64,000 nt of DNA from NCBI GenBank assembly GCA_019635285.1, contig JAHBZS010000001.1:171609-235608 (forward strand), in the 5' to 3' direction. The translations under genes were made by a program, and so were the position numbers. Source of the DNA: Rubrivivax sp. Its GTDB lineage: Bacteria > Pseudomonadota > Gammaproteobacteria > Burkholderiales > Burkholderiaceae_C. Position 1 is the stretch's first letter. Each line of letters starts with the position of its first letter. Under the pieces are notes generated by a model. It ran no database searches. It saw only the letters and a program-made list of their open reading frames with translations, and was not told the origin of the DNA. This document shows positions 1 through 64,000 of the stretch, one piece after another.

Positions 1-1
1 C

Positions 2-1351
2 GCCAAGGCCGTGGCCTCGCACACCGCCAGCATGGCCGGGGCCTACGAGACCTTCGTGGCGCGTTGCCAGCACGAAGGCATCCTGGTGCAGACCGATGCC
101 CTGCAGATGCTGCTGACGGCGCAGGCGCTGCAGTCCTTTGGGCTGCCGACCGCGCGCGGCATCGCGCTGTTCAGCGGTTCGGGCGGCCAGGGGGCGCTGG
201 GCAGCGACGCACTCAACGACTATGGCCTGGTGCCCGCCGAGCTGGGCGCGGCCACGCGCAGCGCACTCGCCCCCTTCTTCACCGAAAGCAACCAGCAGCT
301 GCCCTACGACATGGGCGCCGCGGCCTCCGGGCCGGGCAAGGGGCGAGCCGACCTGTTCCAGGCCTCGATGGAACCCATCTTCGCCGACCCGGCCGTGGGC
401 GCCTGCGCCTACCTGATGACGCCGCAGGGGCACATGGACGACATCGCGGCGCTGTTCACCGCGTTGGGCCGCAAGTACGGCAAGCCCGCGCTGGTGGTGA
501 ATTGCGCCAGCGGTATCACCGAACACATGCGCCAGGCCCTGCTGGGCCTGGATGCGCCCTTCTGCCCCAGCCAGCACGAGGCCTTTCTGACGCTGCGCGA
601 CCTGCAATGGCTGCGCGGGTACGTACCAACGGACGAAAGCGAGGCCCTTCCTGCCTTGCCCGCGGCCCTGCTGGAGTTCACACAGACGCTGCAGGACGGC
701 ATGCAGGACGAAGACACCAGCAAGCGCCTGCTGCAGCTGGCCGGCATCGACGTGGCCGCCGGCGAGCTGGCAGCCGATGCCGATGCCGCGGTCCGCCTGG
801 CCAAGGAGCTGGGCTATCCGGTCGTCCTGAAGATCGTGGCCGAGGGCGTGACGCACAAGAGCGACATGGGCGGTGTGCAGCTCGACCTGCGCAATGCCAC
901 GGCGGTGCGCGCTGCCTTCGCGCGCATCCGGCGCGCGGCCGAGGGGGTGCCCGGCGCCGTGTTCCAGGGTTGCCTGGTGCAGCCGATGATCAAGGCCGAA
1001 TCCGAGCTGATGCTGGGCACGCTGCATGACCCGCAGTTCGGCCCCTTCCTGCTGGTCGGGGCGGGGGGCACGCTGGTCGAGCTGATGAAGGAAACGAAGC
1101 TGCTGCCCGCGCCGGCCAGCCCGCAGGCGATCGAACGCGCGCTGCGCGGTCTGCGGTGCTTCCCGTTGCTCGACGGCTATCGCGGGCGCGAGCCGGCAGA
1201 CCTGGACCAGCTCGTGACGATCGCCCACCGTGTGTCGGTGCTGGCAGCCACCTTGGGCCCGCGCATGCCGGAACTGGACATCAATCCGCTGGCGGTGCGC
1301 GGCGCCCGCGCGGTGGCGCTCGACGCGCGCATGCGCTGGGCGCGCGCCTGA
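2..1351 (+). CDS. ADP-forming acyl-CoA synthetase, 3' part (5' end outside window)
   Basis: This is the C-terminal part of an NDP-forming acetyl/acyl-CoA synthetase, which joins a carboxylic acid to CoA with ATP. The frame is open from base 2, and the first residues (SHTASMAG) look like the middle of a CoA-ligase domain rather than a start, so the gene begins upstream of the window. Roughly residues 1-210 are CoA-ligase (succinyl-CoA-synthetase-like) sequence. The last 220 residues form an ATP-grasp domain with VVLKIVAEGVTHKSDMGG and the closing ELDINPLAV. Similar long proteins can carry a C-terminal acetyltransferase domain; none is present here. It converges on livF, 46 bp away. The family is confident; the acyl substrate is unknown, although the neighbouring amino acid transporter would fit amino acid or branched-chain acid catabolism. 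Confidence 0.85.
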   Translation, partial: AKAVASHTASMAGAYETFVARCQHEGILVQTDALQMLLTAQALQSFGLPTARGIALFSGSGGQGALGSDALNDYGLVPAELGAATRSALAPFFTESNQQLPYDMGAAASGPGKGRADLFQASMEPIFADPAVGACAYLMTPQGHMDDIAALFTALGRKYGKPALVVNCASGITEHMRQALLGLDAPFCPSQHEAFLTLRDLQWLRGYVPTDESEALPALPAALLEFTQTLQDGMQDEDTSKRLLQLAGIDVAAGELAADADAAVRLAKELGYPVVLKIVAEGVTHKSDMGGVQLDLRNATAVRAAFARIRRAAEGVPGAVFQGCLVQPMIKAESELMLGTLHDPQFGPFLLVGAGGTLVELMKETKLLPAPASPQAIERALRGLRCFPLLDGYRGREPADLDQLVTIAHRVSVLAATLGPRMPELDINPLAVRGARAVALDARMRWARA

Positions 1352-1397
1352 GGCGTGGCGGGCGCGCGGCCGCCCTTCGCCGCGCGGCGCAAGGCGG

Positions 1398-2114
1398 CTA
1401 TTCGCCCAGGTAGGCGGCGCGCACCTTGGGGTCGTCGAGCAGCTTCTTGGCGTCGCCGTGCATGGTGATCTCGCCGGACTCCATCACGTAGCCGCGGTTG
1501 GCCAGCTGCAGCGCGCGGCTGGCGTTCTGCTCCACCAGCAGCACCGTCGTGCCGCGCTGGTGGATGTCGGCCACCACCTCGAAGATCTTGTCGACCATGA
1601 TCGGCGACAGGCCCATCGACGGCTCGTCCAGCAGCAGCACCTTCGGCCGCGCCATCAGCGCGCGGCCCATCGCCAGCATCTGCTGCTCGCCGCCGCTCAT
1701 CGTGCCCGACAGCTGCGCGCGCCGCTCCTTCAGCCGCGGGAAGATGCTGAACACCTGCTCGATGTCGGCCTCGACCTCCTTGTCGTCGCGCACGAAGGCG
1801 CCCATCATCAGGTTCTCGGTGATGGTCATGCGCGTGAAGCAGCCGCGCCCCTCGGGCACCATCACCAGGCCCTGCTTGACCAGGTCCCAGGGGCCCTGGC
1901 CCTTGATGCTGCGGCCCATGAACTCGATGCCGCCCGCGGCCACCGGCTGCAGCCCGGTGACGGCCTTCAGCGTCGTGGTCTTGCCGGCGCCGTTGGCGCC
2001 GATCAGGCTGACGAGCTCGCCTTGCCGCACCTCGAAGGCCACGCCCTTGACCGCCTGAATCCCGCCGTAGGCCACCTTCAGCCCCTGGACCTTCAGCATC
2101 ACCTGCTCTGCCAT
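1398..2114 (-). CDS. livF: Branched-chain amino acid/amide ABC transporter ATPase LivF
   Basis: Second ATPase of a HAAT-family (branched-chain amino acid or amide) importer, a 238-residue cytoplasmic protein. It has Walker A GANGAGKTT at residues 39-47, the signature MSGGEQQ, and Walker B LLLDEPSMGLSP; the last is typical of LivF. The start at 2114 was chosen because GGAG lies 7 bases upstream; a longer start at 2129 would overlap the livG stop as TGATG and add five residues. It is the last gene of livH-livM-livG-livF, so translational coupling to livG is likely. The substrate cannot be told from the ATPase; urea, amides or aromatic acids are alternatives to leucine-type amino acids. Confidence 0.93.
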   Translation of the reverse strand: MAEQVMLKVQGLKVAYGGIQAVKGVAFEVRQGELVSLIGANGAGKTTTLKAVTGLQPVAAGGIEFMGRSIKGQGPWDLVKQGLVMVPEGRGCFTRMTITENLMMGAFVRDDKEVEADIEQVFSIFPRLKERRAQLSGTMSGGEQQMLAMGRALMARPKVLLLDEPSMGLSPIMVDKIFEVVADIHQRGTTVLLVEQNASRALQLANRGYVMESGEITMHGDAKKLLDDPKVRAAYLGE

Positions 2115-2128
2115 TGCCGCGCTCCGCA

Positions 2129-2905
2129 TCAGTGGGGCTTGTGGCCCGTGCCGAGATAGGCCTCGATGACCTTCTCGTTGCGCTGCACGTCGGCCGGGGT
2201 GCCTTCGGCGATCTGCTTGCCGTAGTCCAGCACCGTCACGCGGTCGCACAGCCCCATCACCAGCTTCACGTCGTGCTCGATCAGCAAGATGGTGCGGCCG
2301 TCGCCGCGGATGCGGTCGATCAGTTCGCGCAGCACCACCTTCTCGGTGGCGTTCATGCCGGCCGCCGGCTCGTCCAGCGCGATCAGCGTCGGGTCGGTGG
2401 CCAGCGCGCGGGCGATCTCCAGCCGCCGCTGGTCGCCATAGCTCAGCGTGCGCGCGCGGAAGTCGGTGTAGCGGCCGATGCCGACGTAGTCCAGCAGCTG
2501 CTGCGCACGCTCGCGGATCGCCGCCTCCTCGGCCTTGAAGCCCGCCGTGCGGAACACCGCCCCGACCAGCCCCGAGCGGGTGCGCACGTGGCGGCCGACC
2601 ATCACGTTCTCCAGCGCCGTCATCTCGGGAAACAGGCGGATGTTCTGGAAGGTGCGCGCGATGCCGGCCTTGGCCACCTCGTGCACCGCGCTCGGTTTGT
2701 AGGGCTTGCCGCCCAGCTCGAAGCTGCCCGAGTCGGGGATGTACAGCCCGGTGATGACGTTGAAGAAGGTCGTCTTGCCGGCGCCGTTCGGCCCGATCAG
2801 GCCATACACCTGCCCGCGCTGGATGGCGATGCCGACGTCGGACAGCGCCTGCAGCCCGCCGAAGCGTTTGCTCACGCCCTTGACCTGGAGCACCCATTCG
2901 CTCAT
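2129..2905 (-). CDS. livG: Branched-chain amino acid/amide ABC transporter ATPase LivG
   Basis: First ATPase of the Liv-type importer, 258 residues. Walker A GPNGAGKTT is near residue 37, the signature motif reads LSYGDQ (a usual LivG variant of LSGGQ), and Walker B is LIALDEPAAGMN followed by the switch histidine in LIEHD. The start at 2905 (MSEWVLQVKG) has an excellent Shine-Dalgarno GAGAGGAG a few bases upstream; the frame stays open further upstream but that sequence does not look coding. It lies 13 bp after the livM stop and its own stop overlaps a possible early livF start. Confidence 0.93.
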   Translation of the reverse strand: MSEWVLQVKGVSKRFGGLQALSDVGIAIQRGQVYGLIGPNGAGKTTFFNVITGLYIPDSGSFELGGKPYKPSAVHEVAKAGIARTFQNIRLFPEMTALENVMVGRHVRTRSGLVGAVFRTAGFKAEEAAIRERAQQLLDYVGIGRYTDFRARTLSYGDQRRLEIARALATDPTLIALDEPAAGMNATEKVVLRELIDRIRGDGRTILLIEHDVKLVMGLCDRVTVLDYGKQIAEGTPADVQRNEKVIEAYLGTGHKPH

Positions 2906-2918
2906 CGAACTGCTCCTC

Positions 2919-4013
2919 TCACGGCGTGTTGACCGTTTCCGGCGCGGCCTTGCCGTGTTCCCGCGGCGGCCACAGGCCACGCGGACGCAACAGCATGATG
3001 ACGATCATCGCCAGCGCGATCAGCAACTGGCGCAGGATCGACGAATCGAGCCGGCCGTCGGTCATCTGCTGCAGCGGCCCGGCGACGTAGCGCAGCACCT
3101 CGGGCAGCGCCGCCAGCAGCAGCGCGCCCAGGATCACGCCCGGCAGGTGGCCCATGCCGCCGAGCACGACCATGGCCACGATCATCACGCTTTCCATCAG
3201 GCTGAAGGACTCGGGCGAGACGAAGCCCTGGAACGCGGCGAACATCGAGCCGGCCACGCCGCCGAAGGTCGCGCCCATGCCGAAGGCCAGCAGCTTCATA
3301 TTGCGCGTGTTGATGCCCATCGCCTTGGCGGCGACCTCGTCCTCGCGGATCGCCATCCAGGCGCGGCCGATGCGGCTGACCTCGAGGCGGTGGCAGATGA
3401 CCACGCTGAACACCACCAGCGCCAGGAACAGCCAGTAATACAGCGTTACCGACGGCACCTGGAAGCTGCCGATGTTCAGCGGCTTGCCGAAGTTCAGGCC
3501 GAAGATGTGCATCGGGTCGATGCGGTCCAGGCCGCGCGGCCCGTTGGTGATGTTCACCGGGTGCTCGAGGTTGTTCATGAACACGCGGATGATCTCGCCG
3601 AAGCCCAGCGTGACGATTGCCAGGTAGTCGCCGCGCAGCTTCAGCACCGGCGTGCCGAGCAGGATGCCGGCCATCGCCGCCAGCCCCGCGGCCAGCGGCA
3701 CCACCACCCAGATGGGCGTGTGCAGCCCGTTGGGGAACATCGCCTTGATCGCCGGGAAGGTCTCGAACAGGTGCGGGCTGGCGAGCAGCGCATACATGTA
3801 GGCACCGACCGCATAGAAGGCGACGTAGCCCAGGTCCAGCAGGCCGGCATAGCCGACGATCAGGTTCAGGCCCAGCGCCAGCATCACGTACAGCAAGGCC
3901 AGCGCCATGATGCGCACCCAGGCATGGCCGAACTGCTGCACGAACAGCGGCAGCGCGATCAGCGCGACCGCGCAGACCAGGAAGACGATGATCTTGGTGG
4001 AGGTCTTCTGCAT
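2919..4013 (-). CDS. livM: Branched-chain amino acid/amide ABC transporter permease LivM
   Basis: Integral inner-membrane permease of 364 residues with about ten hydrophobic segments. The family hallmark GYAGLLDLGYVAFYAVGAY lies near residue 54, and the ATPase-contacting loop GRAWMAIREDEVAAKAMGI lies in the second half. It would pair with LivH to form the translocation channel. It sits 13 bp after livH and 13 bp before livG in one operon. Length and motifs are normal for the family. Confidence 0.93.
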   Translation of the reverse strand: MQKTSTKIIVFLVCAVALIALPLFVQQFGHAWVRIMALALLYVMLALGLNLIVGYAGLLDLGYVAFYAVGAYMYALLASPHLFETFPAIKAMFPNGLHTPIWVVVPLAAGLAAMAGILLGTPVLKLRGDYLAIVTLGFGEIIRVFMNNLEHPVNITNGPRGLDRIDPMHIFGLNFGKPLNIGSFQVPSVTLYYWLFLALVVFSVVICHRLEVSRIGRAWMAIREDEVAAKAMGINTRNMKLLAFGMGATFGGVAGSMFAAFQGFVSPESFSLMESVMIVAMVVLGGMGHLPGVILGALLLAALPEVLRYVAGPLQQMTDGRLDSSILRQLLIALAMIVIMLLRPRGLWPPREHGKAAPETVNTP

Positions 4014-4026
4014 GGTGGCCTCCCGC

Positions 4027-4950
4027 TCAGGCCCGGTCGGCCACGCGTTCGCCCAGCAGGCCCTGCGGCCGCAGCGTCAGCACCAGGATCAGCGTGACGA
4101 AGGCGAAGATGTCGGCATAGTTGCTGCCCAGCACGCCGCCAGTGAGCTCGCCCAGGTAGCCAGCGCCCAGCGCCTCGACCAGCCCGAGCAGCAGCGCGCC
4201 GACCACCGCGCCGGCCAGGTTGCCGATGCCGCCCAGCACCGCGGCGGTGAAGGCCTTCAGCCCGGGGATGAAGCCCATCGCATGCTGCACGGTGCCGTAG
4301 TTGGCCGCCCACATGATGCCGGCCACCGCCGCCAGCGCCGCGCCGATGACGAAGGTGGCGGAGATGACGAAGTCGGGCTTCACGCCCATCAACGACGCCA
4401 CCCGCGGGTTCTCGGCCGTGGCGCGCATCGCGCGGCCGAGCTTGGTGCGGTTGACCAGCCAGGTCAGCGCCGCCAGGATCATCGCCGTCAGGCCCAGGAT
4501 GAGGATCTGCGTGACGGTGATCACCGGGCCGCCCAGGTCGATGGGCTCCACCGGCAGCAATGGCGGAAACGGCTTGGGGTTGGGCTTCCAGATGATCATC
4601 GCCACGGTCTGCAGCAGCAGGCTCATGCCGATGGCGGTGATCAGCGGCGCCAGGCGCGGCGCATTGCGCAGCGGCCGGTAGGCGACCTTCTCGATGGCGT
4701 AGTTCAGCACGCAGCACACGACGATGGCCACCGGCACCGACAGCAGCAGGATCAGCCAGCCCGGCAAGCCGGAACCGGCCAGCGCGGTGACCACCGTCCA
4801 GCTGACCAGCGCGCCGACCATCAGCACGTCGCCGTGCGCGAAGTTGATCAGGTTGATGATGCCGTAGACCATCGTGTAGCCCAGCGCCACCAGCGCGTAC
4901 ATGCTGCCCAGCACCAGCCCGTTGATGATCTGCTGGATGAAGATGTCCAT
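4027..4950 (-). CDS. livH: Branched-chain amino acid/amide ABC transporter permease LivH
   Basis: First gene of the liv operon, a 307-residue polytopic permease. The N-terminal IINGLVLGSMYALVALGYTM and INFAHGDVLMVGA are characteristic of LivH, as is the coupling loop with GRAMRATAENPRVA. No periplasmic binding protein (livK) is encoded next to it, although such operons usually have one nearby, so the partner must lie elsewhere. A sigma-54-like promoter lies 54-70 bp upstream of the start. Confidence 0.93.
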   Translation of the reverse strand: MDIFIQQIINGLVLGSMYALVALGYTMVYGIINLINFAHGDVLMVGALVSWTVVTALAGSGLPGWLILLLSVPVAIVVCCVLNYAIEKVAYRPLRNAPRLAPLITAIGMSLLLQTVAMIIWKPNPKPFPPLLPVEPIDLGGPVITVTQILILGLTAMILAALTWLVNRTKLGRAMRATAENPRVASLMGVKPDFVISATFVIGAALAAVAGIMWAANYGTVQHAMGFIPGLKAFTAAVLGGIGNLAGAVVGALLLGLVEALGAGYLGELTGGVLGSNYADIFAFVTLILVLTLRPQGLLGERVADRA

Positions 4951-5003
4951 GGGCGGGGGGCTCCTCGGCGGATCGTTCTCTCGTGTGGCTTGGCACCGAC
5001 CGA

Positions 5004-5020
5004 TGCACGCCGCGTGCCAA
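5004..5020 (-). promoter_or_regulatory. Candidate sigma-54 (RpoN) promoter of livHMGF
   Basis: On the minus strand positions 5020 to 5004 read TTGGCACGCGGCGTGCA. This matches the RpoN consensus YTGGCACG-N4-TTGCW with one mismatch, and the GG and GC elements are spaced correctly. The expected transcription start is about 5 to 12 bases further on, near 4993, which gives a leader of about 43 bases to the livH ATG. The same segment forms an 8-bp dyad (CTTGGCAC at 4989-4996, GTGCCAAG at 5014-5021) that could also be a binding site. Inference from sequence only. Confidence 0.5.
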
Positions 5021-5114
5021 GTCTGCGGCAGCGCGGGCGCATTCTAGGCGCGTGGCCCGGCGCAGCCAGCACGGGCTTTCCCCGTGGGCAGCGCGCGAAT
5101 TCGAGGGCGCAGAC

Positions 5115-6452
5115 CTAGGGTTTGCGCGCGCGCTCGTTGGCTGCGCGCAGTTCGGCCAGGCGCTCGCCGATGCGCAGTTCCAGGCCGCGCGGCACCGGCT
5201 CGTAGAAGCGCGTGCGCGACAGCCCCTCGGGCAGGTAGCGCTCGCCGGCGGCAAAGCCGTCGGGCTCGTCGTGCGCATAGCGGTAGCCCTGGCCATGGCC
5301 CAGCTGCTTCATCAGCCGTGTCGGTGCATTGCGCAGATGCTCGGGCACCGGCCGGGTGCCGTCGGTGCGCACCAGTTCGCGCACCGCGTTCCAGGCGCTG
5401 TACACGGCGTTGGACTTCGGCGCCATCGCCAGGTACACCGTGGCCTGCGCCAGCGCCAGCTCGCCTTCGGGCGTGCCCAGGCGCTCGTAGACCTCGGCGG
5501 CGCTCACCGCCAGCTGCAGCGCGCGCGGGTCGGCCAGGCCGATGTCCTCGCTGGCCATGCGCAGCAGCCGGCGCGACACGTAGCGCGGGTCGACGCCGCC
5601 GTCGAGCATGCGCACCAGCCAGTACAGCGCCGCGTCGGGGTCGGAGCCGCGCACCGACTTGTGCAGCGCCGAGATGGCGTCGTAGAACTGGTCGCCACCC
5701 TTGTCGTAGCGGCGCAGCTGCTCGCCCAGCGCCTGCTCGAGCAGTGCCTCGTCGATGAGCGCCGCGCCCTTGTCCAGGGCCAGCCGCGCGACGTTTTCAT
5801 AGGCATTCATCAGGCGGCGCGCGTCGCCGTCGGCATGCGCGATGAGGCGGTCGCGCGCCGCATCGGCCAGTGCCGGTGCCTGCAGCAAGGCCTGGGCGCG
5901 CTGCAGCAGCGCGCCCAGGTCCTCGGGCTGCAGCGGCTTCAGCACGTGCACGGTGGCGCGCGACAGCAGCGCGGAGTTGACCTCGAAGGACGGGTTCTCG
6001 GTGGTCGCGCCGATGAAGGTGAACAGCCCCGACTCCACATGCGGCAGGAAGGCATCCTGCTGCGCCTTGTTGAAGCGGTGCACCTCGTCGACGAAGACGA
6101 TGGTCGCGCGCCCGGCCCGCCGCGTGGCCTTGGCGCGCTCGACCGCATCTCGGATGTCCTTGACGCCGGCCAGCACCGCCGACAGCACGATGAAGTCGGC
6201 GTCCACCGCGCCGGCCATCAGGCGCGCCAGCGTGGTCTTGCCCACGCCCGGCGGGCCCCAGAGGATCATCGAATGCAGGTGCGACGACTCGAAGGCCACG
6301 CGCAGCGGCTTGCCCGGGCCCAGCAGGTGGGCCTGCCCGGCCACCTCGGCCAGCGTACGCGGCCGCAGCCGCTCGGCCAGCGGCGCATCCACGGGGGTCG
6401 CGGCGGGCACCGGCGCCGGGTCCGCGCCGAACAGCGAATCCTGCGCGTCCAT
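5115..6452 (-). CDS. rarA: Replication-associated recombination protein RarA (MgsA)
   Basis: AAA+ ATPase of the RarA/MgsA/WRNIP1 family, acting at stalled replication forks with SSB; 445 residues, normal length. Walker A GPPGVGKTT is at residues 66-74, Walker B IVFVDEVHRFN near 122, and the sensor region GATTENPSFEVN follows. The C-terminal half carries the MgsA tetramerisation domain (KSVRGSDPDAALYWL). It starts 8 bp after lolA, so ftsK-lolA-rarA is probably one transcript, the usual order in Burkholderiales (serS often follows, but here liv genes do). Confidence 0.96.
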   Translation of the reverse strand: MDAQDSLFGADPAPVPAATPVDAPLAERLRPRTLAEVAGQAHLLGPGKPLRVAFESSHLHSMILWGPPGVGKTTLARLMAGAVDADFIVLSAVLAGVKDIRDAVERAKATRRAGRATIVFVDEVHRFNKAQQDAFLPHVESGLFTFIGATTENPSFEVNSALLSRATVHVLKPLQPEDLGALLQRAQALLQAPALADAARDRLIAHADGDARRLMNAYENVARLALDKGAALIDEALLEQALGEQLRRYDKGGDQFYDAISALHKSVRGSDPDAALYWLVRMLDGGVDPRYVSRRLLRMASEDIGLADPRALQLAVSAAEVYERLGTPEGELALAQATVYLAMAPKSNAVYSAWNAVRELVRTDGTRPVPEHLRNAPTRLMKQLGHGQGYRYAHDEPDGFAAGERYLPEGLSRTRFYEPVPRGLELRIGERLAELRAANERARKP

Positions 6453-6460
6453 GCCGGCGC

Positions 6461-7144
6461 CTACTGCTCGATGACGTCGGCGCCCTTCAGCGGCACGAAG
6501 CGGAAGCGGCCGTCGGGCACGGCCACGTTGGCCGCGTAGTCGCTGAAGTCCAGCCGCGAGCGCTGGCCGAAACCGTCGAGGATCTCGACGGCCGCCAGCT
6601 CCTTGCCGCGAAAGCCGATGCGCATCGACTGGAAGGCACTGTCCTTCTGCTTGGGCGTGGCCTGCACCCAGTCGAGGCCGCCTTGCGAGGGCTGCGCGGC
6701 CAGCTCGAACTCCTTGTCCAGCGTGGCGCCGGCCAGCAGCGCCGCCGGTGTCGCGCCCAGCGCTTGGCCCAGCCGGCGCGCGCTGACCTGGTTGAGGTCG
6801 ACGTCGTGGATCCAGACCTTCTGGCCGTCGGAGACGATCAGCTGCTCAAAGGGCTTGGTGTATTCGAAGCGGAAGCGGTTGGGGCGTTCAAACTCGAAGC
6901 TGCCGCTGGACGTGCGCTTCTTCTGGCCATCGGCCGAGCTGACGACCTGCGTGAACGCCGCGCGGCCGGACTTCACGTCGCGCACGAACTCGCGCAAGGT
7001 GTCCACCGCGTCGGCGCGCGCCGCGGCGCCGGCCAGCAGCAGCGCGCCCGTCAGGCACACGCCGCGCCAGCGGCTTCGCCAGGCGGCAGGCACGGCGCTC
7101 CGAGGAAGACGCGGCGTTGCCGCTGGAAGCAGGGCCCTATTCAT
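6461..7144 (-). CDS. lolA: Outer-membrane lipoprotein carrier protein LolA
   Basis: Periplasmic chaperone that takes lipoproteins released by LolCDE to LolB. The 227 residues start with a long basic N-terminus and a hydrophobic stretch ([17 protein letters not shown]), a probable signal peptide cleaved near residue 44. The mature part has the LolA hallmarks [25 protein letters not shown] and the [10 protein letters not shown] segment. The start codon overlaps the end of ftsK by 8 bp, which suggests translational coupling. A start further inside the gene, nearer the hydrophobic stretch, cannot be excluded. Confidence 0.93.
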
Positions 7145-9509
7145 CCCGCTTGGGCACGATCAGCTCGCGGTTGCCGTTGGTGGCCATCGCCGACACCAGG
7201 CCGGACTTTTCCATCTGCTCCAGCAGCCGCGCGGCGCGGTTGTAGCCGATGCGCAGGTGGCGCTGCACCAGCGAGATCGATGCGCGCCGGTGCTGCAGCA
7301 CGATGGCCACCGCCTGGTCGTACATCGGGTCGGCCTCGCCGTTGCCGCCCCCCGCATCGCCGAGCGCCGCGGGGTCGGCGTCGCCTTCCAGCACACCGCC
7401 TTCGAGCAGGCCCTCGATGTAGTTGGGCTCGCCCTGGCTGCGCAGGTAGTCGACGACGCGGTGCACCTCGTCGTCGCTGACGAAGGCGCCGTGCACGCGC
7501 GTCGGCAGGCCGGTGCCGGCGGCCAGGTAGAGCATGTCGCCCTGCCCCAGCAGCGCCTCGGCGCCCATCTGGTCGAGGATGGTGCGGCTGTCGATCTTGC
7601 TGGCCACCTGGAAGCTCAGGCGCGTGGGGATGTTGGCCTTGATCAGGCCGGTGATCACGTCCACGCTGGGGCGCTGCGTGGCCAGCACCAAGTGGATGCC
7701 GCAGGCGCGCGCCTTCTGCGCCAGCCGTGCGATCAGCTCCTCGATCTTCTTGCCGACGACCATCATCAGGTCGGCCAGCTCGTCGATGACCACGACGATG
7801 TTCGGCAGGCGCTCCAGCGGCTCGGGCGCCTCGGGCGTCAGGCTGAAGGGGTTGGGCAGGCTTTCGCCACGCTCGGTGGCTTCGGCCACCTTCTTGTTGT
7901 AGCCGGCCAGGTTGCGCACGCCCAGCTTGCTCATCAGCTTGTAGCGCCGCTCCATCTCGCCGACGCACCAGTTCAGCGCGTTGCCGGCCTGCTTCATGTC
8001 GGTGACCACCGGGCACAGCAGGTGCGGGATGCCTTCGTAGACGCTCATCTCGAGCATCTTCGGGTCGATCAGGATCAGGCGCACGTCGCGCGCCTCGGCC
8101 TTGTACAGCAGGCTCAGGATCATCGCGTTGATGCCCACCGACTTGCCCGCGCCGGTGGTGCCGGCCACCAGGCAGTGCGGCATCTTCGCCAGGTCGGCGA
8201 CCACCGGCGCGCCGACGATGTCCTTGCCCAGCGCGATGGTCAGCTGCGAGGCCGCGTCGTTGTAGACCTGCGAGCCCAGGATCTCGGCCAGGCGGATGGT
8301 CTGGCGCCGCGCGTTCGGCAGCTCCAGCGCCATGAAGTTCTTGCCGGGGATGGTCTCGACCACGCGGATGCTGACCAGCGACAGCGAGCGCGCCAGGTCC
8401 TTGGCCAGGTTGACCACCTGCGCGCCCTTGACGCCCGTGGCCGGCTCGATCTCGTAGCGCGTGATCACCGGGCCCGGGCTGGCGGCGACCACGCGCACCT
8501 CGACGCCGAAGTCCTTGAGCTTCTTCTCGATCAACCGGCTGGTCATTTCCAGCGACTCGGGCGTCACGGCTTCGACGCGCGACGGCGGCGCATCCAGCAG
8601 GTCCACCTGCGGCAGCTTGGTGTCGGCCAGCTCCTTGAACAGCGGCTGCTGGCGCTCCTTGGCCACGCGCTCGGACTTGGGCACTTCCAGCAGCGTGGGC
8701 TCGATGACCAGCGGCAGGTGCTCCACCTCCTGGCGCTCGACCTCGACCACCTGCTCGCGCTCGACCAGTGCCGCCTCGCCGATGCGGCGGTCCTCGGCCT
8801 GCTCCTTGCGCTGCTGGCGCTGCTCGCGCAAGGCGTCGAAGGCGGAGCCGATGCGCTCGGCCAGCGCCAGCCACGAAAAGCCCAGGCTCAGCGACATGCC
8901 GGCCACCAGCGCGGCGATCCACAGCACGCCTGAGCCGGCGAAGCCCAGCCAGTGCGTGGACAGCGGCCCGAGCGTATAGCCCAACACGCCACCCGCAGAG
9001 CCCGGCAACCTGGGCTCCAGCTGGTACAGGCGCGTCCATTCCAGCGCGCAGCTGGCGCACATCAGCAGGGCCAGCCCTACCCAGAAGGCGATGCGCGGCA
9101 GCGCGGCGGGCGCGGCCTGCGTGGCCTCATCGTCATGGCGCATACCGCGCGCCAGGCTGGACAACCACGCACGCAGCCCCACCGGCACCAGCCACCATAC
9201 CGAGTAGCCGAACAGGAACAGGCCCAGGTCGGACAGCCACGCGCCGATCATGCCGGCCTTGTTGCGCAAGGGCTCGCCGTCGCCGGTGGTGGAAAAGCCG
9301 GGGTCGCGCAGGTCATGGGTCGCCAAGGCCAGCAACAGCAGCAGCCAGGCCACCGCGGTGACGACCAGCCAGGCCTGATGGCGCAGCCGCGCCATGGGAC
9401 CGGGGTCGGCCGGCGGCGCCATCAGGGCGGCCTTGGCCGATGACTTGCGTGTGTAGGTGCTACCCGCTGCGGCGCCTTCGGCGCGCAGGGAACCGAGCGG
9501 AAAGGTCAT
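7137..9509 (-). CDS. ftsK: DNA translocase FtsK
   Basis: Septal DNA pump that resolves chromosome dimers and couples segregation to division. About 790 residues: four membrane segments within roughly residues 45-210, a short charged linker, then the FtsK motor with Walker [11 protein letters not shown], the [16 protein letters not shown] segment and [12 protein letters not shown]. The C-terminal gamma winged helix ([20 protein letters not shown]) would read KOPS sequences. The ATG at 9509 (MTFPLGSL) was preferred over the GTG at 9515; neither has a clear Shine-Dalgarno, and an ATG near 9422 preceded by AAGG is an alternative. The linker is short compared with E. coli FtsK, as usual in betaproteobacteria. 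Confidence 0.95.
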
Positions 9510-9609
9510 GGGCACGATTGTGGCCGATCAGGCGTAAAGACCCCGTGGCGGCCCAGCCAGTTCACCCGGGGGCGGCGAGGCGGGCTTCGGCACCTGCGGT
9601 GTTCCTACA

Positions 9610-9914
9610 GCCCGTCCGCACGTGCGGCCTGGCCGACTTCGGCACCTTCAGCGTCCTTCAGGCCAGTCCGCAAGCATGCGGCCTGGCCGACTTCGGCACC
9701 TTCGGCGTCCTTCAGGCCAGCCCGCAAGCATGCGGCCTGGCTGACTTCGGCACCTTCAGCGTCCTTCAGGCCAGTCCGCAAGCATGCGGCCTGGCCGACT
9801 TCGGCACCTTCGGCGTCCTTCAGGCCAGCCCGCAAGCATGCGGCCTGGCCGACTTCGGCACCCTCGGTGTCCTTCAGGCCAGTCCGCAAGCATGCGGCCT
9901 GGCCGACTTCGGCA
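9610..9914. repeat. Tandem array of six 54-bp hairpin repeats
   Basis: Six direct repeats with an exact 54-bp period fill most of the 430-bp gap between ftsK and the Crp-type gene; the GCATGCGG core occurs at 9674, 9728, 9782, 9836 and 9890, and a variant lies near 9618. Each unit has an imperfect hairpin, GGCCAG-Y-CCGCA, loop AGCA, TGCGG-C-CTGGCC, with 5 and 6 paired bases around one mismatch. Copies differ at a few positions (T/C in the arm, CAGCG/CGGCG after it). Because 54 is a multiple of three, several frames are open and give 18-residue peptide repeats such as AEVGQAACLRTGLKDAEG. No start or ribosome site supports translation, so it is called non-coding. Confidence 0.9.
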
Positions 9915-9942
9915 CAAAACAGCACGCAGGTGCTGTTTTGTG
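9913..9942 (-). terminator. Strong hairpin terminator after the Crp/Fnr-type gene
   Basis: A perfect 13-bp stem (arms 9913-9925 and 9930-9942) with a 4-base loop GCAG starts 5 bases after the stop codon at 9947. The outer part of each arm is A/T rich (CACAAAA / TTTTGTG), so it can act as an intrinsic terminator on either strand. It separates the regulator from the 54-bp repeat array. Confidence 0.75.
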
Positions 9943-9946
9943 TCCT

Positions 9947-10615
9947 TCAGTCGTTCTGCAGGCGTTCTTTGATGATCACCGAGCCGTTTTCCTGCGTCTC
10001 GATGACGCCGCGCTCTTCCAGGTCCTTCATGACCCGGCTGACCATCTCGCGCGACGCGCCCACCACCTTGGCCATGTCCTGCCGCGACACCTTGTGGCGG
10101 ATGATCTTCACGCCCTTGTCGTCCTCGGCCATGTCGAGCAGCGTGCGCGCCACGCGGCCGTACACGTCCAGCAGCGCCAGCGACTCGATCTGGCGGTCGG
10201 CGTTGCGCAGGCGCCGCACCAGGCCGCGCATCACGCCATAGGACAGCGTGGAGTTCTCCGGCAGGCAGCGCGCGAAGTCCGCGCGGGCCAGCACCAGCAT
10301 GTCGGTCTGCACCTCGGCGCGCACCGTGGCCGAATGCGGTTCGTTGTCGATGAGGCTCATCTCGCCGACGTAGTCGCCCGCTTCCAGCACGGCCAGGATG
10401 ACCTCGCGGCCGCGCGAGTCGGAGGTCAGCACCCGGGCCCGACCGTTGAGCAGGATGAACAGCGCGTTGCTCTTGCGCCCCTGCTCCACCACCAGCTCGC
10501 CGCGGCGCAGGCGGCGCTTGACGACGGCATCGGCGATGGACTGGGCCTGCTCGTTGGTCAACATCGAAAACAACGGCACCCTGCGGATCAGGTCCAGGTT
10601 GGACATCAACGACAT
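9947..10615 (-). CDS. Crp/Fnr-family transcriptional regulator
   Basis: A 222-residue regulator with an N-terminal cyclic-nucleotide-binding beta barrel (about 15-130, with [14 protein letters not shown] and HSATVRA) and a C-terminal winged helix; the recognition region is [20 protein letters not shown] near 170-190. It lacks the N-terminal cysteine cluster of Fnr (only one Cys), so it should not carry an oxygen-sensing iron-sulfur cluster; its ligand, if any, is more likely a nucleotide. The start at 10615 has AGGGGA six bases upstream. It diverges from trxB; the intergenic dyad ACAAT-N7-ATTGT is a candidate self-binding site. Confidence 0.9.
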
Positions 10616-10677
10616 CGACGATCCCCTCGCTCTTGGTTATTGCCCCGCAGCGCCGGTGCTCTGCGGCATCGGTCACT

Positions 10678-10694
10678 ACAATTACATCTATTGT
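10678..10694. promoter_or_regulatory. Dyad ACAAT-N7-ATTGT between crp-type gene and trxB
   Basis: A short AT-rich inverted repeat in an otherwise GC-rich 183-bp divergent intergenic region. TACAAT (10677-10682), inside the left arm, could be a -10 element for trxB. The site could be an operator for the divergent Crp-type regulator, but it does not match the classic TGTGA-N6-TCACA. Low-confidence inference. Confidence 0.3.
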
Positions 10695-10741
10695 GCCTAT
10701 AGGTGGGCTGGATTCCATTCAGGAGCCCCCCCAGCTTGTAG

Positions 10742-11763
<1,022 letters not shown>

Positions 11764-11814
11764 TGCGGGCTTTGCCGCTTTCACGGCAGACCCCAACACC
11801 TCTGGAGAGCGTCC

Positions 11815-12048
11815 ATGGCACGCGTCTGTCAAGTCACGGGCAAGGGCCCGATGGTGGGAAACAACGTTTCCCACGCCAACAACAAGACCAAGCGCCGCTG
11901 GCTGCCGAACCTGCAGTACCGCCGCTTCTGGGTCGAGAGCGAGAACCGCTGGGTGCGCCTGCGCGTCAGCAACTCGGGCCTGCGCCTGATCGACAAGGTC
12001 GGCATCGACCAGGTCGTGACCGACCTGCGCGCCCGCGGCGAACTCTGA
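11815..12048 (+). CDS. rpmB: 50S ribosomal protein L28
   Basis: Large-subunit protein L28, 77 residues as usual. The N-terminus [28 protein letters not shown] is diagnostic in its parts ([15 protein letters not shown]), followed by LQYRRFWV and the conserved C-terminal segment. GGAGAG lies upstream of the ATG. It is followed 20 bp later by rpmG, the conserved L28-L33 pair. Confidence 0.98.
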
Positions 12049-12068
12049 ACTGAATCGGGAGCGACACC

Positions 12069-12239
12069 ATGGCCACCAAAGGCGGACGCGAAAAGATCAA
12101 GCTGGAATCCTCGGCGGGTACCGGGCATTTCTACACCACCAGCAAGAACAAGAAGACCACGCCGGGCAAGCTGGAATTCAACAAGTTCGATCCGGTCGCG
12201 CGCAAGCACGTGATCTACAAGGAAACGAAGCTGAAGTAG
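12069..12239 (+). CDS. rpmG: 50S ribosomal protein L33
   Basis: Large-subunit protein L33, 56 residues: [20 protein letters not shown] at the start, then FYTTSKNKK and [17 protein letters not shown], the standard bacterial ending. There are no zinc-binding cysteines, so it is the zinc-independent form. GGGAG lies upstream of the ATG. A clear terminator follows 20 bp after the stop. Confidence 0.98.
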
Positions 12240-12259
12240 CGCTGCGCTGGATGAAAAGC

Positions 12260-12286
12260 GGGGTCGCGTGGCGACCCCTTTTCTTT
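12260..12286 (+). terminator. Intrinsic terminator of rpmB-rpmG
   Basis: Stem GGGGTCGC (12260-12267), loop GTG, GCGACCCC (12271-12278), then TTTTCTTT. The A-rich stretch before the stem and the T tract after it make this a textbook terminator. Confidence 0.9.
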
Positions 12287-12315
12287 TGTCCAACAAGTTC
12301 TTTGCCCAAAACAGA

Positions 12316-12335
12316 CGGCGCCCCGCGGGGCGCCG
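12316..12335 (-). terminator. Perfect 20-bp palindrome, probable terminator of the desaturase gene
   Basis: CGGCGCCCCG/CGGGGCGCCG is a perfect inverted repeat lying 36 bases after the stop of the minus-strand desaturase and followed on that strand by TCTGTTTT. It lies back to back with the rpmG terminator. Confidence 0.6.
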
Positions 12336-12370
12336 TTGTTCTTCGAGGTGAAGGACCTCGCCGTTATGCG

Positions 12371-13594
12371 TCAGGCGTGCGCCGCGCGCAGCTTCACCGA
12401 GAACTCCTGCAGCGCAGCGATGCCGCTGTCCTCGGCCTTCTTGCACCAGGCCTGCAGGTCGGCCACCAGCTGGTCGGCGGAGACGTTGGTGCGCGTCCAC
12501 AGCGCGCGCAGTTCCTCGCGCATGGCCACCAGCTTGCCCAGCACCGGGCTGTCGCCCACGGCCTTGGCCAGCAGCGGCTTCTGGCCCTGCGGGATCTTGT
12601 CGTCGTCGCGGTGCAGCCAGCGGCGCGCCGCGTTCATGCTCTTCCAGCTGGCCGCGTTGTGCGCACCCTGCGCCTTCATGCGCGCCAGTTCGCTGGCACA
12701 GGCACGCTTCAGCTCGGCGGCGTAGTGCGCCATCACCTCGTAGCGGTTGGCGATGATCGCCTCCAGCGTCTTGTCGTCGGCCACCGGGCGCACCGCCCCC
12801 AGCTTCAGCTGCGGCGGGGTCTTGCGCACCTTGGCCAAGCCCAGCAGCTCCAGGCCGCGGATGTAGGTCCAGCCGATGTCGAACTCGTGGGGCTTGACCG
12901 ACAGCTTGGCCGAGGTCGGGTAGGTGTGGTGGTTGTTGTGCAGCTCTTCGCCGCCGATGATGATGCCCCAGGGCGAGATGTTGGTCGACGCGTCGGCGGC
13001 TTCGAAGTTGCGATAGCCCCACCAGTGGCCCAGGCCGTTGATGATGCCCGCGGCGGTGACCGGGATCCAGGCCATCTGCACGGCCCACACGGTGGCACCG
13101 AGGGCGCCGAACAGCATCAGGTCGATGATCAGCATCACGCCCACGCCCTGCCAGCTGTAGCGGCTGTAGACGTTGCGCTCCAGCCAGTCGTCCGGCGTGT
13201 TGTGGCCGTACTTGTCCAGCGTGTCCTGCACCTTGGCTTCGGCCCGGTAGAGCTCGCTGCCGGTGAGCAGCACGGTCTTGATGCCGCGCGTGACCGGGCT
13301 GTGCGGGTCGTCGACGGTCTCGCACTTGGCGTGGTGCTTGCGGTGGATGGCGACCCATTCTTTGGTCACCATGCCGGTGGTCAGCCACAGCCAGAAGCGG
13401 AAGAAGTGCGACGGAATGGCGTGCAGTTCCAGCGCCCGGTGGGCCTGCGCGCGGTGCAGGAAGATGGTGACGCTGGCGATGGTGATGTGGGTCAGCACCA
13501 GCGTGATCAGCACCACCTGCCACAGCGATGCCCCCAGCAGGCCGTTGGCCAACAGGTCAACCACCGCGTCGTGCACCGTCATGAGTACGTTCAT
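12371..13594 (-). CDS. Acyl-CoA desaturase (delta-9 type) with long C-terminal extension
   Basis: Membrane di-iron fatty acid desaturase, 407 residues with the start at 13594. The three histidine boxes are present: HRAQAH (47-52), HRKHH (84-88) and HNNHH (219-223), with hydrophobic segments around residues 20-45, 60-75 and 155-190. It probably introduces a double bond into membrane acyl chains using an external electron donor. The region after residue about 235 is a 170-residue, basic, helical extension with no recognised domain. An upstream in-frame start at 13678 exists but that segment does not look coding. A TACAAT box (13643-13648, minus strand) could be the -10. Confidence 0.88.
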   Translation of the reverse strand: MNVLMTVHDAVVDLLANGLLGASLWQVVLITLVLTHITIASVTIFLHRAQAHRALELHAIPSHFFRFWLWLTTGMVTKEWVAIHRKHHAKCETVDDPHSPVTRGIKTVLLTGSELYRAEAKVQDTLDKYGHNTPDDWLERNVYSRYSWQGVGVMLIIDLMLFGALGATVWAVQMAWIPVTAAGIINGLGHWWGYRNFEAADASTNISPWGIIIGGEELHNNHHTYPTSAKLSVKPHEFDIGWTYIRGLELLGLAKVRKTPPQLKLGAVRPVADDKTLEAIIANRYEVMAHYAAELKRACASELARMKAQGAHNAASWKSMNAARRWLHRDDDKIPQGQKPLLAKAVGDSPVLGKLVAMREELRALWTRTNVSADQLVADLQAWCKKAEDSGIAALQEFSVKLRAAHA

Positions 13595-13740
13595 TGAGAG
13601 CTTTCGTTGTCGTGGGCCCCGCAACAGGCAGGCCCCTGACGAATTGTAGTCGGCAGGCAGGTTTGCAAGTCCTGACAATTACTTAGTGTGGGTAGTCCAA
13701 TCGCGGTTCCGCGCCCGGACTTGAGCCAGATCAGGCTGCG

Positions 13741-15003
13741 CTAACGCCGTCGCCACACCGCGGCAAAGAAGCCGTCGGTACCGTGGCGCTGGGGCCACAG
13801 TCGCAGGCGGCCCTGCGCATCCAGGTCGGCGGCCTGGGCCACATGCGCCTGGGCCAGCAGCTCGCCGGCGGCCAGGGGTTCGAAGGCCGCGGCCTGCGCC
13901 GCCTGGAAGGCGTCGGCCACGTCCTCGTTCTCGGCGCGCAGCGGGCTGCAGGTGGCGTAGACCAGCCGCCCGCCGGGCTTCAGCAGCCGCGCGGCGCTGT
14001 CCAGGATGGCCGCCTGCTTGGCCTGCAGCTCCTGGATGGCCTGCGGCGACTGGCGCCACTTCAGGTCGGGGTTGCGGCGCAGCGTGCCCAGCCCCGAGCA
14101 AGGTGCATCGACCAGCACGCGGTCGATCTTGCCGGCGAGGCGCTTGACGCGCTCGTCGCGCTCGTGCGCCAGCTGCGCCGGATGCACGTTGCTCAGGCCA
14201 CTGCGCGCCAGCCGCGGCTTCATGGCGTCCAGCCGGTGGCCCGAAGTGTCCCAGGCATACAGCCGCCCGGTATTGCGCATCGCCGCGCCCAGCGCCAGCG
14301 TCTTGCCGCCGGCGCCGGCGCAGAAGTCCACCACCATCTCGCCGCGCTTGGGGTCGGTGAGCAGCGCCAGCAGCTGGCTGCCCTCGTCCTGCACCTCGAC
14401 CTCGCCGCGCGTGAACACACCCAGCTTCTGCAGCGCCGGTTTGCCCTGCACGCGCAGGCCCCAGGGCGAATACGGCGTCGGCTGCGCGTCGATGCCGGCC
14501 TCGGCCAGCTCGCGCTGCACCGCCTCGCGCTTCGTCTTCAGCACGTTGACGCGCAGGTCCAGCGGCGCCGGCTGCAGCAGGGCCTGGCACAGCGCCGCGA
14601 AGGCCTCGGCATCCATTTCCGCGCGCAGCGCGCCGGCCAGCCAGTCGGGCAGGTTGTGGCGCAGCTTGTCGGGCAAGGTGGCGGGATCGATCGCGCGGCA
14701 GCGCGCCAGCCAGGCCGCTTCGTCGGCATCGAGCGTGCCCTGCAGGAAGCTGTCTTCGCCCTGCCAGCCCAGCAGCACCAGCCGGCGCTCCAGCGGGCCG
14801 CGGCCCGACTGCGCCAGATGCTGGTACAGCAGCCGCCGGCGCAACACCGCATAGGCGGTCTCGGCCAGCGCATGGCGCTCGCGCGGCCCCAGGCCGCGCT
14901 GCGTGCGGAAGAAAGCGGACACCACGCCGTCGGCAGGCGCGTCGAAACGCAGCAGCCGGCGCAACAGCTCGACCGCGAGCTCGAGGACGGCCTGCGCACG
15001 CAT
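13741..15003 (-). CDS. rsmB: 16S rRNA (cytosine-C5) methyltransferase, RsmB type
   Basis: RsmB/NOP-family methyltransferase that would use SAM to methylate a cytosine (C967-like) of 16S rRNA; 420 residues. The N-terminal 150 residues are a helical NusB/RsmB-like domain, followed by the Rossmann domain with VDFCAGAGGKTLALGA (SAM), motif IV DAPCSGLGTLRRNPD and motif VI YATCSPLRAEN; both catalytic cysteines are present. The start at 15003 was chosen as the ATG nearest the conserved N-terminus; the frame is open much further upstream without sense. It diverges from the DUF1345 gene, 42 bp away. Confidence 0.9.
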   Translation of the reverse strand: MRAQAVLELAVELLRRLLRFDAPADGVVSAFFRTQRGLGPRERHALAETAYAVLRRRLLYQHLAQSGRGPLERRLVLLGWQGEDSFLQGTLDADEAAWLARCRAIDPATLPDKLRHNLPDWLAGALRAEMDAEAFAALCQALLQPAPLDLRVNVLKTKREAVQRELAEAGIDAQPTPYSPWGLRVQGKPALQKLGVFTRGEVEVQDEGSQLLALLTDPKRGEMVVDFCAGAGGKTLALGAAMRNTGRLYAWDTSGHRLDAMKPRLARSGLSNVHPAQLAHERDERVKRLAGKIDRVLVDAPCSGLGTLRRNPDLKWRQSPQAIQELQAKQAAILDSAARLLKPGGRLVYATCSPLRAENEDVADAFQAAQAAAFEPLAAGELLAQAHVAQAADLDAQGRLRLWPQRHGTDGFFAAVWRRR

Positions 15004-15045
15004 CGCCGCATTATCCTCGCCACCCCTCGACTGCCTTCTCCCCCC

Positions 15046-15699
15046 ATGACCTGGCTGAAACAGTTGCGTACCCGCCCGCGGCTGATTGCCGCGGTGACCG
15101 CCGGCGTGGCGGCGGCCACGCTGCTGCCGGCCAGCCTGCCGGCGCCGGAGCGCGCGGTGATCGCCTGGAATGCGGCGATCTGGCTGTACCTGAGCCTGGT
15201 GTGGATCGACATGACCCGCCTGGACCAGGGGCGCCTGCGCCAGCGCGCGGTGGACCATGCAGACGGCGCGCGCATCGTGCTGGCGCTGGCCATCGTGACC
15301 TCGGTCGCCTGCCTGGTGGCCGTCGTCACCGAACTGGCCGCGGCGCGCGCGGCGCACGACGTCTACAACCTGCGGCACGTGGGCCTGGCGCTGGTCACGC
15401 TGGTCGGCTCGTGGCTGCTGCTGCCCACCGAATTCGCGCTGGCCTACGCCAGCCGCTACTACGCGGCCCATGGCTGCGGCCTCGCGTTCCCGGGTGCCAG
15501 CGCCGCCAAGCCGCAGGAGCCCAACTACCTCGACTTCATGTACTTCGCGGTCACCATCGCCGCCGCGTCGCAGACCAGCGACGTGACCGTGACCACCCGC
15601 GACATGCGCACGCTGGTGCTGGTGCACGCGGCGCTGTCCTTTGCCTTCAACGCGCTGGTGCTGGCGCTGGCGATCAACCTCGCCGCCGGCTTGTTCTAG
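15046..15699 (+). CDS. DUF1345 family membrane protein
   Basis: A 217-residue protein with about five to six hydrophobic segments, recognised as DUF1345 by size and by the closing region YLDFMYFAVTIAAASQTSDV, where the family resembles a channel-like pore segment. The function of the family is unknown. It lies between rsmB (divergent) and purN (convergent), alone in its orientation. Confidence 0.8.
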   Translation: MTWLKQLRTRPRLIAAVTAGVAAATLLPASLPAPERAVIAWNAAIWLYLSLVWIDMTRLDQGRLRQRAVDHADGARIVLALAIVTSVACLVAVVTELAAARAAHDVYNLRHVGLALVTLVGSWLLLPTEFALAYASRYYAAHGCGLAFPGASAAKPQEPNYLDFMYFAVTIAAASQTSDVTVTTRDMRTLVLVHAALSFAFNALVLALAINLAAGLF

Positions 15700-15721
15700 G
15701 GCCTCCGCCCATAGGCCGCAC

Positions 15722-16351
15722 TCAGGGCAGCAGCAGCTGCGACGCACCGTCGCGCTGCCGCACCACGCCCCGCTCGATGCGCAGCTTGTCCTCGACGAAC
15801 CAGCGCACCGCGCGCGGGTAGATCTGGTGCTCGGTGGCCAGCACGCGCGCGGCCAGCGCATCGGCGTCGTCGCCGTCGCGCACCGGCACCACCGACTGCA
15901 TGACGATCGGCCCGTGGTCCAGCTGCGGCGTGACGAAGTGCACCGTCGCGCCCACCAGCTTGCAGCCGGCGTCCAGCGCGCGCTGGTGCGTGTGCAGCCC
16001 CGGAAAGGCCGGCAGCAGCGACGGATGGATGTTGAGCATGCGGCCTTCGTAGCGGCGCACGAAGCGCTCGCCCAGGATGCGCATGAAGCCGGCCAGCACC
16101 AGCAGGTCCGGCGCAAAGCGGTCGATGGCCGCGGCCAGCGCGTCGTCGAAGGCCTCGCGCGTGCCGAAGGCCTGGTGGTCGACCACCGCGGTGGCGATGC
16201 CGTGGGCCGCGGCGAACTGCAGGCCGCCGGCGTTGGCGCGGTTGCTGATCACCGCCGCCACGCGCGCCGGCCATCCTTCGGCGGCGCAGCGCTGCTGGAT
16301 GGCTTCCATGTTGGAGCCGCGGCCGGAGATCAGGATGACGATCGACTTCAT
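15722..16351 (-). CDS. purN: Phosphoribosylglycinamide formyltransferase PurN
   Basis: Third step of purine synthesis: transfers a formyl group from 10-formyl-THF to GAR. 209 residues from the ATG at 16351 (MKSIVILISGRGSNMEA). The folate site and catalytic Asn/His lie in MLNIHPSLLPAFPG, and the catalytic Asp in LDHGPIV. Length and motifs are normal. The frame is open upstream, but the family N-terminus fixes the start. Confidence 0.96.
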   Translation of the reverse strand: MKSIVILISGRGSNMEAIQQRCAAEGWPARVAAVISNRANAGGLQFAAAHGIATAVVDHQAFGTREAFDDALAAAIDRFAPDLLVLAGFMRILGERFVRRYEGRMLNIHPSLLPAFPGLHTHQRALDAGCKLVGATVHFVTPQLDHGPIVMQSVVPVRDGDDADALAARVLATEHQIYPRAVRWFVEDKLRIERGVVRQRDGASQLLLP

Positions 16352-16415
16352 CGCGCGGCAGTGTAGCGACGCCCGGCTCATAGAATCGCCACTCCGCCGC
16401 AGCCCTTCAGCCACC

Positions 16416-17623
16416 ATGCAACCCCGCGTTCTCTCCGGCATGCGCCCCACCGGCGCCATGCACCTGGGCCACTACCACGGCGCGCTCAAGAACTGGGTGC
16501 GGCTGCAGCAGGACTACGACTGCTTCTACTTCGTCGCCGACTGGCACGCGCTGACCACGCACTACGAAGAGCGCGAGGTGATGGGCCAGTTCGTCTACGA
16601 GATGGTCACCGACTGGCTGGCCGCCGGCCTGGACCCCGAGCGCTGCACCATCTTCCTGCAAAGCCGCCTGCCCGAGCATGCCGAGCTGTTCACCCTGCTG
16701 GCCATGGGCACGCCGCTGGGCTGGCTGGAGCGCGTGCCGACCTACAAGGACCAGATGGAGAAGCTGGCCGACCGCGACCTGGCGACCTACGGCTTCCTGG
16801 GCTACCCGCTGCTGCAGGCGGCCGACATCCTGATCTACAAGGCCGCGTTCGTACCGGTGGGTGAGGACCAGGCCTCGCACGTGGAGCTGACGCGCGAGGT
16901 GGCGCGGCGCTTCAACCATCTGTACGGCCGCGCGTCCGACTTCGACGCCCAGGTGGCGGCCACGCTGGCCAAGCTGAGCAAGGACGACCAGCGCTACTTC
17001 AACAAGTGCAAGCGCGAATTCGGCGAATCGGGCAAGGCCGAGCCGCTGGCCAAGGGCGAGGCGCTGGTGCAGCGCGCGGCGGCGGCCATCGCGGGCTGGA
17101 CCGCGTCCGACACCGAACTGCTGCTCGGCCACCTGCGCGGCGCCGGCAAGACCATCCTCACCGAACCGCAGGCGCTGCACACCGAAGTGACCAAGCTGCC
17201 GGGCCTGGACGGCGCGAAGATGAGCAAGAGCTACGGCAACTCGATCGCCATGCGCGAGGCGCCGGCCGAGGTGGAGCGCAAGATCAAGCGCATGCCCACC
17301 GACCCGGCGCGCGTGCACCGCAGCGACCCCGGCGACCCGAACAAATGCCCGGTGTGGCAGTTCCACAAGGTCTACAGCGACGCGGCGACGCAGGACTGGG
17401 TGGTCAAGGGCTGCACCAGCGCCGGCATCGGCTGCCTGGAATGCAAGCAGCCGGTGATCGACGGCATCCTGAAGGAGCAGCAGCCCTGGCGCGAGCGCGC
17501 CGAGGCCTACCTGAGCAACCCGAAGCAGGTGCAGTGGATCGTCGAGAACGGCACCGAGCGCGCGCGCACGGTCGCCAAGCAGACCATGCGCGACGTGCGC
17601 GACGCCATGGGGCTGTTGTACTG

Positions 17624-17624
<1 letters not shown>
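16416..17624 (+). CDS. trpS: Tryptophan-tRNA ligase
   Basis: Class I aminoacyl-tRNA synthetase, 402 residues, the longer betaproteobacterial form. The HIGH-type motif is HLGHYHG (near residue 15) and the KMSKS loop AKMSKSYGN lies near 268. The start MQPRVLSGMRPTG is the family N-terminus. Its stop overlaps the start of the next gene as TGATG, so the PLP enzyme downstream is probably translated by coupling. Confidence 0.96.
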
Positions 17625-21128
<3,504 letters not shown>

Positions 21129-21182
21129 TCCGGGGGCGCCGATGCGCGGCCCGGGCATGGGCGACGCGCATCGGCGCTTCGC

Positions 21183-21299
21183 CTACGCCACAAACTCGTC
21201 CACCTGCCGCGGGTCCTCGTCGCAGATCCAGCACTCGGCCAGCTTGCCGCCGCGCACGCGTTCGACGCTCAGGCCCTCTTCGGGCGAGGGCCGCGTCAC
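21183..21299 (-). pseudogene. Remnant of an NTF2/SnoaL-like protein (38 codons)
   Basis: After the dimethylglycine-dehydrogenase-like gene the minus strand has a 38-codon frame that starts GTG overlapping that gene's stop (GTGA) and ends at 21183. Its second half, GGKLAECWICDEDPRQVDEF, looks like the C-terminal strand-helix of SnoaL/NTF2-like proteins (compare G-K-x-x-E-x-W-x-x-D-E-D-x-x-x-V-D-E-F). The rest of such a domain, about 100 residues, is missing, so this is most likely the remains of a deleted gene. It may still be translated as a short peptide. Confidence 0.4.
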
Positions 21300-23719
21300 A
21301 CCCCGCGTGGCGGCCACACATCCCACGCGGTCGCGCCCACCGCCCCGCCGTACAGGTCGATGACCACCGGCGTCCCCCGATGCTCGCGCCGCGCCGCCTC
21401 GCCGCGCACGTAGCCCAGCGCGACGCAGGCACCCGCCTTCGGGCTCCAGCCGGCCGACGACAGTTCGCCCACCGGCTGGCCGTCGATGGCCACCGCATCG
21501 CCGCCCCAGGCATAGGCCTGCGCTGAATCGAAGACGAAGCTCAACAGCTTCTTGTTCAGCGGCTGCTCGCGCAGGCGCCGCAGCGCCTGTTGTCCGATGA
21601 AGTCGCCGCCTTTGTCCAGCTTCACCGCGAACAACAGCCCGGCCTCGAAGGGCGTCTCGTCGGGCCCCAATTCGGCGCCCCAGGCCCGGCGGCCGGCTTC
21701 GATGCGCAGCGCGTCGATGGCGTAGTAGCCGGCGTCCTTCAATCCCAGGTCGGCGCCCGCCTCGTGCAGCGCCAGGTAGACATGCCGCGCCATCTCCACC
21801 GGCACGTACAGCTCATAGCCCGGCCCGCCGACGTAAGCCATGCGCGCCGCGCGCACGCGCGCGTGGCCCAGATCGATCTCCTTGGTGTGGCTGAACTTCA
21901 GCGCCGCGGGCGACAGGTCGTCGGGGCTGACGCGGCGTAAGAGCTGCTGCGCCTGCGGCCCCATCACCGAAATCACGCTCCACAGCGCACTCACGTCGGT
22001 CAGCACCGCGAAGGCATCGCCGAGGTGGCGTTGGATCCAGTCGGCATCGCGCTGCGGCTGCGCCGAGCCGGTGACGATGAGGAAGCGGTCCGGGCCCAGG
22101 CGCATCACCGTCAGGTCGCTCTCGAACCCGCCGCGCTGGTTGAGCATGGCGGTGTAGACCATGCGGCCGATATCGACGTCGATGTCGTTGGCGCACAAGC
22201 GCTGCAGCACGGCCAGTGCGTCGCGCCCCTGCAGCAGCAGCTTGCCGAAGCTGCTCTGGTCGTAGAGGGCCACCGCCTCGCGCGTGGCGCGCTGCTCCTC
22301 GATCACCCAGTCCAGCCAGCCGGGGCGGCCTAGGCTGTAGGCCGGCTCGGCCGCGCCCGGCGGGCGGAAGTAGTTGACCCGCTCCCAGCCGAACTTCGAG
22401 CCCCAGCTCGCGCCCTTGGCGTTGAGCAGTTCGTACAGCGGGCTGCAGCGCAGCGGCCGCGCGGTCTGCAGCTCCTGCCGCGGCCAGCGCATGGCGTAGT
22501 GCAGGCCCAGCGTCTCGCCGGTGCGTTCGGCCAGTGCCTTGCGGTTGGCGTGGAAGGGGCCGAAGCGGCGGATGTCCACGTCCCACAGGTCCATCGGCGC
22601 CTCGCCGCCGGCGATCCATTCGGCCATCAGCCGGCCGGCGCCGCCGCTGTTGGCGATGCCCGACGAATTGAAGCCGGCGCAGACGAAATAGCCGCGCAAC
22701 GAAGGCGCCTCGCCGAGGATGAAGTTGCCGTCGGGCGTGAAGCTCTCCGGCCCGTTGAGCAGCATCTTGATCTTCGCCGTCTCCAGGCACGGCGTGCGGT
22801 GGATGGCGTTGGTCATCAGCGGCTCGAACTGGTCCCAGTCCTCGTCGAGCAGCTGGAACTGGAAGTCCGCCGGCACCGGGTCCACACGCCACGGCTTGGC
22901 CTGCGGCTCGAAGCCGCCCATCAGCAGGCCGCCCACCTCTTCCTTGTAGTAGATGTAGCCGTCGGGGTCGCGCATCACCGGCAGCATCGGGTGCACGCCG
23001 GCGATGCGGTCGGTGACGATGTAGAAGTGCTCGGCCGAATACAGCGGCACCGTCACGCCGGCCAGCGCGCCGAACTGCCGCGCCCACTGGCCGGCGCAGT
23101 TGACGAGGACTTCGCAGCGCACTTCGCCCAGCTCGTCACCCACGCGCGTGCGCACGCCGGCCACGCGGCCGTTCTCGGTGATCACGCCGGTCACCTCGAC
23201 GCCTTCCAGCAGCTTGGCGCCGCGCTGCCGCGCGCCCTTGGCCAGGCTCATGCACAGGTCGGCCGGGTTGGCCTTGCCGTCGCCCGGCACCCACTGCGCG
23301 CCCTGCAGGTCGTCGGTGCGCAGCAGCGGGTACAGGTCGCCGGCTTGCTGTGGCGTGATCAGCTGCACCTCGACACCGAAGCCGCGTGCCAGCGCCGCCT
23401 GGCGCTGCAGCACCTGCCAACGCTCGGGCGTGCGCGCCACGTTGACGCTGCCGCATTGTTTCCAGCCGGTGGCCAGGCCCGTTTCGGCTTCGAGCGTGGC
23501 GTACAGCTCGATGCCGTACTTGCTCATGCGCGTCATCGTGCGGTTGGGCCGCATCTGGCCGATCAGCCCGGCCGCATGCCAGGTGGTGCCGCTGGTCAGC
23601 CGGCCCTGCTCCAGCAGCAGCACGTCGGTGATGCCGAGCTTGCACAGGTGGTAGGCGGTGGAGCAGCCGGCGATGCCGCCGCCGACGATGAGGACGCGGG
23701 CTTGGGTGGGCAGGTTCAT
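21296..23719 (-). CDS. Dimethylglycine/sarcosine dehydrogenase-like flavoenzyme with GcvT domain
   Basis: An 807-residue two-part enzyme. Residues 1-400 are a DAO-type FAD domain (VLIVGGGIAGCSTAYHL and GTTWHAAGLIGQMRPN, where the His of WHAAG is the usual site of covalent FAD). The middle is the FAO_M domain (GGFEPQAKPW, LNGPESFTPDGNFILGEAP). Residues from about 440 to the end are GCV_T plus barrel domains that bind folate (YDQSSFGKLLLQG, LRIEAGRRAWGAELGPDETPFEAGL). Members oxidatively demethylate dimethylglycine, sarcosine or related N-methyl amines and hand formaldehyde to tetrahydrofolate. The ATG at 23719 starts the family N-terminus. The substrate is not certain. Confidence 0.88.
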   Translation of the reverse strand: MNLPTQARVLIVGGGIAGCSTAYHLCKLGITDVLLLEQGRLTSGTTWHAAGLIGQMRPNRTMTRMSKYGIELYATLEAETGLATGWKQCGSVNVARTPERWQVLQRQAALARGFGVEVQLITPQQAGDLYPLLRTDDLQGAQWVPGDGKANPADLCMSLAKGARQRGAKLLEGVEVTGVITENGRVAGVRTRVGDELGEVRCEVLVNCAGQWARQFGALAGVTVPLYSAEHFYIVTDRIAGVHPMLPVMRDPDGYIYYKEEVGGLLMGGFEPQAKPWRVDPVPADFQFQLLDEDWDQFEPLMTNAIHRTPCLETAKIKMLLNGPESFTPDGNFILGEAPSLRGYFVCAGFNSSGIANSGGAGRLMAEWIAGGEAPMDLWDVDIRRFGPFHANRKALAERTGETLGLHYAMRWPRQELQTARPLRCSPLYELLNAKGASWGSKFGWERVNYFRPPGAAEPAYSLGRPGWLDWVIEEQRATREAVALYDQSSFGKLLLQGRDALAVLQRLCANDIDVDIGRMVYTAMLNQRGGFESDLTVMRLGPDRFLIVTGSAQPQRDADWIQRHLGDAFAVLTDVSALWSVISVMGPQAQQLLRRVSPDDLSPAALKFSHTKEIDLGHARVRAARMAYVGGPGYELYVPVEMARHVYLALHEAGADLGLKDAGYYAIDALRIEAGRRAWGAELGPDETPFEAGLLFAVKLDKGGDFIGQQALRRLREQPLNKKLLSFVFDSAQAYAWGGDAVAIDGQPVGELSSAGWSPKAGACVALGYVRGEAARREHRGTPVVIDLYGGAVGATAWDVWPPRGV

Positions 23720-23928
23720 GCCCGCGAGCCTAGCGCAGCGGCAGGCCTCCGGCGCGCCGCGGGCCGCACGCGTCGGGGAAGCGGCGCTCACCCCCTCTAG
23801 CTTCGAGCCGAGCCTCACGCTCCCCCGCCGGTGCGGGATCTCGCCGTCGACCACGTGCCCACGGGTCCATCCTCTGGAACCCCTGGCCGTGGCGCAGCGG
23901 CCGGCACCGCTGCCGGCGCCTGCTGTGC

Positions 23929-23957
23929 TTGCATGGTCACCGATCGGTGACTATGAT
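23929..23957 (+). promoter_or_regulatory. Promoter with a TetR-type operator filling its spacer
   Basis: TTGCAT (23929-23934), 17 bp, TATGAT (23952-23957) is a good sigma-70 promoter pointing to tetR. The spacer contains a perfect 16-bp palindrome, GTCACCGATCGGTGAC (23936-23951), ending one base before the -10. A repressor bound there would block the polymerase, the standard TetR autoregulation design. The same site also lies 217 bp upstream of the divergent dimethylglycine-dehydrogenase-like gene. Confidence 0.7.
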
Positions 23958-23989
23958 GTGTCGCCCCGAAGCTGACATGCAGGTGCCGC

Positions 23990-24160
23990 ATGCAGGACGA
24001 CGATGTGACACCCCGGCAGATCGCCGTGTCCGGCGGCGCCCACTTGTGCGCGCGGCTGGCGGCCACGCCCCACGACGTGGCCGTGCCGCCGCCGCAGGCG
24101 CTACCGCAGACCCCGGCGCCGCGCCGCGGCGTGCCGGCGCGGCGGCCGGCGCACGCCTGA
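23990..24160 (+). CDS. Small hypothetical ORF translationally linked to tetR
   Basis: A 56-codon frame, MQDDDVTPRQIAVSGGA..., begins 33 bases after the -10 box and ends with TGA overlapping the tetR ATG (TGATG). No Shine-Dalgarno is obvious and the last third is Pro/Arg rich, so translation is uncertain. The exact overlap and the position within the tetR leader suggest either a real small protein or a translated leader that couples tetR expression. No homology recognised. Confidence 0.35.
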   Translation: MQDDDVTPRQIAVSGGAHLCARLAATPHDVAVPPPQALPQTPAPRRGVPARRPAHA

Positions 24161-24828
24161 TGGCCGCCCCGCGCGACCGCGCTGCCACCGAGGAGCGCAT
24201 CCTCGCCGCCGTGGGCACGGTGCTGGCGCGCGACGGCTTCGGCGCGGTGGGCGTCAACGCCATCGCGCGCGAGGCCGGCGTCGACAAGGTGCTGATCTAC
24301 CGCTACTTCGGCGGCCTGCCCGAGCTGCTGCAGTCCTGGGGCGCCAGCGGGCGCTTCTGGCCCAGCATTGACGAACTGTTGGGCCCCCACCCGCGGCTGC
24401 TGCTGGCGCTGCCCGCGGCGGAACGCCTGGCCGCCTTCTTCGAGCGCTTCATCGACGCGCTGCGCGCGCGGCCGCTGACCATCGAGATCCTGGCGGCCGA
24501 GACCGTGCAGCGCAACGAGCTGACGGCCATCCTCGACTCCGAGCGCCAGGAATGGGGCAACCGCGCGGGGCGGCTGCTGGGCGGCACGGCTTGGCGGGAG
24601 CGCCCGCACCTGCAAGGCGTGCTGCTGCTGTGGATCGCCGGCGTGCAGTACCTGCTGGTGCGTGCGCGCACCAGCCGCATCATCGGCGGCTTCGACCTGC
24701 ACAGCGACGCCGGCTGGCAGGAGCTGAAGGATTCGGTGCACATCAGCGCGCAGCAGCTGTTTGCGGCGGCCCCCGTCAGGCGGCGCCGCGCACCGCCCAG
24801 GTCGGCACAGGGGCGTCGATCCCCTTGA
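24160..24828 (+). CDS. TetR-family transcriptional regulator
   Basis: A 222-residue repressor with an N-terminal TetR helix-turn-helix (GFGAVGVNAIAREAGVDKVLIYRYFGG, split here as GFGAVGVNAIAREAG and DKVLIYRYFGG, residues about 27-53). The ligand domain is helical and not assignable. The start MAAPRDRAATEERIL was chosen because it gives the normal short arm before the HTH. The candidate operator GTCACCGATCGGTGAC lies in its own promoter. Its 3' end overlaps the convergent cyclase gene by 53 bp. Confidence 0.88.
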   Translation: MAAPRDRAATEERILAAVGTVLARDGFGAVGVNAIAREAGVDKVLIYRYFGGLPELLQSWGASGRFWPSIDELLGPHPRLLLALPAAERLAAFFERFIDALRARPLTIEILAAETVQRNELTAILDSERQEWGNRAGRLLGGTAWRERPHLQGVLLLWIAGVQYLLVRARTSRIIGGFDLHSDAGWQELKDSVHISAQQLFAAAPVRRRRAPPRSAQGRRSP

Positions 24829-25558
24829 CCTGCTCCGGCGGCATGGCGTCCAGCCGGAAGGCGTCGCCGAGTTCGCACTGCACGGCCGACGTGACCAGGA
24901 TCTCCACGCCGTGCGTGCGCGTCAGCGATTGCACGCGCGCCGCCAGGTTGACGGTGCGGCCGACGAAGCCGTATTCGCGCCGCTCGCGCGAGCCGATCAT
25001 GCCGGCCAGCCCCGGGCCACGGTGAATGCCGATGCCCAGCGCCAGCGGCGGCAGGCCGTCGCGTGCCAGCTCGTCGTTGTAGCGGCGCATGGCCTCGACC
25101 ATGGCCAGCGCGCAGCGCACGGCGTCGGCGCACTGCCAGGGGTTGGGGCGCAGCGCGCCGAAGTAGGCCAGCATGCCGTCGCCCAGCCAGGTGGACACGT
25201 GGCCGCTGTGTGCGTGCACGGCGTCGCTGATGCGCTGGAAGTAGCCGTCGAGCACGCGCGCCAGCACCGCCGGCTCGAGCTTCTCGCTCATCGCGGTGAA
25301 GCCCACCAGGTCGCTGAACAGCGCCGTCACCACCTTGCGCTCGGGCGGCAGGTCGGCCGCGCCGTGCAGGCCGTCGGCGACCATGCGGTCGACCACGCCG
25401 GCCGGCGCCAGGCGCGCACAGGCCTGCTGCAGGTGCTGCAGTTCGGCGGCAGCCAGGTCGAGCTGGCGCTGCAGCGCGGCCTGGCGCCGCCGCTGCCACC
25501 ACAGCGCATAGCCCAGCGCCAGCAGCGCGGCGCCGGCCAGCCAAAGCAGCAGCGTCAC
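24776..25558 (-). CDS. Membrane-anchored class III adenylate/guanylate cyclase
   Basis: 260 residues: an N-terminal membrane helix (2-20), a short coiled segment, then a class III cyclase domain from about residue 75. Catalytic signatures are TALFSDLVGFTAMSEKLE (first metal Asp), WLGDGMLAYFGA (second metal Asp) and the transition-state region YGFVGRTVNLAARVQ. It should make cAMP (or cGMP) at the membrane. The start is just after the hydrophobic segment begins. No sensor domain is attached. It converges on tetR with overlapping ends. Confidence 0.88.
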   Translation of the reverse strand: MTLLLWLAGAALLALGYALWWQRRRQAALQRQLDLAAAELQHLQQACARLAPAGVVDRMVADGLHGAADLPPERKVVTALFSDLVGFTAMSEKLEPAVLARVLDGYFQRISDAVHAHSGHVSTWLGDGMLAYFGALRPNPWQCADAVRCALAMVEAMRRYNDELARDGLPPLALGIGIHRGPGLAGMIGSRERREYGFVGRTVNLAARVQSLTRTHGVEILVTSAVQCELGDAFRLDAMPPEQVKGIDAPVPTWAVRGAA

Positions 25559-25616
25559 GCGACGGCCCTTCGTGCCCCGCGCCCCCGCGCGTGCACCGGG
25601 GCGTGGCGCACCGCGC

Positions 25617-26717
25617 TCACGCGTCCTGCGCCGCGATGACCACCGCGGTCATGCGGCACAGCGCGTTGGCCAGCGCGGCCACGCCGATGGCCTCGATCAG
25701 CTGCGGCGGCGTCAGCGCCTCACGCAGCCCGCGCACGCGGCGCTGCAGCACGGCCGGCTCGTACCACAGCGTCTCGCGCGCCAGCGGCAGCAGCAGCCGC
25801 TCGGTATCGTCGAGCTCGGGCGCGTCGAGCCGGCCGAGCATGTGTTCGACCGTCGCCGCCGACAGCCCCTCGCGGCGCAGCGCGCCGGTCAGCTCCAGTT
25901 CGCACAGCTCGCAGGGCAGGCCGCGCGAGACCACGGCAAACATCAGCAGCTTGCAGCGCCGGCTCAAGTACGGCGAGGCCCACATCTCGCCCAGGGTGCG
26001 CTGCAGCGTCACGGCGATCGGCGAGCCGGCGAAGGCCGCCACCAGCGGGCCGTAGGGCAGCGACGGGTCGGCGGGCACCGGCGCCGCCGGCCGGCCGCGT
26101 TCGCGATGCTTGCGCAGCACGCGGTCGACCAGCGGCCGCAGCAGGCGCATCACCGGCTGCTCGGGCATGCGCTCGGCCGGCTGGTACGGCACCGCCGCCA
26201 TGGTGTGGGTGCGGTTGCTGAAGTCGGTAAGCGCGACGCAGAAGGCGATCTCCTTGGCCTCCAGCGTGTCGATGCCGGCGTCGCGCAGCGACCGCCAGGC
26301 CGCCTTGGCGCCCGCCGGCCCGTTGCGCGACTGCGCCCGCGCGTAGCCGATGGCGGCCTGGGCCCGCGCCGGCAGGTCGGCGCGGGCGAAGTCCTGCTCG
26401 ACGCGGCGGATGCGCTCGGCATCCATGCCCTGCAGCCACAGCGTCGAGCGCACGATGGCGTAGCAGAAGCGGCAGGAATTTTCCTGGCTGACCACCAGAC
26501 CGATCAGGTCGGCAGTGCGCTGGTCCAGCTTCATCAGCAGGCCGAACTCGCCGTGCAGATCGACCACCGCCCGCGCCACCCAGGGCGCGGCCAGGAAGTA
26601 GCGCACCGTCATGTGCGGGATGCCCAGCCGCCGGCGCGCATAGGCTTCCAGGGCCCGGTCGTGGCCGGGCTCGACCAGGCTGGATTCCCATGCAACCTGC
26701 GCCAGCGCACTGTCCAT
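25617..26717 (-). CDS. Protein with two carboxymuconolactone-decarboxylase (AhpD-like) domains
   Basis: A 366-residue helical protein made of two AhpD/CMD-like halves. The first has SCRFCYAIVRSTLWLQG (a CxxC pair, about residues 82-85) and the second has PCELCELELTGALRREG (CxxC, about 280). In AhpD such a pair with a nearby His is the redox site for peroxide or disulfide chemistry, so a peroxidase or thiol reductase role is the best guess. The tandem arrangement is less common than the single domain. It sits between the cyclase and ggt genes without clear partners. Confidence 0.75.
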   Translation of the reverse strand: MDSALAQVAWESSLVEPGHDRALEAYARRRLGIPHMTVRYFLAAPWVARAVVDLHGEFGLLMKLDQRTADLIGLVVSQENSCRFCYAIVRSTLWLQGMDAERIRRVEQDFARADLPARAQAAIGYARAQSRNGPAGAKAAWRSLRDAGIDTLEAKEIAFCVALTDFSNRTHTMAAVPYQPAERMPEQPVMRLLRPLVDRVLRKHRERGRPAAPVPADPSLPYGPLVAAFAGSPIAVTLQRTLGEMWASPYLSRRCKLLMFAVVSRGLPCELCELELTGALRREGLSAATVEHMLGRLDAPELDDTERLLLPLARETLWYEPAVLQRRVRGLREALTPPQLIEAIGVAALANALCRMTAVVIAAQDA

Positions 26718-26742
26718 CGGCGGGTGCGACCTCCTGCGAGCG

Positions 26743-28653
26743 TTACCTCTTCAGACCGATCACCGTGCCCTCGCGGCGAGCGTCGGCGGCGCCGTACTGC
26801 CGGCCGTTCTTCGGATCGACCAGCACGGCCTGTACCGAGCCGATGTCCGCGGGTGCGCCGACGGTGTAGCCCAACGCCGTCAGGCCGTCAACCGTGGCCT
26901 GCGCCAACGGCGCGGCCGGCGCAATGCCGTTGTCGCGCGCGATGCTGCTGCCGGCGCTGGTGATCGACACGCGCGGCGCGTTGATCGCCTCCTGCAGGCT
27001 CATCTTGTGGTCGATCAGGTTCAGCGTGACGTTGAACACCGAGTTGATGATCGTCGCGCCGCCCGGCGAGCCGTAGGCGATGAGCGGCTCGCCGTCGGGC
27101 GTGAAGATCATCGTCGGCACCATGCTGCTGCGCGGGCGCTTGCCGGGCTGCACGTCGTTGAAGCCGGGGCCGCCGGTGTAGGGGTTGATGCTCGGCGTGG
27201 TGTTGAAGTCGGTCAGCTCGTTGTTCAGCAGGAAGCCGTGATTCCTGAAGCTGCCGTCCTCGCGCGTGTAGCCGGCAAACACGCCGATGCCGTGCGAGGA
27301 CTCGATGGTGTTGGTGTACGACACCAGGTTGCCCCACTTGTCGGCGACGACGAAGTGCGTGGTCGTCTCGCCCGGGCCGGTCACCGGCTCGGCCACGGCC
27401 AGCCGCTTTCCGGGCTGCAGGCCGGCGATCTCGTAGGGGCGCGGGTCGCCCGGCACCGGGTTGGGGTCGATGCGCGTGCCCGGCACGATGGCCGCGCCGC
27501 GCAGCCCGACGTAGCTCGGGTCCAGCAGGCCCTTGGACGGCACGGGCACGAAGTCGCTGTCGCCCATCCAGATGGAGCGGTCGGCAAAGGCCAGGCGCAT
27601 GGCGTCGGCCATCACGTTGATCGTCTTGACGCTGCCGAAGCCGTAGCCCTGGCTGGCGTCGCCGATGGGAAAGCGCTCCAGCATCTTGAGCATCTGCAGG
27701 ATCGTCAGCCCGCCCGACGACGGCGGCATCGCCGCCTTGATGGGGTAGCCGCGGTAGCTGCCTTCGACCGGCGCGCGTTCCACCGCCTGGTAGTTTTCCA
27801 GGTCGGCATAGGTCATCGAGCCGCCCTTGCCGTTGGGCGCCTGCGGCCGGTTGAACTTCTGCCCTTCGACGATGCCCTTGGCGATGTCGCAGCCCTTCTG
27901 CGGCATGTACTTGTAGAAGCAGTCGGGGCCGTGGCGGGCGATCAGCCTGAAGGTCTGCGCCAGCGGCTTGTTCTGCACCAGCGAGCCCTGCACCGGCGCG
28001 GCGCCGCCCGGGCAGAAGAAGGCCGCCGATTCGGGTGAGTTCTGCGAGCGGCTGTTGCAGCTGACCGCGGCATAGCGCGCGGTGGCGGCGAAGCCCTGGT
28101 CGGCCAGCTGGGTGGCCGGCGCCAGCACGTCGTCGAGCTCGAGCTTGCCGTACTTGCGCACGGCCAGCGCCGTGCCGCGCACCATGCCGGGCACGCCCAC
28201 CGCCACGCCCTGCAGGCTGGCGTTGGGCACGTTGACGAACATGTCGGGCGTGGCCCCGGCGGGCGCCTTCTCGCGCGTGTCGATGACGAAGGTGCGGCGG
28301 TGCTGTGCCAGGTGGATCAGCATGAAGCCGCCGCCGCCGATGCCGGCCGACTGCGGCTCGACGACGTTCAGCGCATAGGCGATGGCCACCGCGGCGTCGA
28401 CCGCGTTGCCGCCGCGCTCGAGGATCTGCGCGCCGGCTTCGGCGGCATAGGGGTTGGCCACGGCGACCACGCCCTTCTTGTACGCCGGGCCCGAGGCCTG
28501 CGGCAGCTCCTGCCCGCCGCCGCCGTGCCGGCGGTCGGCACCGCGGCCGTGGTCGCCCATGTCGGCGCAGGCGATCTGCAGGCCGCCCAGCGCCAGGCCG
28601 GCGGCGAGTGCGATGCGGGCGGGACGGAATGTGCGATGAAGGTTCGTGACCAT
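26743..28653 (-). CDS. ggt: Gamma-glutamyltransferase
   Basis: Periplasmic Ntn-hydrolase of 636 residues that cleaves or transfers the gamma-glutamyl group of glutathione and other gamma-glutamyl amides. It begins with a Sec signal (hydrophobic 13-27, likely cut after ACA at 30). The autoprocessing and catalytic threonine is in GPGETTTHF (about T431), giving large and small subunits; substrate-binding GIGGGGFMLIH and the small-subunit RPRSSMVPTM and YGSPGGATIINSV are present. It follows phnY by 79 bp on the same strand, so it may be part of the phosphonate transcript; a link to the gamma-glutamyl genes 15 kb away is possible but unproven. Confidence 0.93.
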   Translation of the reverse strand: MVTNLHRTFRPARIALAAGLALGGLQIACADMGDHGRGADRRHGGGGQELPQASGPAYKKGVVAVANPYAAEAGAQILERGGNAVDAAVAIAYALNVVEPQSAGIGGGGFMLIHLAQHRRTFVIDTREKAPAGATPDMFVNVPNASLQGVAVGVPGMVRGTALAVRKYGKLELDDVLAPATQLADQGFAATARYAAVSCNSRSQNSPESAAFFCPGGAAPVQGSLVQNKPLAQTFRLIARHGPDCFYKYMPQKGCDIAKGIVEGQKFNRPQAPNGKGGSMTYADLENYQAVERAPVEGSYRGYPIKAAMPPSSGGLTILQMLKMLERFPIGDASQGYGFGSVKTINVMADAMRLAFADRSIWMGDSDFVPVPSKGLLDPSYVGLRGAAIVPGTRIDPNPVPGDPRPYEIAGLQPGKRLAVAEPVTGPGETTTHFVVADKWGNLVSYTNTIESSHGIGVFAGYTREDGSFRNHGFLLNNELTDFNTTPSINPYTGGPGFNDVQPGKRPRSSMVPTMIFTPDGEPLIAYGSPGGATIINSVFNVTLNLIDHKMSLQEAINAPRVSITSAGSSIARDNGIAPAAPLAQATVDGLTALGYTVGAPADIGSVQAVLVDPKNGRQYGAADARREGTVIGLKR

Positions 28654-28732
28654 GTACAGCTCCTGGGTGAATGCGCGGCGCGCAGAACCATGCTCCGCCG
28701 TGCCCCCAGGGGCTGCAACCGGGTTGTCCCGG

Positions 28733-30181
28733 CTACCAGGGCAACGAATAGGTCTTGACGTTGGTGAAGGCCTTGCAGCATTCCTGCACGCCTTCCTTGA
28801 TGCCGGTGCCGGAGTCCTTGATGCCGCCGAAGGGCGTCACTTCCAGCCGGTAGCCCGGCACTTCCCAGACGTTGACCGAGCCCACGTGCAGCTCCTTGAC
28901 GAAGCGCATGATCACGTCCAGGCGCTGCGTGCAGAGGCCCGAGCTCAGGCCGTAGGCGGTGGAGTTGACCTGGCGGATGGCGTCGTCGGTGTCCTTGAAG
29001 GTGATCACCGGCGACACCGGCCCGAAGGTCTCCTGCTTGACCACCTCCATCTCGCCGCGCACGCGGTCGATCAGGGTCGGGCTGTAGCTGGCGCCGGCGC
29101 GCTGGTTGCCGTAGAGCAGCCGCGCACCCTGCGCCACGGCATCGGCGACGCGCGTCTCGAACAGCGTGGCCGAGCGTTCGTCGATGACCGTGCCCATGTC
29201 CACGTTGGGGTCCAGCGGGTCGCCGTAGGTCCAGGCGCGCGTGCGCGCCAGCAGCGCGTCGGTGAACTCCGGCGCGATCTTCTCGTGCACCAGGATGCGC
29301 TTGACGGCGGTGCAGCGCTGGCCGCTGTTCTTGTAGCTGCCGCTGGCCGCCAGGTCGGCGGCCTTGGCGATGTCGGCGTCGTCCATCACCACCAGCGGGT
29401 CGTTGCCGCCGAGTTCCAGCACCTGCCGCTTGTACACGGCCTTGGCGGCGATGTACTTGCCGATGGGCACGCCGCCGGTGAAGGTGACCACGTCCACATG
29501 CTCGTTGGTCAGCATCTCGTCGGCGATCTCCTTCGGATCGCCGGTGATGACGCTGAGCATCGGCGGCGGCAGCCCGGCTTCGTACAGCACGTCGGCCAGC
29601 AGCAGCGCGGCCAGCGGCGTCTTCTCGGTGGGCTTGAGCACCATGCGGTTGTTGGTGGCCACCGACGGCGCCACCTTGTGGATCACCTGGTTCAGCGGAT
29701 GGTTGAAGGGCGTGATGGCGCTGATCACGCCCAGCATCGGCTCGCGCATGGTGTGCACGCGGCGGCTCTTGCCGTGGTGCGTGAGGTCGCAGCTGAAGCT
29801 CTGGCCGTCGTCCACCAGCGCCTGCTGCGCGGCGAAGAGCAGCACGTCCGACGCGCGGCCCACCTCGTACACCGTGTCCTTCAGGCACAGCCCCGATTCC
29901 AGCGTGATCAGCCGCGCGATCTCGTGCAGCCGCGCGGCGATCAACTCGCCGGCCTTCATCAGGATCTTGTAGCGCTCGTAGCGCGTCAGCGTGGGCTTGT
30001 AGTCGCGCGCCACCTTGAAGGCGCGCCGCACGTCGTCGACGGTGGCGCGGGGCACGGTGGCCACGACCTCGCCGGTCCAGGGGTAGCGCACGTCGATCGT
30101 GCGGTCGCTGTAGACCTTGTCGCCGGCGATGCGCATGGCCTCGCGCTGGGGGCGGTCGATGACGGAAGGGCGTGAGTTCAT
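28733..30181 (-). CDS. phnY: Phosphonoacetaldehyde dehydrogenase PhnY
   Basis: Aldehyde dehydrogenase of 482 residues that in AEP degradation oxidises phosphonoacetaldehyde to phosphonoacetate with NAD+. Motifs: SAITPFNHPLNQVIHK, LELGGNDPLVV (Glu) and SGQRCTAVKR (catalytic Cys). Assignment to PhnY rather than a general aldehyde dehydrogenase rests on its place between pbfA and the gamma-glutamyltransferase gene in the phnR-phnA-pbfA-phnY run. The ATG at 30181 overlaps the pbfA stop (ATGA), so the two are translationally coupled. Confidence 0.88.
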   Translation of the reverse strand: MNSRPSVIDRPQREAMRIAGDKVYSDRTIDVRYPWTGEVVATVPRATVDDVRRAFKVARDYKPTLTRYERYKILMKAGELIAARLHEIARLITLESGLCLKDTVYEVGRASDVLLFAAQQALVDDGQSFSCDLTHHGKSRRVHTMREPMLGVISAITPFNHPLNQVIHKVAPSVATNNRMVLKPTEKTPLAALLLADVLYEAGLPPPMLSVITGDPKEIADEMLTNEHVDVVTFTGGVPIGKYIAAKAVYKRQVLELGGNDPLVVMDDADIAKAADLAASGSYKNSGQRCTAVKRILVHEKIAPEFTDALLARTRAWTYGDPLDPNVDMGTVIDERSATLFETRVADAVAQGARLLYGNQRAGASYSPTLIDRVRGEMEVVKQETFGPVSPVITFKDTDDAIRQVNSTAYGLSSGLCTQRLDVIMRFVKELHVGSVNVWEVPGYRLEVTPFGGIKDSGTGIKEGVQECCKAFTNVKTYSLPW

Positions 30182-31575
30182 GCGGGCTCCTCGGCCAGGC
30201 ATTGCTCCAGAATGTCCAGGGCCTGGTCCATCTGGGCGGGGGTGGTGATCAGGGGCGGGGTCAAGGTCAGCACATGCCCCATCGTCGTCTTGAAGGACAG
30301 GCCGCGCGACAGCGCACGGTACAGCACGCGCTCGGCGGCGGCGCCCGCCGGCGCCTTGGTGTCGCGGTCGGCCACCAGCTCGATGCCCAGCAGCAGGCCG
30401 CGGCCGCGCACGTCGCCGATCAGGCGGTGGCGCTGCTGCATGTCCTGCAGCCGCGCCAGCGCCTGCGCGCCGACCCGTGCGGCCTGCGCCACCAGGTCGT
30501 CGCGCTCGATGACCTGCAAGGTGGCCAGCGCCGCGGCGGCGGTGACCGGGTTCTTCTCGTGCGTGTAGTGGCCCAGCGCGAAGTCGCCGGCCACGTTGAG
30601 CGCGTCGCGCGCGATGCACGCGGCGATGGGCAGCACGCCGCCGCCCAGCGCCTTGCCCAGCACCACGATGTCGGGCGCGACGGCGTCGTGCTCGGCTGCA
30701 AAGAAGCGGCCGGTCTTGCCCAGGCCGGTGGGGATCTCGTCGAAGATCAGCAGCGTGCCGTGCGCATGGCAGGCGTCGCGTACCGCCTGCCAATAGCCCG
30801 GCGGCGGCAGGAAGGGCACGGCGCGCGCCGGCTCGGCGATGACCGCGGCGACATCGCCTTCGCGTTCCAGCACGTAGCGCACCATCGCCGCGCAGGCGAG
30901 CCGGCAGCGCGCCAGGTCGGGCTGGCCGTCGGCATCGACCGCGTGGCCGTAGGGGCAGCGGTAGCAGCCGAAGGGCGCCACGTGTTCGCTGCCCGGCAGC
31001 AGCGGCCCGAGCCGGCCCGAGCGAAACAGCGCTTCGCCGCCGACGCTGGACGCGCCGAAGCCGGCGCCGTGGAAGGCATCCCAGAAGCTCAAGGTCTTGA
31101 AGCGGCCGGTGGCGGCACGGGCCAGCTTCAGAGCCACTTCCACCGCGTCGCTGCCGCCGGTGGTGAAGAGCACGCGGCCGGGCTGGCCGGTCAGCGCCTG
31201 GAAGCGCCGGCCCAAGGCTTCGGCCAGCTCCACCGCGCGCAGCGACGCGAAGCGGCGCGGCGCGAAGCTGAGTTCGTCGAGCTGCGCCTTGATGGCCGCG
31301 ATGACCTCCGGATGGCCGTGCCCCAGGTGGTGCACGTTGTTGCCGTGGAAGTCCAGGTAGCGCCGGCCCGCCAGGTCCTCGATGTACAGGCCTTCGGCCT
31401 TGACGATCGGCGCCAGGCAGGGCGTGGACACGCTCTGGTGCAGAAAGGCCGCGCTGTCGCGCGCCAGCAGCGCGCGGCTGGCCGCGTCCAGCCGCTCTTG
31501 CTGCCAGGCGGCACGCAGCGGCGTGCGGTTGACGTCGCCTTCGCTCTGCGACGGTGTGCTGGCCTTGGGGTCCAT
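30178..31575 (-). CDS. pbfA: (R)-1-hydroxy-2-aminoethylphosphonate ammonia-lyase PbfA-like
   Basis: PLP enzyme with a class III aminotransferase fold, 465 residues. The PLP lysine is K308 in VVLGKALGGG, with the cofactor Asp in LLIFDEIPTGLGKTG. In phosphonate clusters that also hold phnY and phnA, proteins like this are PbfA, which eliminates ammonia from (R)-1-hydroxy-AEP to give phosphonoacetaldehyde. That widens the pathway to hydroxylated AEP. A true phosphonate transaminase remains the alternative, but AEP transamination is already covered by phnW in the same locus. It is coupled to phnY by ATGA and separated from phnA by a copy of the 83-bp repeat. Confidence 0.8.
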   Translation of the reverse strand: MDPKASTPSQSEGDVNRTPLRAAWQQERLDAASRALLARDSAAFLHQSVSTPCLAPIVKAEGLYIEDLAGRRYLDFHGNNVHHLGHGHPEVIAAIKAQLDELSFAPRRFASLRAVELAEALGRRFQALTGQPGRVLFTTGGSDAVEVALKLARAATGRFKTLSFWDAFHGAGFGASSVGGEALFRSGRLGPLLPGSEHVAPFGCYRCPYGHAVDADGQPDLARCRLACAAMVRYVLEREGDVAAVIAEPARAVPFLPPPGYWQAVRDACHAHGTLLIFDEIPTGLGKTGRFFAAEHDAVAPDIVVLGKALGGGVLPIAACIARDALNVAGDFALGHYTHEKNPVTAAAALATLQVIERDDLVAQAARVGAQALARLQDMQQRHRLIGDVRGRGLLLGIELVADRDTKAPAGAAAERVLYRALSRGLSFKTTMGHVLTLTPPLITTPAQMDQALDILEQCLAEEPA

Positions 31576-31617
31576 CGGCTTCCGCAGCGCGGTGATGTTC
31601 GGGTCGCCCGCCGCGCT

Positions 31618-31700
31618 TCAAGCGACCGCCGCGGACCCTGCTCTGCCGGTCCGCCAGCGGTGCCCCCTCGAGGGGGCGCGCGAAGCGCGTAGGGGGTGGG
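31618..31700 (-). repeat. Dispersed downstream repeat, copy A
   Basis: An 83-bp GC-rich element that begins at the phnA stop codon with CCCACC and ends near 31618 with GGTCGCTTGA (read on the minus strand). It contains the palindrome GCCCCCTCGAGGGGGC (31662-31677) and GGACC...GGTCC arms. Closely related copies lie at 35712-35796 and 38749-38831, each right after a stop codon and in the same orientation to the preceding gene. Confidence 0.75.
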
Positions 31701-32960
31701 TCAAAGTGTTCCGTTGATGGCGTAATCGAAGATCTGGTAGCTCTTCGGTGACTGGCCCGCCGCCTTGATGCGGTAGGCCTCGTTCAGCGGCCGGTTCAGG
31801 ATGAACGGCACCTTCGTCTCCGACGTGCCGCCGTGCGTGCGCAGGCGGTGGCCCTTCAGCCCGCTGAGGTCGTGGTTCTTGGCCGAGCTGCCGATGCACC
31901 AGTTCTCGTGCGCGATCACCGCCACGTCGCCTTCGCGGTCGGGCGGCATGTCGAACATGCGGCAGGCGGTCTCGCGGTCCAGCGCCAGCTCCACGCCTTC
32001 GGCGTCGCCGATGGCGTCGATGATCTGCCGCGCCGTCACCTGGCCCTTGGACCAGACGCGCACGAAGCCGCCCAGCGCGCCGTGGTGCGCGACGAAGGCG
32101 TCGGTGATCGGGCAGATAACGGTGGTGGTGCCGGCGCCCAGCTTGGCGTCCAGCAGGTCCTGCAGCCACAGCACCTGCGGCTCGCCGTCGGCCGTGCTCT
32201 TGTCGCTCATGCCGTGGTCGGCGGTCAGCGCGACGGTGGCGTCCAGCGCCATCAGCCGGCCGACGCAGTCGTCGAGCTTGCGATAGAACTCGCGCGCGCC
32301 GTCTTCGTCCGGCGCCCACTTGTGCTGCACCCAGTCGGTCAGCGACAGGTACAGCAGCTCCGGCCGGCGCTCGCGCAGCAGCTTGATGCCGGCTTCCAGC
32401 ACCAGCAGGCTCAGCTCCATCGAATACATGCCCGGCTGCGCCATGCCCAGCCAGGGCAGCACGTCTTCAATGCCGTTCTCGGCCAGCGTGCACTGGCCGG
32501 CAAATTCGCTGGAGAAGGACACATGGCCCTGGCGCACGTCCAGGCCCTTGCCCAGCTGCTTGCGCAGCTTGTCCTTGGCGGTGATCGTCACCACCTTGGC
32601 GCCGGCGGCGGCGAACTTGGCGATGATGGTGTCGCCGCGCAGCAGCTCCGGCCCGGTCATGACCACCGGCTGCCAGGTGGCGGTGTCCAGGTAGAAGTTG
32701 CCCGAGATGCCGTGCCGCGCCGTCGGCGTGCCGGTGATGATCGACATGTTGTTCGGGCAGGTGAACGACGGCATCGAGCCTTCGGCCACCGCCGCATGGC
32801 CTTCGCGCACGCAGCGCGCGATGTTCGGCGTCGTGCCGTCGGCCAGGAACTGCTGCAGGTAGCGGGGGTCGCCGCCGTCGATGCACACCACCACCACCGG
32901 GCGCAGCGGCCAGCGGTAGTCGGTGCCATTGACCTGGACGGCGGCGCGGGTCGTGCTCAT
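31701..32960 (-). CDS. phnA: Phosphonoacetate hydrolase PhnA
   Basis: Alkaline-phosphatase-superfamily zinc enzyme, 419 residues, that splits the C-P bond of phosphonoacetate into acetate and phosphate. Metal ligands are visible in VVCIDGGDPRYL (Asp), TADHGMSDKS (Asp, His) and CIGSSAKNHDL; the nucleophile is the threonine in MPSFTCPNN (T67). It is the last step of the AEP route through phosphonoacetate; no PhnX-type phosphonatase is present in the window. It lies 20 bp after phnR. It is not the unrelated E. coli protein that shares the symbol. Confidence 0.93.
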   Translation of the reverse strand: MSTTRAAVQVNGTDYRWPLRPVVVVCIDGGDPRYLQQFLADGTTPNIARCVREGHAAVAEGSMPSFTCPNNMSIITGTPTARHGISGNFYLDTATWQPVVMTGPELLRGDTIIAKFAAAGAKVVTITAKDKLRKQLGKGLDVRQGHVSFSSEFAGQCTLAENGIEDVLPWLGMAQPGMYSMELSLLVLEAGIKLLRERRPELLYLSLTDWVQHKWAPDEDGAREFYRKLDDCVGRLMALDATVALTADHGMSDKSTADGEPQVLWLQDLLDAKLGAGTTTVICPITDAFVAHHGALGGFVRVWSKGQVTARQIIDAIGDAEGVELALDRETACRMFDMPPDREGDVAVIAHENWCIGSSAKNHDLSGLKGHRLRTHGGTSETKVPFILNRPLNEAYRIKAAGQSPKSYQIFDYAINGTL

Positions 32961-32980
32961 GGGGAAGCTCCGTAAGGGGT

Positions 32981-33694
32981 TCAGGGCCGCGGCGCCGGCG
33001 CGCCCAGCGCCGCATGCAGGCGGGCCCGGCTGGCCAGCACATGCTCGCCCAGCAGGGCCTGCGCGCGCTGCTCGTCGCGCGCCGCGACGGCTTCGATGAT
33101 GGCCTCGTGCTCGGCGGTGGACGTGGGAATGTGGTCGGTGCCGTGCGCGATGGTCGCGCGGCGGTACAGGTCGAGCTGGTTGACGATGCCGCGGTACTGC
33201 GCCAGCAGCGCGTTGTTGCGCGCCGCGCGCGCCAGCAGGTCGTGGAACTCGACGTTGAGGGCGAAGTATTCGTCGGCCTTGCGGCTCTTCTGCGTGAGGT
33301 GCATGCGCCGCACCACGGCGCGCAGCGCCTCGATCTCGTCGATGGCGATGCGCCGCGCCGCCAGCTGGCCGATCAGGCCTTCCAGCGCGACCCGCACCTC
33401 GTAGAACTCGTTGGCCTCTTCCACCGAGACCTGGCGCACGAACACGCCGCGGTTCTTTTCCACGCGCACCAGCCCGGCCTGCGCCAGCGCGCTGAAGGCC
33501 TCGCGCACCGGCCCGCGCGAGATGCCCAGGGTGGTGGCCATGTCCACCTCGTTGAGCTTGGTGCCGGCGGCGATCTCGCCGGAGATGATGCGCCGCTCCA
33601 GCTCCTGCTGCGCCAGCGTGGCCAGCGAATGCGCGCGCAGCACTTCGATGGCCGTCGAGGCGTCGGCCGGCCGCTTGGTCGTCACACTGGGCAT
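32981..33694 (-). CDS. phnR: GntR/FadR-type regulator of phosphonate utilisation
   Basis: A 237-residue regulator with a GntR winged helix (LNEVDMATTLGISRGPVREAFSAL) and an FCD ligand domain with its metal-site histidines (FHDLLARAARN, HEAIIEAV). Its place and type match the regulator found in Burkholderia-type AEP loci. The ATG at 33694 has no Shine-Dalgarno, and the likely promoter (TTGACA-17-GAAAAT on the minus strand) would start transcription almost at the ATG, so it may be leaderless. A longer start at 33733 is less likely because it would sit inside the promoter. It heads phnR-phnA-pbfA-phnY. Confidence 0.87.
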   Translation of the reverse strand: MPSVTTKRPADASTAIEVLRAHSLATLAQQELERRIISGEIAAGTKLNEVDMATTLGISRGPVREAFSALAQAGLVRVEKNRGVFVRQVSVEEANEFYEVRVALEGLIGQLAARRIAIDEIEALRAVVRRMHLTQKSRKADEYFALNVEFHDLLARAARNNALLAQYRGIVNQLDLYRRATIAHGTDHIPTSTAEHEAIIEAVAARDEQRAQALLGEHVLASRARLHAALGAPAPRP

Positions 33695-33701
33695 GGGTTG
33701 G

Positions 33702-33740
33702 ATTTTCGGGGCGACATTGCCGATTGTCAACAACAGACAA
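33702..33740 (-). promoter_or_regulatory. phnR promoter overlapped by a candidate operator
   Basis: On the minus strand TTGACA (33730 to 33725), 17 bp, GAAAAT (33707 to 33702) forms a promoter. The -35 is inside the dyad TTGTC-N7-GACAA (33724-33740). A related sequence (12 of 17 identical, sharing TGTCAACAA) is found at 37547-37563 between nptA and phnS, which suggests a shared regulator such as PhnR. Confidence 0.5.
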
Positions 33741-33742
33741 AA

Positions 33743-34780
33743 TCAGAGCGCAGGATCGACGAAGCGCACGCCCTGTGTCTGCGCGCGCAGGCGCGGGTCC
33801 AGCGACGCCACGCTGAGGGGCTGGCCGCGCAACGCCTCGAAGCAGCGCGCCAGGGTCTCGTCCTCCAGGCGCTGCATCGCCTCCTGCGTATAGAAGGTCA
33901 GGTGCGGCCACAGCATGACGTTGTCCATTGCATAGAGTGCAGCCAGCGCATGACCGGCGCGTGACAGCGGCTCGCGGCCATACACGTCGAGTGCGGCACC
34001 GGCGAGACGCTGCTGCTGCAGCGCCTGCAGCAGCGCGGCCTCGTCGACGATCTCGCCGCGAGACACGTTGACCAAGAAGGCGGTGGGCTTCATGCGCGCC
34101 AGTTGCGCGGCGCCGAGCAGGTGGCGCGTCTGCGCGTTGAGCACGCAGTGCACCGAGACCGCGTCGCTGGCCTGCAGCAGCGCGTCCAGGCTGTCGCAGC
34201 GCTGCACGCCGGCGGGCACGGCCTCGGGCGGAACATGCGGGTCGTAGGCCAGCACGCGCATGCGGAAGGCGCCGGCCATGCGCGCCATGCTGCGCCCGAT
34301 GCGCCCCAGCCCCACCAGCCCCAGCGTCTTGCCGGCCAGGTCGGCGGCCAGCCAGCGTGCTTCGGGCCAGGCCCAGCCGTCCGTCTGCATGGCCTGGTGG
34401 ATCGGCTTGAAGCGCTTGAACAGCGCCATCAGCAGCGCGAACGCGCCTTCGGCCACCGTCTCCTCGGCATAGGCCGGCACGTTGACCACCGGGATGCCGC
34501 GTGCGCGCGCCGCCGCGATGTCGATGGCGTCGATGCCCACGCCGTACTTGACGATGGCCTTCAAGCGCGTGGCGCCGGCAATCACCGCGGCGGTCACCGG
34601 CGTGTAGCACATCAGCAGCAGGTCGGCGTCGGCCACCTCGCGCGCCAGCAGCGCCTCGGGCGCGCCGTCGGCCAGCAGCACCAGCTGGGCGCCGGCCTCG
34701 CGCAGGCGCGCGTCGACCGTCGGCATTTGCAGTTCGCGGTCGGTGCGCACGACCTTGAAGTGGCGGGGCAGATCGTTCAA
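33743..34780 (-). CDS. D-isomer-specific 2-hydroxyacid dehydrogenase
   Basis: NAD(P)H-dependent 2-hydroxyacid dehydrogenase fold, 345 residues: IVKYGVGIDAIDI in the substrate domain, the nucleotide motif GLVGLGRIGRSMARM, the catalytic Arg in NVSRGEIVDEAAL, and the catalytic His in LWPHLTFYTQEAM. It interconverts a 2-keto acid and its 2-hydroxy acid; the substrate is unknown. It lies between the EamA gene (13 bp upstream) and phnR (49 bp downstream), inside the phosphonate region. A phosphonate substrate such as phosphonopyruvate is possible but only inferred. Confidence 0.82.
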   Translation of the reverse strand: MNDLPRHFKVVRTDRELQMPTVDARLREAGAQLVLLADGAPEALLAREVADADLLLMCYTPVTAAVIAGATRLKAIVKYGVGIDAIDIAAARARGIPVVNVPAYAEETVAEGAFALLMALFKRFKPIHQAMQTDGWAWPEARWLAADLAGKTLGLVGLGRIGRSMARMAGAFRMRVLAYDPHVPPEAVPAGVQRCDSLDALLQASDAVSVHCVLNAQTRHLLGAAQLARMKPTAFLVNVSRGEIVDEAALLQALQQQRLAGAALDVYGREPLSRAGHALAALYAMDNVMLWPHLTFYTQEAMQRLEDETLARCFEALRGQPLSVASLDPRLRAQTQGVRFVDPAL

Positions 34781-34793
34781 GCCTGGGCTCCTC

Positions 34794-35660
34794 TCAACTC
34801 AGCCGCAGGGCGACGACGCCGCCGACGATGACCACGGCGCCGCAGGCGCGCTGCAGGCCGAAGCGCTCCTTCAGCACCATCACCGACAGCGCGGTGGCGA
34901 ACAGCACCGAGGTCTCGCGCAGCGCCGACACTGCGGCCACCGGCGCGCGCGTCATGGCCCACAGCGCGATCCAGTACGAGCCCAGCGACGCCAGCCCGCC
35001 CAAGGTGGCCAGCGGCCAGCGCCGGCGCGCATAGGCCCGCATCGCCTGCCGCGCCGCGCGGCTGCGCTGCACGAACACCAGCGTCGGGTAGGGAATGCCG
35101 TCCAGCACGAACAGCAGCACGACGTAGCTGGCCGCCGTGTAGCCGGCCTCGGCCGTGATGCGCACGCCGCGGCCGTCGACCAGGGTGTAGGCCGCGATGA
35201 CCACCGCATTGGCCAGCGCAAAGGCGATCGCCCGGCCGTGGTGCAGCGCCTCGGCCGGCCGCGCCAGCCCGACCATCAGCACGCCGACGGTGACCGCGCC
35301 GATGCCCAGCCAGGCCGCCGCGGACAAGTGCTCGCCCAGCGCCACCGTGCTGCCCAGCGCCACCAGCAGCGGCGCGCTGCCGCGCATGATCGGATAGGTG
35401 CTGCCCAGGTCGCCGTGCTGGTAGGCGCCGTTCAGCGTCACGTAGTAGGCGATGTGCACCAGCAGCGACATGCCGATGAAGGGCCAGGCGGCCACGGGCG
35501 GCAAGCCCACCCACCACAGCAGCGGCAGCGCGGCGATGCCGCCCAGCAGATGCACCAGCGCCAGGTCCAGCTGCTTGTCGCCGCTGGACTTGACCAGCGC
35601 GTTCCAGGTCGCGTGCAGCAACGCGCCCAGCAGCACCGCCAGCACGACGCCGGTGCTCAA
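34794..35660 (-). CDS. EamA/DMT-type membrane protein of phosphonate loci
   Basis: A 288-residue protein with ten predicted membrane helices in two EamA repeats (first beginning MSTGVVLAVLLGALLHATWN, second with ALRETSVLFATALSVMVLKE). Members of this subgroup occur beside phosphonate genes in Burkholderiales and are named 'phosphonate utilisation associated membrane protein'; the cargo is not known. Drug/metabolite export would be the general function, so it may export an intermediate. It is 13 bp from the hydroxyacid dehydrogenase, probably co-transcribed. Confidence 0.82.
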   Translation of the reverse strand: MSTGVVLAVLLGALLHATWNALVKSSGDKQLDLALVHLLGGIAALPLLWWVGLPPVAAWPFIGMSLLVHIAYYVTLNGAYQHGDLGSTYPIMRGSAPLLVALGSTVALGEHLSAAAWLGIGAVTVGVLMVGLARPAEALHHGRAIAFALANAVVIAAYTLVDGRGVRITAEAGYTAASYVVLLFVLDGIPYPTLVFVQRSRAARQAMRAYARRRWPLATLGGLASLGSYWIALWAMTRAPVAAVSALRETSVLFATALSVMVLKERFGLQRACGAVVIVGGVVALRLS

Positions 35661-35711
35661 GTCAGCGACCCATCACGCAAGCACACCCCACGCAGACACG
35701 ACGGCCGCATA

Positions 35712-35796
35712 TCGAGCGACCGCCGCGGATCCGGCTCTGCCGGGCCGCTGGCCGTGCCTGCATGCCGGCCAGCGGCCGAAGGCCGAAGGGGGTGGG
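35712..35796 (-). repeat. Dispersed downstream repeat, copy B
   Basis: A second copy of the 83-bp element, 5 bases after the nptA stop. It holds a perfect 12-bp stem, GGCCGCTGGCCG (35743-35754) pairing with CGGCCAGCGGCC (35766-35777), and the small stem CCGGC-TCT-GCCGG (35731-35743). It differs from copy A mainly in the central hairpin, while the outer parts (CGAGCGACCGCCGCGGA and AGGGGGTGGG) agree. Confidence 0.7.
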
Positions 35797-35801
35797 CCCA
35801 T

Positions 35802-37478
35802 CTACCGCCGCCCTTCGTCGGCCATCAGCTCGGCGAGCCGCGAATCGCGGATGCGCGTATCGGCCAGCACACCGGCCGATTCCAGGATGGGGTAGGCGAT
35901 CGAGCAGATGTGCGAGTTGATGCGCTTGAGCTCGCTGATCAGGTCCAGGTGCAGGCTGCTGGTCTCGATGCTCTGCGCGGTGTTGTCGCGCAGGCGCGCG
36001 ATGTGGCTGGCCGCGTACTCATGCTCCAGGTCGCGGAAGCGCGCCTTCTCTTCCAGCAGCTTGCGCGCGTCGTTGACATGGCCGTCGAGGAACACGCTCA
36101 TGCCCAGCCGCAGGTTGGCCAGCAGCCGCTCGTGCAGGTGGCTGATCTCGGCCATGCCCGCCTCGGAGAAGCTGCGGCCCTTCTGGATCTTCTTGTCCTC
36201 GACGTCCTGCAGCACGCGCTCCACCACGTCGCCGATCTGCTCCATGTTGATGGTGAAGCTGACGATGTCGGTCCAGCGCCGGCCCTCGCGCTCGGACAGC
36301 GCCTCGCGCGAGATCTGCGTCAGGTAGAACTTGATCGCCGAATACAGGTCGTCGACGGTGTCGTCCATCTGGCGCAGCTGCGCCGACAGCTGCAGGTCGT
36401 TGCGGCGGATGACGTCCATCACGCCGCGCAGCATGGTTTCCACAACGTCGGCCTGGTGCAGCGCCTCGCGTGCCGCGCAGGCGATGGCCAGCGACGGCGT
36501 CTGCAGGGCCACCGGGTCCAGGTGGCGCGGCCGGCTCTGCGACGGCGGCGGCGGCGGCGCCACCAGCCAGCGCTCCAGCCCCCTTGCCAGCACGCCCGTC
36601 AGGCCGATGAACAGCAGCGCCAGCGCCACGTTGAACAGCAGGTGGAAGACCACCACCTGCTGCGCCACGGCGGGCCACTGGCTCTCCAGCAGCTGCCGCA
36701 GCTGCGGCAGCCAGGGCACGACCAGCAGGCAGCCCGCCAGCTTGAACAGCAGGTTGCCCACCGGCAGGCGGCGTGTCGCCACGTCGGCGCGCGCGGTGGT
36801 CAGCACGCCCAGCAGCCCGCTGCCGATGTTGGCGCCCAGCACCAGCCCCAGCGCCACGCCCGGCGGCAGCATGCCGGCGCCGGCCAAGGTGGCGGTGAGC
36901 AGCACGATGGCCAGCGACGAATAGCTCAGCACCGTCAGCACCGCGCCGACCAGCAGGTCCAGCAGCACGTCGCTGGGCAGCGACGCCAGCAGCTGGCGCA
37001 CTGCCGGCGACTGGGTCAGCGGCTGCGTGGCCGCCACGATGAGCTGCAGCGCCAGCGTGATCAGCCCCAGGCCGATGACGATGCGCCCGAAGCGGCCGAC
37101 GCCGGTGGCCTCGCGGCTGATGAACATGACCACGCCGACGAAGATGAGCAGCGGCGACAGCCACGACAGGTCGAAGGAGAACACCACCACCATCACGCTG
37201 GTGCCGATGTCGGCGCCGAGCATCACCGCCAGCGCCGTGGCGGTGGCGATGAGGCCGCGGCCGACGAAGGAGGCGACGATCAGCCCGGTGGCGGTGCTCG
37301 ACTGCACCAGCGTGGTCACCGCGAAGCCGGCCAGCAGCGCCTGCAGGCGGTTGCCGACGCTGCGCGAGATGACGTGGCGCAGGTTGGCGCCGAACAGCCG
37401 CAGCACGCCGGTGCGCACGATGTAGGTGGCCCACACGAGCAGCGCGATGGCGGCAAGCAGATTCAGCAGGTGCGGCAT
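35802..37478 (-). CDS. Na+/phosphate cotransporter with PhoU-like domain
   Basis: A 558-residue membrane protein of the NptA/YjbB group. Two Na/Pi repeats are seen, the first with LVQSSTATGLIVASFVG and the second with LTVLSYSSLAIVLL, and many membrane helices cover residues 1-350. The rest is a PhoU-like helical domain (TDIVSFTINMEQIGDVVERV). In bacteria such proteins often export phosphate. Next to AEP degradation, which releases phosphate, it probably removes excess phosphate or balances it. It diverges from phnS, and both share the motif region at 37547-37563. The start MPHLLNLLAA is chosen at the first helix. Confidence 0.88.
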   Translation of the reverse strand: MPHLLNLLAAIALLVWATYIVRTGVLRLFGANLRHVISRSVGNRLQALLAGFAVTTLVQSSTATGLIVASFVGRGLIATATALAVMLGADIGTSVMVVVFSFDLSWLSPLLIFVGVVMFISREATGVGRFGRIVIGLGLITLALQLIVAATQPLTQSPAVRQLLASLPSDVLLDLLVGAVLTVLSYSSLAIVLLTATLAGAGMLPPGVALGLVLGANIGSGLLGVLTTARADVATRRLPVGNLLFKLAGCLLVVPWLPQLRQLLESQWPAVAQQVVVFHLLFNVALALLFIGLTGVLARGLERWLVAPPPPPSQSRPRHLDPVALQTPSLAIACAAREALHQADVVETMLRGVMDVIRRNDLQLSAQLRQMDDTVDDLYSAIKFYLTQISREALSEREGRRWTDIVSFTINMEQIGDVVERVLQDVEDKKIQKGRSFSEAGMAEISHLHERLLANLRLGMSVFLDGHVNDARKLLEEKARFRDLEHEYAASHIARLRDNTAQSIETSSLHLDLISELKRINSHICSIAYPILESAGVLADTRIRDSRLAELMADEGRR

Positions 37479-37524
37479 GGACGGCGGGTCGGACCCGCGG
37501 CGGCGACAGGAGCCAGGACGCCCC

Positions 37525-37610
37525 ATTGGACCGTGTCGCGCCTGGAATGTCAACAATCTGCAACCCAGGCGAAAATCCCGTTGACAGGCCGAGGCGCCGG
37601 CACACAACAT
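37525..37610. promoter_or_regulatory. Divergent promoters of nptA-like gene and phnS with shared operator candidate
   Basis: Plus strand: TTGACA (37581-37586), 18 bp, CAACAT (37605-37610) leads to phnS. Minus strand: TTGACA (37553 to 37548), 17 bp, TCCAAT (37530 to 37525) leads to the Na/phosphate gene. The minus-strand -35 lies in ATGTCAACAATCTGCAA (37547-37563), which resembles the site in the phnR promoter. The same protein could therefore control all three units. Promoters are by-eye matches. Confidence 0.5.
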
Positions 37611-37712
37611 GCATGCCCTGTGCCGGGCTGCAGCGGCGTCACGACCGCGTCATGGCCCTGCGGCATCGTCGACCGTTTTTGTCTGTACGCCCACCTTCAC
37701 CAGGAGCCCCTC

Positions 37713-38747
37713 ATGCGCAAACCCGTCCTGTCGCTCGCCGCCCTCACGCTGTGCCTGGCCGCCGGCTCCGCACTGGCGCAGAAGACGCAGTTGCTGGTCT
37801 ACACCGCCCTGGAAACCGACCAGCTGAAGGCCTACCAGGAAGGCTTCAACAAGGTGCACCCCGACATCGAGTTGAAGTGGGTGCGCGACAGCACCGGCGT
37901 GATCACCGCCAAGCTGCTGGCCGAAAAGGGCAACCCGCAGGCCGACGCGGTGATGGGCGTGGCCGCGTCCAGCCTGGCGCTGCTGGACAAGCAGGGCATG
38001 TTGATCCCCTACGCGCCGATCAACCTCGACGCCATCATGAGCGCCTACCGCGACAAGAAGAACCCGCCGGCCTGGTTCGGCATGGACGTGTGGGGCGCCA
38101 CCATCTGCTTCAACACGGTGGAGGCGCAGAAGCGCAACATTCCCAAGCCCGAGACCTGGAAGGACCTGACCAAGCCGGTCTACAAGGGCCAGATCGTCAT
38201 GCCGAACCCGGCCTCGTCGGGCACCGGCTACTTCGACGTCACCGCCTGGCTGACGCTCTGGGGCGACGACAACGGCAAGGGCGGCGGCTGGAAGTACATG
38301 GACGCGCTGCACGAGAACATCGCGCAGTACACGCATTCGGGCAGCAAGCCCTGCAACATGGCGGCGGCCGGCGAATACGTGCTGGGCATCAGCTTCGAAT
38401 ACCGCGCCAATGCCAACAAGGCCAAGGGCGCGCCGATCGACCTGGTGTTCCCCAAGGAAGGGCTGGGCTGGGACCTGGAAGCCTTCGCCATCCACAAGGG
38501 CACCAAGAAGCTCGAGGCCGCCAAGAAGCTGGCCGACTGGGCGAGCAGCAAGGACGCGATGCTGCTGTACGGCAAGAACTTCGCCATCACCGCGCAGCCG
38601 GGCGTGGCCGCGCCGCTGGCCAACGTGCCCAAGGACTACGAGGCACGCCTGGTGAAGATGAACTTCGACTGGGCCGCCGAGAACCGCGAGCGCATCCTCG
38701 ACGAGTGGAACAAGCGCTACAACGCGAAGAGCGAGCCGAAGAAATAA
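37713..38747 (+). CDS. phnS: 2-aminoethylphosphonate ABC transporter substrate-binding protein
   Basis: Periplasmic binding protein of 344 residues; the signal peptide MRKPVLSLAALTLCLAAGSALA is cleaved after residue 22. It belongs to the iron/spermidine-type binding proteins (KTQLLVYTALETDQ, WVRDSTGVITAKLLAEKGNPQAD), which is the type used for AEP in Burkholderia. Context (phnT, fused permease, phnW) supports AEP as ligand. AGGAG lies 6 bases before the ATG. It leads the operon and is followed by the third copy of the 83-bp repeat. Confidence 0.9.
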   Translation: MRKPVLSLAALTLCLAAGSALAQKTQLLVYTALETDQLKAYQEGFNKVHPDIELKWVRDSTGVITAKLLAEKGNPQADAVMGVAASSLALLDKQGMLIPYAPINLDAIMSAYRDKKNPPAWFGMDVWGATICFNTVEAQKRNIPKPETWKDLTKPVYKGQIVMPNPASSGTGYFDVTAWLTLWGDDNGKGGGWKYMDALHENIAQYTHSGSKPCNMAAAGEYVLGISFEYRANANKAKGAPIDLVFPKEGLGWDLEAFAIHKGTKKLEAAKKLADWASSKDAMLLYGKNFAITAQPGVAAPLANVPKDYEARLVKMNFDWAAENRERILDEWNKRYNAKSEPKK

Positions 38748-38748
38748 G

Positions 38749-38831
38749 CCCACCGCAGCGGCTGCGGCCGCCTCCCCCCCAGGGGGCGCCGCCCGCGGCC
38801 CGGCCGAGCCGGTTCCGTGGCGGCCGCTCGA
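38749..38831 (+). repeat. Dispersed downstream repeat, copy C
   Basis: Third copy of the 83-bp element, starting one base after the phnS stop with CCCACC and ending GCGGCCGCTCGA. It carries CCCCCC-AGGGGG and CGGCC...GGCCG arms. It lies between the binding-protein gene and the ATPase gene, where a stem-loop often keeps the binding-protein mRNA more abundant. Confidence 0.72.
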
Positions 38832-38865
38832 GGTGGGTGCTTCCCGATCCGCTGAAGGTCCTCTC

Positions 38866-39927
38866 TTGACGCCCTATCTCAAGCTCGAAGGCATCCGCAA
38901 GGACTACGGCAGCTTCACCGCGCTGCGCGACATCGACCTGGACATCGCCAAGGGCGAGTTCGTCTGCTTCCTGGGGCCGTCGGGCTGCGGCAAGACCACC
39001 TTGCTGCGCATCGTCGCCGGGCTGGAGGCGCAGAGCGCCGGGCGCATCCAGATGGCCGGGCGCGACATCTCGGTGTTGCCGCCGGCGCAGCGCGACTACG
39101 GCATCGTCTTCCAGTCCTACGCGCTGTTTCCCAACCTCAGCGTGGCGGACAACGTGGCCTACGGCCTGGTCAACCGCAGGATGCCGCGCGCCGAGGCGCG
39201 CGCGCGCGTCGACGAACTGCTGCAGCTGGTGGGCCTGCCCGGCAGCCAGGGCAAGTTCCCGGCGCAGCTGTCCGGCGGGCAGCAGCAGCGCATCGCGCTG
39301 GCGCGCGCGCTGGCCACCGCGCCGGGGCTGCTGCTGCTGGACGAGCCGCTGTCGGCGCTGGATGCCATCGTGCGCGTGCACCTTCGGCAAGAGATCCGCA
39401 GCCTGCAGCGCAAGCTGGGCGTGACCACCATCATGGTCACGCACGACCAGGAGGAGGCGCTGGCCGTGGCCGACCGCATCGTGGTCATGAACCACGGCGT
39501 CATCGAGCACGTGGGCACGCCGCTGCAGGTCTACCGCGACCCCGGCACGCCCTTCGTCGCCGACTTCGTCGGCCGCATCAACGTGCTGCCGGCGCGCCTG
39601 GCCGAAGGCCAGCGCGTGGCCTTCGCCGACACGCTGTTCCACTGCCCGCACGACGGCCCGCCGGGCAGCGAGGTGAAGATCTACCTGCGGCCCGAGGATG
39701 TGCTGGCGCGGCCCATCGCACCGGGCGACAGCAACGTCTTCGACGCGCAGATCGACAAGATCGAGTTCCTCGGCTCGTACTGCCTGGTGCACGTGCGCGC
39801 CGAGGCGCTGGGCACGCTGCTGCTGACGGTCTACCTGTCGCTGAACTTCCTGGCCGAGCAGCGGCTGGAAGTCGGTGCGCGGCTGCCGCTGCGCCTGCTG
39901 CCCGAGCGCATGCGCATTTTTGCCTGA
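38866..39927 (+). CDS. phnT: 2-aminoethylphosphonate ABC transporter ATPase
   Basis: ABC ATPase of the spermidine/iron type, 353 residues. Walker A GPSGCGKTT, Q-loop QSYALFPNLSV, signature LSGGQQQR, Walker B LLLDEPLSALDA, switch His in VTHDQEEA, then a TOBE-type C-terminal domain. Start taken as TTG at 38866 (LTPYLKLEGIRK), which has GAAGG 7 bases upstream; a GTG at 38833 would put 11 extra residues on the protein and overlaps the repeat. It energises the PhnS/PhnUV importer. Confidence 0.88.
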   Translation: MTPYLKLEGIRKDYGSFTALRDIDLDIAKGEFVCFLGPSGCGKTTLLRIVAGLEAQSAGRIQMAGRDISVLPPAQRDYGIVFQSYALFPNLSVADNVAYGLVNRRMPRAEARARVDELLQLVGLPGSQGKFPAQLSGGQQQRIALARALATAPGLLLLDEPLSALDAIVRVHLRQEIRSLQRKLGVTTIMVTHDQEEALAVADRIVVMNHGVIEHVGTPLQVYRDPGTPFVADFVGRINVLPARLAEGQRVAFADTLFHCPHDGPPGSEVKIYLRPEDVLARPIAPGDSNVFDAQIDKIEFLGSYCLVHVRAEALGTLLLTVYLSLNFLAEQRLEVGARLPLRLLPERMRIFA

Positions 39928-39932
39928 CGCGC

Positions 39933-41642
39933 TTGAACACCACCGCCCTTCCCGCCCCGGCCCGCGTCGCGCTGCGCGTGCACTGGACCGACCGCCTGGC
40001 CCACGGGGCGCTGGCGCTGGTGGCGCTGCTGCTGCTGGCCTTCCTGGCGGCGCCGCTGCTGGCCGTGCTGCAGAAGTCGGTGCAGGACAGCCAAGAGCAG
40101 TGGGTCGGGCTGAAGAACTTCATCGAATATGCACGCACGCCGGCGCTGCTGCAGTCGCTGTGGAACAGCCTGTGGGTGTCGGCGCTGGTCACCGTGCTCA
40201 CCGTGCCCGCCGCCTTCGGCTTCGCCTACGCGTTGACGCGCAGCTGCATGCGCTTCAAGCGGCTGCAGCGCGGCATCACGCTGATCCCGCTGCTGGCGCC
40301 GTCGCTGCTCAGCGCGATCTCGCTGATCTACTGGTTCGGCAACCAGGGCGTGCTGAAGTCCTGGCTGGACGTGTGGGGCATCGAGCAGATCTACGGCGCG
40401 CCCGGCATCGTCATCGCCGAGGTCTTTGCGCTGTTCCCGCACGCGCTGATGATCCTGGTGACCGCGCTGGCCACCGCCGATGCGCGGCTGTACGAAGCCG
40501 CGGACGCGATGGGCACCGGCGCGGCGCGCAAGTTCTGGACGATCACGCTGCCCGGCGCCAAGTACGGGTTGATCTCGGCGGCGCTGGTGGTCTTCACGCT
40601 GGTCATCACCGACTTCGGCATTCCCAAGGTCATCGGCGGCAACTTCAACGTGCTGGCCACCGACGTGTTCAAGCTGGTCATCGGCCAGCAGGACTTCCAG
40701 AAGGGCGCGGTGGTGGCGCTGCTGCTGCTGGCGCCGGCGGTGCTCACTTTCAGCATCGACCACCTGGTGCAGCGCAAGCAGACGGCGATGCTCAGCGCCC
40801 GCGCCGTGCCCTACCGGCCCAAGCCCGCGCCGCTGTACGACGGCGTGATGCAGCTGTACTGCGGGCTGATCGCGCTGCTCATGCTGGCCATGCTGGGCAT
40901 GGCCATCTTCGCCTCCTTCGTCAAGTTCTGGCCCTACGACCTGAGCTTCAGCTGGCGCCACTACCAGACCGGCCTGGTCGAAGGCGAGGTGGCCACCGGC
41001 TTCGTCAACAGCCTGACCATGGCCGCCGGCACCGCGCTGTTCGGCACGGCCATCGTCTTCGTCGGCGCCTACCTGCTGGAGAAGACCCACGGCGCCGGCG
41101 CCTTGCGCAGCACGGTGCGCCTGCTGTCGATGCTGCCGATGGCGGTGCCCGGGCTGGTGCTGGGCCTGGGCTACATCTTCTTCTTCAACGAAGCGGCCAA
41201 CCCGCTGAACGGCCTGTACCACACGCTGACGCTGCTGACGATCTGCAGCATCGTGCACTTCTACACCACCGGCCACCTGACGGCGGTGACGGCGCTGAAG
41301 TCGCTGGACGCCGAGTTCGAGTCGGTCTCGGCGTCGCTGAAGGTGCCGTTCTACCGCACCTTCTGGCGCGTCACGCTGCCCATCTGCACGCCGGCGCTGG
41401 TGGACATCGCACGCTACTTCTTCGTCAATGCCATGACCACGATCTCGGCCGTGGTCTTCTTGTATTCGCCCGAGACCAAAGTGGCGTCGATCGCCATCCT
41501 CAACCTCGACGAAGCCGGCGAGACCGGCGCCGCTGCAGCGATGGCGCTGCTCATCGCCGCCGCCTCCAGCGTGGCCACGCTGCTGTTCATGGGCCTGTCC
41601 TGGCTCATCGAACGCCGCACGCAGGCCTGGAAGAACCCCTGA
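39933..41642 (+). CDS. Fused 2-aminoethylphosphonate ABC transporter permease (PhnU-PhnV)
   Basis: A 569-residue permease made of two MetI-type permease units in one chain, each with about six membrane segments; EAA-type loops are seen in LYEAADAMGTGAARKFWTITLPG and near residue 460 (FESVSASLKVPFYRTFWRVT). This fused form is the AEP-associated one in betaproteobacteria; E. coli-type systems have two genes. The start codon is TTG at 39933, 5 bp after phnT, and no Shine-Dalgarno is obvious, which implies coupling to phnT. Confidence 0.87.
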   Translation: MNTTALPAPARVALRVHWTDRLAHGALALVALLLLAFLAAPLLAVLQKSVQDSQEQWVGLKNFIEYARTPALLQSLWNSLWVSALVTVLTVPAAFGFAYALTRSCMRFKRLQRGITLIPLLAPSLLSAISLIYWFGNQGVLKSWLDVWGIEQIYGAPGIVIAEVFALFPHALMILVTALATADARLYEAADAMGTGAARKFWTITLPGAKYGLISAALVVFTLVITDFGIPKVIGGNFNVLATDVFKLVIGQQDFQKGAVVALLLLAPAVLTFSIDHLVQRKQTAMLSARAVPYRPKPAPLYDGVMQLYCGLIALLMLAMLGMAIFASFVKFWPYDLSFSWRHYQTGLVEGEVATGFVNSLTMAAGTALFGTAIVFVGAYLLEKTHGAGALRSTVRLLSMLPMAVPGLVLGLGYIFFFNEAANPLNGLYHTLTLLTICSIVHFYTTGHLTAVTALKSLDAEFESVSASLKVPFYRTFWRVTLPICTPALVDIARYFFVNAMTTISAVVFLYSPETKVASIAILNLDEAGETGAAAAMALLIAAASSVATLLFMGLSWLIERRTQAWKNP

Positions 41643-41654
41643 AGGACCGCCCCC

Positions 41655-42773
41655 ATGGACCGCGACCGCATCCTGCTCACCCCCGGCCCGCTGACGACCA
41701 CGCTGCGCACCAAGCTGGCCATGCTCAAGGACTGGGGCAGCTGGGACGCCGACTTCAATGCCATCACCGCGCGGCTGCGCGGCCGGCTGCTGGACATCGT
41801 TCAGGGCCACGACACGCACGTCGTCGTGCCGCTGCAGGGCAGCGGCACCTTCAGCGTCGAAGCCGCGGTGGCCACGCTGGTGCCGCGCGACGGCCACGTG
41901 CTGGTGCCCGACAACGGCGCCTACTGCAAGCGCGCCGGCAAGCTGACGCAGATGATGGGGCGCAAGGCCACCGTGCTGCCCTTCGCCGAGGACCAGCCGG
42001 TCTCGGCGGCGGCGGTGGACCAACGCCTGCAGGCCGACCCGTCGATCACCCACGTGGTGCTGATCCACTGCGAAACCGGCACCGGCGTCGAGAACCCGCT
42101 GGCCGCGGTCGCCGCGGTGTGCCGCAAGCACGGCAAGGGGCTGATCGTCGACGCCATGTCCAGCTTCGCGGCGCTGCCCATCGATGCGCGCGAGCTGCAG
42201 TTCGACGCGCTGGTGGCGGCCAGCGGCAAGTGCCTGGAAGGCGTGCCCGGCATGGGCTTCGTCTTCATCCGCAAGGCGGTGCTCGACGGCTGCGCCGGCA
42301 ACAGCCAGAGCCTGGCCATGGACCTGCACGACCAGCATGTCTACATGGGCAAGACCGGCCAGTGGCGCTTCACGCCGCCGACGCACGTGGTGGCGGCGCT
42401 GGACGAGGCCACCGCGCAGTTCGTCGAAGAAGGCGGCCAACCGGCACGGCTGGCGCGCTACACCGACAACTGCCGCACGCTCATCGACGGCATGGCCCGG
42501 CTCGGCTTCAAGCCCTTCCTGCAGCCCGCCGTGCAGGCGCCGATCATCGTCACCTTCCACGCGCCGGCGCACGCCGCCTACGACTTCAAGCGCTTCTACG
42601 AAGGCGCCAAGCAGCGCGGCTTCATCCTCTATCCGGGCAAGCTCACCGAGGTCGAGACCTTCCGCGTCGGCTGCATCGGCGCGATCGGCCGCAACGAGAT
42701 GAACCAGGCGGTGCATGCGGTGGCCGACACGCTGCGCGAGATGGGCATTCCCGACGGCCGGCCGGCGCGCTAG
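41655..42773 (+). CDS. phnW: 2-aminoethylphosphonate:pyruvate transaminase PhnW
   Basis: Class V PLP transaminase, 372 residues, normal for PhnW. It converts AEP and pyruvate to phosphonoacetaldehyde and alanine. N-terminal [13 protein letters not shown] Asp in IVDAMSS (D166) and PLP Lys K192 in [12 protein letters not shown] fit. GAAGGA lies before the ATG. Placed 12 bp after the permease gene, it makes the product that phnY (minus strand) oxidises. Confidence 0.95.
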
Positions 42774-42794
42774 GCCGCGACAAGGAAGCGACAC

Positions 42795-44174
42795 ATGGCC
42801 AGCAAGAAAATCCCCGAGCACCCCGCGCTGCAGGCGATCCGCGACGAAGGCCATGCCAAGGTCAAGGTCGCGGTCAGCGACATCGACGGCATCCTGCGCG
42901 GCAAGCTGCTGCACCGGGACAAGTTCTTCGGCGCGGCGCAGCCGCATCCGGCCGGCGGCTTCGGCTTCTGCGACGTGGTCTTCGGCTGGGACGCGCACGA
43001 CGTCTGCTACGACAACACCCAGGTCACCGGCTGGCAGCACGGCTTTCCCGACGCGCTGGCGCGGCTGGACCTGGGCACCGCGCGGCGCGTGCCCTGGGAC
43101 GGCGGCGTGCCCTTCTTCCTGGGCGAGTTCGTCAATGCCGACGGCAGCCCCTACCCGGTGTGCCCGCGCCAGACCCTGAAGCGCGTGCTGGCGCGGGCGC
43201 GCAAGCTCGGCTTCGAGGTGATGGCCGGCATGGAGTTCGAGTGGTTCAACTTTGCCGAGACGCCGCAGAGCTGGGCCGCCAAGCAGGGCGTGGGGCCGAC
43301 GACCATCACGCCCGGCATGTTCGGCTACTCGCTGCTGCGCATGGGCGACCAGCGCGGCTTCTTCAATGCGCTGATGGACGAGATGCTGGCCTTCGGCGTG
43401 CCCATCGAAGGGCTGCACACCGAGACCGGGCCGGGCGTCTACGAAGCCGCCATCGCCTTCAGTGAGGCCTTGGAAGCCGCCGACCGCGCCATCCTCTTCA
43501 AGACCGGCGCCAAGGAGATCGGCAAGCGCTTCGGCGTGATGCCCAGCTTCATGGCCAAGTGGAGCCAGCACTACCCCGGCTGCAGCGGCCACATCCACCA
43601 GAGCCTGTCCGACGGCAAGCGCAACCTGTTCTTCGATGCGAAGAACGCGCGCCGCATGAGCCCGCTGTTCGAGAGCTACCTCGCCGGCCAGGTGGCCTGC
43701 ATGATGGACTTCGCGCCGCTGATCTGGCCGACGATCAACAGCTACAAGCGGCTGGTCGACGGCTTCTGGGCGCCGGTCAAGCCGACTTGGGGGCTGGACA
43801 ACCGCACCGCCAGCTTCCGCGTCATCGCCGGCAGCCCGAAGAGCACGCGGCTGGAGACGCGCTGCCCCGGCGCCGACGTCAACCCCTACCTGGCGATGGC
43901 CGCGGTCATCGCCGCCGGGCTGCACGGCGTGGAGAAGGGGCTGAAGCTGACGGCGCCGCCGATCACCGGCACCAACCAGGGCGCAGACCACATCCCGCGC
44001 GCGCCGCGCTCGCTGATCGAGACGACGCGCATCTTCCGCGACAGCGCCATCGCGCGCGACTGGCTCGGCGACACCTTCGTCGAGCACTTCGCCGCGACGC
44101 GCGAATGGGAGTGGCGCCAGTGGCAGGACGGCGTCACCGACTGGGAGCTGAAACGCTACTTCGAGATCATCTGA
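42795..44174 (+). CDS. Glutamine-synthetase-like gamma-glutamyl-amine ligase
   Basis: A 459-residue glutamine-synthetase-fold enzyme of the PuuA/GlnA4/IpuC type, rather than GlnA. Metal-site Glu in MAGMEFEWFNF and HTETGPGVYEAA, ATP/glutamate site in GCSGHIHQSLSDG, and the Arg loop in NRTASFRVIAGSP. Such ligases attach glutamate to an amine (putrescine, isopropylamine, ethanolamine) with ATP. AAGGAAG precedes the ATG, and the gene starts only 21 bp after phnW. The following genes (alcohol dehydrogenase, gamma-glutamyl hydrolase, aldehyde dehydrogenase) suggest an amino alcohol such as ethanolamine as substrate. True glutamine synthesis or AEP glutamylation cannot be excluded. Confidence 0.85.
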   Translation: MASKKIPEHPALQAIRDEGHAKVKVAVSDIDGILRGKLLHRDKFFGAAQPHPAGGFGFCDVVFGWDAHDVCYDNTQVTGWQHGFPDALARLDLGTARRVPWDGGVPFFLGEFVNADGSPYPVCPRQTLKRVLARARKLGFEVMAGMEFEWFNFAETPQSWAAKQGVGPTTITPGMFGYSLLRMGDQRGFFNALMDEMLAFGVPIEGLHTETGPGVYEAAIAFSEALEAADRAILFKTGAKEIGKRFGVMPSFMAKWSQHYPGCSGHIHQSLSDGKRNLFFDAKNARRMSPLFESYLAGQVACMMDFAPLIWPTINSYKRLVDGFWAPVKPTWGLDNRTASFRVIAGSPKSTRLETRCPGADVNPYLAMAAVIAAGLHGVEKGLKLTAPPITGTNQGADHIPRAPRSLIETTRIFRDSAIARDWLGDTFVEHFAATREWEWRQWQDGVTDWELKRYFEII

Positions 44175-44200
44175 GTGCATCGCCTGCCACGGAGACCGCC

Positions 44201-44614
44201 ATGACACGCCAACTCGCCTGGGTCCTGATGCTGGCCGGTGCCGCGCTGCCGGCGCTGGCGCAGCAGAGCGCCAACGACATCGAGATGCTGACCAAACATG
44301 CCGGCACCTGGGCCGTGGACTGCAGCAAGCCGGGCACGCGGCTGGGCGTGGACGTCAAGCGCCTGAGCCTGCAATCCGGCGGCAAGCAGCTGGCCAGCCA
44401 CGCGCCGCCGATGGCGGCGTTCAGCTACTTCGGCCGGCAGGAACCGCCCGCCGGCTTCGAGGTGGCGCTGCTGGCCGAAGCGCCGCACGCCCAGCTGGCG
44501 TTCCTGGTAATGAGCGACAAGACCGGCCCCTACCTGACGGTGGACGCCGACGGACCGACTCTCAAGCTCTTCGGCAAACCCGCGCTGGCCGGCAAGTTCC
44601 GGCGCTGCCCCTGA
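44201..44614 (+). CDS. Small exported protein, unknown function
   Basis: 137 residues with a clear signal peptide (MTRQLAWVLMLAGAALPALA, cut near residue 20). The mature part is short, with two Cys (VDCSKPG and the C-terminal FRRCP) that could form a disulfide. No family recognised. It sits between the glutamine-synthetase-like gene and the iron alcohol dehydrogenase with short gaps (26 and 52 bp), so it is likely co-transcribed and periplasmic. Confidence 0.75.
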   Translation: MTRQLAWVLMLAGAALPALAQQSANDIEMLTKHAGTWAVDCSKPGTRLGVDVKRLSLQSGGKQLASHAPPMAAFSYFGRQEPPAGFEVALLAEAPHAQLAFLVMSDKTGPYLTVDADGPTLKLFGKPALAGKFRRCP

Positions 44615-44666
44615 GGGACATGCAGAATGGGCGTGGTCGTGCGCCCGCCACCGCACCGGAATTGAC

Positions 44667-45800
44667 ATGAGCATCACCCGCTTCGCCTTCCCCACGCCCA
44701 TCCACTTCGGCGCGGGCGCGCGCAAGTTGGTGGCGGCGCATCTGCAAGACGCGGGCTGCCAGCGCCCGTTGATCGTCACTGATCGCGCGCTGGCGGCGCT
44801 GCCGGTGCTGGCCGAGTTCCGCGCGCACCTGGCGCCGCTGCAGGTGGCGGTGTTCGACGGCGTGCACGGCAACCCCACCTGCGCGATGGTCATGGCCGGC
44901 GCGGCGGCGTTCAAGGCGCACGGCGCCGACAGCGTCATCGGCTTCGGCGGCGGCGCCGCGCTGGACGTGGCCAAGGTCGTCGGCCTGATGGCCACGCACG
45001 ACGGCGACGTGCTCGAATACGTGTGGGACCACCCGCAGGTGCGGCCCATCGTCAACCCGCTGCCGCCCTTCGTGGCGCTGCCCACCACCAGCGGCACCGG
45101 CTCCGAGGTCGGCCGCTCGGCGGTGGTCAGCGAGAACGACACGCACGTCAAGCGCACCGTCTTCAGCCCCAAGATCCTGGCGCAGGCGGTGTTCGCCGAC
45201 CCCGAGCTGACGCTGGCGCTGCCGCCGGCCGTCACCGCCGCCACCGGCATGGACGCGCTGACGCACAACATCGAGAGCTACCTGTCGCCGGCCTGGCACC
45301 CGATGTGCGACGGCATCGCGCTCGAAGGCTTGCGCCTGGGCGCGCGCGCGCTGGCCACCGCGGTGGCCGAGCCCGGCAACCTGGCCGCGCGGGCCGACAT
45401 GATGATGAGCTCGCTGATGGGCGCGGTCGCCTTCCAGAAAGACCTGGGCGGCGTGCATGCCTGCGCCCATGCGCTGGGCGCGGTGTGCGACCTGCACCAC
45501 GGCCTGGCCAACGCGCTGATGATCGACACCGTGCTGGCCTGGAACCACGAGGCCGTGCCGGCCAAGTTCGACGAGCTGGCGCATGCCGCCGGCGTAGCGG
45601 GCGGCGGCGCTGCGTTCGTGCCGTGGCTGAAGGCGCTGAAGGCGCGCATCGGCATCGGCAGCCGCCTGGCCGCCCACGGCGTGCGCGCCGAGCAGCTGCC
45701 GCGGCTGGCCGAGCTGGCCGCGGCGGACTTCACCAACGGCACCAATCCCCGGCCGGCCACGGCGACCGACTACGAGCGCCTGCTGCGCCAGGCGATGTAA
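44667..45800 (+). CDS. Iron-containing alcohol dehydrogenase
   Basis: Fe-type (group III) alcohol dehydrogenase, 377 residues. NAD site in GFGGGAALDVAKVVG, conserved PTTSGTGSEV, and the iron ligands in GMDALTHNIESY and CAHALGAVCDLHHG. It oxidises an alcohol to an aldehyde. As it stands between a gamma-glutamyl ligase, a gamma-glutamyl hydrolase and an aldehyde dehydrogenase, its natural substrate may be a gamma-glutamyl amino alcohol such as gamma-glutamyl-ethanolamide; this is inference. Confidence 0.9.
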   Translation: MSITRFAFPTPIHFGAGARKLVAAHLQDAGCQRPLIVTDRALAALPVLAEFRAHLAPLQVAVFDGVHGNPTCAMVMAGAAAFKAHGADSVIGFGGGAALDVAKVVGLMATHDGDVLEYVWDHPQVRPIVNPLPPFVALPTTSGTGSEVGRSAVVSENDTHVKRTVFSPKILAQAVFADPELTLALPPAVTAATGMDALTHNIESYLSPAWHPMCDGIALEGLRLGARALATAVAEPGNLAARADMMMSSLMGAVAFQKDLGGVHACAHALGAVCDLHHGLANALMIDTVLAWNHEAVPAKFDELAHAAGVAGGGAAFVPWLKALKARIGIGSRLAAHGVRAEQLPRLAELAAADFTNGTNPRPATATDYERLLRQAM

Positions 45801-45803
45801 GCC

Positions 45804-46598
45804 ATGCCTTCGCAACCCGCCTGGCCGATGATCGGCGTCTCGGCACGCATCTACTACCCTTCCGGGCCGGTGCTCGACATGGGCGGCGTCTGGACCAAGA
45901 CGCTGCACTACCTGGAGCAGTCGGTGGCGCTGTGGCTGATGCGCGGCGGCGCCATGCCGGTGATGGTGCCGGCGGTGGACGCCGACAGCCTGGTCAAGCG
46001 CTTCGAGGTGCAGCTGACGCAATACGCCGAGGCGCTGGACGGCCTGCTGCTGCAGGGCGGCAACGATGTGGCGCCGCAGAACTACGGCGAAAAACCCCTG
46101 CATGCCGACTGGGCCGGCGACAGCGTGCGCGACCGCTACGAGATGGCGCTGGTGCGTGCCTTCATCAAGGCCGGCAAGCCGGTGTTCGGCATCTGCCGCG
46201 GCTTCCAGCTGCTCAACGTGATGCAAGGCGGCACGCTGTACCAGGACATCGCGACGCAGCGGCCCGATTCGCCGGCGCACCGCGACGCCGCGCGCTACGA
46301 GCGCCACTTCCACGAGATCGAGCTGGTGCCGGGCACGCGGCTGGCGCAGCTGTACCCGCGCGTGAAACGCGCGCGTGTCAACAGCATCCACCACCAGGGC
46401 ATCAAGCGCCTGGCCTCGGACTTCGAGGTCGAGGCGCGCTGCCCCGAAGACGGCATGATCGAGGCCATCCGCCGGCGCGGGCCGGGCTACGTGGCCGCGG
46501 TGCAGTGGCACCCGGAGTTCCAGGCGCACGGCAGCCTGGACGACACCGCCATGCTCAACGATTTCCTCGCTGCCGCGCGCGCCACGCGCGAGCCCTGA
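45804..46598 (+). CDS. PuuD-like gamma-glutamyl-amide hydrolase
   Basis: Class I glutamine-amidotransferase-fold hydrolase, 264 residues, of the gamma-glutamyl-GABA hydrolase (PuuD, peptidase C26) group. Nucleophile C131 in FGICRGFQLLNV, catalytic His/Glu in QWHPEFQ near 235, oxyanion region LLLQGGNDVAPQNYGE. It would free glutamate from a gamma-glutamyl product. Three bp after the alcohol dehydrogenase stop, in the same run. In the classic Puu pathway the product is GABA; here the substrate may be another gamma-glutamyl acid. Confidence 0.9.
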   Translation: MPSQPAWPMIGVSARIYYPSGPVLDMGGVWTKTLHYLEQSVALWLMRGGAMPVMVPAVDADSLVKRFEVQLTQYAEALDGLLLQGGNDVAPQNYGEKPLHADWAGDSVRDRYEMALVRAFIKAGKPVFGICRGFQLLNVMQGGTLYQDIATQRPDSPAHRDAARYERHFHEIELVPGTRLAQLYPRVKRARVNSIHHQGIKRLASDFEVEARCPEDGMIEAIRRRGPGYVAAVQWHPEFQAHGSLDDTAMLNDFLAAARATREP

Positions 46599-46600
46599 AT

Positions 46601-47974
46601 ATGCCCACGCTGGACATCCACAACCCCGCCACGGGCGCCCTGCTCGCCCAGGTGCCCGCCGACGACGCCGCCAGCGTCGCCGCCAAAGCCGCGACCGCCC
46701 GCGCCGCGCAGCCCGCCTGGGCGCGCGTGCCGCTGGCCGAGAAGCTGGCCATGCTGCGGCGCTTCCGCGCGGGCGTCGTCAGCGAGCTCGATGCGCTGGC
46801 CACCACGCTCACGCAGGAGGTCGGCAAGCCCATCGGCCAGGCACGCAACGAGCTCAACGGCCTGCTGCCGCGCATCGACTTCTTCCTGGAGCAGACCGAA
46901 CACACGATCCGCGACGAGCACGTCTTCGACGGCGGCGGCATGCACGAGCAGATCTCGCACATCCCGCTGGGCGTGGTGGCCAACATCTCGGCCTGGAACT
47001 ACCCCTGGTTCGTCGGCGGCAACGTCGTGCTGCCGGCGCTGCTCACCGGCAACACCGTGCTCTACAAGCCGTCGGAATACGCCACGCTGAGCGGCCTGCA
47101 CCTGACGCGGCTGCTGCATGCCGCCGGCGTGCCGGCCGACGCGATGCAATGCCTGGTCGGCGCCGGCGAGGTGGGCAGCGCGCTGCTGCAGCAGCGGCTG
47201 GACGGCCTGTTCTTCACCGGCAGCCATGCCACCGGCGTGCGCATCGCGCAGGCGGTGGCGCCCAAGCTGCTGAAGCTGCAGCTCGAGCTGGGCGGCAAGG
47301 ACCCGGCCTACGTGCGCGCCGATGCCGACCCACGCGCCGCCGCCGAAAGCCTGGCCGACGGCGCCATGTACAACACCGGCCAGAGCTGCTGCTCGGTGGA
47401 GCGCATCTACGTGCACGAGAGCGTGCATGACGACTTCCTCGCGCATTTCGTGGCCACGGTACAGGCCATGCGCCTGGGCGACCCGATGCGCGACGACACC
47501 TACATCGGCGCGATCACGCGCGCGCCGCAGCTGGCCGTGCTGCAGGCCCAGGTGGACGACGCGCTGGCCCGCGGTGCGCGGCTGCACTGCGGCGGGCACA
47601 CGCGCCCCGGCCCCGGCCACTGGTTCGAACCCACGGTGTTCAGCCACGTCGATCACACGATGCAGCTGATGCGCGAGGAGAGCTTCGGCCCGCTCATCGG
47701 CATCCAGAAGGTGCGCGGCGACGACGAGGCGGTGGCGCTGATGAACGACACGCGCTACGGCCTGACGGCCGGCGTCTACACGCGCGACGAGGCCCGGGCG
47801 CAGGCGCTGCTGGCGCAGGTCAACGCCGGCACGGTCTACTGGAACTGCTGCGACCGCGTCAGCCCGCGCCTGCCCTGGTCGGGCCATGGCGACTCGGGCG
47901 TCGGCCTGACGCTGTCCACGCACGGCATCCTGGCCTTCACGCGGCCCAAGGCCTGGCACCTGCGCAGGCCCTGA
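46601..47974 (+). CDS. Aldehyde dehydrogenase
   Basis: NAD(P)-dependent aldehyde dehydrogenase, 457 residues: Asn in NISAWNYPWF, Glu229 in LELGGKDPAYV, nucleophile Cys263 in NTGQSCCSVER. Proteins like this handle amino aldehydes and gamma-glutamyl aldehydes, and also succinate semialdehyde. ATG only 2 bp after the PuuD-like gene. Its stop overlaps the next start as TGATG. Confidence 0.9.
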   Translation: MPTLDIHNPATGALLAQVPADDAASVAAKAATARAAQPAWARVPLAEKLAMLRRFRAGVVSELDALATTLTQEVGKPIGQARNELNGLLPRIDFFLEQTEHTIRDEHVFDGGGMHEQISHIPLGVVANISAWNYPWFVGGNVVLPALLTGNTVLYKPSEYATLSGLHLTRLLHAAGVPADAMQCLVGAGEVGSALLQQRLDGLFFTGSHATGVRIAQAVAPKLLKLQLELGGKDPAYVRADADPRAAAESLADGAMYNTGQSCCSVERIYVHESVHDDFLAHFVATVQAMRLGDPMRDDTYIGAITRAPQLAVLQAQVDDALARGARLHCGGHTRPGPGHWFEPTVFSHVDHTMQLMREESFGPLIGIQKVRGDDEAVALMNDTRYGLTAGVYTRDEARAQALLAQVNAGTVYWNCCDRVSPRLPWSGHGDSGVGLTLSTHGILAFTRPKAWHLRRP

Positions 47975-48636
47975 TGCGGCTGACGCTGTTCGACCTGGAC
48001 CACACGCTGCTCCACGGCGACAGCGACCAGCTGTGGTGCGAGTTCCTGATGGACCGCGGCGTGCTGCCGCGCGAGCCCTTCGCCTCGCTGAACCACGCCA
48101 TGGCGCGCGACTACGCCAGCGGCGCCGTCAGCGCCCAGGCCTTCTGCGACTTCTACATCGGCACGCTGGCCGGGCGCCGCGCCGACGAGTGGCAGGCGCT
48201 GCGCGACACCTTCCTGCAAGCCTGCATCGTGCCGCGCATTCCGGCGGCGGCACACGCGCTGGTCGCCAGGCACCGCGAGGCCGGCGACCTGCTGGTGCTG
48301 ACCACCGCCACCAACCGCTTCCTCAGCGAGCCGAGCGCGGCGCACCTGGGCATCGCGCAGCTGATCGCCACCGAATGCGAGCTGGACGCCGACGGGCGCT
48401 TCAGCGGCCGCAGCCGAGGCACGCTGAACATGCGCGAGGGCAAGGTGCAGCGCCTGCACGACTGGCTGTCGGCCCGGCAGCTGCAGCTGCCGGACTGCGA
48501 CTCGACGCTGTACAGCGACTCGATCAACGACCTGCCGCTGCTCAGCGCCGTGCGGCATGCGGTGGCGGTGAACCCGGACGCCCGCCTGGCCGCGGTGGCC
48601 GCCGAGCGCGGCTGGCCGGTGCTGCGGCTTGACTGA
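47974..48636 (+). CDS. HAD-IB family hydrolase
   Basis: Phosphatase-like HAD protein of 220 residues with DxD motif in LFDLDHTLLHGDS, Thr in VLTTATNRFLS and the Asp pair in YSDSINDLPLL. Related to phosphoserine-phosphatase-like HAD-IB proteins. The stop overlaps the start region of the next gene and the start overlaps the aldehyde dehydrogenase stop (TGATG). The substrate is unknown. Confidence 0.88.
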   Translation: MRLTLFDLDHTLLHGDSDQLWCEFLMDRGVLPREPFASLNHAMARDYASGAVSAQAFCDFYIGTLAGRRADEWQALRDTFLQACIVPRIPAAAHALVARHREAGDLLVLTTATNRFLSEPSAAHLGIAQLIATECELDADGRFSGRSRGTLNMREGKVQRLHDWLSARQLQLPDCDSTLYSDSINDLPLLSAVRHAVAVNPDARLAAVAAERGWPVLRLD

Positions 48637-48637
48637 C

Positions 48638-49690
48638 ATGGCGTTGCTGCGTCGCCTGATCCTGCTGTTCGGCTGGGCCTGCGGCGCGGCCGCGCAGGCC
48701 GCCGTCGGGTTGCTGCAACTGCCCGGCAGCGGCGACGACGGGCCGATCACCGTCTTCTACCCGAGCCGCGACGGCGAAGCCCCCGTGCAGCGCGGCCCCT
48801 TCGCGCTGCGCGCGGCGTGGCAGGGCGCGCCGCAGCCCGGCAACGGCCGGCTGGTGGTGGTGTCGCATGGGTCGGGCGGCGTGCCGTGGGTGCAGGCCGA
48901 CCTGGCGCGCGCGCTGGTGCAGGCCGGCTACGTGGTCGCCATGCCGCAGCACCGCGGCGACCATGCCGGCGACATGTCGCTGGTCGGCCCGGCGAGCTGG
49001 CGCCTGCGGCCGCTGGAGGTGTCGCGCGCCATCGACGCGGTGGCGGGCGACGCGCGCTTCGCCGCGCTGCTGCACACCGACCGCGTCGGCCTGTTCGGCA
49101 TCTCGGCGGGCGGCCACACCGCGCTGGCGCTGGCCGGCGGCCGCTGGTCGCCGGCGCGGCTGAAGGCGCACTGCGAAGCGCACATCGCCGAGGACTTCCA
49201 CGCCTGCGCCGGGCCGAACTTCGCGCTCACCGGCGGGCCCTTCGACGAGATGAAGATGGCCACCACGCTGGCCGTCATCCGCCTCAAGCTCGACGATGCG
49301 CAGGAGCAGGGCCACACCGACCCGCGCATCGTCGCCATCGTCGCCGGCGTGCCCTTCGCGGCCGACTTCGACCCGGCGTCGCTGCGCCAGCCGCAGGCCG
49401 CGCTGGCGCTGGTCACGGCGCAGCAGGACCGCTGGCTGGTGCCACGCTTTCACAGCGCCATGGTGCTGCAGGCCTGCGCCGAGCGCTGCACGCTGCTGGC
49501 CGATCTGGCCACCGGCGGCCACGGCGCGCTGCTGTCGCCGCCGCCACCGCGCGTGTCCGCCGGCCTGGACAGCCTGCTTGCCGACCCGCCCGGCTTCGAC
49601 CGCGGCGAACTGGCCGCGGTGCAGGCGCGCATCGTCGGCTTCTTCGACCAGCACCTGCGGCCCGTGCCGCCGCCCAAGGAGCGCCCATGA
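48638..49690 (+). CDS. Exported alpha/beta hydrolase (dienelactone-hydrolase-like)
   Basis: 350 residues with a signal peptide (hydrophobic 7-22, cut near AQA) and an alpha/beta-hydrolase fold. Nucleophile Ser in FGISAGGHTALAL, oxyanion region VVVSHGSGG, and His in ATGGHGALL near the C-terminus. Likely periplasmic esterase or lipase of unknown substrate. ATG at 48638 preferred to TTG at 48629. One bp after the HAD stop. Confidence 0.82.
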   Translation: MALLRRLILLFGWACGAAAQAAVGLLQLPGSGDDGPITVFYPSRDGEAPVQRGPFALRAAWQGAPQPGNGRLVVVSHGSGGVPWVQADLARALVQAGYVVAMPQHRGDHAGDMSLVGPASWRLRPLEVSRAIDAVAGDARFAALLHTDRVGLFGISAGGHTALALAGGRWSPARLKAHCEAHIAEDFHACAGPNFALTGGPFDEMKMATTLAVIRLKLDDAQEQGHTDPRIVAIVAGVPFAADFDPASLRQPQAALALVTAQQDRWLVPRFHSAMVLQACAERCTLLADLATGGHGALLSPPPPRVSAGLDSLLADPPGFDRGELAAVQARIVGFFDQHLRPVPPPKERP

Positions 49691-50451
49691 CCGACCGCCT
49701 GCCCACCGTCATCGGCTCGTACCTGTCGCCCTATGTGCGCAAGGTGCTGGCCTGCCTGCACCTGAAGGGCCTGGCCTACCGCATCGACCCGATCGTGCCC
49801 TTCTACGGCAACGACGAGTTCGCCCGCCTGAGCCCGCTGCGGCGCGTGCCGGTGCTCATCGACGGCGACGTGGTGCTGGCCGATTCCAGCGTGATCTGCG
49901 CGTACCTGGACGAGCGCTACCCGGACCCGCCGCTGCTGCCGCAGGGCGCGGCGCTGCGCGCCCGCGCGCGCTGGTTCGAGGAATACGCCGACTCGCGCCT
50001 GGGCGACACCATCGTCTGGCATCTGTACAACCAGGTGGTGATCCGCCGCTTCGTCTGGGGCGAGGCGCCCGACGAGGCGCTGCTGCGCCAGGCGCGCGAG
50101 GTGGAGATCCCACAGTCGCTGGACTACCTGGAAAGCGAACTGCCGGCCCAGGGCACGCTGTTCGACCCGCAACACGGCACGCTGTCGCTGGCCGACGTCG
50201 CGCTGGCCGCGTTCTTCCGCAACGCCGCGTTCGCGCGCTACAGCATCGACGCCACCCGCTGGCCGCGCAGCGCCGGCTTCGTCGACCGCGTGCTGGGCCA
50301 TCCGGCGCTGGCGACGCTGGCCCCCTTCGAGGTGCTGTCGCTGCGCACGCCGATCGCGCAGGTGCGCGACGCGCTGGCCGCCGCCGGCGCGCCGATCAGC
50401 GAACACAGCTTCGGCAGCGACGCGCCGCAGCGCGGGCTGTTCAAGACATGA
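49687..50451 (+). CDS. Glutathione S-transferase family protein
   Basis: GST-fold protein, 254 residues: thioredoxin-like N-terminus (GSYLSPYVRKVLACLHLKG, PVLIDGDVVLADSSVICAYL) and helical C-terminus to about residue 220. Overlaps the hydrolase by ATGA. Its stop (50449-50451) overlaps the first unit of the 59-bp repeat. Function beyond glutathione binding unknown. Confidence 0.88.
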   Translation: MTDRLPTVIGSYLSPYVRKVLACLHLKGLAYRIDPIVPFYGNDEFARLSPLRRVPVLIDGDVVLADSSVICAYLDERYPDPPLLPQGAALRARARWFEEYADSRLGDTIVWHLYNQVVIRRFVWGEAPDEALLRQAREVEIPQSLDYLESELPAQGTLFDPQHGTLSLADVALAAFFRNAAFARYSIDATRWPRSAGFVDRVLGHPALATLAPFEVLSLRTPIAQVRDALAAAGAPISEHSFGSDAPQRGLFKT

Positions 50452-50686
50452 GCGCGCCGGGCCGTCCCCAAGCGCTCATCCCGGAGCGCGCCGCGCGGAG
50501 GGTCGATTGAGCGCGCCGGGCCGTCCCAAGCGCTCATCCCGGAGCGCGCCGCGCGGAGGGTCGATTGAGCGCGCCGGGCCGCCCCAAGCGCTCATCCCGG
50601 AGCGCGCCGCGCGGAGGGTCGAACTGAGCGCGCCGGGCCGCTCCCAAGCGCTCATCCCGGAGCGCTCTGCGCGGAGGGTGGTCCCG
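50450..50686 (+). repeat. Four tandem 58-61-bp repeats derived from the cutA start region
   Basis: Four near-identical units begin at 50450, 50509, 50567 and 50626. Each starts GAGCGCGCCGGGCCG, contains GCGCTC-ATCCCG-GAGCGC (a stem-loop) and ends GCGGAGGGT. The last unit ends with the real Shine-Dalgarno GGAGGG and start GTGAGCGCACCG of cutA, so the unit includes a copy of the cutA translation start. The array is the only sequence between the GST gene and cutA. Confidence 0.85.
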
Positions 50687-51018
50687 TGAGCGCACCGCCA
50701 CTGCTCGTGGTCACCACGGTCGGCACGCTGGACGACGCACGGCGCATCGCACGCACGCTGGTCGAGCAGCGCCTGGCCGCCTGCGCGCAGATCACGCCGA
50801 TCGAAAGTTTCTACCGCTGGCAAGGCCAGGTCGAGCACGCGCACGAGTACCGCGTGCTGCTGAAGACGCGCGCCGAACGGTGGCCCGACGTGGAGGCGGC
50901 GATCCGCGCGCTGCACGGCTACGCGCTGCCGGCGATCCATGCCATCGCCACCACCCATGCCCACGCACCCTACGCCGAGTGGGTGCACGACAGCAGCGGC
51001 CCCTCGCCCGGGCCGTGA
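50686..51018 (+). CDS. cutA: Divalent-cation tolerance protein CutA
   Basis: CutA1-family trimeric protein, 110 residues. Conserved VVTTVGTLDDARRIARTLVEQRLAACAQI and YRWQGQVEHAHEYRVLLKTR, closing with PAIHAI. The GTG start at 50686 follows GGAGGG by 7 bases. Linked to copper/metal tolerance in E. coli but its function is unsettled. It may be read from the long plus-strand operon or from a start inside the repeat. Confidence 0.92.
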   Translation: MSAPPLLVVTTVGTLDDARRIARTLVEQRLAACAQITPIESFYRWQGQVEHAHEYRVLLKTRAERWPDVEAAIRALHGYALPAIHAIATTHAHAPYAEWVHDSSGPSPGP

Positions 51019-51095
51019 TCGCGGCTTGACGTGCCGCAGCGCCGCTGGCCGCGCGGCACGTAGACTCGCGGCACAACCGGCTGAGGGAGACCAGG

Positions 51096-51584
51096 ATGAA
51101 CCTGTGGGGTGCTGCAATCGTCGTGCTGCTGCTGGCGCTGGCCGGCCTGGTGGCGCTGAACTGGGCCACGTTCAACGCGGTGACCACGCTGTCGCTGGGG
51201 GTCACCCAGGTGGAAGCGCCGCTGGGGCTGATCCTGCTGGGCCTGATCGGCCTGGTCAGCCTGCTGTTCATGGGCTACATCCTGCTGCTGCAGGCCGCGC
51301 AGGGCGTCGAGTCGCGCCGCATGTCGAAGGACCTGCATGCGCAGCGCACGCTGGCCGACCAGGCCGAAGCCTCGCGCTTCACCGAAATGCGCGGCTTCGT
51401 CGAGGCCGAGATGCGCCGGCTGGAGGCGCAGGCCGATACCGGGCGCCGCGAGCTGGTCGAGCGCCTGGCGCAACTGCAGCAGCAGCTGCAGGACAAGCTC
51501 GGCGAGTCGACGCGCACGCTGTCGGCCTACGTGGGCGAGGTCGACGACAAGCTGGACCGCCGCCTGCCCCCGCCGGCGCCCTGA
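51096..51584 (+). CDS. LapA-like small membrane protein with C-terminal coiled coil
   Basis: 162 residues with two membrane helices (about 4-22 and 44-68) in a LapA/DUF1049-like arrangement. The C-terminal part is a long charged coiled coil (EMRRLEAQADTGRRELVERL to about 150). AGGGAGA lies before the ATG. Probably a membrane-shape or assembly protein; no closer assignment. Confidence 0.7.
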   Translation: MNLWGAAIVVLLLALAGLVALNWATFNAVTTLSLGVTQVEAPLGLILLGLIGLVSLLFMGYILLLQAAQGVESRRMSKDLHAQRTLADQAEASRFTEMRGFVEAEMRRLEAQADTGRRELVERLAQLQQQLQDKLGESTRTLSAYVGEVDDKLDRRLPPPAP

Positions 51585-51651
51585 CCCGTCTTGTGGGGCG
51601 CGCGGCGGCGTGGCATCGTCCGGCCGTCGCCTTTTTGCCGCGAGCGCCTTC

Positions 51652-52485
51652 ATGCACCTGCTGCGCCTGTTGCTGGCCGCCCTCTGGCTATACGCCGCCG
51701 CCGCGCCGCTGCGCGCGGCCGAGTTGCCGATCTTCGACGCCCATGTGCACTACAGCCATGACGCCTGGGACACCCTGCCGCCGGCCGACGCGGTGGCCAT
51801 CCTGCGCCAGGCCGGGCTGAAGCGCGCGCTGGTGTCCAGCTCGGGCGACGACGGCACGCAGCGGCTGCTGGCCGCGGCGCCCGAGCTGATCGTGCCGTCG
51901 CTGCGCCCCTACCGCACACGCGGCGAGCTCAGCAGCTGGGTGCGCGACGACAGCGTGGTGGCGTTCCTGGAAGATCGGCTGCGCCATGCGCGCTATGCGG
52001 CCATCGGCGAGTTCCACCTCTACGGCGCCGACGCCGACCTGCCGGTGCCGCAGCGCATGGTGGCGCTGGCCCGGCAGCACCAGCTGGTGCTGCACGCGCA
52101 TGCCGATGCCGACGCCATCGAGCGGCTGTTCAGGCAGGACCCGCAGGCGCGGGTGCTGTGGGCGCATGCGGGCTTCGAGCGGCCGGAGAAGGTGGCCGAA
52201 CTGCTGCGCCGGCACAAGCACCTGTGGGCCGACCTGGCCTTCCGCAGCGAACACGGCAGCGGCGGCAAGGTGCCGCCCGAGTGGCGCGCGCTGTTCACCG
52301 AGTTTCCCGAGCGCTTCATGGTCGGCACCGACACCTTCACGCCCGAGCGCTGGTACTACCTGGCCGAGCACGCCCGCTGGTCGCGCGCCTGGCTGGCCGA
52401 CCTGCCGCCGCCGCTGGCCGAACGCATTGCCTGGCGCAATGCCGAGGCGCTGTTCGCGTCCTGGAAGGCCGGCCCGGCGCCATGA
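51652..52485 (+). CDS. Exported TIM-barrel amidohydrolase
   Basis: 277 residues with a signal peptide (hydrophobic to ~19, cut near LRAAE) and a metal-dependent hydrolase barrel: FDAHVHYSHDAWD (HxH), GEFHLYG, VLHAHADADA, WAHAGFERPE and GTDTFTPERW (Asp). It heads a three-gene run with overlaps ATGA and GTGA to the next two genes. The substrate is unknown; export of such an enzyme is less usual. Confidence 0.8.
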   Translation: MHLLRLLLAALWLYAAAAPLRAAELPIFDAHVHYSHDAWDTLPPADAVAILRQAGLKRALVSSSGDDGTQRLLAAAPELIVPSLRPYRTRGELSSWVRDDSVVAFLEDRLRHARYAAIGEFHLYGADADLPVPQRMVALARQHQLVLHAHADADAIERLFRQDPQARVLWAHAGFERPEKVAELLRRHKHLWADLAFRSEHGSGGKVPPEWRALFTEFPERFMVGTDTFTPERWYYLAEHARWSRAWLADLPPPLAERIAWRNAEALFASWKAGPAP

Positions 52486-52883
52486 GGCGCATCGGGCTGG
52501 CCGCCGCGCTGGCGCTGCCGTGGAGCGTGGCGCTGGCCTGCGGCGAGGAGCTGGGCGCGCCGGCGCGGCGCATCGACGCGGCGCAGTTCCAGCTGGCCTA
52601 TCGGCTGCTGCCCGACCCGGTGCCGGTGGGCCGGCATGTCGCCCTGGAGATCGTGCTGTGCCCCCAGGCCGGCGCCGCGTGGCCGACGGAACTGCGCGTC
52701 GACGCGACGATGCCGGCGCACCGGCACGGCATGAACTACCGACCCAGCGTCAGCGCGCTGGCGCCCGGCCGCTACCGCGCCGAGGGCCTGATGTTCCACA
52801 TGCCGGGCCGTTGGGAGCTGGTGTTCGAGCTGCGCGGCGCCGGCGCACCGCAGCGGCTGACGCAGTCGCTGCAGGTGGAGTGA
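52482..52883 (+). CDS. Exported small beta-protein with His/Met motif (YtkA/FixH-like)
   Basis: 133 residues with a signal peptide (MRRIGLAAALALPWSVALAC). The mature part is likely a beta-sandwich, with MPAHRHGMNYRP and LMFHMPGRWELVFEL; these His/Met-rich motifs recall copper-binding periplasmic proteins. Start and stop overlap its neighbours (ATGA, GTGA). Not a close match to a named family, so the metal role is a guess. Confidence 0.65.
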   Translation: MRRIGLAAALALPWSVALACGEELGAPARRIDAAQFQLAYRLLPDPVPVGRHVALEIVLCPQAGAAWPTELRVDATMPAHRHGMNYRPSVSALAPGRYRAEGLMFHMPGRWELVFELRGAGAPQRLTQSLQVE

Positions 52884-54028
52884 GGTCGCCGCGCACGCTG
52901 TGGGCACTGGCCGCGCTGCTGGCGGCGGCAGGCGGCGCACAGCCGCTGCAATCGCCACTGCACGACGACGACATTCCGCGCATCCTGGCGCACGGGCCCT
53001 GGCCCCCGCCGCCGGTGCGCGACGTGTCGAACCGCGTCTCCGGCCAGCCGGCGGCCATCGCCTTCGGCGCCACGCTGTTCCACGAGCCGCGGCTGTCGCG
53101 CGACGGCCAACGCGCCTGCGCCAGCTGCCACCAGCCGGCGCGCGGCTTCAGCGACGGCCTGCCGCGCGCCCAGGGGCTGCAGCCCGGCACGCGCAACACG
53201 CTGGCACTGGCCAACCTGGGCCAGCAGCACTGGTTCGGCTGGGACGGCGCCAACGACAACCTGTGGGCGCAGAGCCTGCGCCCGCTGCTCGATGCGCGCG
53301 AGATGGGCAGCAGCCTGGCGCAGCTGGCCGCCACCGTGCGCGACGACCCCGCGCTGCATGCGGCCTACCGCCAGGCCTTCGGCCAGCCGCCCGGCAGCAA
53401 CGACGAGCGTGTCGCGGTGGATGCGGCCAAGGCCCTGGCGGCCTACCAGGAAACGCTGGTCACGCCGCGCACGCCCTTCGACGACTTCCGCGACGCGGTG
53501 GCGCGCGGCGACCGGGCCGCGGCCGCCGCCTATCCAGCCGCGGCGCAGCGCGGGCTGGCGCTGTTCCTGGGCCGCGGCCGCTGCTATGTGTGCCACAGCG
53601 GGCCCAACTTCAGCAACGGCGAGTTCAGCGACATCGGCCGGCCCTTCTTCATCACACGCGGCGAGGTGGACCCCGGGCGCCACGGCGGCATCCAGGCGCT
53701 GCAGCGCAGCCGCTACAACCTGCTCGGCCCGTTCAACGACGACGCCACGCGCAGCACCGCCGTCGGCACGCGCCACGTGCTGCTGGCGCATCGGCACTTC
53801 GGCGAATTCAAGGTGCCCAGCCTGCGCGGCCTGGCGCGCACCGCACCCTACATGCACGACGGCAGCCTGCCCACGCTGCACGAGGTGCTGCGGCACTACT
53901 CCGAGCTGGATGAAAACCGCCTGCATGCCGACGGCGAGGCGATCCTGCGGCCGCTGCGCCTGACGGACCAGGAAACCGACGACCTGCTGGCCTTCCTGGC
54001 CAGCCTCGATGGCGAAGTTGCACGATGA
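52880..54028 (+). CDS. Di-haem cytochrome c peroxidase / MauG-like protein
   Basis: 382 residues: signal peptide, first haem site CASCH (80-84) and second CYVCH (235-239), family segments GATLFHEPRLSRDG and RTAPYMHDGSLPTLHEVLRHY. It either reduces peroxide or, like MauG/MbnH, oxidatively modifies a partner. GTG start overlaps the previous stop. Its coupling to the small His/Met-rich protein favours a modification or metal role. Confidence 0.85.
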   Translation: MRSPRTLWALAALLAAAGGAQPLQSPLHDDDIPRILAHGPWPPPPVRDVSNRVSGQPAAIAFGATLFHEPRLSRDGQRACASCHQPARGFSDGLPRAQGLQPGTRNTLALANLGQQHWFGWDGANDNLWAQSLRPLLDAREMGSSLAQLAATVRDDPALHAAYRQAFGQPPGSNDERVAVDAAKALAAYQETLVTPRTPFDDFRDAVARGDRAAAAAYPAAAQRGLALFLGRGRCYVCHSGPNFSNGEFSDIGRPFFITRGEVDPGRHGGIQALQRSRYNLLGPFNDDATRSTAVGTRHVLLAHRHFGEFKVPSLRGLARTAPYMHDGSLPTLHEVLRHYSELDENRLHADGEAILRPLRLTDQETDDLLAFLASLDGEVAR

Positions 54029-54131
54029 ACCCCGCGCCTTTGCGCACGCTGCGGCGACGCAGGTGCTGCGGCGCGTGGCCGGCCGGCCCAGGCTAAGCGG
54101 GATCTGAGCCGACTTGCGCGCCGTGGCGGCC

Positions 54132-55535
54132 TCAGTTCGAGGAGGCGGCCGGTAAGCGTATGCACACGCACAGCCCCACACCCTGCGCATCGGCTGCCAG
54201 CAGGGCCTCGGCACCGTGCAGGCTGGCGATGTCGCGCACGATCGCCAGCCCCAGGCCGCTGCCGGTGCCGGCCGCCGCGCGGCCGCGCTGGAAGCGTTGC
54301 CACAGCCGCGCGTGCTCGTCGGGCGCGATGCCGGGTCCGTCGTCCTCGACGCACAGCTCGGCGCGAGCGTCCCGCGTGCGCGTGCGCACCGTGATGCGGG
54401 CGCCGCGGCCGGCGTGCTCGATGGCGTTGTGCAGCAGGTTGCCCAGCAGCTCGGCCAGCAGCAGCGGATCACCCGTCACCCAGGCCGGCTGCAGGTCGAA
54501 GCCCAGGTCCTGCCCGGCCTGCAAGGACGGCTGCAGCCAGCGGTCCGCGGCCTCGGCAGCGAGCCGCGCCAGGTCCAGGTGCTGCGCGCGCCACGCACCG
54601 TCCAGCGCCGCGCCCTCGGCACGTGCCAGCGCCAGCAGCTGCTGCGCCAGCCGCGCGCCGCGTTCGGCGGCCGCATGCAGGCGCGACAACACCGGCTGCA
54701 ATTCGGGCGGATGCGGCTGCGCCAGCGCCTGTGCCGCGTCCACGCGCAGCACGGCCAGCGGCGTGCGCAGCTGGTGTGCGGCATCGGCGATGAAGGTGCG
54801 CTGCGCCGCCGCCGCCTCGCGCAGGCGGCGCAACAGGTCGTTCAGCGCCACGACGAAGCTCTGCGCCTCGCGCGGCACCTGCCGTGCATCCACCGGCTCC
54901 AGCCGGTCCGGCGTGAGCGCGGCCACCGCGGCGGCCGCGCGGCGCAGCGGCCGCATGCCGTAGCGCACCGCCAGCAGCGCCAGCCCCGCCATCGGCAGCG
55001 CCAGCGCGACGGCCCCCAGCAGCGCGGCCAGCAGCGCGGCGCGCGCAGCCGCCGCGCGCTTGCCCAGCGTTTCGGCCACCAGGATCGAGCACGGCGCGGC
55101 GTCGGGCGCTTCGGCGCAGGCCACCGCATGGGCGGCGATGCGCACCGGGCGCTGCTGCAGGGTGGTCTCGAAGAAGCGCCACTGCCCGGCCGCCAGCCGC
55201 GGCGCCAGCGCCAGCAGGGCCGGGTCGCCGCCCAGCAGCCGTCCGTGCGGGTCGCCGACGGCGAAGTCCACGCGGTCCACCGCGTCGGCGCGCAACGCAC
55301 GCGCGGTCTGCTCGCTCAGCGGCAGCGTGACCTGGCCGTCGCGTCGCTCCAGCACCTCGGCCAGCGCCACCGTGGTGTCGGTCAGCGCGCGGTCCAGCCC
55401 GTCCAGCGCCGGGCGCAGCGCCAGCAGGTAGATCAGCGCGGCCGCCAGCGGGATCAGCGCCAGCAGCGGCAGCAGCAGCCAGACCAGCAGCGTGCGCTGC
55501 AGGCTGGGCTGCGCCGGCGCGCGGCGGGCGATCAT
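54132..55535 (-). CDS. TctE-type sensor histidine kinase
   Basis: 467 residues: membrane helices at about 18-40 and 165-190 around a periplasmic sensor, then HAMP-like linker, phospho-acceptor His254 in ADAAHQLRTPLAVL, N box LLHNAIEH, and G boxes DDGPGIAP and GTGSGLGLAIVRD. With the response regulator next to it (27 bp) it forms a TctDE-like pair that senses tricarboxylates or other organic acids and probably controls the divergent tctB-tctA. Confidence 0.9.
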   Translation of the reverse strand: MIARRAPAQPSLQRTLLVWLLLPLLALIPLAAALIYLLALRPALDGLDRALTDTTVALAEVLERRDGQVTLPLSEQTARALRADAVDRVDFAVGDPHGRLLGGDPALLALAPRLAAGQWRFFETTLQQRPVRIAAHAVACAEAPDAAPCSILVAETLGKRAAAARAALLAALLGAVALALPMAGLALLAVRYGMRPLRRAAAAVAALTPDRLEPVDARQVPREAQSFVVALNDLLRRLREAAAAQRTFIADAAHQLRTPLAVLRVDAAQALAQPHPPELQPVLSRLHAAAERGARLAQQLLALARAEGAALDGAWRAQHLDLARLAAEAADRWLQPSLQAGQDLGFDLQPAWVTGDPLLLAELLGNLLHNAIEHAGRGARITVRTRTRDARAELCVEDDGPGIAPDEHARLWQRFQRGRAAAGTGSGLGLAIVRDIASLHGAEALLAADAQGVGLCVCIRLPAASSN

Positions 55536-55562
55536 GGCTGGCCCACCGCTGGGCCGACAAGC

Positions 55563-56237
55563 TCAGGCATCGGCCGCCGGCTCGAGCAGATAGCCCAGGC
55601 CACGCACCGTGCGCAGGCGCACGCCGGCGGGCTCGACCTTGGCGCGCAGACGCGACATCAGCAGCTCCAGCGCGTTGTCGGACGCGCCGGGTTCCCAGCC
55701 GGGGATCAGGCCGGTGAGCTGCTCGCGCGGCAGCAGCTGGCCGGTCTTCAGCATCATGTACTGCAGCACGATGCATTCGCGCGCCGACAGCGGCACCGGC
55801 TGTTCGCCCACGTAGGCACGGCGCGCCACCGCGTCGAAGCGCAACGCCGACAGCACCAGCGTCTGGCTGCGGCGCAGTTCGTGGCGCCGCGCCAGCGCGC
55901 GCAGCCGCGCCAGCAGCTCGTCCAGCGCAAAGGGCTTGACCAGGTAGTCGTCGGCGCCGCCCTCCAGGCCGCGCACCCGGTCGCCGACGGCGTCGCGCGC
56001 GGTCAGCATCAGCACCGGCAGCGTCGAACCCTGCTCGCGCACGCGGCGCAGCGTCTCCAGCCCGTCGATGCCGGGCAGGCCGATGTCCAGCACCAGCACG
56101 TCGTAGGCGTCCTGCCGCAGCGAGGCCGGCACCGGCTCGCCACGTGAGCTGATGTCGGCACGCCAGCCCTGGGCACGCATCGCGCCGGCCACGGATTCGG
56201 CCAGCGGCAGGTCGTCTTCGACGAGCAGGACGTGCAT
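55563..56237 (-). CDS. TctD-type response regulator (OmpR family)
   Basis: 224 residues from the ATG at 56237 (MHVLLVEDDLPLA). Receiver domain with phospho-acceptor D51 in LVLDIGLPGIDG and Lys in LVKPFALDELL; C-terminal OmpR winged helix (SDNALELLMSRLRAKVE, VRTVRGLGYLLEP-like end). It leads to the kinase and diverges from tctB; the 190-bp gap holds no other gene. Confidence 0.92.
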   Translation of the reverse strand: MHVLLVEDDLPLAESVAGAMRAQGWRADISSRGEPVPASLRQDAYDVLVLDIGLPGIDGLETLRRVREQGSTLPVLMLTARDAVGDRVRGLEGGADDYLVKPFALDELLARLRALARRHELRRSQTLVLSALRFDAVARRAYVGEQPVPLSARECIVLQYMMLKTGQLLPREQLTGLIPGWEPGASDNALELLMSRLRAKVEPAGVRLRTVRGLGYLLEPAADA

Positions 56238-56427
56238 CGCGGTGCGGTGGGTTGCGGCAGCGGGCCGCCATGCTAGCCGCCCGCACCGCCCGTGCTGCAC
56301 GCATCGCCCGCATCGGCCAGGCCGAAGCTGTCTGCAAGCTGTCGTACGTGGAAACCGATGTGCCCCGGACGTGCCCCGCTTCCTAGAGTGGACGCCGTTG
56401 CGCCATGCCACCAAGGACCCCCTGCCC

Positions 56428-56850
56428 ATGATCGACAGAAACCTCGCGCGCGGCCTGTTCCTCGCCGCCATCGCCCTGAGCTTCGGGCTCGGCTCGCTGC
56501 GCTATTCGATCGGCGACTTCAGCCGCCCCGGCCCCGGGCTGTTCCCGCTGATGATCAGCTCGGTGCTGCTGCTCATCGCGGTGGCGGTGATCGTGCGCTC
56601 GTTCTTCGTCGAGCGCGAGGCGCTGCACTTCCCGGTCAAGAACATCACGCTGCTGCTCGCCAGCCTGTGCGGCTTCGCGCTGGTGTCGCACTTCCTGAAC
56701 ATGACGCTGGGCATCGTGGTGATGGTCTTCATCTGCACGCTGGCCGGCGACTCGTACTCGGTCTGGCGCAACGTCAAGATCTGCGCCGCGCTGATCGCCG
56801 TGGCCTTCGCCTTCCAGCGGCTGCTGGGCCTGAACCTGCCGCTGTTCTGA
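56428..56850 (+). CDS. tctB: Tripartite tricarboxylate transporter, small membrane subunit TctB
   Basis: 140-residue subunit with four membrane helices, typical of TctB (GDFSRPGPGLFPLMISSVLLL). With TctA it forms the membrane part of a TTT transporter. The usual tctC gene, which encodes the extracytoplasmic binding protein, is not present here before tctB, so the solute receptor must be elsewhere. ATG at 56428; 12 bp before tctA. Confidence 0.92.
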   Translation: MIDRNLARGLFLAAIALSFGLGSLRYSIGDFSRPGPGLFPLMISSVLLLIAVAVIVRSFFVEREALHFPVKNITLLLASLCGFALVSHFLNMTLGIVVMVFICTLAGDSYSVWRNVKICAALIAVAFAFQRLLGLNLPLF

Positions 56851-56862
56851 ACGGAGCGCACC

Positions 56863-58365
56863 ATGGACGTCCTGCAAAACCTGGCCTTCGGCTTCGAGCA
56901 CGCGCTCACCTGGCACAACCTGATGTTCTGCGCCATCGGCTGCACCGTCGGCACGCTGGTCGGCCTGCTGCCCGGCCTGGGCCCGCTGGCGACGATCAGC
57001 CTGCTGCTGCCGCTGACCTATTCCATCCCGACCACCGGCGCGCTGATCATGCTGGCCGGCATCTACTACGGCGCCCAGTACGGCGACAGCGTCAGCGCGA
57101 TCACCATGAAGATCCCGCACGCCAGCAGCATCGTCGCCTGCATCGACGGCTACGCGATGACGCTGAAGGGCAAGACCGGCCTGGCGCTGTTCACCGCCGG
57201 CGTCTCCAGCTTCATCGGCGGCACGGTGGCGATCGTCGTGCTGGCCTGGCTGGCGCCGACGCTGGGCGAGGTGGCCTTCCTGTTCGGGCCGGCGGACTAC
57301 GTGGCGCTGATGCTGGTGGGCTTCGTCTGCGTCAGCTTCGTCACCACCGGCAGCCTGGTCAACGGCCTGGCGATGTGCCTGATCGGCGTGCTGCTCGGCC
57401 AGATCGGCACCGACGTGACCAGCGGCGTGCAGCGCTTCACGCTGGACTTCACGCTGCTGTTCGACGGCGTCGGGCTGGTCAGCATCGCGCTGGGCTGCTT
57501 CGGCATCGCCGAGATCACCAAGAACCTGGACGAAAAGACCAACCGCTCGCCCTTCAACGGCAAGATCAAGCTGATGCCCACCTGGCCGGAGTTCAAGCGC
57601 ATCCTGCCCAGCGCGCTGCGCGGCAGCGCGGTCGGCTCCTTCCTCGGCATCCTGCCCGGCGGCGGGCCGGTGATCGCGCAGTTCGCCGCCTATGCGCTGG
57701 ACAAGAAGGTCAGCAAGTACAAGCACGAGATCGGCACCGGCTGCATCGAGGGCGTGGCCGGCCAGGCGGCCGCCGACGAGGCCGCGGCGCGCACCAGCTT
57801 CATTCCGCTGATGAGCATCGGCATCCCCGAAAACGCGGTGATGGCGCTGATGATGGGCGCCTTCATCATCAAGGGCATCCAGCCCGGGCCGAACATGATC
57901 GCCGGCCACCCCGACCTGTTCTGGGGCCTGGTCGCCAGCATGTGGGTGGGCAACGTGTTCCTGCTGGTGCTGAACGTGCCGCTGGTGCGCTACTGGCTGT
58001 CGGTGTTCAAGGTGCCGTACAACGTGCTCTTCCCGGCGATCCTGTTCTTCTGCTGCATCGGCACCTACAGCATCAACAACAACCTGGACGAGATCGTCGT
58101 CACCGCGGCCTTCGGCCTGGCCGGCTACATGTTCCTGCGCTTCGGCCTGGATTCGGCGCCGCTGATGCTGGGCTTCATCCTCGGCCCCATGCTGGAAGAA
58201 AACTTCCGCCGCGCGATGCTGCTCAGCCGCGGCCACTTCGGCGTGTTCTTCCAGCGCCCGATCAGCACCACGCTGCTGACGCTGGTGTTCGGCTTCATCT
58301 CCTGGCAGATCCTGAGCTTCTTCCTGAAGCGCCTGCGCCGGCGGCGCGAGATGGCCGCCGCCTGA
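56863..58365 (+). CDS. tctA: Tripartite tricarboxylate transporter, large subunit TctA
   Basis: 500-residue channel protein with about twelve helices. Family signatures GLLPGLGPLATISLLLPLTY, GIYYGAQYGDSVSAITMKIP and ILPGGGPVIAQFAAYALDKK. It moves an organic acid handed over by a TctC-type receptor, in symport with cations. GGAG precedes the ATG. Confidence 0.95.
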   Translation: MDVLQNLAFGFEHALTWHNLMFCAIGCTVGTLVGLLPGLGPLATISLLLPLTYSIPTTGALIMLAGIYYGAQYGDSVSAITMKIPHASSIVACIDGYAMTLKGKTGLALFTAGVSSFIGGTVAIVVLAWLAPTLGEVAFLFGPADYVALMLVGFVCVSFVTTGSLVNGLAMCLIGVLLGQIGTDVTSGVQRFTLDFTLLFDGVGLVSIALGCFGIAEITKNLDEKTNRSPFNGKIKLMPTWPEFKRILPSALRGSAVGSFLGILPGGGPVIAQFAAYALDKKVSKYKHEIGTGCIEGVAGQAAADEAAARTSFIPLMSIGIPENAVMALMMGAFIIKGIQPGPNMIAGHPDLFWGLVASMWVGNVFLLVLNVPLVRYWLSVFKVPYNVLFPAILFFCCIGTYSINNNLDEIVVTAAFGLAGYMFLRFGLDSAPLMLGFILGPMLEENFRRAMLLSRGHFGVFFQRPISTTLLTLVFGFISWQILSFFLKRLRRRREMAAA

Positions 58366-58411
58366 GCGGCCGCGCCTCGCGGCGCCGCGCCGCTGCGGCA
58401 AACTCCGGGGC

Positions 58412-59149
58412 ATGAGCCCTCCTCGCCAGCCCACCCTCGTACTCGTGCATGGCGCCTGGGGCGGCGCCTGGATCTGGCGCCGCGTGCTGGCGCCGCTGCG
58501 CGCCGCCGGCCACGAGGTACATGCCGTCACGCTCACCGGCGACGGCGAACGCGCCCACCTGCGCACGCCGCAGATCTCGCTGCAGACGCACATCGACGAC
58601 GTGCTCGGCCTGATCGAAGCCGAGGAGCTGCAGGACCTGGTGCTGGTGGCCCACAGCTACGGCGGCATGCCCGTCACCGGCGCCGCCGCGGCGCTGCGCG
58701 CGCGCCAACCGCAGCGTGTACGCGGCCTGGTCTATGTCGACGCCATGGTGCCGCTGCCTGGCGAAGGCTGGGGCGCCGCGCATCCGCCGGAGGTGGTGAG
58801 CGCGCGGCTGGCCGCGGCGGCGGCCCACGGCAACGCCCTGCCGCCGCCCGACCCGGCGCAGGGTTTCGCGCTGTCGGAGGCCGACGCCGACTGGCTGCGC
58901 CGCCGCCACGTGCCGCACCCCTTCGGCATGTACCGCGTGCCGCTGCACTACGACGGCGCGCGGCTCGAAGGCCTGCCGCGGCTGTTCATCGACTGCCATC
59001 AGCCGGCCTACCCGACCATCGACGCGATGCGCCAGCGCGTGCGCCAGTTGCCCGGTTGGCAGGTGGTGACGATGGCCACCGGGCACTTCCCGATGCTCAC
59101 GCAGCCCCAGGCACTGACGCAGCACCTGCTGGACTTCGTCCGCCGCTGA
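58412..59149 (+). CDS. Alpha/beta hydrolase (esterase-like)
   Basis: 245-residue cytoplasmic hydrolase of the hydroxynitrile-lyase/methyl-esterase type: VLVHGAWGGAWIWRRVL, nucleophile Ser in VAHSYGGMPVTG, Asp near VDAMVPLPGE and catalytic His in ATGHFPMLTQP. 46 bp after tctA, so possibly in the same transcript. The substrate is unknown. Confidence 0.85.
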   Translation: MSPPRQPTLVLVHGAWGGAWIWRRVLAPLRAAGHEVHAVTLTGDGERAHLRTPQISLQTHIDDVLGLIEAEELQDLVLVAHSYGGMPVTGAAAALRARQPQRVRGLVYVDAMVPLPGEGWGAAHPPEVVSARLAAAAAHGNALPPPDPAQGFALSEADADWLRRRHVPHPFGMYRVPLHYDGARLEGLPRLFIDCHQPAYPTIDAMRQRVRQLPGWQVVTMATGHFPMLTQPQALTQHLLDFVRR

Positions 59150-59245
59150 GCCGCCGAGCCGCTTGCCGCTGCAAGCAAACAGGCGCAGCATCGACTCATC
59201 AGGGGGCGCCCACGCGCCGCCCGCCGCCACCGGAGGACACGCTTG

Positions 59246-62200
59246 ATGCACTGCACGGCCTGCGGCCAGGCCAACGCCGACGACGCCCGCTTCTGCGGGC
59301 AGTGTGGCCAGTCGCTGGCCGCCGCCTGCGCGGGCTGCGGTGCGCCCCTGGCGCCGATGCAGCGCTTCTGCACGCAATGCGGCCGCGCCGCCGCAGGCGC
59401 GCCGGCCGCCGAAGACACCGCCGGCGAGCGGCGCTACGCCACCATCGTCTTCAGCGACTTGTCGGGCTACACCGCGCTGAACGAGCGCGTCGACCCCGAG
59501 GAAGTCGGGCTGCTGATGGACGAGCTGCGCAGCCTGGCCACGCGCACCGTCGAAGCCCACGGCGGCATCGTCAACCAGTTCGTCGGCGACGAGATCATGG
59601 CGCTGTTCGGCGTGCCACAGGCCGGGCGCGACGATGCGCAGCGTGCGTTGCGCGCCACGCTGGCGCTGCATCACGCCGTGCGTGAGCTGGCCGAGCGCCA
59701 CGCGCCGCGGCTGGGCGTGCACATCGACCTGCACAGCGGCATCCACAGCGGCCTGGTGGTGGTGCAGCCCTGCGCGCCGCACCAGGGCCGCCACGGCCTG
59801 ACCGGCGACGCCGTCAACACCGCGGCGCGCCTGCTCAAGCTGGCCGAGGCCGGCGACATCGTCGTCGGCGAAGACACCTGGCGCATGGTCTCGGCGCACT
59901 TCGAGGCCGAGCGCCTGCCGCCCACGCCGGTGCGCGGCAAGGCCGCCGCGCTGCAGCCGTGGCGCCTGCTGCGCGAGGTCGAGCTGGCGCCGGCGGCACC
60001 GCTGATCGGCCGCGACGAAGAGCTGCGCCACGCCCGGTCGGCGCTGCAGGCCTGCATCGACGCCCGCGCTGCGCGCTGGGTGGTGATCCGCGGCGAGCCG
60101 GGCATCGGCAAGTCGCGGCTGCTGTTGGAGATCGGCGCGCTGGCGCGCGCCAGCGGTGCCGCGCTGCTGCACGCGGCCGTGCCCGATTTCGGCCCGGCGC
60201 GCGGCGCGGTGGCGCTGCGCACGCTGGCCCACGGCCTGCTGCAGTTGCCGGCCCAGGCCGACGCGGCGCAGCTCGGCGCCTGCCTGGCGGCGGCCCACCT
60301 GGACGGCCTGCCGCAGGCGCACGTCTTGGCACTGCTGGGCCACGACGTACCCGAGCCTTTGCGTGCCGCCTATGCCGCGCTGGACAGCGCCGCGCGCGAG
60401 CGCGGCAGTGCCGACGCGCTGGTGGCGCTGCTGCACCAGCGCTGCGCGGACGGCCCGCTGCTGCTGGCGCTGGAAGACCTGCACTGGGCCGAAGCGCCGG
60501 TGCTGGCGCAATTGGCGCGCATCGCCGCCGGCTGCCGCGACCTGCCGCTGCTGCTGGCCGTGACCACGCGCCCGCAGTCCGAGGGCTTCGACAGCGCACG
60601 GCGCGTGCACGCCGGCGGGCTGCCGGCGCTGACGCTGGACCTCAACGCCCTGGGCAGCGACGCCGCCCACCAGCTGGCGCAGCACCTGGCCGGCGGCGAT
60701 GCCGAACTCGCCCGCTGCTGCGCCGCCCGCGCCGGCGGCAACCCGCTGTTCCTGGAGCAGCTGCTGCGCTCGGCCAGCGAGACGCTGCGCGATGCGCTGC
60801 CGGGCTCGATCCAGTCGCTGGTGCTGGCACGCCTGGACCGGCTGGCGCCGGCCGACAAGGCGGCGGTGCAGGCGGCGTCGGTGCTGGGCCAGCGCTTCGC
60901 GCTCGAGGCCTGGGGCGCGCTGGTCGATGCGCCGCGGCTCGAGCCGCTGGTCGACGCCGGCCTGCTGCGCCCCGATGTCGATGCGGCGCAGTTCGTGCAC
61001 GCGCTGATCCGCGACGGCGCCTATGCCTCGCTGCTGAAGACGCGGCGCCGCGAGCTGCACCTGCGTGCCGCCGCCTGGTACGCCACGCGCGACCCCGGGC
61101 TGCGCGCCGAGCACCTGGCGCTGGCCGAGAGCCCCGACGCCGCGGCCGCGTTCGGCGACGCGGCGCGCGCCGACGTGCAGCGCTACCGCTATGCCGAAGC
61201 GCAGGCGCTGGCCGAGCGCGGCCTGGCTTGCGCCACCACGCCCGGCGAGCGCCACGCGCTGGCCACGCTGCTCGGCCAGACGCTGCGCGAGCAGGGCCGC
61301 AACAGCGAGGCCTTGGCCGCCTTCACGCAGGCCCGCGACGCCGCCGAGACGGACACCGACCTCGCCCAGGCGCACTACGAGATGGCCACGGTGCATCGCC
61401 TGCTGGCGCAGGTGGATGCCGCCTGGGCCGCGCTGGATGCGGCCGCGCCGGTGGCCGAACGGCTGGGCGCCACGCGCTGGCGCTCCGGCATCCACTACCT
61501 GCGCGGCAACCTGTGCTTCGCGCGGGGCGACGTGGCCGGCTGCGCGCGCGAGCACCAGCAGGCGCTGGACCTGGCGCTGGCCTGCGGCGACGCACTGTGC
61601 GAGGCGCAGGCGCTGTCCGGGCTGGGCGACGCGCACTACGCTGCCGGCCGCATGCATTCGGCGCTGGCCGCCTTCGAGCGCTGCGTCGCCGCCTGCGAGC
61701 GTGCCGGTGCGCTGCGCTTCGCGGTGATGAACCGGGCGATGGTCGGCTGGTGCTGCTACTGGCACGGCCGCGCCGAGGACTGCCGGCGCGAACTGCAGAC
61801 CGCGGGCGAGGCCGCGGTGGCGCTGTCGCACCGCAATGCCGAGGCCATGGTCATCGAATCGCAGGGCCTGATGTTCTGCTGGATGGACGATCCGGAGGCC
61901 TTGCCCACGCTGCAGCGTGCGGTGCAGCTGGCGCACGAGCTGGGCATGCGGCGATTCGAGATGGTCAGCCTGGTCGGGCTGGCCGGCATGCTGCGCCGTG
62001 GCGGCGACCGCGACACCGGCCTGGCGCAGGCGCGCGAAGCCTGGCGGCTGTGCACCGAGGTCGACGGCCATGGCTTCGCCGGGCCGCTGGTGCTGATCGA
62101 GATCGCCCACGGCACCCCCGACCCCGCCGAGGCCGAAGCCGCGCTGCAGCAGGCCGAGCAGCTGCTGGCGCGCGGTGCGGTGGCGCACAACCACTTCTTC

Positions 62201-62485
62201 GGCCTGCCGGAGGCGATGCGCCTGCGCCTGGCCCAGGGCCGGCACGACGAGGTGCTGCGCCTGGCCGGCGTGCTGGAGAGTTTTGCCAGCGCGGAGCCCA
62301 ACCTGTGGGCCACGCACCATGTGGATGCCGCGCGGGCGCTGGTGCGTGCAGCGCGCGGGCCTGCCGATGCCGCGCTGCAGACCGAGCTGTCGCGGCTGCT
62401 GGCCCAGGCCCGGGCGGCGCGCCTGCTGCAGACCGCGCAGGAACTCGAGCAGGCCCTCAGCTCAGCAGCGCCACTGCCGCGGTGA
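59246..62485 (+). CDS. Zinc-ribbon / class III cyclase / AAA ATPase / TPR signalling protein
   Basis: 1079 residues. Two zinc ribbons (CTACGQANADDARFCGQCG and CAGCGAPLAPMQRFCTQCG, residues 3-48), a class III cyclase domain (about 60-240: IVFSDLSGYTALNERVD, NQFVGDEIMALFG, LTGDAVNTAARL), an ATPase of the STAND type (Walker A GEPGIGKSRLLLE near 285), then TPR-like helices to the end. Such proteins are thought to be ATP-controlled cyclase scaffolds; the signal is unknown. GGAGG lies before the start; TTG at 59243 is an alternative. The 3' end overlaps the convergent AEC gene by 29 bp. Confidence 0.87.
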   Translation: MHCTACGQANADDARFCGQCGQSLAAACAGCGAPLAPMQRFCTQCGRAAAGAPAAEDTAGERRYATIVFSDLSGYTALNERVDPEEVGLLMDELRSLATRTVEAHGGIVNQFVGDEIMALFGVPQAGRDDAQRALRATLALHHAVRELAERHAPRLGVHIDLHSGIHSGLVVVQPCAPHQGRHGLTGDAVNTAARLLKLAEAGDIVVGEDTWRMVSAHFEAERLPPTPVRGKAAALQPWRLLREVELAPAAPLIGRDEELRHARSALQACIDARAARWVVIRGEPGIGKSRLLLEIGALARASGAALLHAAVPDFGPARGAVALRTLAHGLLQLPAQADAAQLGACLAAAHLDGLPQAHVLALLGHDVPEPLRAAYAALDSAARERGSADALVALLHQRCADGPLLLALEDLHWAEAPVLAQLARIAAGCRDLPLLLAVTTRPQSEGFDSARRVHAGGLPALTLDLNALGSDAAHQLAQHLAGGDAELARCCAARAGGNPLFLEQLLRSASETLRDALPGSIQSLVLARLDRLAPADKAAVQAASVLGQRFALEAWGALVDAPRLEPLVDAGLLRPDVDAAQFVHALIRDGAYASLLKTRRRELHLRAAAWYATRDPGLRAEHLALAESPDAAAAFGDAARADVQRYRYAEAQALAERGLACATTPGERHALATLLGQTLREQGRNSEALAAFTQARDAAETDTDLAQAHYEMATVHRLLAQVDAAWAALDAAAPVAERLGATRWRSGIHYLRGNLCFARGDVAGCAREHQQALDLALACGDALCEAQALSGLGDAHYAAGRMHSALAAFERCVAACERAGALRFAVMNRAMVGWCCYWHGRAEDCRRELQTAGEAAVALSHRNAEAMVIESQGLMFCWMDDPEALPTLQRAVQLAHELGMRRFEMVSLVGLAGMLRRGGDRDTGLAQAREAWRLCTEVDGHGFAGPLVLIEIAHGTPDPAEAEAALQQAEQLLARGAVAHNHFFGLPEAMRLRLAQGRHDEVLRLAGVLESFASAEPNLWATHHVDAARALVRAARGPADAALQTELSRLLAQARAARLLQTAQELEQALSSAAPLPR

Positions 62486-63416
62486 AGCTCCCGAAGGCCA
62501 GCGCGGTCGTCCACAGCACGATGCGCGCGATGCGCCCGGCATCGGCGCCGAAGCGTTCGGCCAGCATCGGCACGTTGCTGGCGCTGGGCAGCGCGGCCAC
62601 CAGCACCAGCACCGTCGCCGCGAACGGGTCCAGCGGCACACCCAGCGCCAGGGCCGCCTGCGTGGCGCCGAAGACCAGCAGCGGATGCACCAGCAGCTTC
62701 AGCGCCACCCCCTGCGGCAGGCCGCCGCGCCGCGACGGCGGGCCGGCCGCGCTGCGCATCTGCGCCCGCGCCAGCAGCGCGCCCAGCGTGAACAGCGCGG
62801 TCGGCGAGGCCGCGTCGGCCAGCATGCTCACCGGCTGCAGCAGCAGCGGCGGCACAGCCCAGCCGCTGGCGGCGACCGCGCAGCCGGCGGCGATGGACCA
62901 CGGCAGCGGGTTCGTCGCCATGCCCTTCAGCGCCTGCAGCGCCGCGCGCTCGGCGCCGTGCGAGCCGGCCGTGCCCAGGCGCGACAGCGCGATGCACAGC
63001 GACGAGGTGACCACCATGTCCAGCGCCAGCGCGACGATGGCCGGCGCCGCGGCGCGTGGCCCCAGCAGGCCCACCAGCAACGGCACGCCCATGAAGCCGG
63101 AATTCGGAAAGGCGGCGACCAGCGCGCCGAAGGCTGCATCGTTCCAGCCGACGGCGCCGCGGCGCATCAGCGCCACCGTCAGCGCCACCATGGCCAGCGC
63201 GCAGGCCAACCACAGGCCCAGCACGCCGGGGTCGAACATGCGCACGATGGGCGTCGCTGCGGCAAAGCGGAACAGCATGCACGGCAGCGCGAAGTACAGG
63301 ACGAACAGGTTCAGCGCCGGAATCGATTCCAGCGGCAGCCAGCCGCGCCGGGCCACGGCCCAGCCGATCAGCACCAGCGCGAAGAACGGAAAGGTGACTT
63401 GGAGGATGTGCGCCAT
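62457..63416 (-). CDS. AEC-family transporter (auxin efflux carrier type)
   Basis: 319 residues with ten membrane helices in two halves; NLFVLYFALPCMLFRF and AFPNSGFMGVPLLVGLLG are family hallmarks, and the second half has ALPSASNVPMLAERFG. AEC proteins move organic anions such as malonate. It stands alone between the cyclase gene and putA; the cargo is unknown. Confidence 0.9.
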   Translation of the reverse strand: MAHILQVTFPFFALVLIGWAVARRGWLPLESIPALNLFVLYFALPCMLFRFAAATPIVRMFDPGVLGLWLACALAMVALTVALMRRGAVGWNDAAFGALVAAFPNSGFMGVPLLVGLLGPRAAAPAIVALALDMVVTSSLCIALSRLGTAGSHGAERAALQALKGMATNPLPWSIAAGCAVAASGWAVPPLLLQPVSMLADAASPTALFTLGALLARAQMRSAAGPPSRRGGLPQGVALKLLVHPLLVFGATQAALALGVPLDPFAATVLVLVAALPSASNVPMLAERFGADAGRIARIVLWTTALAFGSFTAAVALLS

Positions 63417-63486
63417 CGAGCCGGCTCCGGCGCCGCGAGCATAGCGGCCCCCTTCGCCCGTGCCCCGGAGCCCCGGCGCCGCGGCT

Positions 63487-64000
63487 TCAGCCGATGGCCA
63501 TCAAGCTGGCGTTGCCGCCGGCCGCGGCGGTGTTGATGGACAGCGAACGCTCGACCAGCAGCCGCTCCAGCGCGATGGCCGCGTCGCCGGGGTCGTAGGC
63601 CTGCAGAGCCACCAGTGGCCCGGGACGTTGCGCCAGCTGCGCCAGCACCTCGCGCCGGCGTGCCGCGTCGCCATGCAGCAGCACGGCATCGAAGGCGGCC
63701 GTGCGCCAGTCATCGACCGGTTGCACGTGCGCCTGCAGCGTGGCCGGCAGCGGCGGCGCGCCAGCCGCCGGCCACAGCGCACGGCCGCCGACGGCCAGCA
63801 CCGCGGCCAGCTGCAGCAGCCGGTCGTCGTCGTGCTCGGCCAGGCACAGCACGGCCTCGCGCGGCTGCAGTGCATACAGGTTGCTCTCGCCGGTGGGGCC
63901 GGGCAACACGCGCGGGCCGCGCACTGGCGCCTGCGCGGCGAAGTCTTCGCAGGCGCGGGCCAGCGTCTCGCGGCCCTGCGCGTGCGCCCACGCGCCCAAC
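63487..64000 (-). CDS. putA: PutA (proline dehydrogenase/P5C dehydrogenase), C-terminal part
   Basis: The C-terminal 170 residues of trifunctional PutA, which oxidises proline to glutamate and in this group also represses its own gene. The end SINTAAAGGNASLMAIG and the stretch GPTGESNLYALQPREAVLCL are typical of PutA. The gene continues past the window edge, so domain content upstream cannot be seen. Confidence 0.92.
   Translation of the reverse strand, partial: LGAWAHAQGRETLARACEDFAAQAPVRGPRVLPGPTGESNLYALQPREAVLCLAEHDDDRLLQLAAVLAVGGRALWPAAGAPPLPATLQAHVQPVDDWRTAAFDAVLLHGDAARRREVLAQLAQRPGPLVALQAYDPGDAAIALERLLVERSLSINTAAAGGNASLMAIG

Follow-up and report, generated by a model that had tools for sequence, protein, structure and literature searches.

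The window analyzed here is a 64,000-nucleotide stretch of a Rubrivivax sp. genome. Nine plus-strand genes occupy its positions 37713–48636, a range that fits them exactly, and six minus-strand genes of aminoethylphosphonate (AEP) metabolism diverge from them (Table 1). The first-pass annotation described phnS-phnT-phnUV-phnW followed after 21 bp by a ligase, an iron alcohol dehydrogenase (Fe-ADH), a PuuD-like hydrolase, and an aldehyde dehydrogenase (ALDH), and coordinates and profiles agree with that order. The last gene of the range, an HAD phosphatase, was not among the four enzymes named there, and the divergent arm (EamA, D-2-hydroxyacid dehydrogenase, PhnR-like GntR, phnA, pbfA, and phnY) was missed. 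The intergenic gaps are 85 bp (phnS–phnT), 5 bp (phnT–phnUV), 12 bp (phnUV–phnW), 21 bp (phnW–ligase), 492 bp (ligase–Fe-ADH), 3 bp (Fe-ADH–PuuD), and 2 bp (PuuD–ALDH), and ALDH and HAD overlap by 1 bp. The 492-bp gap holds a small ORF without a Pfam match, relatives of which were seen only in L005 (68%) and L055 (60%) among the fetched loci searched. A terminator after phnW, which the earlier reading had named as telling against itself, was sought in a simple scan of positions 37400–49000. The six terminator-like sites found are within chance (mean 4.2, S.D. 2.4), and none lies 3' of 42257, so none lies between phnW and the ligase.

Table 1. Features of the AEP-related region of the window, with profile scores where available
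Feature	Position	Strand	Basis and remarks
phnY, phosphonoacetaldehyde dehydrogenase	28733..30181	-	TIGR03250 841.6 bits, cut-off 635.65; ATG start
pbfA, (R)-1-hydroxy-2-AEP ammonia-lyase	30178..31575	-	NF049939 638.4 bits, cut-off 525
phnA, phosphonoacetate hydrolase	31701..32960	-	TIGR02335 504.9 bits, cut-off 407.55
GntR regulator, phnR_burk-like	32981..33733	-	TIGR03338 242.2 bits, under cut-off 271.5
Second operator-like site ATTGTCAACAAC	33723..33734	.	At start of GntR gene
D-2-hydroxyacid dehydrogenase, PbfF (HAEP racemase)-like	33743..34780	-	Sequence comparison, place in cluster
EamA membrane protein, phosphonate-associated	34794..35660	-	TIGR03340 227.7 bits, under cut-off 288.15
Operator-like site AATGTCAACAAT	37546..37557	.	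1 mismatch to consensus ATTGTNNACAAT; 155 bp before phnS
phnS2, AEP-type ABC substrate-binding protein	37713..38747	+	TIGR03261 504.9 bits, cut-off 392.75
phnT2, ABC ATPase	38833..39927	+	TIGR03265 502.9 bits, cut-off 457.7
phnU2 (fused UV), ABC permease	39933..41642	+	TIGR03262 806.4 bits, cut-off 593.25
phnW, AEP:pyruvate transaminase	41655..42773	+	NF010006 572 bits, cut-off 296
Glutamine-synthetase-like ligase, predicted gamma-glutamylethanolamide synthetase	42795..44174	+	Profile scores, gene context
Small ORF, 137 aa	44201..44614	+	ATG at 44201; signal-like start; between ligase and Fe-ADH
Iron alcohol dehydrogenase, predicted gamma-glutamylethanolamide dehydrogenase	44667..45800	+	NF058672 347 bits, under cut-off 500
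PuuD-like class-I hydrolase, predicted gamma-glutamylglycine hydrolase	45804..46598	+	NF008471 105 bits, under cut-off 266; GICRG, WHPE motifs
Aldehyde dehydrogenase, predicted gamma-glutamyl-aminoacetaldehyde dehydrogenase	46601..47974	+	NF006916 379.5 bits, under cut-off 521
HAD-IB phosphatase, SerB/HolPase-like; candidate phosphoethanolamine phosphatase	47974..48636	+	Profile scores, fold comparison

The identities of phnS2, phnT2, phnU2, and phnW were judged by NCBIfam curated cut-offs, which all four genes pass; the three transporter models themselves carry the name "putative." PhnY and PhnA are likewise past their cut-offs, and the window holds an AEP transporter together with the three enzymes of the phnWYA pathway. 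The solved sequences nearest to PhnS2 are 8x1a, 4r72–4r75, and the pyridoxal-5-phosphate-binding protein 6wce. The PbfF-like dehydrogenase is 60% identical to a pbfA-adjoining gene of Shinella zoogloeoides p1_Teo12, a species listed in the PbfF literature; the match to that work is by species, not by accession. The plus-strand ALDH is not a PhnY (217 of 635.65 bits on TIGR03250), the true PhnY being in the divergent arm. Recognizable catalytic motifs were found in PhnW, the ligase, Fe-ADH, PuuD, ALDH, and HAD, and we take them to have their customary roles.

Judged by profile scores, the ligase belongs to the glutamine synthetase fold but is neither GlnA nor PuuA. The first-pass annotation would have yielded to a plain glutamine synthetase; the ligase reaches 200 of the 429 bits needed on the GlnA model TIGR00653, and a separate, better-scoring GlnA is encoded elsewhere in the same genome. 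On the model for PuuA, the gamma-glutamylputrescine synthetase, it reaches 158 of 650 bits (NF045547). Its nearest PDB sequences, 11zs (E 1e-73) and 5dm3 (E 2.5e-66), are distant. An alcohol dehydrogenase, an aldehyde dehydrogenase, and a class-I hydrolase share the operon with the ligase, and together the four resemble a gamma-glutamyl set for amino alcohols, as the first-pass annotation proposed. The top NCBIfam model for Fe-ADH is NF058672, and the metal-ligand motifs are present. Deduplication reduced 135 ligase loci to 121, of which 70 could be evaluated, having sufficient flanking sequence and an identity of 60% or more; all three downstream genes lie near the ligase in 56 of these 70. 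Of the 51 evaluable loci that are AEP-linked, six keep Fe-ADH and ALDH but gave no PuuD, and in four more, two or all three downstream genes were not found near the ligase. Locus L143 reads PhnW-ligase-HAD, with no Fe-ADH, PuuD, or ALDH on its contig.

The linkage of the ligase to phnW is not a local accident. The genome search proposed with the first reading found both genes in 26 of 200 family genomes (Fisher p = 8e-15, relatedness ignored), in 25 of them on one contig and strand and at most 2.8 kb apart. Among these draft genomes, 14 of the 40 with PhnW are without the ligase and 10 of the 36 with the ligase are without a PhnW match. When ligase relatives were collected (80 kept of 349 found), phnW lay within 9 kb of the ligase in 58 of the 80 and in 43 of the 51 having at least 4.5 kb of upstream sequence. 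Cultured relatives carrying the cluster include Polaromonas jejuensis (L068) and Ideonella sp. A 288 (L021). Both same-genus genomes of the family sample, G388 and G487, have neither gene. Linked loci were found in other families as well (L126, L115, and L116). No linkage outside the order was seen in the class sample: of its 270 genomes besides the window's own, 15 have the ligase, 4 have PhnW, and none has both. The 19 loci called PhnW-negative among the 70 have no PhnW within 9 kb. L121, L123, and L167 still lie near other AEP genes, and the genomes of L121, L122, L123, and L125 carry PhnW farther from the ligase. A Rhizobium leguminosarum plasmid with a gene annotated as AEP transaminase ~7 kb from a 45% identical ligase with PuuD and ALDH was not counted because the other genes there are unlike AEP catabolism.

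Of 54 deduplicated loci with PhnS and PhnW, 50 have an operator-like site before phnS, and in 43 it is exact (58 of 63 loci before deduplication). The 2.35 Mb of fetched loci contain 72 exact copies; of six rearranged palindromes, five are absent from them and the sixth occurs once. In L165, from a genome without a PhnW match, the site stands 89 bp before the ligase and beside a regulator of PhnR type (321.9 bits, cut-off 271.5); among the 32 loci with no PhnW close by, just one shows the site ahead of its ligase. No such site precedes phnS in L126, an AEP-linked locus of another family. From these patterns we infer that the PhnR-type GntR protein is paired with ATTGTNNACAAT, and the genes for AEP and for ethanolamine very probably belong to one operon under a common operator.

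Ethanolamine is the best-supported substrate of the candidates for the gamma-glutamyl set and, as far as gene neighborhoods can indicate, very probably the actual one. In L072, a ligase ortholog lies beside an ethanolamine permease scoring 624.7 bits on TIGR00908 (cut-off 381.75); the permeases beside the ligase in L073 (360.2 bits) and L083 (368.5 bits) fall just under that cut-off, and a similar permease adjoins the ligase in L117, L118, L124, L127, L128, L133, L147, L152, L166, and L170. Inside the AEP operons of G393 and G360, the permease gene separates phnW from the ligase gene, and transporter types differ among orthologous ligase operons. The ammonia-lyase EutBC, which is B12-dependent, serves the same nutrient by different chemistry with proteins unrelated to the gamma-glutamyl set. 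EutB occurs in 1 of 36 ligase genomes versus 58 of 164 others (p = 1.5e-5, relatedness ignored); G337, the genome of L165, has it besides the ligase, and the window's own genome (94.5% complete) gave no EutB match. In the AEP clusters of 4 of the 200 family genomes, EutB or EutBC stands in place of the gamma-glutamyl set: EutB begins ~75 and 53 bp after PhnW (match ends) in G310 and G463, followed by EutC and HAD, and the ethanolamine gene or genes close the divergent AEP arm in G372 (EutB) and G472 (EutBC). One or the other ethanolamine route is present in 36 of 40 PhnW genomes versus 58 of 160 genomes without PhnW.

The first-pass annotation had allowed two substrates. Its suggestion that ethanolamine and AEP are degraded together is favored by the permease neighbors, the exclusion and swapping of EutB, and the operator; its other suggestion, processing of an AEP-derived amine, we reject as very unlikely, along with the wider reading that the substrate is derived from or similar to AEP (such as hydroxy-AEP or N-substituted AEP), which would make the entire operon a phosphonate pathway. 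The tight linkage to phnW would fit such a pathway, as would the lack of a TIGR00908-type permease in 23 of the 26 linked genomes, the window's included. Against it stand the 10 ligase genomes without a PhnW match, the ethanolamine permeases adjoining close ligase orthologs, the replacement of the set by EutBC behind phnW in two genomes, and the presence in the cluster of PbfA, which should already handle hydroxy-AEP. Another small amine (a polyamine, isopropylamine/alaninol, or propanolamine) is brought to mind by two Paenarthrobacter aurescens TC1 ligases annotated as IpuC, which are 37 and 39% identical to the window ligase. We consider this improbable, given the poor PuuA score, gene neighbors that indicate ethanolamine, and two further glutamine-synthetase-like ligases on contig 7 of the genome, one adjoining a PuuD-like gene. 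That two unrelated operons were placed end to end by accident and co-inherited is unlikely. Each half does occur without the other, and the association of PhnS with HAD falls short of significance when relatedness is taken into account. Yet ligases from AEP-linked and from permease-linked operons are intermixed on one tree, where the AEP-linked label has to change 19 times, nine or more of these on well-supported branches, and the linkage in other families, the unrelated EutBC in the same place, and the conserved site 5' of the unit also argue against accident.

We think it likely that two related nutrients, AEP and ethanolamine, are served by this cluster as a single regulatory unit. All enzyme activities, the shared transcript, and the regulator–site pairing are predicted here from computed gene content, recurrence, the conserved site, and neighbor swaps. 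PhnSTUV would import AEP, and PhnW, PhnY, and PhnA would convert it via phosphonoacetaldehyde and phosphonoacetate to acetate and phosphate, with PbfA feeding hydroxy-AEP into this route. From the ligase to ALDH, the plus-strand genes would break down ethanolamine along the established gamma-glutamyl pathway: the ligase would join glutamate to ethanolamine with ATP, Fe-ADH would oxidize the hydroxyl to the aldehyde, ALDH would yield gamma-glutamylglycine, and the PuuD-like hydrolase would release glycine and return glutamate. The PhnR-type GntR protein, acting on its palindrome, would control the whole unit.

Phosphoethanolamine is the phosphate-ester twin of AEP, and both are lipid head groups. 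The HAD enzyme could dephosphorylate phosphoethanolamine, the oxygen analogue of AEP, after import by the same PhnSTUV, a reading to which we give somewhat less than an even chance; it would account for the missing TIGR00908-type permease in most AEP-linked genomes. The HAD enzyme hints that the AEP importer may also take in phosphoethanolamine. Only tentatively do we extend this to a picture of the cluster as a full set for assimilating both the phosphonate and the phosphate form of aminoethyl head groups, in which PhnSTUV would be a joint importer, C-P compounds would be used via PhnW/PhnY/PhnA, and C-O-P compounds via cytosolic HAD and then the gamma-glutamyl set or EutBC. If true, this would be a route for uptake and use of an intact phospholipid head group. 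It is also possible, although we lean away from it, that free ethanolamine enters via PhnSTUV or another transporter and that HAD has an unrelated role, such as a second histidinol phosphatase. HAD scores 233.9 bits on the histidinol-phosphatase model (cut-off 280), but a histidinol phosphatase past the cut-off (287.6 bits) is encoded elsewhere in the genome. HAD is absent from 11 of 48 PhnS-positive ligase loci, and its association with PhnS, which we do not treat as proven, averages 3.7 to 0 over six independent pairs (median p = 0.125). A strict tie of HAD to the ligase and a strict alternation of HAD with the permease were both dropped because of counterexamples: HAD also follows phnW and EutBC in L174 and L175, accompanies an AEP operon in L188 with neither ethanolamine route nearby or found in genome searches, and coexists with the permease in L152 and L124. 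On the side of phosphoethanolamine, HAD is present in 41 of 52 PhnS and PhnW loci with the gamma-glutamyl set but in a single one of the 24 that have neither route close by. Part of this contrast may stem from ancestry, the 24 being mostly more distant relatives and only one having PhnW at ≥70%. The HAD fold is that of phosphoserine phosphatases, with the phosphorylcholine phosphatase 4as2 at rank 48 (TM 0.73, r.m.s.d. 6.4), and does not firmly indicate a substrate.

The gamma-glutamyl ethanolamine pathway is already known from Chromohalobacter, Phaeobacter, and Streptomyces (PMC10132767, PMC6529630). An operon of Phaeobacter sp. MED193, related to ones in Chromohalobacter salexigens and Agrobacterium, likewise brings together the ligase, an alcohol-stage dehydrogenase, ALDH, and a gamma-glutamylglycine amidohydrolase; its transporter is the TRAP system EtoVWX, whereas the Rubrivivax set adjoins genes of AEP import and catabolism, and phosphoethanolamine is hydrolyzed extracellularly in Phaeobacter, at least partly by PhoX, whereas the Rubrivivax HAD phosphatase should be cytosolic (PMC10132767). 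The same steps are proposed for the Streptomyces coelicolor GlnA4 locus (ligation, oxidation twice, and hydrolytic release of glycine and glutamate), but the alcohol step is listed as a short-chain dehydrogenase and the accessible text mentions no phosphonate genes (PMC6529630). Described phnWYA/pbfA clusters have phnW, phnY, phnA, pbfA, and the PbfF-like dehydrogenase in common with the window, and the accessible portions of their reports mention no ethanolamine genes (PMC8154272, PMC10590968, PMC12366243). The first-pass statement that no described AEP operon contains this set accords with the accessible open-licence literature searched, in which no description of the union was found. AEP has been called the commonest natural phosphonate (PMC10590968), and our results suggest that two lipid head groups, AEP and ethanolamine, are scavenged together in Rubrivivax-related bacteria. 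A conserved joint operon whose AEP genes can be followed by either of two unrelated ethanolamine routes would tie phosphonate to phospholipid recycling. It is relevant, too, to a question raised in Phaeobacter, where Pho-independent routes for phosphoethanolamine and phosphocholine have been inferred (PMC10132767).

Gene calls and family matches bear out the gene order and the 21-bp phnW/ligase spacing proposed in the first-pass annotation of this cluster, which lies on contig 1 of a 4.9-Mb draft genome (94.5% complete). Farther along the plus-strand run there are distances of 3 bp (iron alcohol dehydrogenase/PuuD-like hydrolase), 2 bp (hydrolase/aldehyde dehydrogenase), and −1 bp (aldehyde dehydrogenase/HAD phosphatase). 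Because plus-strand phnW is accompanied by phnY, phnA, and pbfA on the minus strand, the aminoethylphosphonate (AEP) portion is a complete phnWYA route with a hydroxy-AEP lyase. Between the ligase and the iron alcohol dehydrogenase lies a small ORF whose start resembles a signal sequence; it has no Pfam matches, and among the fetched loci searched its relatives occur only in L005 (68%) and L055 (60%). Behind phnY, at 79 bp, is a gamma-glutamyltransferase gene (TIGR00066, 423 bits; cut-off 357.85). An FAD-dependent oxidoreductase carrying a GcvT domain has 58–83% identical relatives within the AEP clusters of seven fetched loci (L053, L068, L126, L160, L163, L178, and L181); at a guess, it could possibly be an enzyme for N-methylated AEP, unlike PbfB, PbfC, and PbfD.

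Features of the cluster and its surroundings in the window
Feature	Position	Strand	Remark
phnS2, phnT2, phnU2, phnW, glutamine-synthetase-like ligase, iron alcohol dehydrogenase, PuuD-like hydrolase, aldehyde dehydrogenase, HAD-IB phosphatase	37713-48636	+	
EamA protein, PbfF-like D-2-hydroxyacid dehydrogenase, PhnR-like GntR protein, phnA, pbfA, phnY		-	
Operator-like inverted-repeat sites	37546 and 33723		one mismatch each to ATTGTNNACAAT
Small ORF	44201-44614		
PbfF-like dehydrogenase	33743-34780	-	
Gamma-glutamyltransferase	26743-28653	-	
FAD-dependent oxidoreductase	21296-23725	-	

The linkage of ligase and phnW is a genuine, recurrent super-operon assembled from two known modules. Among the best 80 of 349 ligase relatives, the nearest belong to Rubrivivax, Ideonella, and further Burkholderiales, and phnW lies within 9 kb of the ligase in 58 of the 80 and in 43 of the 51 kept with at least 4.5 kb upstream. 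The co-occurrence search suggested in the first-pass annotation was run on 200 evenly drawn genomes of the family (E up to 1e-150 for the ligase, 1e-60 for PhnW) and found the ligase in 36, PhnW in 40, and both in 26. In 25 of the 26 the two share a contig and strand, lying 25 to 2723 bp apart as measured between match ends; in the last they are on separate contigs, and its PhnW contig carries a ligase match behind PhnW (L163). The iron alcohol dehydrogenase, PuuD-like hydrolase, and aldehyde dehydrogenase are all present in 41 of 51 evaluable, deduplicated AEP-linked ligase loci. Other families of the order show the linkage too (L126, L115, and L116), but 271 genomes sampled from the class gave no case outside the order. 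On a Rhizobium leguminosarum plasmid (L180), ~7 kb separates a ligase of 45% identity from a gene that carries the annotation AEP-pyruvate transaminase; a PuuD-like gene lies in the interval, and an aldehyde dehydrogenase behind. An intact phnS (68%) immediately precedes the ligase in L167 (10202-11224, minus strand), a 20-kb stretch in which phnT, phnUV, and phnW were not found. A PhnZ-like HD-domain oxygenase (TIGR03276) recurs in AEP clusters (L121, 10490-11035; L176, 3752-4306; many of L182–L217) and directly adjoins the ligase in L121.

Shared control is suggested by the inverted repeat ATTGTNNACAAT. Allowing one mismatch, 50 of the 54 PhnS- and PhnW-bearing loci left after deduplication carry it upstream of phnS at a distance of no more than 500 bp, 43 of them without any mismatch (58 of 63 when duplicates are kept); L007, L074, L075, and L126 lack it there. 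Across the 2.35 Mb of fetched loci it occurs 72 times without mismatch, compared with 0, 0, 0, 0, 0, and 1 times for six rearranged versions of the palindrome. Of 32 loci that lack a neighboring PhnW, L165 alone places the repeat before the ligase, at 89 bp; close by are a PhnR-type regulator (321.9 bits; cut-off 271.5) and a permease of the amino-acid type, and the genome of L165 has EutB and no PhnW match. Transcripts with a terminator after phnW would, in the first-pass annotation, count against fusion; a simple scan of positions 37400-49000 found no terminator-like site between phnW and the ligase. Judged from sequence, one transcript likely spans phnW and the ligase genes.

Neighboring genes point to ethanolamine as the substrate of the second half of the operon, a reading based on permeases, on the exclusion and substitution of ethanolamine ammonia-lyase (EutB/EutC), and on the ligase tree. 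In L072 the gene preceding the ligase scores above the cut-off of the ethanolamine permease model (624.7 bits against 381.75), and in L073 and L083 it falls just below (360.2 and 368.5 bits); a similar permease occurs at further loci, including those of more distant ligases (L127, L128, and L133; 49–53% identity). In G393 and G360 the interval from phnW to the ligase holds an ethanolamine-type permease, the G360 match with one internal stop. Of the 200 family genomes, 59 encode EutB, yet just 1 of the 36 ligase-bearing genomes does, and none of the 26 that also have PhnW. Elsewhere it takes the place of the ligase set: PhnW is followed after about 75 bp (G310) or 53 bp (G463) by EutB, then EutC and HAD, and the divergent AEP arm ends in EutB (G372) or EutB and EutC (G472). 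One of the two ethanolamine routes is present in 36 of 40 PhnW genomes versus 58 of the 160 that lack PhnW (p = 3e-10, with no correction for relatedness). AEP-linked ligases might instead act on a different substrate from the others; this seems unlikely because the two are interleaved on a tree of 121 ligases, where the AEP label changes 19 times, at least 9 of them forced by well-supported branches.

Neither a TIGR00908-type ethanolamine permease nor EutB was found in the window's genome (94.5% complete), which raises the question of how ethanolamine enters; permeases of that type, as distinct from TRAP-type transporters, are missing from 23 of the 26 genomes with ligase and PhnW. The HAD gene accompanies the ligase in 37 of 48 PhnS-containing loci versus 2 of 22 that lack PhnS. 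Where a locus has both PhnS and PhnW, HAD accompanies the gamma-glutamyl set in 41 of 52 cases and EutB in 1 of 3 (L174, with EutBC and HAD, being too short to count), and it appears in 1 of the 24 loci that have neither route close by, although ancestry may explain part of this contrast because these 24 are mostly more distant, only one having PhnW of at least 70% identity. By independent pairs, the PhnS–HAD association runs in one direction and is non-significant (median p = 0.125). The predicted HAD model (pLDDT 96.9) has a phosphoserine phosphatase-type fold; phosphorylcholine phosphatase 4as2 ranks 48 in the fold search, with a TM of 0.73 but an rmsd of 6.4. The closest NCBIfam models are histidinol phosphatases, with scores under their cut-offs, and another gene of the genome, 42% identical to HAD, passes the histidinol phosphatase cut-off. 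Phosphoethanolamine, like phosphoserine and histidinol phosphate, is a 2-aminoalkyl phosphate. With its catalytic DxD motif at residues 7–9, the enzyme should be cytosolic. The nearest solved PhnS relatives include a pyridoxal-phosphate-binding protein and 4r72–4r75, presumably hexose-phosphate binders. From the missing permease, the HAD pattern and fold, and these phosphate-binding relatives, we propose that PhnSTUV might also import phosphoethanolamine, at somewhat below an even chance. The super-operon offers a testable new role for the AEP importer. In another family (L125, 134-5021), what looks from gene calls alone like a branched-chain-type ABC transporter precedes the ligase.

The novelty is a known ethanolamine pathway in a new setting, joined to AEP genes. 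The gamma-glutamyl route is described in Phaeobacter, with Chromohalobacter and Agrobacterium cited alongside (PMC10132767), and for Streptomyces GlnA4 (PMC6529630), and AEP ancillary genes are covered (PMC8154272, PMC10590968, and PMC12366243); the available portions of PMC9311074, PMC8316502, PMC10574752, and PMC11356716 gave no gene link between ethanolamine and AEP. Among the open-licence matches listed, no title or abstract opening describes an operon that joins AEP genes to ethanolamine genes.

The hydroxy-AEP racemase PbfF is known from only two orders of Alphaproteobacteria, according to the PbfF paper. The PbfF-like dehydrogenase of the window is 60% identical to a pbfA-adjacent gene of Shinella zoogloeoides and 62% identical to a gene of Sinorhizobium sp. 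RAC02, and clusters of other Burkholderiales that hold AEP genes (L010, L012, L013, L014, and L126) contain it at 70–76% identity.
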